This document shows, one piece after another, positions 1-18,529 of a stretch of DNA of 18,529 nucleotides; position 1 is the first letter of the stretch; each line of letters starts with the position of its first letter. A model generated the notes under the pieces. It did not search any database, was not told the origin of the DNA, and worked only from the letters and a program-made list of their open reading frames with translations. Made by a program: the position numbers and the translations under genes. Source of the DNA: an uncultured Verrucomicrobiota bacterium (GTDB taxonomy: Bacteria; Verrucomicrobiota; Verrucomicrobiae; Verrucomicrobiales; DEV007); contig CACJBM010000041.1 of NCBI GenBank assembly GCA_902591645.1, positions 1-18,529 on the forward strand, read 5' to 3'.

Positions 1-1
1 A

Positions 2-172
2 ATCCGATGCTGGATAGATAAAAGATTAGTCGTTAATTGCCTCATCAAGGACAAGCACATTTCTATTCGCCCGGGCCCCATTGAAAAGTGTCAGCCTCTT
101 GGAGTAGCAAGTTATGACACTAAAGTGGAATTTGAATCGATCTCTTTAAGAAAAATTCAGACCAAAAACTAA
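2..172 (+). CDS. 3' end of a DUF1080 (3-keto-disaccharide hydrolase-like) protein, cut by the window edge
   Basis: An open frame runs in from the window edge and stops with TAA at 170-172, giving the last 56 residues of a protein. They read CWIDKRLVVN..., then HISIRPGPIEKCQPLGVASY, and finish KIQTKN. This matches the last strands of a DUF1080 jelly-roll and lines up well with the end of the DUF1080 protein at 15846-16562 (KKIVNVGIKGRKIGMRFGEI..., then VPLGLSTFRTTAEYKNIKIR). Shared positions include the 'K-hydrophobic-V-N' strand, the 'I-R-x-G-x-IE' turn and the 'PLG' loop. DUF1080 proteins are usually secreted glycan-binding or glycan-cleaving proteins. The N-terminus, signal peptide and most of the domain lie outside the window, so export cannot be judged. 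The family call rests on a short tail. Confidence 0.72.
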   Translation: MRCWIDKRLVVNCLIKDKHISIRPGPIEKCQPLGVASYDTKVEFESISLRKIQTKN

Positions 173-228
173 TCAATGAAGTCACTACTTTGCAGATCTG
201 GCAATTATGCATTAATAGTTAAAACACA

Positions 229-1071
229 ATGAGTGATAACACTTCCATAAAACCGGTTCATTTCCGGGAAAAAATTCGGAGGATCATCTTTGATCACAAT
301 ACTCCAGCCTCTAAAGGATTTGATATTGCATTGCTTGTTTTAATCTTTCTAGCCGTTTTCGCAACGATGCTTGAAAGCATGGAAAACATTCGTATCCAGT
401 ACGGCTCTGCACTCAGAGCAGCGGAATGGATTTTCACTATCTTATTTATGTTTGAATACGCTGCGCGGATTTACTCAGTAAAATCGCCATTCAAATACAT
501 TCTAAGCTTTTACGGAATCATCGACCTGCTCGCTTGGATACCTCTATGGATTACACTTCTACTGAATGAGGACAGCGCTCATTACTTGGCCGTCGTAAGA
601 ATTCTAAGAATGCTGAGAGTATTCAGAATACTTAAATTAATTGATCTGATTGGAGATTCGAACCGACTCATCAGAGCCATGCGTGATAGTAGCGGAAAGA
701 TATTTGTTTTTCTCTTTTTTATCCTGACACTTGTCACGGTAACGGGCTCAATCATGTATATAGTTGAAGGTTCTCAGAACGTGAAATTCAGTAGTATTCC
801 TACAAGCATTTATTGGGCAATTATAACTATAACCACTGTAGGATTTGGAGACGTTGTGCCTCTAACCGCAGTAGGGAAAATAATCACCTGCATCATGGTT
901 CTCATTGGTTATGCAATCATTGCGGTTCCTACCGGTATCGTAATAGGTGCCATGAGAGATTCAAAGCGTACAGCAGCTAGTGGTCGATCTTGTTCAGAAT
1001 GTAGCAGGGACGGACACCACGAGAGTGCTATTTTTTGCTATCACTGCGGTAGCGAAATTGACAAACCATAA
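229..1071 (+). CDS. Voltage-gated potassium channel subunit with C-terminal zinc ribbon
   Basis: An inner-membrane cation channel subunit of the six-helix ion-transport family, expected to form a tetramer. Visible parts in order: S1 about residues 31-51, S2 66-85, S3 92-112, S4 120-140, S5 156-178, pore loop 190-209, S6 215-240. S4 carries a voltage-sensor ladder, with Arg at 124, 127, 130 and 133 spaced every three residues. The selectivity filter is TTVGFGD (202-208), a potassium signature. After S6 there is a short soluble tail with four cysteines, C255-x2-C258 and C270-x2-C273, typical of a zinc ribbon. No cyclic-nucleotide or RCK domain follows, so gating is probably by voltage, possibly tuned by the tail. 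There is no clear ribosome binding site before the ATG. The gene stands alone and converges on the next gene with a 7-base gap. Confidence 0.93.
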   Translation: MSDNTSIKPVHFREKIRRIIFDHNTPASKGFDIALLVLIFLAVFATMLESMENIRIQYGSALRAAEWIFTILFMFEYAARIYSVKSPFKYILSFYGIIDLLAWIPLWITLLLNEDSAHYLAVVRILRMLRVFRILKLIDLIGDSNRLIRAMRDSSGKIFVFLFFILTLVTVTGSIMYIVEGSQNVKFSSIPTSIYWAIITITTVGFGDVVPLTAVGKIITCIMVLIGYAIIAVPTGIVIGAMRDSKRTAASGRSCSECSRDGHHESAIFCYHCGSEIDKP

Positions 1072-1078
1072 TATCAAA

Positions 1079-3769
1079 TCAAAGCGTCTTTAAATACGCA
1101 TATAGATCCGCGAGCTGATCAGGCCCAAGGCCAAAAAGCAATCCTTCCGGCATGAGTGAGTTGGACCAGTCCTTCTGTTCAATGATGTTAGGCTCATCCA
1201 ATCTGACTGTCCTTCCCGAACCTGTCCTTACTATGACCCCATCCGCAGAATTAAACGCAATTCTTCCGATGTGCTTGGTCCCATCCTTCATAGTAAAAAC
1301 TGTCGCCCTATAAGCAGGCGGCACATTAGCATTTGGCATTATAATCGATCGGAAAAGATCAAGCGGAGACAATCTCTTCGAAATGCCGGAAAGGTCCGGA
1401 CCCAATGCATTTGTAGAAAGGTGGCAAGAAGCGCATGCTCTCTCTGCAAAAATTTTCTGTCCATTCTTTAAATTCCCTACAGTCCAATCAACGTCAGATA
1501 AGAGATCATCCCAATTGACCTTGGAGCTTGGATTGTCCGCCCCGAATGAACTGGCAATCAAAGGATGGTTTTTTCCAAGCCACTCAGTAGCCTCACTCCT
1601 ATCTTCCAATTTCTTTCCCGCAAGACGGCCAATTAAAGGTAAGCTAAGACGCATATCAGACACACTAAAGAGCGCTATTAATTCTTCAGGTTCAGCTCTC
1701 GGACCAAGAATTCCTAAGGCTTTGATAGATGATGAAACTGCACTTTGATCGCCATAATTTAGTGCAGCCAAAAATAAATGCCGGTCCATTTCTGCTGGCT
1801 CCTTGGACAATTGAATTACAGCAGCAGTTCTAAGAGAAGGGCTCTCTGCTAGGATTCTTAAAAGTGGAGCCGAACGTGTCAGATCAAGATCAGAAATTAG
1901 ACTAATCAAATCAGCTCTCCAACCATTCTTAGGTTCATTTAACGCGGCTAAAAAGAAAACTTCAGCGGCCCTGCTACGGAAAGGCTCAGGAAAGGAACCG
2001 GCAATTCCAGCATGATTGGGTCTGGCTAAAAGTTCACTCTTGCACAAATGTTCAAAGATCGGCCCTCTTTCCGCAAGGCCTGCGATCACTTCATTGAGTC
2101 TATCAATGTAAGTCTGTTTGGATCTCATCTGTTTTCCCTGGACCTTTGAATCGAGACGCAGGATCGATTCGGATATTTGCTTAGCTGAATCCGAATCCAA
2201 TCGCGATGATAATCGGGCCAGACATGCAAGATAATGAAAGTCCTCATCGGGCCTAGAATCTTTAGTTATAAAATTCAATATCCTTGTGGAGGAAATGGGA
2301 TGGGAATCTCGCAACATAGCAATGAGTCGGGCGGACTCTCTTCGCTCGTCTGAGTCTAGGGAATGTAACAGGGCTCTAGACGAATTACGTGCTATCACAA
2401 GCAGATCGTTATGTTCTTTACTGAAAATTTCATCCGTCGACAGTTCATATCCAGTGAAAGATTCTTTTGATGGACTCTTCAAGTTCCAATCGCCTAAGGC
2501 TTTCATCAATAAACGCAGGGACTTCATCCTGTCTCCTATAGGCGCCTGCAATAATGTACTGTCAAGATGCCTAGCCACGATCATCGCTTCTTCAGATTTG
2601 AATCCAGTATTCTTTTTTTCAGAACCTTTCTTGAATCCTTTCAAAATTACTTCATTCATTTCGATTGGCCTTGATTCAGGCCCCGGGGTTTTATGTCTAA
2701 TATGATAAACGGATCCGGTCGTGCCTCGACCACCTACCGAAAGAAAAATTGAGCCATCTGGTCCCACTTCAATATCACTCGGAGCAAAACCATTAGTTCC
2801 AGAAGATTCGATAAAAGTATCAGTGACTGGAAATCCCACTTCCTTGATGAGGCCAGCGGTCTGCGTGACATAGACCTTGCCAAAGGTCCAATCACAATAA
2901 AAAACAGCATCATGATAATGTGCTGGAAACGCCGTGTGCCTGTAAACTGCGACTCCTGTCGGAGATCCCCTACCAACATTAACTACTGGCTTTACGCTAT
3001 CATGATAATAGTCAGGCCTTTTCCAACCTCGCTTCCAACCTGACAAACGCCAACCATGATGTGCCCCATCCTCTAACCTATAGAGTCTGGTAGGAGAGTA
3101 CCATGGAAGGAAGAATTCCCTCTCACAATCGCTGTCATAAGTAAATATTTGCCCATCACTATTAAAATCAAAATCATAAGGATTGCGTAATCCATGACAC
3201 AGGGGAGTAGGTTCCGAAAGATTTGAAGAATAACGGATCAAAGCACCACCCTCTAATTGTGGATATCCTTTCATGTCCTGATGTCCGGCAAATTTAGAAT
3301 CGTTCCCTCCAATTAAATATATTCTTCCCTGCCGATCCTTTCGAATTGCATGAATTCCATGTTCTCCGCCCCCAAACTTACCTATCCTAAAAGGCTTAGA
3401 ATCAAATTTTCCGTCTCCATTCTTATCAATGTAACGGTTAAAATATCCTCCTTCTGTCGTTAGCAGAGTCCTTTCATCCAGAAAAAGCATGCCCATTGCG
3501 CCGGAACTGGATTTAATGAGTATGGTTTCTGTATCTGCTGCTCCGTCTCCATCTTTATCCGTCAACCGCTTGATATAACCTCTAGAGGAAATCACCACAG
3601 ATCCGGAAGGGTCCAGAGTCATTGAATAGACATCCGGAGCAATTACTGAATCAGCATAATGAGTAATCTCAAATCCTGGAGCAATTTTCAAACCAAGGTC
3701 CTTAACAGGAACCAACTCAGCAGAGGATTGACTAATGAAGGCGAGTGCAATGAGTAACCGGATCCACAT
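1079..3769 (-). CDS. Secreted PVC-type propeller 'membrane-bound dehydrogenase' with HEAT-like region and C-terminal cytochrome c domain
   Basis: A large exported protein of about 896 residues. A signal peptide covers roughly residues 1-18 (hydrophobic, ending SSA-E). Residues 25-360 form a beta-propeller like the PQQ/glucose-dehydrogenase group; it holds two calcium-loop-like insertions, DKDGDGAAD (71-79) and DKNGDGKFD (115-123). Residues about 390-740 are helical and leucine-rich, suggesting HEAT-like repeats. The C-terminus has a haem motif CASCH (779-783) followed by GPDLSGI and a Met-containing stretch, as in the Pirellula/Verrucomicrobium haem-binding domain (TIGR02603), while the N-terminal part resembles TIGR02604. 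The likely role is oxidation of a sugar or similar substrate outside the cytoplasm, with electrons passed through haem; the substrate is unknown. The ATG at 3769 is chosen over the GTG at 3772. No partner gene is adjacent on the same strand within 60 bases. Confidence 0.88.
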   Translation of the reverse strand: MWIRLLIALAFISQSSAELVPVKDLGLKIAPGFEITHYADSVIAPDVYSMTLDPSGSVVISSRGYIKRLTDKDGDGAADTETILIKSSSGAMGMLFLDERTLLTTEGGYFNRYIDKNGDGKFDSKPFRIGKFGGGEHGIHAIRKDRQGRIYLIGGNDSKFAGHQDMKGYPQLEGGALIRYSSNLSEPTPLCHGLRNPYDFDFNSDGQIFTYDSDCEREFFLPWYSPTRLYRLEDGAHHGWRLSGWKRGWKRPDYYHDSVKPVVNVGRGSPTGVAVYRHTAFPAHYHDAVFYCDWTFGKVYVTQTAGLIKEVGFPVTDTFIESSGTNGFAPSDIEVGPDGSIFLSVGGRGTTGSVYHIRHKTPGPESRPIEMNEVILKGFKKGSEKKNTGFKSEEAMIVARHLDSTLLQAPIGDRMKSLRLLMKALGDWNLKSPSKESFTGYELSTDEIFSKEHNDLLVIARNSSRALLHSLDSDERRESARLIAMLRDSHPISSTRILNFITKDSRPDEDFHYLACLARLSSRLDSDSAKQISESILRLDSKVQGKQMRSKQTYIDRLNEVIAGLAERGPIFEHLCKSELLARPNHAGIAGSFPEPFRSRAAEVFFLAALNEPKNGWRADLISLISDLDLTRSAPLLRILAESPSLRTAAVIQLSKEPAEMDRHLFLAALNYGDQSAVSSSIKALGILGPRAEPEELIALFSVSDMRLSLPLIGRLAGKKLEDRSEATEWLGKNHPLIASSFGADNPSSKVNWDDLLSDVDWTVGNLKNGQKIFAERACASCHLSTNALGPDLSGISKRLSPLDLFRSIIMPNANVPPAYRATVFTMKDGTKHIGRIAFNSADGVIVRTGSGRTVRLDEPNIIEQKDWSNSLMPEGLLFGLGPDQLADLYAYLKTL

Positions 3770-3815
3770 CACCAGATATACTAATGCCCGTAATATAAAT
3801 AACGAGTCTGATCTG

Positions 3816-3838
3816 AGAAAAGAACCTTATTCTTTTCT
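3816..3838 (-). terminator. AT-rich hairpin directly after the 111-residue gene
   Basis: AGAAAAGAA (3816-3824) and TTCTTTTCT (3830-3838) form a perfect 9-base-pair stem with a 5-base loop. It begins immediately after the stop codon of the minus-strand gene at 3839-4174. The stem is AT-rich and no U-run follows on that strand, so it may be a weak terminator or an mRNA 3'-end stabiliser. Confidence 0.35.
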
Positions 3839-4174
3839 TTAAGAAAGCCAAGGCTTAGCAGGAACGGACCCTCGAGAACGAGAACGTTTGTAACCTCCCC
3901 CATTAGCTGCCTGCCAAGCACTAATGCGACGAATAAGTTCTCCTGTGGTCGAATCTCCTGATACCGTATCGGCTAGGATACTTGCCAAATCACTATCATA
4001 TCTGATTATATCTTCGGCAAGTTCTCTGAGGCTATCTTCTTCAGCAGATTCTTTAGCATATATCCAATCGCTTGGATCATCATGACTTCCCGGCTTGTCT
4101 CCATTTAATTCTGAAGGCATATCAAATTCATTTTTATCAATATTTTCCGGGCTGTTCGATCTTGGGTTAGGCAT
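3839..4174 (-). CDS. Small acidic protein of unknown function, paired with an RHH-like gene
   Basis: A 111-residue protein that I do not recognise. Residues 1-50 are polar and acidic with many Pro, Asn and Asp, and look disordered. Residues 45-90 look helical (EEDSLRELAEDIIRYDSDLA, then ELIRRISAWQAANGG). The last 20 residues are basic (KRSRSRG) and end in PAKPWLS. There is no signal peptide or membrane helix, so it should be cytoplasmic. It starts 23 bases after the stop of the RHH-like gene upstream and is followed at once by a hairpin, so the two are probably one transcript. The acidic head and basic tail would suit a protein that binds a partner or nucleic acid, but that is a guess. It could be an antitoxin-like or regulatory partner; no toxin fold is visible. 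Confidence 0.6.
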   Translation of the reverse strand: MPNPRSNSPENIDKNEFDMPSELNGDKPGSHDDPSDWIYAKESAEEDSLRELAEDIIRYDSDLASILADTVSGDSTTGELIRRISAWQAANGGGYKRSRSRGSVPAKPWLS

Positions 4175-4197
4175 TTTATGTAATGTATTTCTTGGAT

Positions 4198-4404
4198 CTA
4201 TTGATCTTCGGATTTTGAATCCAAAAACGTAGATCCCTTTTCTATGTATTCCCTGATCGAATCGATTAGTAAAAGGTTCGCAGTCTCGGCAGCATTCTTA
4301 CCGAACATCCCCGTCTCGGTCATCCGATCTAGGTGTTCGCGAACCCTTTCCGTTACAGAAACGGTCAGTTGCACAGAGGAAATCGCATTTTTTTGCCGAG
4401 CCAT
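4198..4404 (-). CDS. Small ribbon-helix-helix-like putative DNA-binding protein
   Basis: A 68-residue protein if translation starts at the ATG at 4404 (MARQKN...). The frame also has an upstream ATG at 4443, but the extra 13 residues (MRKEWHYYSIFIW) are aromatic and unlike the start of a soluble regulator, so the inner start is preferred. The core is a short strand, SVQLTVSVTE, then two helices, VREHLDRMTETG and NAAETANLLLIDSIREYIEK. This strand-helix-turn-helix order with 'G-x-x-G-K-N-A-A-E' in the turn resembles RHH regulators and many small antitoxin-like proteins, which bind operator DNA as dimers through the strand. It is followed after 23 bases by the acidic small protein. An RHH at the head of a two-gene unit often represses its own promoter, which would lie within 4405-4600. 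The fold call is inferred from pattern only. Confidence 0.55.
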   Translation of the reverse strand: MARQKNAISSVQLTVSVTERVREHLDRMTETGMFGKNAAETANLLLIDSIREYIEKGSTFLDSKSEDQ

Positions 4405-4610
4405 CCAGATAAAAATAGAATAATAATGCCATTCTTTTCTCATTTGTAAAACATTTTTTTGATAATTATAGCAATTTTGCTTTATCTAGATCTGAAAGGG
4501 CAAACGGCCTAAATTTATAAAACTTTTGAATCAGATCGACTGCAGATCTCGACTTCAAGTATTCAACAAGAAAATAAATAACGATTTATTCTTATTAATG
4601 CCCGCCCTTT

Positions 4611-4638
4611 AAAAATGCATTTCAATTTGCTGAAATGC
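4611..4638 (-). terminator. Rho-independent terminator of the cytochrome/DUF1501 operon
   Basis: GCATTTCA (4617-4624) and TGAAATGC (4631-4638) make a perfect 8-base-pair stem with a 6-base loop. On the minus strand the stem is followed by ATTTTT (4616-4611). It lies 24 bases after the stop codon of the cytochrome-LRR gene, the last gene of the operon, so it fits an intrinsic terminator for that transcript. Confidence 0.65.
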
Positions 4639-4661
4639 TACTCGAGACAAATGTGAATCGA

Positions 4662-5648
4662 CTAAAAGTCAAACTTGCCAGGATCCTCAAGATTGTCAAA
4701 ACGACCAGCTCTATCATCAGTGTCACGAACGATTTTCGCTTCTGGCAAAGCTTTGCGAAGTGTGGAAACTCCATTAGAAGTGACCGCAGTATTCCAAAGA
4801 TATAGTGCTTTTAAATCCCGGTACTTTGCTATGATCGGCACACTCGCGTCTGTGACTTTGGTCCCATATAAATTCAACCATTCCAAAGATTGTAAATCAG
4901 CTAACGCTTCAATTCCCTTATCACCGATCTGAGTCCGATTAAGATTCAAATGAGTCAATCTTCCCAGTTTCCCAACATGCTTGAGACCCGCATCAGTGAC
5001 CTTGGTCCGACTAAGATCGGCTTCAACTACATTTGCCGCTAAATGCAGGATCTGTTCTATTTCCTTATCTGTTATCTTGTGATAGGTCGAAATCCATTCA
5101 ACTGATAAGTATTCTGGAAGGGTAACAGAAACTGGATTAATTGTTGCTCCTAAACCTTCGAGGTGAGCTATTGCATCTGCGTTCGGTTCCCTAGCCGGCG
5201 TACTCTTTACTTTTCGCGCATCAAGGTCAGCAGGAATTTTACCCAATGATCCGCCAGAACCAGAACTGAATTTAGCTCCATCATCAATCCACTTCTTTAT
5301 TAAGGCCAATTCCTTGGCTGATAAAGGACTACCATCATCTGGAGGCGGCATTATATCATCAGCGTTCCTGGGTAATGATACACGTATGTAAAGTTCGCTA
5401 CTTAATGCGTCTCCAGGCTCCAAGACACCGCCTGATCTTATTCCTGTAGGAGTGTCCAGAGCAAGGCCGGCTTTGGGCTTCTTATCTGATTCCTTCTTCT
5501 TGGCAGTGTGACAAGAATTGCACTTCGATGCCATGATAGGAGCAATTTGTTTTTTATAATCAACGTCTTGCCCAAGGCCCACCAAAGGCAGAACCACGAT
5601 TCCCATCACAGTAATGGAAAAATTGCGTAAAGGAATATTCAGCATCAT
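4662..5648 (-). CDS. Exported PVC-type cytochrome c domain fused to leucine-rich repeats
   Basis: A 328-residue exported protein. The signal peptide is about residues 1-26 (hydrophobic, ending VGLGQ). A planctomycete-type cytochrome domain follows: haem site CNSCH (43-47), then GLALDTPTGIRSGG, the loop MPPPDDG (101-107) and a closing helix LIKKWIDDGAKF, as in PSCyt1. After a linker, four leucine-rich repeats of about 24 residues cover 207-301 (for example LTHLNLNRTQIGDKGIEAL), giving a protein-binding solenoid. It is the last gene of an operon with a DUF1549/DUF1553 and a DUF1501 gene, 61 bases after the latter. It may act as the electron-carrying or docking part of that surface system. Family members with this domain pair are common in Planctomycetes and Verrucomicrobia, but their biochemical role is not settled. 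Confidence 0.88.
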   Translation of the reverse strand: MMLNIPLRNFSITVMGIVVLPLVGLGQDVDYKKQIAPIMASKCNSCHTAKKKESDKKPKAGLALDTPTGIRSGGVLEPGDALSSELYIRVSLPRNADDIMPPPDDGSPLSAKELALIKKWIDDGAKFSSGSGGSLGKIPADLDARKVKSTPAREPNADAIAHLEGLGATINPVSVTLPEYLSVEWISTYHKITDKEIEQILHLAANVVEADLSRTKVTDAGLKHVGKLGRLTHLNLNRTQIGDKGIEALADLQSLEWLNLYGTKVTDASVPIIAKYRDLKALYLWNTAVTSNGVSTLRKALPEAKIVRDTDDRAGRFDNLEDPGKFDF

Positions 5649-5709
5649 GCCAATGCAAATAATAAGAAAAGGAGTTACCAGGGACTCCTCAATTTATATT
5701 ATCTAATTA

Positions 5710-7020
5710 CTATGCAAAGACCTCTTTGACAGGCTTAGCCTCATCGCCAATGGTAAATGGACGGCCCGAAGGAGAATTTACAACTCTTTCTGTAGGTAGA
5801 CCCAAAGCGTGACCAATCGTAGCATTGAACATTCCAGGAGTAACTACACCTTCTTTGACTGTATGTGCTTTGCGATCAGTTTCTCCGTAAACAAAGCCAC
5901 CCTTGACACCGCCGCCTGCCATTAAACAGGTGAAGGCCCTAGGAAAATGATCTCTGCCTGTATTTTCATTAATTTCAGGAGTCCTTCCAAATTCAGTTCC
6001 AAGCGCAACTAATGTAGAATCCAAGAGGCCTCTTCTTTCGAGGTCAGATATGAGACCTGCGAGAGCAGTGTCTAAAATCTGACACCTAGACTCTACAGAT
6101 ACAAAGTTGTCATTATGTGTGTCCCATCCACCCATGCTCACTTCTATGAACCTGACTTGGTGCTCAACTAGACGACGTGCCAATAGGCAACCTTGACCAA
6201 ATCCGTTCTGACCATATAGGTCCCGAATCTTAATATCTTCATTATTAAGGTCGAAGGCCTTAAGGTCTTCACTGGTCATCAGTTTGATGGCCTCATCATA
6301 AAGACCATTGTAGGTCTTGATTTGTTTCTGTTTAAATTTTCCGTGAAAGGTTGAATTCATCTTATCAGCAAGCTCAAGACGACGATTGAAATCCGGCTCA
6401 CTGACTGAATGTGCTCTCTTAGAATCTTTGAGCCCATCATTCGCATTGCCGAGTGGAACACCCCCATACTTTGCACCCATGAATCCTCCAGTCGCATTCT
6501 CAGCGGAACCTCCAACCGATACGAATCCTGGAATTGTCGTGTTCCTTCGGCCTGATAATCTCATGACCCAAGCTCCTAAAGCCGGATGCACAATAGTGCC
6601 ACGCATAGGATAGCTCCTATGAAGAAGGTACTGGCCCTGTTCATGCGCGCCCTGATTAGTCTGCATTCCGCGGAAAAGAGTAATGTACTTCATCATGGCC
6701 GCAGTCTTCGGAAGGAATCCTGAGATTTGTATACCATCTGCACTAGTATCTATTACCGGAGTCGGTCCCTGAACTTCTTGATTTTGAGGCTTAGGGTCAA
6801 AGGTATCTAAATGACTCATGCCCCCAGACATATTAAGAAAGATAACACTCTTGGCCGCACCACGGCGCATCGGTGGAGCTGCTGCGAAAGTATCGTTAGT
6901 TGCAACGGTGGCTCCAAGCATTGGCAAAACGCTTACTCCCAAGCAATTCTTGGCAGCACCTATCATGAATTGCCTACGAGTTAGTTCGTCGCTCTTATTA
7001 TATATGGTTTTATCTGACAT
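5710..7020 (-). CDS. Tat-exported DUF1501 protein
   Basis: A 436-residue member of DUF1501, an alkaline-phosphatase/sulfatase-like superfamily protein of unproven activity. The N-terminus has a twin-arginine motif TRRQFMIG (14-21), then a hydrophobic stretch ending near TFAAA (44-48), so it is exported folded. Family motifs are clear: GGMSHLDTFDPK (66-77), GGWDTH (297-302), GTEFGRTPE (341-349), GRDHFPRAF (355-363) and GGGVKGGFVYGETD (369-382). The conserved Asp and His residues in these blocks would suit metal binding, and Tat export fits a cofactor loaded in the cytoplasm. It lies 51 bases after the DUF1549/DUF1553 gene, its usual partner in this phylum, and 61 bases before the cytochrome-LRR gene. 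The pair is widely co-encoded, so the products probably act together; the substrate is unknown. Confidence 0.93.
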   Translation of the reverse strand: MSDKTIYNKSDELTRRQFMIGAAKNCLGVSVLPMLGATVATNDTFAAAPPMRRGAAKSVIFLNMSGGMSHLDTFDPKPQNQEVQGPTPVIDTSADGIQISGFLPKTAAMMKYITLFRGMQTNQGAHEQGQYLLHRSYPMRGTIVHPALGAWVMRLSGRRNTTIPGFVSVGGSAENATGGFMGAKYGGVPLGNANDGLKDSKRAHSVSEPDFNRRLELADKMNSTFHGKFKQKQIKTYNGLYDEAIKLMTSEDLKAFDLNNEDIKIRDLYGQNGFGQGCLLARRLVEHQVRFIEVSMGGWDTHNDNFVSVESRCQILDTALAGLISDLERRGLLDSTLVALGTEFGRTPEINENTGRDHFPRAFTCLMAGGGVKGGFVYGETDRKAHTVKEGVVTPGMFNATIGHALGLPTERVVNSPSGRPFTIGDEAKPVKEVFA

Positions 7021-7071
7021 TTTTTTGTAGCAGTTTACTTGTTTATGTACTGAAATCTTTTCTCAAATTAA

Positions 7072-9015
7072 TTACTGAAGAAACATGAACTCCGCAGTAG
7101 AAATTAAGGCCGACACCATGTTCTCTGGGGCCGCAGCTCCATTTGATTTAAATTCCTCAATGAATATTTCTTTCTCTAAATTCGTAGGTAATCTTGACAG
7201 TATACTAATAAAGGCACGGTCAATTTTTTCCTCATCAGTCTTACCCTTCTTAATTACACGAAAAACTTTTGCATTGCCATTAGCAGTGATATGTCGCTCA
7301 ACGTGTCCGTTCAGGATTGAAAGTACTTGAGTAACATCTGAATCAGTACTTGAGTTTTCAATGACCTCACGGTTCGACTGTCCAAACTGTCGAAGGAAAT
7401 GACCATTAGGCATTGGTGATTTAAGTTCAGAAGCACGCATTTCATTCCCGTGCTTCTTACTAGAATTATAAGCCATCATCATCATCTGCATCTTCTCTCC
7501 ACCTCCTTTACTGCCACCTTTGTCTCCCTTTATCTGGTCGTGCAGTTTCTTTGTATAATCCCAAACTTCTGTACCCGTATCCAAGGCCATCACATCATTA
7601 TAAAGGTCCTTCATGGATTTCTTACCAACCAGTACGGGTCTCCCCCTATAAATGATAGCGTCTCCTCCATAACCGTTCCCTTTCCTCTCATCAAGATTAT
7701 CAACTTTGAGAGTTAATAGAGAATCCCAAATCTGCTCAGCGCTTAAACGTTTTAATTGGCGGCCATTAAAATGGTAAGCGGCCCTGTCAGGGTGTTGAAT
7801 GGTGTTAGGGCTGAGCTGAAAAGCGTAACTCTTATAAAGAACCTTCTGAAATGCCTTAAGATCATAATCAAGATCAATTAAGAGTTCTTCTAGATATGAC
7901 ATTAGAGAAGGGTTAGACGGCTCAGAGGCTGAGCTGAAGTTATCAAGCGGTTCAAATAGACCCGTTCCCATGACCCTCTTCCACATTCTATTTGCTATGA
8001 CCTTTGTGAATCTTGGATTATCAGAATTCACTAACCAATCAGCAAATTTCTGCCGGGCCTTCCCTGGATCAGTGCTCTTGGATCTAGTACTAACTTTGAC
8101 CGTCTTACCGAAATGACTCAAGGACTTGGCTCCGACCCTCTCACCAGGATCTCCGTCACGATACTTATAGTCTTTCGGCAACTTAATGGTGCCTGTTCCA
8201 GAATCACTAATTGAAAAATCATAGACCGCATATCTAACTAACCTCGACACGTCCCTAAGCTCCCTGCTAACGCCGTCCATATCTTCTTTGTCTTCGAGAT
8301 AGTTGGATAAATGACTCTTGGCTGTCTTGATACCGTTGGTGAACGCAGCCATCTGATAAAAGTCCATCTGCTTCCATGAATCGAACGGATGATTGTGACA
8401 CTGCGCACATTCGATCCGAGTCCCTAGAAATATCCTAGTCGTGTTGGCCATATTGTCCTTAAGCATGCCAGTGTCCCTCACATAGTAACCAACGGCACCG
8501 TTCTGCCATCCACCTCCAGTAGCTGCAACTAGTTGGTGTACCATCGTTTTGTATGACTTGTTTTCGGCGATGGAATCCTTAATCCATTTTATGTAAGGTG
8601 CACCGGAAGTGTTCTCAAATGTGTCAGTGGCCCTTAACAAGTCTGCCCACCAATTGAACATATGCATGTTATAGCCATAAGAACTTAACAACAGGTCAAT
8701 GAGTTTATTGCGCTTCTCTGGATCCTGATCATTAAGAAATTCTACAGATTCTTCGTAAGAAGGAATGCGACCAATTACATTAAGATACGCTCTTCGGAGG
8801 AACTCGGAATCGGTAGCCTTTCCAAGTGGCCGTATCTGCTTTCTTCTGAAATCAGCACCCACGAGTCTGTCGATTTTTTTTGATGCCTCAATTTGAAATT
8901 CAACTGATTGGCTTTTGGAAACAGATCCTGCTCGTTGAGCAAGTTGTGAACTTGCATCTAGAACAAAAAAGGCAGTAAAAAATGCCAGAGCAGTGCTAAT
9001 CCTTATCCGCTTCAT
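7072..9015 (-). CDS. Exported DUF1549/DUF1553 protein with cytochrome-like CxxCH motif
   Basis: A 647-residue protein, first gene of a three-gene operon. A signal peptide covers about residues 1-23 (ALAFFTAFFVLDASS). DUF1549 spans about 45-230 and has the typical LRRAYLNVIGRIPSYEE (73-89) and CAQCHNHPFDSW (203-214) blocks; the CxxCH could bind haem or a metal. DUF1553 covers about 320-640 with FADWLVNSDNPRFTKVIANR (324-343). This member has no N-terminal PSCyt1 domain; that cytochrome type appears instead in the third gene of the operon. An unusual low-complexity linker rich in Gly and Lys, then Met (GDKGGSKGGGEKMQMMMM, 497-514), sits inside the DUF1553 half. The paired DUF1501 gene follows after 51 bases. 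The complex is presumed to work at the cell surface or periplasm, perhaps on polymers, but no activity is established. Confidence 0.92.
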   Translation of the reverse strand: MKRIRISTALAFFTAFFVLDASSQLAQRAGSVSKSQSVEFQIEASKKIDRLVGADFRRKQIRPLGKATDSEFLRRAYLNVIGRIPSYEESVEFLNDQDPEKRNKLIDLLLSSYGYNMHMFNWWADLLRATDTFENTSGAPYIKWIKDSIAENKSYKTMVHQLVAATGGGWQNGAVGYYVRDTGMLKDNMANTTRIFLGTRIECAQCHNHPFDSWKQMDFYQMAAFTNGIKTAKSHLSNYLEDKEDMDGVSRELRDVSRLVRYAVYDFSISDSGTGTIKLPKDYKYRDGDPGERVGAKSLSHFGKTVKVSTRSKSTDPGKARQKFADWLVNSDNPRFTKVIANRMWKRVMGTGLFEPLDNFSSASEPSNPSLMSYLEELLIDLDYDLKAFQKVLYKSYAFQLSPNTIQHPDRAAYHFNGRQLKRLSAEQIWDSLLTLKVDNLDERKGNGYGGDAIIYRGRPVLVGKKSMKDLYNDVMALDTGTEVWDYTKKLHDQIKGDKGGSKGGGEKMQMMMMAYNSSKKHGNEMRASELKSPMPNGHFLRQFGQSNREVIENSSTDSDVTQVLSILNGHVERHITANGNAKVFRVIKKGKTDEEKIDRAFISILSRLPTNLEKEIFIEEFKSNGAAAPENMVSALISTAEFMFLQ

Positions 9016-9112
9016 TATGGTTTAATATAGCTTATATTGCGGGGCATCTGCAACCAGAGAATAAGTTGCAAGAATAGATTGAATATTTAGCTTCCTTAAA
9101 TATATATCCCTT

Positions 9113-9139
9113 AAAAAAAGCTGTAAATACTAGAGCTTT
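9113..9139 (-). terminator. Weak terminator after the ABC permease gene
   Basis: On the minus strand AAAGCT (9139-9134) and AGCTTT (9122-9117) can pair across an 11-base loop and are followed by a run of T (9119-9113). It lies 12 bases after the permease stop codon. The stem is short and AT-rich, so it is only a modest candidate. Confidence 0.4.
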
Positions 9140-9150
9140 ATTACTTTTCG

Positions 9151-9996
9151 TTAACCCCTTATGAACGGTAACTTCCAACCACCGTCACCCGCAACACGGA
9201 TGTCACGTAATCCAAAACCGGTTCTGGCTAGAAATAATAAAACCAAAGCAACTAGAAACAGCTTAATGAAAGGGACAATTTCAAAGCCCATCATTGCATT
9301 ACTTTGGTAATAAGTGAGTGGGGAAAAAACAGCCCAACTTTCAAGACCCTTAATAGCCTTAGATAAAGTAGTAATGATGTAGCCTGCTAATACCAGGATG
9401 CCTGAGATCATTGCGGCAGAGGAACGGGACGGCACGCACATACTAAGTGCCAAGCTGAAACAGGCAAAGAACCATGTCACAACAAATACGGATACATATG
9501 GGAGTAACAATTGAAAAGGTGGGAAGTTCATAGATCCTGCCTTAACAACACCTATCCACAGACCCAGCCAACCCAGACCAATAATACACGAAAGACTAGC
9601 AGTGAAAGCAATGACCCTTCCCCAGAAAAGTTGTCCTCGGCTGACAGGATGAGCGAGTACAAAATCAAGAATCCCTCTCTCCTCATCAGCTGCTAATAGA
9701 CCACTCCCCGACACTGATCCGTAAATACCAAGGATGACCGGTAGGAATGCAAAATATCGTAATGATATGAATCCTTCAGGAGTAAAAATCTGTTCAGCCT
9801 CATCACCCCCTATGAAACTCTTAACTAATGGTTTTAAGTTTTCAAGGACTGGTCGTAATTGCCTTTCATTTTCTGCAACCAAATCATAGAAAGGAATCGT
9901 TATAATGCCCAAAAGCATTAGAGGAATTCCCCAGCCTATGATCGCCCAAACCGATCGACGAAAAGAATATCTGGTAATAATATAAAACTTATTCAT
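9151..9996 (-). CDS. ABC-2 type transporter permease
   Basis: A 281-residue inner-membrane permease. Starting at the ATG at 9996 (MNKFYIITRYSFRRSVWAII) gives the usual short amphipathic head before the first helix. An AAGGAA sequence lies just upstream, making this start much better than the ATG at 10062, which would add a lysine-rich segment inside the ATPase gene. About six membrane helices are visible, at roughly residues 17-38, 84-105, 120-145, 160-190, 199-225 and 245-262, with an ERGILDFVLAHPVSR stretch (about 107-121) typical of ABC-2 exporters between helices two and three. The start overlaps the end of the ATPase gene by 8 bases (ATGAATAA), so the two are translationally coupled and form one transporter. 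The substrate is unknown; the family exports drugs, lipids or peptides. Confidence 0.85.
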   Translation of the reverse strand: MNKFYIITRYSFRRSVWAIIGWGIPLMLLGIITIPFYDLVAENERQLRPVLENLKPLVKSFIGGDEAEQIFTPEGFISLRYFAFLPVILGIYGSVSGSGLLAADEERGILDFVLAHPVSRGQLFWGRVIAFTASLSCIIGLGWLGLWIGVVKAGSMNFPPFQLLLPYVSVFVVTWFFACFSLALSMCVPSRSSAAMISGILVLAGYIITTLSKAIKGLESWAVFSPLTYYQSNAMMGFEIVPFIKLFLVALVLLFLARTGFGLRDIRVAGDGGWKLPFIRG

Positions 9997-10945
9997 TTCC
10001 TTTTTTTTCCGGCTGATCTCTTTCAATCGCTTCTCCATAATAGGAAAGAAAAACCTCCTCAAGGTCAGGCCTACCAGTCTCGATAGACTCTACATTATAT
10101 CCAGCCAATACCTTAATGAGGTCATCCATTTCCCCATCAACCATTAATTTTAACTCACGTCCATCCGGACTTACCTCGTCCAATAGGATACCAGTCAATG
10201 CTTCTATTTCTTCAGTACGCACTACTGTATTTTCTGCAAAAATCACTTTCATCCTCCAAGCTCTTCCAGACAAAAGTGAACTCGTTTCTCCAACTTCAAC
10301 GATCTGCCCCTCCCTTATAATTGCAACGCGGTCGGCAATGGCCTGAACCTCGGCAAGGACGTGTGAAGAAAAGAAAACCGTAGCCCCTGAACGGCGTGAT
10401 TCCTTGACCATTTCAAGTACAGTCTGTTGAATTAGCGGGTCCAGACCACTCGTCGGTTCATCCAGTAAAAGGAGATCAGGACAATTCATAAATGCAGCAA
10501 TAATCCCCACCTTTTGTTTGTTGCCTTTTGATAGATTCTTTATTTTCGACTTGATATTAAGATCCAACTGCTCAGCAAGTTCCTGAGCTCTACTGCGACA
10601 ATTCTCTCCTCCTCCGCGAAGTTCTCTCAAAAACTCCAAAACGGAATGCACTGAAATATTCTCATCAAGCCTAAGCTCACCTGGCAAATATCCGCAATAC
10701 TTACGGACTGCAACTGGATCCGATTGAGGGTCCTTTCCAAGGACGGAAACTGTTCCTGCATCAGGACGAATAAGGTCAAGCATACAACGAATTGCGGTCG
10801 TTTTACCGGCGCCGTTTGGACCAAGAAATCCAAAAACTTCACCTCTATTTACAGTCAAATCTATTCCCTTAAGGGCCAAGAAAGACCCGTAGGACTTTGA
10901 CAGATTATTTACATGTATTGCGGGATCAGACCCCTTATCGTTCAT
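9989..10945 (-). CDS. ABC transporter ATP-binding protein
   Basis: The ATPase of an ABC-2 type exporter, about 318 residues. Motifs seen, numbered from the ATG at 10945: Walker A GPNGAGKTT (42-50), signature LSKGNKQ (138-144), Walker B LLLLDEP (158-164) with catalytic Glu163, D-loop SGLD, and H-loop His195 in SSHVLAE. A C-terminal extension of about 90 residues after the nucleotide-binding core (EAL...SPDGRELKLMVDGEMDDL) resembles the regulatory tail of drug and lipid exporters. A TTG at 10954 is also in frame but the ATG gives a normal head. The upstream unknown gene stops 5 bases before this start, and the permease overlaps its end, so three genes are co-transcribed. Confidence 0.92.
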   Translation of the reverse strand: MNDKGSDPAIHVNNLSKSYGSFLALKGIDLTVNRGEVFGFLGPNGAGKTTAIRCMLDLIRPDAGTVSVLGKDPQSDPVAVRKYCGYLPGELRLDENISVHSVLEFLRELRGGGENCRSRAQELAEQLDLNIKSKIKNLSKGNKQKVGIIAAFMNCPDLLLLDEPTSGLDPLIQQTVLEMVKESRRSGATVFFSSHVLAEVQAIADRVAIIREGQIVEVGETSSLLSGRAWRMKVIFAENTVVRTEEIEALTGILLDEVSPDGRELKLMVDGEMDDLIKVLAGYNVESIETGRPDLEEVFLSYYGEAIERDQPEKKGNE

Positions 10946-10950
10946 TAATC

Positions 10951-11397
10951 TCAATTAAAAAAAATAGTTCTTGGGTCCACCCAAAGACGAACCGAATCAT
11001 TAGATGATACTTCATCAATCTTCGGAGCCGTTACTTCGATGACACTAGGATCTTGAAAATGTTCAGGCTTAGTTTCTGGATGGGGCCAATAAATAAGCCC
11101 AGTGACACACTTACTCAAGCCAACAGACAGGCTCACTTCAAAGAAAGAAAAGTCCTCAGCCGGACAATCAGCGTGCCATTTAACATTTTTAAATGCGTGG
11201 GTTGGATTGACAGGATTTGGTTTTAAAGGAAATACCGAAATATTAATCGTGGCTCGATAATAACCGTTCAAATTCAATCCATTCTTTTCAAATATTGGCC
11301 ACTGAAGGGCCAGAGTACCTTCAGGAAAACGAGGATCTCCGGCTCGCCCTGAAGCGACGCCATGCCCCTTAACAATTTGCCCAAAAATAATATCCAT
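10951..11397 (-). CDS. Conserved-looking protein of unknown function, first gene of the ABC operon
   Basis: A 148-residue cytoplasmic protein starting at the ATG at 11397 (MDIIFGQIVKGHG...); an in-frame TTG at 11412 is less likely. It has no signal peptide or membrane helix. Blocks that look conserved are GQIVKGHGVASG, DPRFPEGTLALQWP, a segment GYYRATINISVFP, and IYWPHPETKPEHF near residues 105-120. The pattern 'G-x-V-x-G-x-G ... F-x-G-T-L ... I-N-I' is faintly like the core of CTP-dependent riboflavin kinases (DUF120), which have a GTLN block. The match is too weak to assign that activity. It stops 5 bases before the ABC ATPase start, so it is probably co-transcribed with the exporter. Function unknown. 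Confidence 0.7.
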   Translation of the reverse strand: MDIIFGQIVKGHGVASGRAGDPRFPEGTLALQWPIFEKNGLNLNGYYRATINISVFPLKPNPVNPTHAFKNVKWHADCPAEDFSFFEVSLSVGLSKCVTGLIYWPHPETKPEHFQDPSVIEVTAPKIDEVSSNDSVRLWVDPRTIFFN

Positions 11398-11418
11398 TGA
11401 ATTCAAAACCAATCAAAG

Positions 11419-11447
11419 GAATCTGATTTAGCATAATATCCAGATTC
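11419..11447. promoter_or_regulatory. Inverted repeat in the divergent promoter region
   Basis: GAATCTG (11419-11425) and CAGATTC (11441-11447) are exact inverted copies separated by 15 bases, and the match extends imperfectly outward (AAGGAATCTG against CAGATTCTTT). The spacer holds TATTAT on the minus strand, one base from a -10 box. It lies 22 bases upstream of the operon start at 11397, so it could be an operator. No known regulator motif is recognised. Confidence 0.3.
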
Positions 11448-11596
11448 TTTTATCACGGAACATGTTTTAGGTAATGGGTATATTTGATTTAAAAAACGAA
11501 TTAGAATTGGCTTCAACAAAATGCACTAATGATTAAATGAAATCAATGAGCTAAATCCCATTTGTGTTTCAGTGGATCTTCCCGAAAATTAATATC

Positions 11597-12040
11597 ATGT
11601 CTAAGCATCAAGTCATACTAAATTGGAAGCGTCAAGGTGCTCCTTTTACTTATAAGGAATTTCCAAGAGCACATACTTGGGACTTTGGTAACGATGAACT
11701 CGTGAAAGCATCTGCTGCCCCCGATTTTCTTGGAGACCCTTTACTGGCAGATCCTGAGCAGGCCTTTGTAGCATCATTAGCAAGTTGTCATGCGCTTACC
11801 TTCCTCGCTCTGTGTTCATTACAGAAAATTACAGTGAACTCTTACTCTGACACAGCTATAGGATACTTAGAAAAAGCAGAAGACGGTAAGCCGTGGCTTT
11901 CTAAGATAGAACTAAATCCCTCAATAGATTTTGAAGAAAGCGAAAAATGTGACCCTGCAAACATAAAAGATATACATCAAAAAGCTCACCTCGAATGCTT
12001 CCTAGCACGCTCAGTAAAAACCCAAATAACAATTAATTAG
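11597..12040 (+). CDS. OsmC-family peroxide-reducing protein
   Basis: A 147-residue cytoplasmic protein of the OsmC/Ohr family, thiol-dependent reductases of organic peroxides. Family features are the block DPEQAFVASLASCHALTFL with Cys64 at the start of the central helix, and a second cysteine, Cys134, in HLECFLARSV. These two are placed as expected for the catalytic pair. The N-terminal strands carry KASAAPDFLGDPLLADPEQA, the usual lead-in. The start at 11597 (MSKHQV...) is preferred over the ATG at 11564 because the first 11 residues of the longer form (MFQWIFPKINI) are not family-like. The exact subfamily (OsmC, Ohr or YhfA-like) is not fixed by what is visible. The gene stands alone, divergent from the ABC operon, and no peroxide-sensor gene is next to it. 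Confidence 0.88.
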   Translation: MSKHQVILNWKRQGAPFTYKEFPRAHTWDFGNDELVKASAAPDFLGDPLLADPEQAFVASLASCHALTFLALCSLQKITVNSYSDTAIGYLEKAEDGKPWLSKIELNPSIDFEESEKCDPANIKDIHQKAHLECFLARSVKTQITIN

Positions 12041-12112
12041 AAATTAATGACTTCCAGATCAATTAAATCAGCACTCTTGTCCATTGGACATAATTGATGT
12101 TAGTCTAATAAT

Positions 12113-13141
12113 ATGAAATCAATATTTTATCTCCTCATTACAGTTCTTTGCCTGAGTTTCTTTTCGCCTTCGCTACAAGCTCAAAATCTAGTCTACGAAG
12201 GCACTTCCGGTATTGGTAAGGGAAAACATATTGTTTTCATTGCAAGTGATCATGAATATCGTGGCGAAGAAACATGCCCTGCCATTGCTCGTATTCTGGC
12301 TCATCGATACGGTTTCAAATGCACTGTTCTTTTTGGTTTAGATGATAATGGGCACATCAAACCAGGATCCTCAAAGATCCCAGGAATGGAGGCCTTGGAC
12401 AAAGCAGATATGATGTTTTTATTCCTTAGATTTTTAGCTCCCGATGACGCATCAATGGAACATTTCATTAATTATCTGAATCGCGGAGGACCGGTCCTCG
12501 GATTACGCACGACAACGCATGGCTTCAATGGCCTCAAAGGAAAAAACAGCAAGTACAATTACAACTCACGAGACAAGAGCTACGACTGGGGATTTGGCCG
12601 TCAGATACTAGGTGAGACCTGGAGACCGCGTGAAGGTGCTGGACATTATGGAAGAAACCATAAATTCAGCACACGAATGTTCGTGGTTCCAGAGCAAAAA
12701 AATCATCCTGTCATGCGCGGAGTAAAGGATATGCACGCGATGGCTGGAGCGTACAGTGCAGTGCCTATCGAGGGATCTGTCATACTGGGCAAGAACCAAG
12801 TTCTCGATTCAATGAAACCGGACGGCAAGCCACTCCCCAATAAGCCTCCTAGCCCCTCAATTTGGGTCCGTAGCTACAAATCTGCTTCTGGTAATGAGGG
12901 GCGTGTTTTCACTTCTACCCAGGGCGCTTCTGAAGATATTATTAGTGAAGGTGTCAGGCGTTGTATTATTAATGGAGTGTTTTGGTGCATGGGTCTTGAA
13001 GAAAGTATAAAAGCTGACATGAATGTCGATTTTGTAGGCCCATACCAACCAACAACATTCAGCTTCGGAGGTGGACGAAAGAAGGTAAAGCCAACAGATC
13101 TTGCAGGCTTTGAAAGCCCCATAATGCCAAAGAAGAAGTAG
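12113..13141 (+). CDS. Secreted ThuA-like domain protein
   Basis: A 342-residue exported protein. A signal peptide covers about residues 1-23 (hydrophobic, ending SLQA-Q). A ThuA-like domain, a glutamine-amidotransferase-like fold, spans about 37-300: the first strand KHIVFIASDHEYRGEE (38-53) is followed by a helix PAIARILAHRYGF, a strand with the FLFLRFLAPD loop, and GGPVLGLRTTTHGF (125-138). Later blocks GHYGRNH and HPVMRGVKDM fit the family, where a His-rich pocket is present. ThuA proteins are linked to sugar use, and in this phylum they are often co-encoded with DUF1080 proteins and dehydrogenases, so a role in oxidised-sugar breakdown is plausible. The C-terminus (last 40 residues) is basic and may be disordered. 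No ribosome binding site is seen before the ATG. Confidence 0.85.
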   Translation: MKSIFYLLITVLCLSFFSPSLQAQNLVYEGTSGIGKGKHIVFIASDHEYRGEETCPAIARILAHRYGFKCTVLFGLDDNGHIKPGSSKIPGMEALDKADMMFLFLRFLAPDDASMEHFINYLNRGGPVLGLRTTTHGFNGLKGKNSKYNYNSRDKSYDWGFGRQILGETWRPREGAGHYGRNHKFSTRMFVVPEQKNHPVMRGVKDMHAMAGAYSAVPIEGSVILGKNQVLDSMKPDGKPLPNKPPSPSIWVRSYKSASGNEGRVFTSTQGASEDIISEGVRRCIINGVFWCMGLEESIKADMNVDFVGPYQPTTFSFGGGRKKVKPTDLAGFESPIMPKKK

Positions 13142-13203
13142 ACGTTTCTTATTTTTGAGCAACACAATTTACTAGCCCAAATCAAAAAATATTTTCCGTG
13201 ACA

Positions 13204-13236
13204 CACCTTTATCTTAATGAAAGGTGAAAATCACCT
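13204..13236 (+). promoter_or_regulatory. Two mutually exclusive hairpins in the leader of the CAP-domain gene
   Basis: CACCTTT (13204-13210) can pair with AAAGGTG (13220-13226), while AGGTGA (13222-13227) can instead pair with TCACCT (13231-13236). The middle arm is shared, so only one hairpin can form at a time. It lies 40-70 bases before the start codon, between the ThuA gene and the CAP gene. No U-run follows the second hairpin. It could be a leader switch, a protein-binding dyad or chance. Confidence 0.3.
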
Positions 13237-13275
13237 ATGCGATAACATTGATAGGAAGGAAAATAAATCTTGTAA

Positions 13276-14349
13276 ATGCTTCAAAGAATTACACGGCTCA
13301 TACTTTTTGCCCTCACTCCATTGGTGGTATCAACTAATGCGTTAGGTATAGATGCCCAAGCAAAAGATATTAATTCTTTGAACAAACGTGACAAGGCCCG
13401 CGCCTCTTTACTTTTTAAGGACTACGAAAAATATCAGGGTAACCATAGAAGGCGTACAGAAATTATTCGCCAAATGATGGGTCTTGGCCGTCCGGTAGCA
13501 CAGAAGATGTTTGATCTTATTGATCGTGACATTCGTAAAAAATGGCCACTCTATCAAGGAGGGTTTACTGCCAGTGCTCAAAAAACAGGCGCCAGAAAAA
13601 ATACTATACAGGTCAGAAATGAAATCGCCGCACTTCAACTAAAAGTGCAAAGCTTAAGAAGCTTGGGAAAGGGATTAACCAAAGAAAAAATAATTCAGAT
13701 TGGTGATCCGGCATTAAAACGTTTACACAAGCTCAAAATAATTGAGATGAGAGAAATCTTTAATTCCAACTCAAAGCTAGGCAAGCAAAGAGAAGACATC
13801 ATTGCCCTTTCCGAACAACGAGCGATATGCATTGACCGTTTGGTTCTGCGAGAAGATGAAGCTGAAACTTTTGGACTCAAAGAAATATCAGAATACGAAA
13901 AATTAACCGCCTCACTGGCATTGGGTCCTCCACTAGGTCATCTGCAAATACTCAATCTCAACTCTAAAATCAATAAGACTGTACCACCTGAAGAGGCCGC
14001 CGCGGTTCGTGATATGAATCAATACAGGATCCTCATTGGATTGAGACCATGCCTCTTGGATCCGGGCCTATGCCTCGCTTCAAGAGAACATTCACAAGAC
14101 ATGGAAAAAAAGAATTTTTTCGCACACGATTCCCCCATTCCTGGAAAAAAAACCCCTTGGCAAAGAGCTAAACTGGTAGGTACCACAGCCAATTCTGAAA
14201 ATATATTTAAAGGCAATAAAGATGGCCCTGCTGCGAACCGAGCATGGTGGTATAGTCCAGGCCATCACATCAACATGCTAAGCCCTAATGCAAAACGTGT
14301 AGGAATGGGAGTACATGGAAAGCATTGGACTCAAATGTTTGGCCCATAA
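13276..14349 (+). CDS. Secreted protein with C-terminal CAP (SCP/PR1) domain
   Basis: A 357-residue exported protein. A signal peptide covers about residues 1-23 (ILFALTPLVVSTNAL). Residues 25-240 are helical, charged and without cysteine-rich motifs, likely a coiled-coil or helical spacer. Residues about 245-357 form a CAP domain: MNQYRILIGLRPCLLDPGLC, ASREHSQDM, FFAHDSP, SENIFKGN and WYSPGHHINML. The His residues in FFAHDSP and GHHINML and the Glu in SEN are the usual CAP-cavity residues. Two cysteines, in RPCLL and GLCLA, may form a disulphide. CAP proteins bind ligands or act in the cell envelope; bacterial ones are poorly understood. A purine-rich AGGAAGGA at 13253-13260 is a possible ribosome binding site but lies 15 bases from the ATG, rather far. 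Confidence 0.88.
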   Translation: MLQRITRLILFALTPLVVSTNALGIDAQAKDINSLNKRDKARASLLFKDYEKYQGNHRRRTEIIRQMMGLGRPVAQKMFDLIDRDIRKKWPLYQGGFTASAQKTGARKNTIQVRNEIAALQLKVQSLRSLGKGLTKEKIIQIGDPALKRLHKLKIIEMREIFNSNSKLGKQREDIIALSEQRAICIDRLVLREDEAETFGLKEISEYEKLTASLALGPPLGHLQILNLNSKINKTVPPEEAAAVRDMNQYRILIGLRPCLLDPGLCLASREHSQDMEKKNFFAHDSPIPGKKTPWQRAKLVGTTANSENIFKGNKDGPAANRAWWYSPGHHINMLSPNAKRVGMGVHGKHWTQMFGP

Positions 14350-14408
14350 CTAACTATCAATTAGTGCTCTAATTTGGTACTCGCCAAAAACAATCAACAT
14401 ATAGTAAA

Positions 14409-15332
14409 ATGTTCACCATGAAACCCTTACACTTACCTTTCTTGTGCTCTCTCTTATTGAGTGTGAATACTTTTACAACACAAGCTCAAACAGACGATTT
14501 TGATGACGGGAATGATAACGGGTGGGTTAGGGTTAATACTTTGGCAGGACAGGGCATCCCGGCAACGTGGGGTTTTCCTAACAATAACTCCTATAGCATT
14601 GCCATGGAAGGCCACGGTATCGAACCGCTTGGTCAGCCAAGGGCTGGAAGCTTCAGAGAAGAAGCAACCTACTCAGACTTTTACATAGCAGTAGATATTA
14701 TTTTTGATCCAACGATAGATCAGAACATGGGGATCCTTGCACGCGTACGCGAGGTAGGACTGGGAACACTGGACGGATATGGAGCAGTATACAATCCAAG
14801 GGACGCTGATCCGGGAGGTAAAATTTATATTGCCAACATCAATGACGAAGCCGGAGTCACTATCGGGGAGGCAGTTCCTGAGGAAGCTCTCGGTGATAAT
14901 TTGAGAATTGTTTTTAGAGGCAAGGGTCCAGAACTGACTTTGGAGCTCTACTCTCAAGAAGACCTTTTGAATCCAGTTGCGGTTGCCGAAGCATTTGATG
15001 AAAGTCATGAATCTGGCATTGCGGGAGTGTTCAGTTTTTCAGATGGCGTCACTGTGCCTATTGACGCGACCTTCGATAACTATGTCGCAGCAGAAAAAGA
15101 GCCTTATCGTTTCGAAATGATTGGTGCCACAATAGAAGGCGACGAAATGACTATCGAATTTTACAGCAAACCGGGACTCATTTATTCAATCGAAAGCAGT
15201 AATGACCTTATCCTATGGGAAGAGATTGATGATAGCATCGAAGGCGCGCTTGGGGACCGGACAAGTTTTACCGTTGACTATGAGAAGGGAGTCTCAAAAT
15301 TTTTCAGATTTAATGCACTGGAAGAAAATTAA
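14409..15332 (+). CDS. Secreted jelly-roll protein with Verrucomicrobia-type C-terminal domain
   Basis: A 307-residue exported protein. A signal peptide covers about residues 1-26 (PFLCSLLLSVNTFTTQA). Residues 28-230 are strand-rich and look like a concanavalin-like or DUF1080-like jelly-roll: DDFDDGNDNGW opens it, YSDFYIAVDIIFDP is an inner strand and GIAGVFSFSDGV then ATFDNYVA closes it. Residues about 235-305 are a small module with GLIYSIESSNDLILWEEI and FTVDYEKGVSKFFRF, a type common at the ends of secreted Verrucomicrobia proteins. It is probably a glycan- or polymer-binding protein; no catalytic residues can be named. An ATG at 14418 is an alternative start. The stop shares TTAA with the stop of the convergent lipoprotein gene. 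Confidence 0.75.
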   Translation: MFTMKPLHLPFLCSLLLSVNTFTTQAQTDDFDDGNDNGWVRVNTLAGQGIPATWGFPNNNSYSIAMEGHGIEPLGQPRAGSFREEATYSDFYIAVDIIFDPTIDQNMGILARVREVGLGTLDGYGAVYNPRDADPGGKIYIANINDEAGVTIGEAVPEEALGDNLRIVFRGKGPELTLELYSQEDLLNPVAVAEAFDESHESGIAGVFSFSDGVTVPIDATFDNYVAAEKEPYRFEMIGATIEGDEMTIEFYSKPGLIYSIESSNDLILWEEIDDSIEGALGDRTSFTVDYEKGVSKFFRFNALEEN

Positions 15333-15865
15333 TTAGGTGCATCCTTTTCTTCGCCTTCAAGGACAGTATCAATAAAATCAAAAGAGTTTACCACTTCATC
15401 AAAGGTTTTTCCTTTTCCGGTAAAAACATAAATTCTTCCAAAGTTCCGCACGATGATCCGCCTCATCGTACTTTCATCATTATCAGGATCATTCGTTATT
15501 TCAAAGGTGATAGCACGTTCATTATCAATGCTAAGAGTTCTTTCTGTTCCATGGACTAATGGCCTCCTTACTTCCTCTATCCAGCTAGGAGCATATGTCG
15601 CTAATTCCAGAATCGGAAAATCATTTCCCGGGTACTCCAATCGCAAAACAATATCAGGTTCTCCTGCAACAGCTCTGTCCTCGACTTTAAGATTTAGTAC
15701 ACTGGGATATCGTAGAGTAAAGCGTAAGGCTTCGTTATAATATTGCTGCAGACCGGGAATCGATGCTCTCGGATCCTTTGGTTCTAGGGTCTCACAACCC
15801 AAAAAAAATAGTGGAAATAGGGTTACTAGAAAGTATGAGGCCCTTTTAAAATTCATCTTCTTCAT
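15329..15865 (-). CDS. Predicted lipoprotein of unknown function
   Basis: A 178-residue protein with a clear lipoprotein signal: basic head MKKMNFKR, hydrophobic stretch, then FFLGC with the lipidated Cys at residue 24. The mature part is about 150 residues, mixed strand and helix, with YYNEALRFTLRYPSVLNLKV, FPILELATYAPSW and IIVRNFGRIYVFTGKGKTFD. The order of strands and the final IYVFTG...FDEVVNSFDF segment faintly recall PsbP/DcrB-like folds, but this is only a hint. The start at 15865 overlaps the end of the DUF1080 gene by 20 bases, so the genes are probably coupled; the ATG at 15856 is also possible, and the first ATG-type codon at 15895 is unlikely. It may be an envelope partner of the secreted DUF1080 protein. 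Confidence 0.72.
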   Translation of the reverse strand: MKKMNFKRASYFLVTLFPLFFLGCETLEPKDPRASIPGLQQYYNEALRFTLRYPSVLNLKVEDRAVAGEPDIVLRLEYPGNDFPILELATYAPSWIEEVRRPLVHGTERTLSIDNERAITFEITNDPDNDESTMRRIIVRNFGRIYVFTGKGKTFDEVVNSFDFIDTVLEGEEKDAPN

Positions 15866-16562
15866 CAAGCTTCTTTGCCGCAGCAATTTCCGCATCCTCT
15901 AAATGACGTATCTTTATATTTTTATATTCAGCGGTAGTGCGAAAAGTAGACAAACCTAACGGCACCGATTCCTCGATCTCTCCAAACCTCATTCCAATTT
16001 TCCTTCCCTTAATACCAACATTAACAATTTTCTTTTCTCCAACAAATGCTTGGAAACGGTTGTCAGACACTAATAAACGTAACTTATACCACTTACCCTC
16101 ATCAAAGTCTCTGACGGTCATTGTTGAGTTCTCCATCGCATCCATAAAATCGATACTTGAAATACCGCAAACCGATCCACCCCATCCTCCAAGAACAAAA
16201 GAAGCATGACTTTTCTTGTATGGGAATGTCAGGCAACAAAAGAAATCTTCGCCTTCGACTCTTCTTGCCTCTAATGATAATTCATAATTTACCTTTGGTA
16301 ATTTTCTCTTATCAAAGTTTTCAATTCTGATTCCACTCAGAATCTCTCCACGGGCAACTCTGACCGTACCCGTTTCCGGATTCACTTTGACCTCACCCAT
16401 GCCGGCATAATTACACAACTTCCAACCTTTTAGTGTCTTGCCATCAAAAAGGGGAATCGATTTTTTAGCTGATGTTTTCGCTGGCTTCTCCTCTTCAGCA
16501 AATAAATTTAACAAGGAAAAAAGAGCCAAGCAGATCACGGCAGGAAAGGTTTTGATTTTCAT
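15846..16562 (-). CDS. Secreted DUF1080 (3-keto-disaccharide hydrolase-like) protein
   Basis: A 238-residue exported protein, starting at the ATG at 16562 (MKIKTFPAVICLALF...); the in-frame start at 16607 would put 15 extra residues before the signal peptide. The signal peptide ends near FAEE (about 22). The DUF1080 jelly-roll opens with IPLFDGKTLKGWKL (36-49), the family hallmark, and continues with VNYELSLEARRVEGEDFFCC (91-110), SFVLGGWGGSVCGISSID (121-138), DFDEGKWYKLRLLV (152-165) and a closing STFRTTAEYKNIKIRHL (205-221). The C-terminus is an acidic, Ala/Lys-rich tail (EDAEIAAAKKLDEEDEF). Some family members cleave 3-keto-glycosides; no activity is shown here. It lies 54 bases after the HemL-like frame and overlaps the lipoprotein gene by 20 bases. 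It is a paralogue of the truncated gene at the window start. Confidence 0.88.
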   Translation of the reverse strand: MKIKTFPAVICLALFSLLNLFAEEEKPAKTSAKKSIPLFDGKTLKGWKLCNYAGMGEVKVNPETGTVRVARGEILSGIRIENFDKRKLPKVNYELSLEARRVEGEDFFCCLTFPYKKSHASFVLGGWGGSVCGISSIDFMDAMENSTMTVRDFDEGKWYKLRLLVSDNRFQAFVGEKKIVNVGIKGRKIGMRFGEIEESVPLGLSTFRTTAEYKNIKIRHLEDAEIAAAKKLDEEDEF

Positions 16563-16616
16563 TTCAATTAGTAACTTAAGCACAACTGCAGTGGCGTGGA
16601 AGAACAAACAAAGGAT

Positions 16617-18383
16617 CTAACTAAAAGCATTCTCAATCACCTTGACGGTCCTTAAAATATCTTCTTCACTATGTGCCATAGAAATGAAACCGGTTTCATA
16701 AGGTGAAGGGGCAAGAAAAACTCCATTATTGAGACAATAATGAAAGAAACCCTTAAAAGAACCTGACTCAGCAGCAGCAGTGGCCGAGCTAAGATCATTG
16801 ACCGGAGATTTAGTAAAAAACAGGCAAAACATAGAGCCTATTCGATGAAAAATGTATTCCTTGCCTGATTTTGATAAGGCCTCACGTACACCCTTTTCAA
16901 AAAGAGCTCCACTTTGCTCTAGTCTTTGCCACCCTTGAAGCTTATCCAACTCTTTTAGCTGAGCCAATCCTGCTGCCATTGCAAGAGGGTTCCCCGAAAG
17001 CGTTCCGGCCTGATAAACTGGACCGTCCGGTGCAAGCTGATCCATGATTTCAGCTCTCCCACCAAAGGCACCTACAGGGAGCCCGCCTCCAATCACTTTT
17101 CCCATAGCAGTGAGATCAGGCATCACTCCATAAAGTTCTTGAGCACCTCCTTTTGCTATACGAAATCCAGTCATCACTTCATCAAAGATCAACAATGATT
17201 CATGCTCCTTGGTGATCTCACGTAAGAATTCAAGAAACCCATCCTCAGGAAAAAACAAACCCGCATTAGCCGGTATCGGTTCCAGAATCACTGCAGCAAT
17301 TTGGCTGCCATGAGCTGAGAAAATCTGCTGAACTTTTTCCGGATCATTGAATGGTAAGGTAATCGTCTCGGAAGCAAATGCCTTGGGTACACCGGCACTA
17401 TCAGGCTCACCATGAGTCAAAGCGCCACTGCCTGCAGCCACAAGTAAGGAATCAACGTGTCCATGGTAACAGCCTTCAAATTTTATTATCTTATCACGGC
17501 CTGTATAACCTCTTGCCAAACGGATTGAAGACATTGTTGCCTCAGTCCCACTGTTAACCATGCGCACCTTTTCGACAGATGGAACCCAATCCACAATAAC
17601 CTTTGCCATCTCGATCTCAAAAGGATTAGGAGTACCAAAGCTAACACCTCTCTTGGCTGCCTCATGAACGGCCTCTATCTGGTCATCATTGAGAACTTCC
17701 TGCCATATGGCTAGGTCATCGATGAGGCCAACATAATTTTCTCCTCCACCATTACGTCCACCGATGATCAATGCTCCTCCACCGTTAGGGCCTTGCTGAT
17801 TATTCATTTCTGAGTCGAATACTCCATTCACATAAATTGCTCCCCGGTTATTATCCGCATCGTATGTAAAGGTTGTATGCGCCCATTCGTCTGGGTTTAA
17901 TCTTTGTTGGCCCTGGAAGTCTGATCCCCAGTGAGCGTGGTAAAGATTCCCGCCTCTGAATCCATGATGGATTCCCTGACTGCCCTGACCAAAGTAAAAA
18001 CGGTCACCATTAAAGGACGCCTGATCGGGCCTGATCCAGCAAGCCATAGTGTAGCTCGCTTCGATTCCCTGATCCCTATTTCCAAACTCAGTTGGTACAT
18101 CAACACTGTTAACTGAAATGAAACCAGTGCCTCCGACCGAGAACTGGGCTGCTCCGGAAGGGGTCGAACCGTTTGGAGCTCCATCAGCGCCAAAAGTTAC
18201 ATTTCCGGTGACTGCCCCTTCCCGGTCATTACCGCTCCCGTCTGTTACAGTCTGAGTGCCTTGAGGGTCATCAAAGTTGTAATAAAGGAAAGGGTCGGGA
18301 ATTTGAGCCGTCGTAATGAGGCTAAGGCCTATAAAAAAAGTAGAAAATAAAATGGGAACTTTGAGTGAGTGGCGGAGCTTCAT
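16617..18383 (-). CDS. LamG domain fused to N-terminally truncated glutamate-1-semialdehyde aminotransferase
   Basis: A single open frame of 588 residues joins two unrelated parts. Residues 1-26 are a signal peptide. Residues 30-235 are a LamG/concanavalin-type jelly-roll (YYNFDDPQGTQTVTDGSGND, MACWIRPD, AIYVNGVFDS, GLIDDLAIWQEVLNDDQI). From about residue 238 it is HemL, a class III PLP aminotransferase of tetrapyrrole synthesis: NSGTEATMS (277-285), KFEGCYHGH (301-309), FDEVMTGF (400-407), PLP lysine K429 in GKVIGGGLPVGAFGG, and YQAGTLSGNP (457-466). E. coli HemL has 426 residues with its lysine at 265, so the fusion lacks about 80-85 N-terminal residues, which include parts of the substrate pocket. 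A secreted HemL would be odd, so this is a fusion, a decayed gene or an assembly chimera. It would not be safe to call it hemL. Confidence 0.85.
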   Translation of the reverse strand: MKLRHSLKVPILFSTFFIGLSLITTAQIPDPFLYYNFDDPQGTQTVTDGSGNDREGAVTGNVTFGADGAPNGSTPSGAAQFSVGGTGFISVNSVDVPTEFGNRDQGIEASYTMACWIRPDQASFNGDRFYFGQGSQGIHHGFRGGNLYHAHWGSDFQGQQRLNPDEWAHTTFTYDADNNRGAIYVNGVFDSEMNNQQGPNGGGALIIGGRNGGGENYVGLIDDLAIWQEVLNDDQIEAVHEAAKRGVSFGTPNPFEIEMAKVIVDWVPSVEKVRMVNSGTEATMSSIRLARGYTGRDKIIKFEGCYHGHVDSLLVAAGSGALTHGEPDSAGVPKAFASETITLPFNDPEKVQQIFSAHGSQIAAVILEPIPANAGLFFPEDGFLEFLREITKEHESLLIFDEVMTGFRIAKGGAQELYGVMPDLTAMGKVIGGGLPVGAFGGRAEIMDQLAPDGPVYQAGTLSGNPLAMAAGLAQLKELDKLQGWQRLEQSGALFEKGVREALSKSGKEYIFHRIGSMFCLFFTKSPVNDLSSATAAAESGSFKGFFHYCLNNGVFLAPSPYETGFISMAHSEEDILRTVKVIENAFS

Positions 18384-18468
18384 GATTTTTCTTTTTATAA
18401 TTTATTTATTGTTATGCATTTCATCCTTATAGCTGAAATTGCAGTTATATACCTAACATTATTATTAA

Positions 18469-18497
18469 ATTCAGAATCAAAACCCATTCATTGTCAA
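18469..18497 (-). promoter_or_regulatory. Possible promoter of the LamG-HemL gene
   Basis: On the minus strand a perfect TTGACA (18497-18492) is followed after 17 bases by CTGAAT (18474-18469), a poor -10 box. It lies about 90 bases upstream of the start codon. The surrounding 146 bases hold no other gene that I can see. Confidence 0.25.
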
Positions 18498-18529
18498 CAC
18501 TTTCCGAATAATATGGAACTGATTTATAA

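Follow-up and report, generated by a model that had tools for sequence, protein, structure and literature searches.

The window, by which we mean the whole 18,529-nucleotide stretch of DNA analysed here, contains an open reading frame (ORF) in which an exported LamG domain runs into glutamate-1-semialdehyde 2,1-aminomutase (HemL). We consider it highly probable that this ORF is an artefact of one kind or another, a pure assembly misjoin included, made from hemL and a LamG/TSP3 gene that are neighbours on opposite strands. The apparent LamG–HemL fusion should not be counted as a new protein; most likely, two neighbouring genes were misjoined and one of them was flipped.

The fused reading frame

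The ORF occupies positions 16617–18383 on the minus strand and encodes 588 aa, uninterrupted by a stop codon or frame break. On inspection, the window sequence had no run of Ns at the join. A Pfam scan of the ORF gave a single LamG match (Laminin_G_3, residues 108–236) and Aminotran_3 (residues 237–544), and detected no TSP3. The two domains abut at residues 236/237, which coincides with the break in synteny described below. Of the NCBIfam models, the broader subfamily model NF000818 scored 515.7 bits, above its cut-off of 398, and the equivalog TIGR00713 scored 492.6 bits, below its cut-off of 527.3, over profile positions 68–420 of 423. These two best HemL models align from ORF residue 233 or 234, at profile position 71 or 68, and in the best matches to PDB structures of HemL, only the part of the ORF from about residue 231 on aligned. 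A PLP-lysine motif is present as judged by eye from the translation.

The initial annotation had described an uninterrupted in-frame joining of LamG and HemL, which our analysis bears out, and had proposed that LamG replaces the HemL N-terminus. The replacement stands; its extent, put at 80–85 residues, does not, as an intact relative shows that 74 are lost. The join, placed by the annotation within 17650–17690, could be refined to about 17670–17679, at codons 236–238 (Ile-Glu-Ala).

Searches for the fused architecture

We searched for the same architecture with the protein encoded by the whole ORF and examined the best 120 of 7999 candidates. These comprised 116 HemL-type proteins (PF00202) and 4 LamG/TSP3 proteins, the best HemL-type matches being 91–92% identical over 60–63% of the query. 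A query spanning the junction (residues 195–290; best 120 of 7167 hits examined) returned the same two kinds of protein. Together, both searches listed 169 different proteins, 161 of which match the HemL half only and 8 the LamG half only, and no listed homologue combines the two halves. Had a relative carried the full architecture, its score should have exceeded those of both kinds and placed it first in the lists. Between the two readings that the initial annotation had offered, the new domain architecture is therefore not supported by the homologues listed, and the chimera is supported by the intact hemL genes of relatives. Two proteins, P0143 and P0144, cover 96–99% of the junction region at 50–51% identity and were rejected as fusions; their extension across the junction is attributed to chance because both are 428 aa long, are listed with no Pfam family but PF00202 and match the HemL half alone.

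Whole-ORF searches of genomes gave a similar picture. All 10 genomes behind the loci studied here were matched, as were 68 of 74 genomes in the G414 family (at 1e-60), 259 of 260 in the G001 family, and 13 of 386 drawn from the order of G001 at a strict cut-off of 1e-172. Among the matches listed in these searches, none spans both halves. In the G414 family, no listed match contained both halves, HemL matches starting at query residue 218 or later and LamG matches ending at residue 244 or earlier. Among the matches listed for the two families and the order together, the HemL match reaching furthest past the junction did so to query residue 214, in the G001 family. The 37-mer across the junction had no exact match in viral contigs.

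The probable parent genes

Pfam Aminotran_3, the NCBIfam HemL models and colinearity with relatives identify positions 16617–17678 (minus strand) as the C-terminal part of hemL, residues 75–427 of 427. When an intact 427-aa HemL was compared with the window by tblastn, it matched from residue 75 onward only, and the N-terminal 74 residues are missing from the ORF. The ORF thus resembles HemL (NF000818, TIGR00713, PF00202) in the residues equivalent to 75–427, which are 91–95% identical to the copies in the four closest genomes (G414, 95%; G289, 94%; G369, 92%; G395, 92% and 91%), but differs in having a LamG region where the first 74 residues should be and in missing the TIGR00713 cut-off. HemL is a cytoplasmic enzyme, and its residues 1–74 include substrate-binding positions that are numbered Arg32 and Trp67 in Synechococcus. 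A literature search returned no paper for Arg32 of the Synechococcus enzyme, and a term search of PMC3747428 gave no mention of it.

The ratio dN/dS for the HemL part of the window against five intact copies from four genomes was 0.046–0.071, compared with 0.050–0.064 between intact hemL genes from different genomes; this comparison omits G388, in which synonymous sites were saturated, and the near-identical pair of copies in G395 (0.085). Judged by these ratios, the HemL part is under no relaxed selection and is not a decaying gene, which means that a real join, if there is one, would be very young.

The remainder of the ORF, positions 17679–18383 (minus strand), corresponds by homology to the N-terminal 235 codons of a gene for an exported LamG/TSP3 protein of ~1000 aa, cut off at the join. 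Residues 1–26 (18306–18383, minus strand) form a probable signal peptide of this parent, as seen by eye in the translation. In the protein search, the LamG half was 85–92% identical to P0044, P0052, P0058 and P0078 over 41–42% of the query. The four LamG/TSP3 matches among the best 120 of 7999 are 999, 1017, 1018 and 528 aa long, and within that set the LamG half is closest to P0044-type proteins (92%). It is 78% identical over all 235 residues to the LamG gene in G289:C17 and G395:C11, while none of its other matches of at least 180 residues in the four closest genomes exceeds 50%, with a few short ones at 52–64%.

The ORF shares its first ~235 residues with exported LamG/TSP3_bac proteins (PF13385, PF18884; for example P0044, P0052, P0058 and the gene of G395:C11). 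In these proteins, TSP3 repeats and further LamG matches follow the first LamG, whereas the ORF has neither. LamG and TSP3 families occurred together in all five proteins scanned (P0044, P0052, P0058, P0121 and the G395 gene). The stretch 5′ of the LamG start, from 18384 to the window end at 18529, was compared by local alignment with the sequence that precedes the LamG gene in relatives; the scores of 28 (G289) and 27 (G395) were not above the best of 100 shuffles (32 and 28, respectively).

Further LamG/TSP3 relatives, 62–66% identical to the G395 protein, were seen in G405, G421 and G419 (loci L165, L166, L167 and L168), with two copies on two contigs in G405. These three genomes gave LamG matches and no hemL at 1e-60, and eight other tested neighbour genes were not found in the stretches fetched around their LamG genes, with matches under 80 bits dropped. 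These more distant family members speak against adjacency of the two genes as a general rule. Over positions 17340–18302 (minus strand), the ORF also resembles the second LamG region of the G395 protein, though weakly (34%). This match extends beyond the junction into the HemL part, and we attribute it to similarity between internal repeats that happens to be prolonged by chance.

Gene order in relatives

G414, the nearest genome by HemL, falls in the order of G001 and the family of G002, and the window very likely derives from Verrucomicrobiales. An intact 427-aa hemL is present in six contigs from five genomes (G289:C17, G395:C11, G395:C66, G414:C143, G369:C137 and G388:C44). In all six, it is followed on its 3′ side by a DUF1080-type gene, then a 190-aa-type gene and then a 307-aa-type gene, the G369 contig ending within the last of these. 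The DUF1080-type gene of the window (Pfam 3-keto-disaccharide hydrolase, PF06439; 15846–16607, minus strand) lies downstream of hemL, and this conserved order marks the place of an intact hemL. According to the initial annotation, the fusion would be revealed as an artefact if relatives had an unbroken hemL here with the DUF1080 gene after it, and this is the arrangement in the six contigs. Three of them are colinear with the window from position 1 to 17679: a single unbroken alignment connects window positions 1 to 17678/17679 with G289:C17 (88.5% nucleotide identity), G414:C143 (87.7%) and G395:C66 (83.8%), and in each case it stops at the junction.

Upstream of hemL, a 245-aa gene lies on the other strand in all six contigs. 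Beyond it, four contigs (G289, both of G395, and G369) have a CotH-type gene, whose translation in G395:C11 contains many X; in G388 the LamG gene follows directly, and in G414 the contig ends. The LamG gene is present in G289:C17, G395:C11 and G388:C44, on the strand opposite hemL in all three, whereas the two parts run in the same sense in the window. Across 168 loci, both halves co-occur in four (three distinct contigs, from G289, G395 and G388), always on opposite strands. G414 and G369 are without a close LamG copy (best matches 50% and 47%), and their hemL contigs end before its expected place.

At E up to 1e-60, each of the five closest genomes shows a single hemL apart from G395, where two copies on separate contigs encode proteins that are 99.5% identical. 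The hemL regions of G395 (L158, G395:C11; L159, G395:C66) are near-identical, with a dS of 0.03, and look like a strain mixture.

The junction

The junction codons 236–238 (Ile-Glu-Ala; 17670–17678, minus strand) are encoded in frame by both parent genes in relatives, and when G289 is aligned by BLASTN, the matches on either side of the join share positions 17671–17679. The window reads ATAGAGGCC at the junction. At the same place, hemL of relatives reads ATAGAGGCT, ATAGAGGCC or ATTGAGGCT (five contigs from four genomes; the search pattern missed G388), and the LamG gene reads ATCGAAGCT in both contigs that reach the codon. Measured against the window, hemL agrees at 7–9 of 9 positions and the LamG gene at 6 of 9, figures that describe relatives and not the own-species parents. 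With equal base frequencies, an overlap of at least nine bases would arise by chance in a random join with a probability of about 3e-5, and one of at least six bases with about 1.3e-3.

In the relatives, the two junction points are 6475 bp apart in G289 (positions 759 and 7234) and 6476 bp apart in G395 (9274 and 15750). The hemL match ends where a LamG match begins that lies ~6.5 kb away on the opposite strand in relatives, which characterises the junction as an inversion-type breakpoint. About one third of same-sense joins stay in frame; the in-frame join here is a mild coincidence, and an open fused frame is on its own no evidence for function.

Origin of the join

As the parents are close, opposite-strand neighbours in relatives, an inverted amplification chimera explains the join better than a plain assembly error does, and we regard the amplification mechanism on its own as the probable cause. 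In this scenario the genome was amplified by strand displacement, and a 3′ end being extended within the LamG gene would be freed, would anneal at the short stretch encoding Ile-Glu-Ala to the nearby displaced strand in hemL, and would then be extended in the opposite genomic direction, yielding a fused molecule.

Lasken and Stockwell (2007; PMC1855051) described such products after amplifying a single E. coli cell by multiple displacement amplification (MDA). In that study, inverted joins of segments less than 10 kb apart with short complementarity are the main chimera type: 406 of 475 chimeras were inverted, and 337 of these 406 joined segments less than 10 kb apart. Of the inverted joins below 10 kb, 93.5% had complementarity of 2 bp or more, which overall ranged up to 21 bp. 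The join in the window is alike in its inverted segments less than 10 kb apart and, judged from relatives, may be so in a short common stretch. It differs in being deduced from relatives and not from reads, and in that amplification of the sample is presumed. LamG lies opposite hemL in three contigs of relatives and in the same sense in the window, and the ~6.5 kb between the junction points, measured in G289 and G395, is below 10 kb. On this comparison, orientation and distance fit an MDA chimera; to the extent that relatives reveal it, the complementarity would do so too.

Alignment with relatives shows where the break falls, that the segments are inverted and how far apart they lie, as well as the common codons and the intact state of the parents. 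The amplification of the sample by strand displacement is presumed, and the organism of the window would carry an intact hemL. We also infer that the LamG gene adjoins hemL in the window's own species, although the LamG half is nearer to P0044-type proteins (92%) than to the hemL-adjacent copies (78%).

A pure assembly or scaffolding misjoin, in which no chimeric molecule ever existed, is contained in our overall estimate for an artefact and is by itself improbable. It would likewise leave the parents intact in relatives, and it agrees with the window stopping shortly after the join. Assemblers, however, usually need words longer than about nine bases, and the common stretch, about nine bases by relatives, is below this usual word length and makes a plain assembly error less likely; the join is also free of Ns.

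Less probable still is that the sampled cell or strain underwent a real inversion very recently, in which a ~6.5-kb segment flipped at short inverted homology and broke both genes. A clean inversion of this segment would yield the same join in the same orientation, and since the window extends just 146 bp beyond the LamG start, the sequence by which an inversion could be excluded lies outside it. It would, however, break hemL, of which the closest genomes have a single copy each apart from the two in G395, and hemL is intact in all six contigs of relatives. The HemL part has no relaxed selection, so that the inversion would have to be very recent. As an inversion would break hemL and no examined relative shows one, we rate it as very unlikely. 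Slimmer again is the chance that this cell line has only just gained an exported LamG–HemL fusion, through an inversion at short homology and at the cost of hemL; if true, a fresh inversion with a broken hemL would imply a strain living on external haem or 5-aminolevulinate.

We give practically no credence to a genuine functional gene, by which an exported LamG protein would have gained a HemL-type aminotransferase domain: the frame is open, the start resembles a signal peptide and both domains score well, but the architecture is absent from the 169 listed homologues, the domain boundary falls on the synteny break, HemL residues 1–74 are absent and HemL works in the cytoplasm.

A chimera of neighbouring genes accordingly remains our preferred reading. 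A clean 588-aa in-frame ORF with two well-scoring Pfam domains would mislead automatic annotation. Comparing gene order and strand with those of relatives is a simple check for such fusions, and a chimera should be suspected where a domain boundary falls on an inversion-type break in synteny with short homology.

Other genes of the window

The ThuA-like gene at 12113–13141 (plus strand) scored 28.4 bits, below the Pfam cut-off of 33.4. The 307-aa gene at 14409–15332 (plus strand) has a 49-residue stretch with 45% identity (E 2e-6, single comparison) to the C-terminus of the G395 LamG/TSP3 protein, which is 1014 aa long. Pfam scans name nothing at this stretch, which may possibly be a common C-terminal module of the exported proteins of this group.
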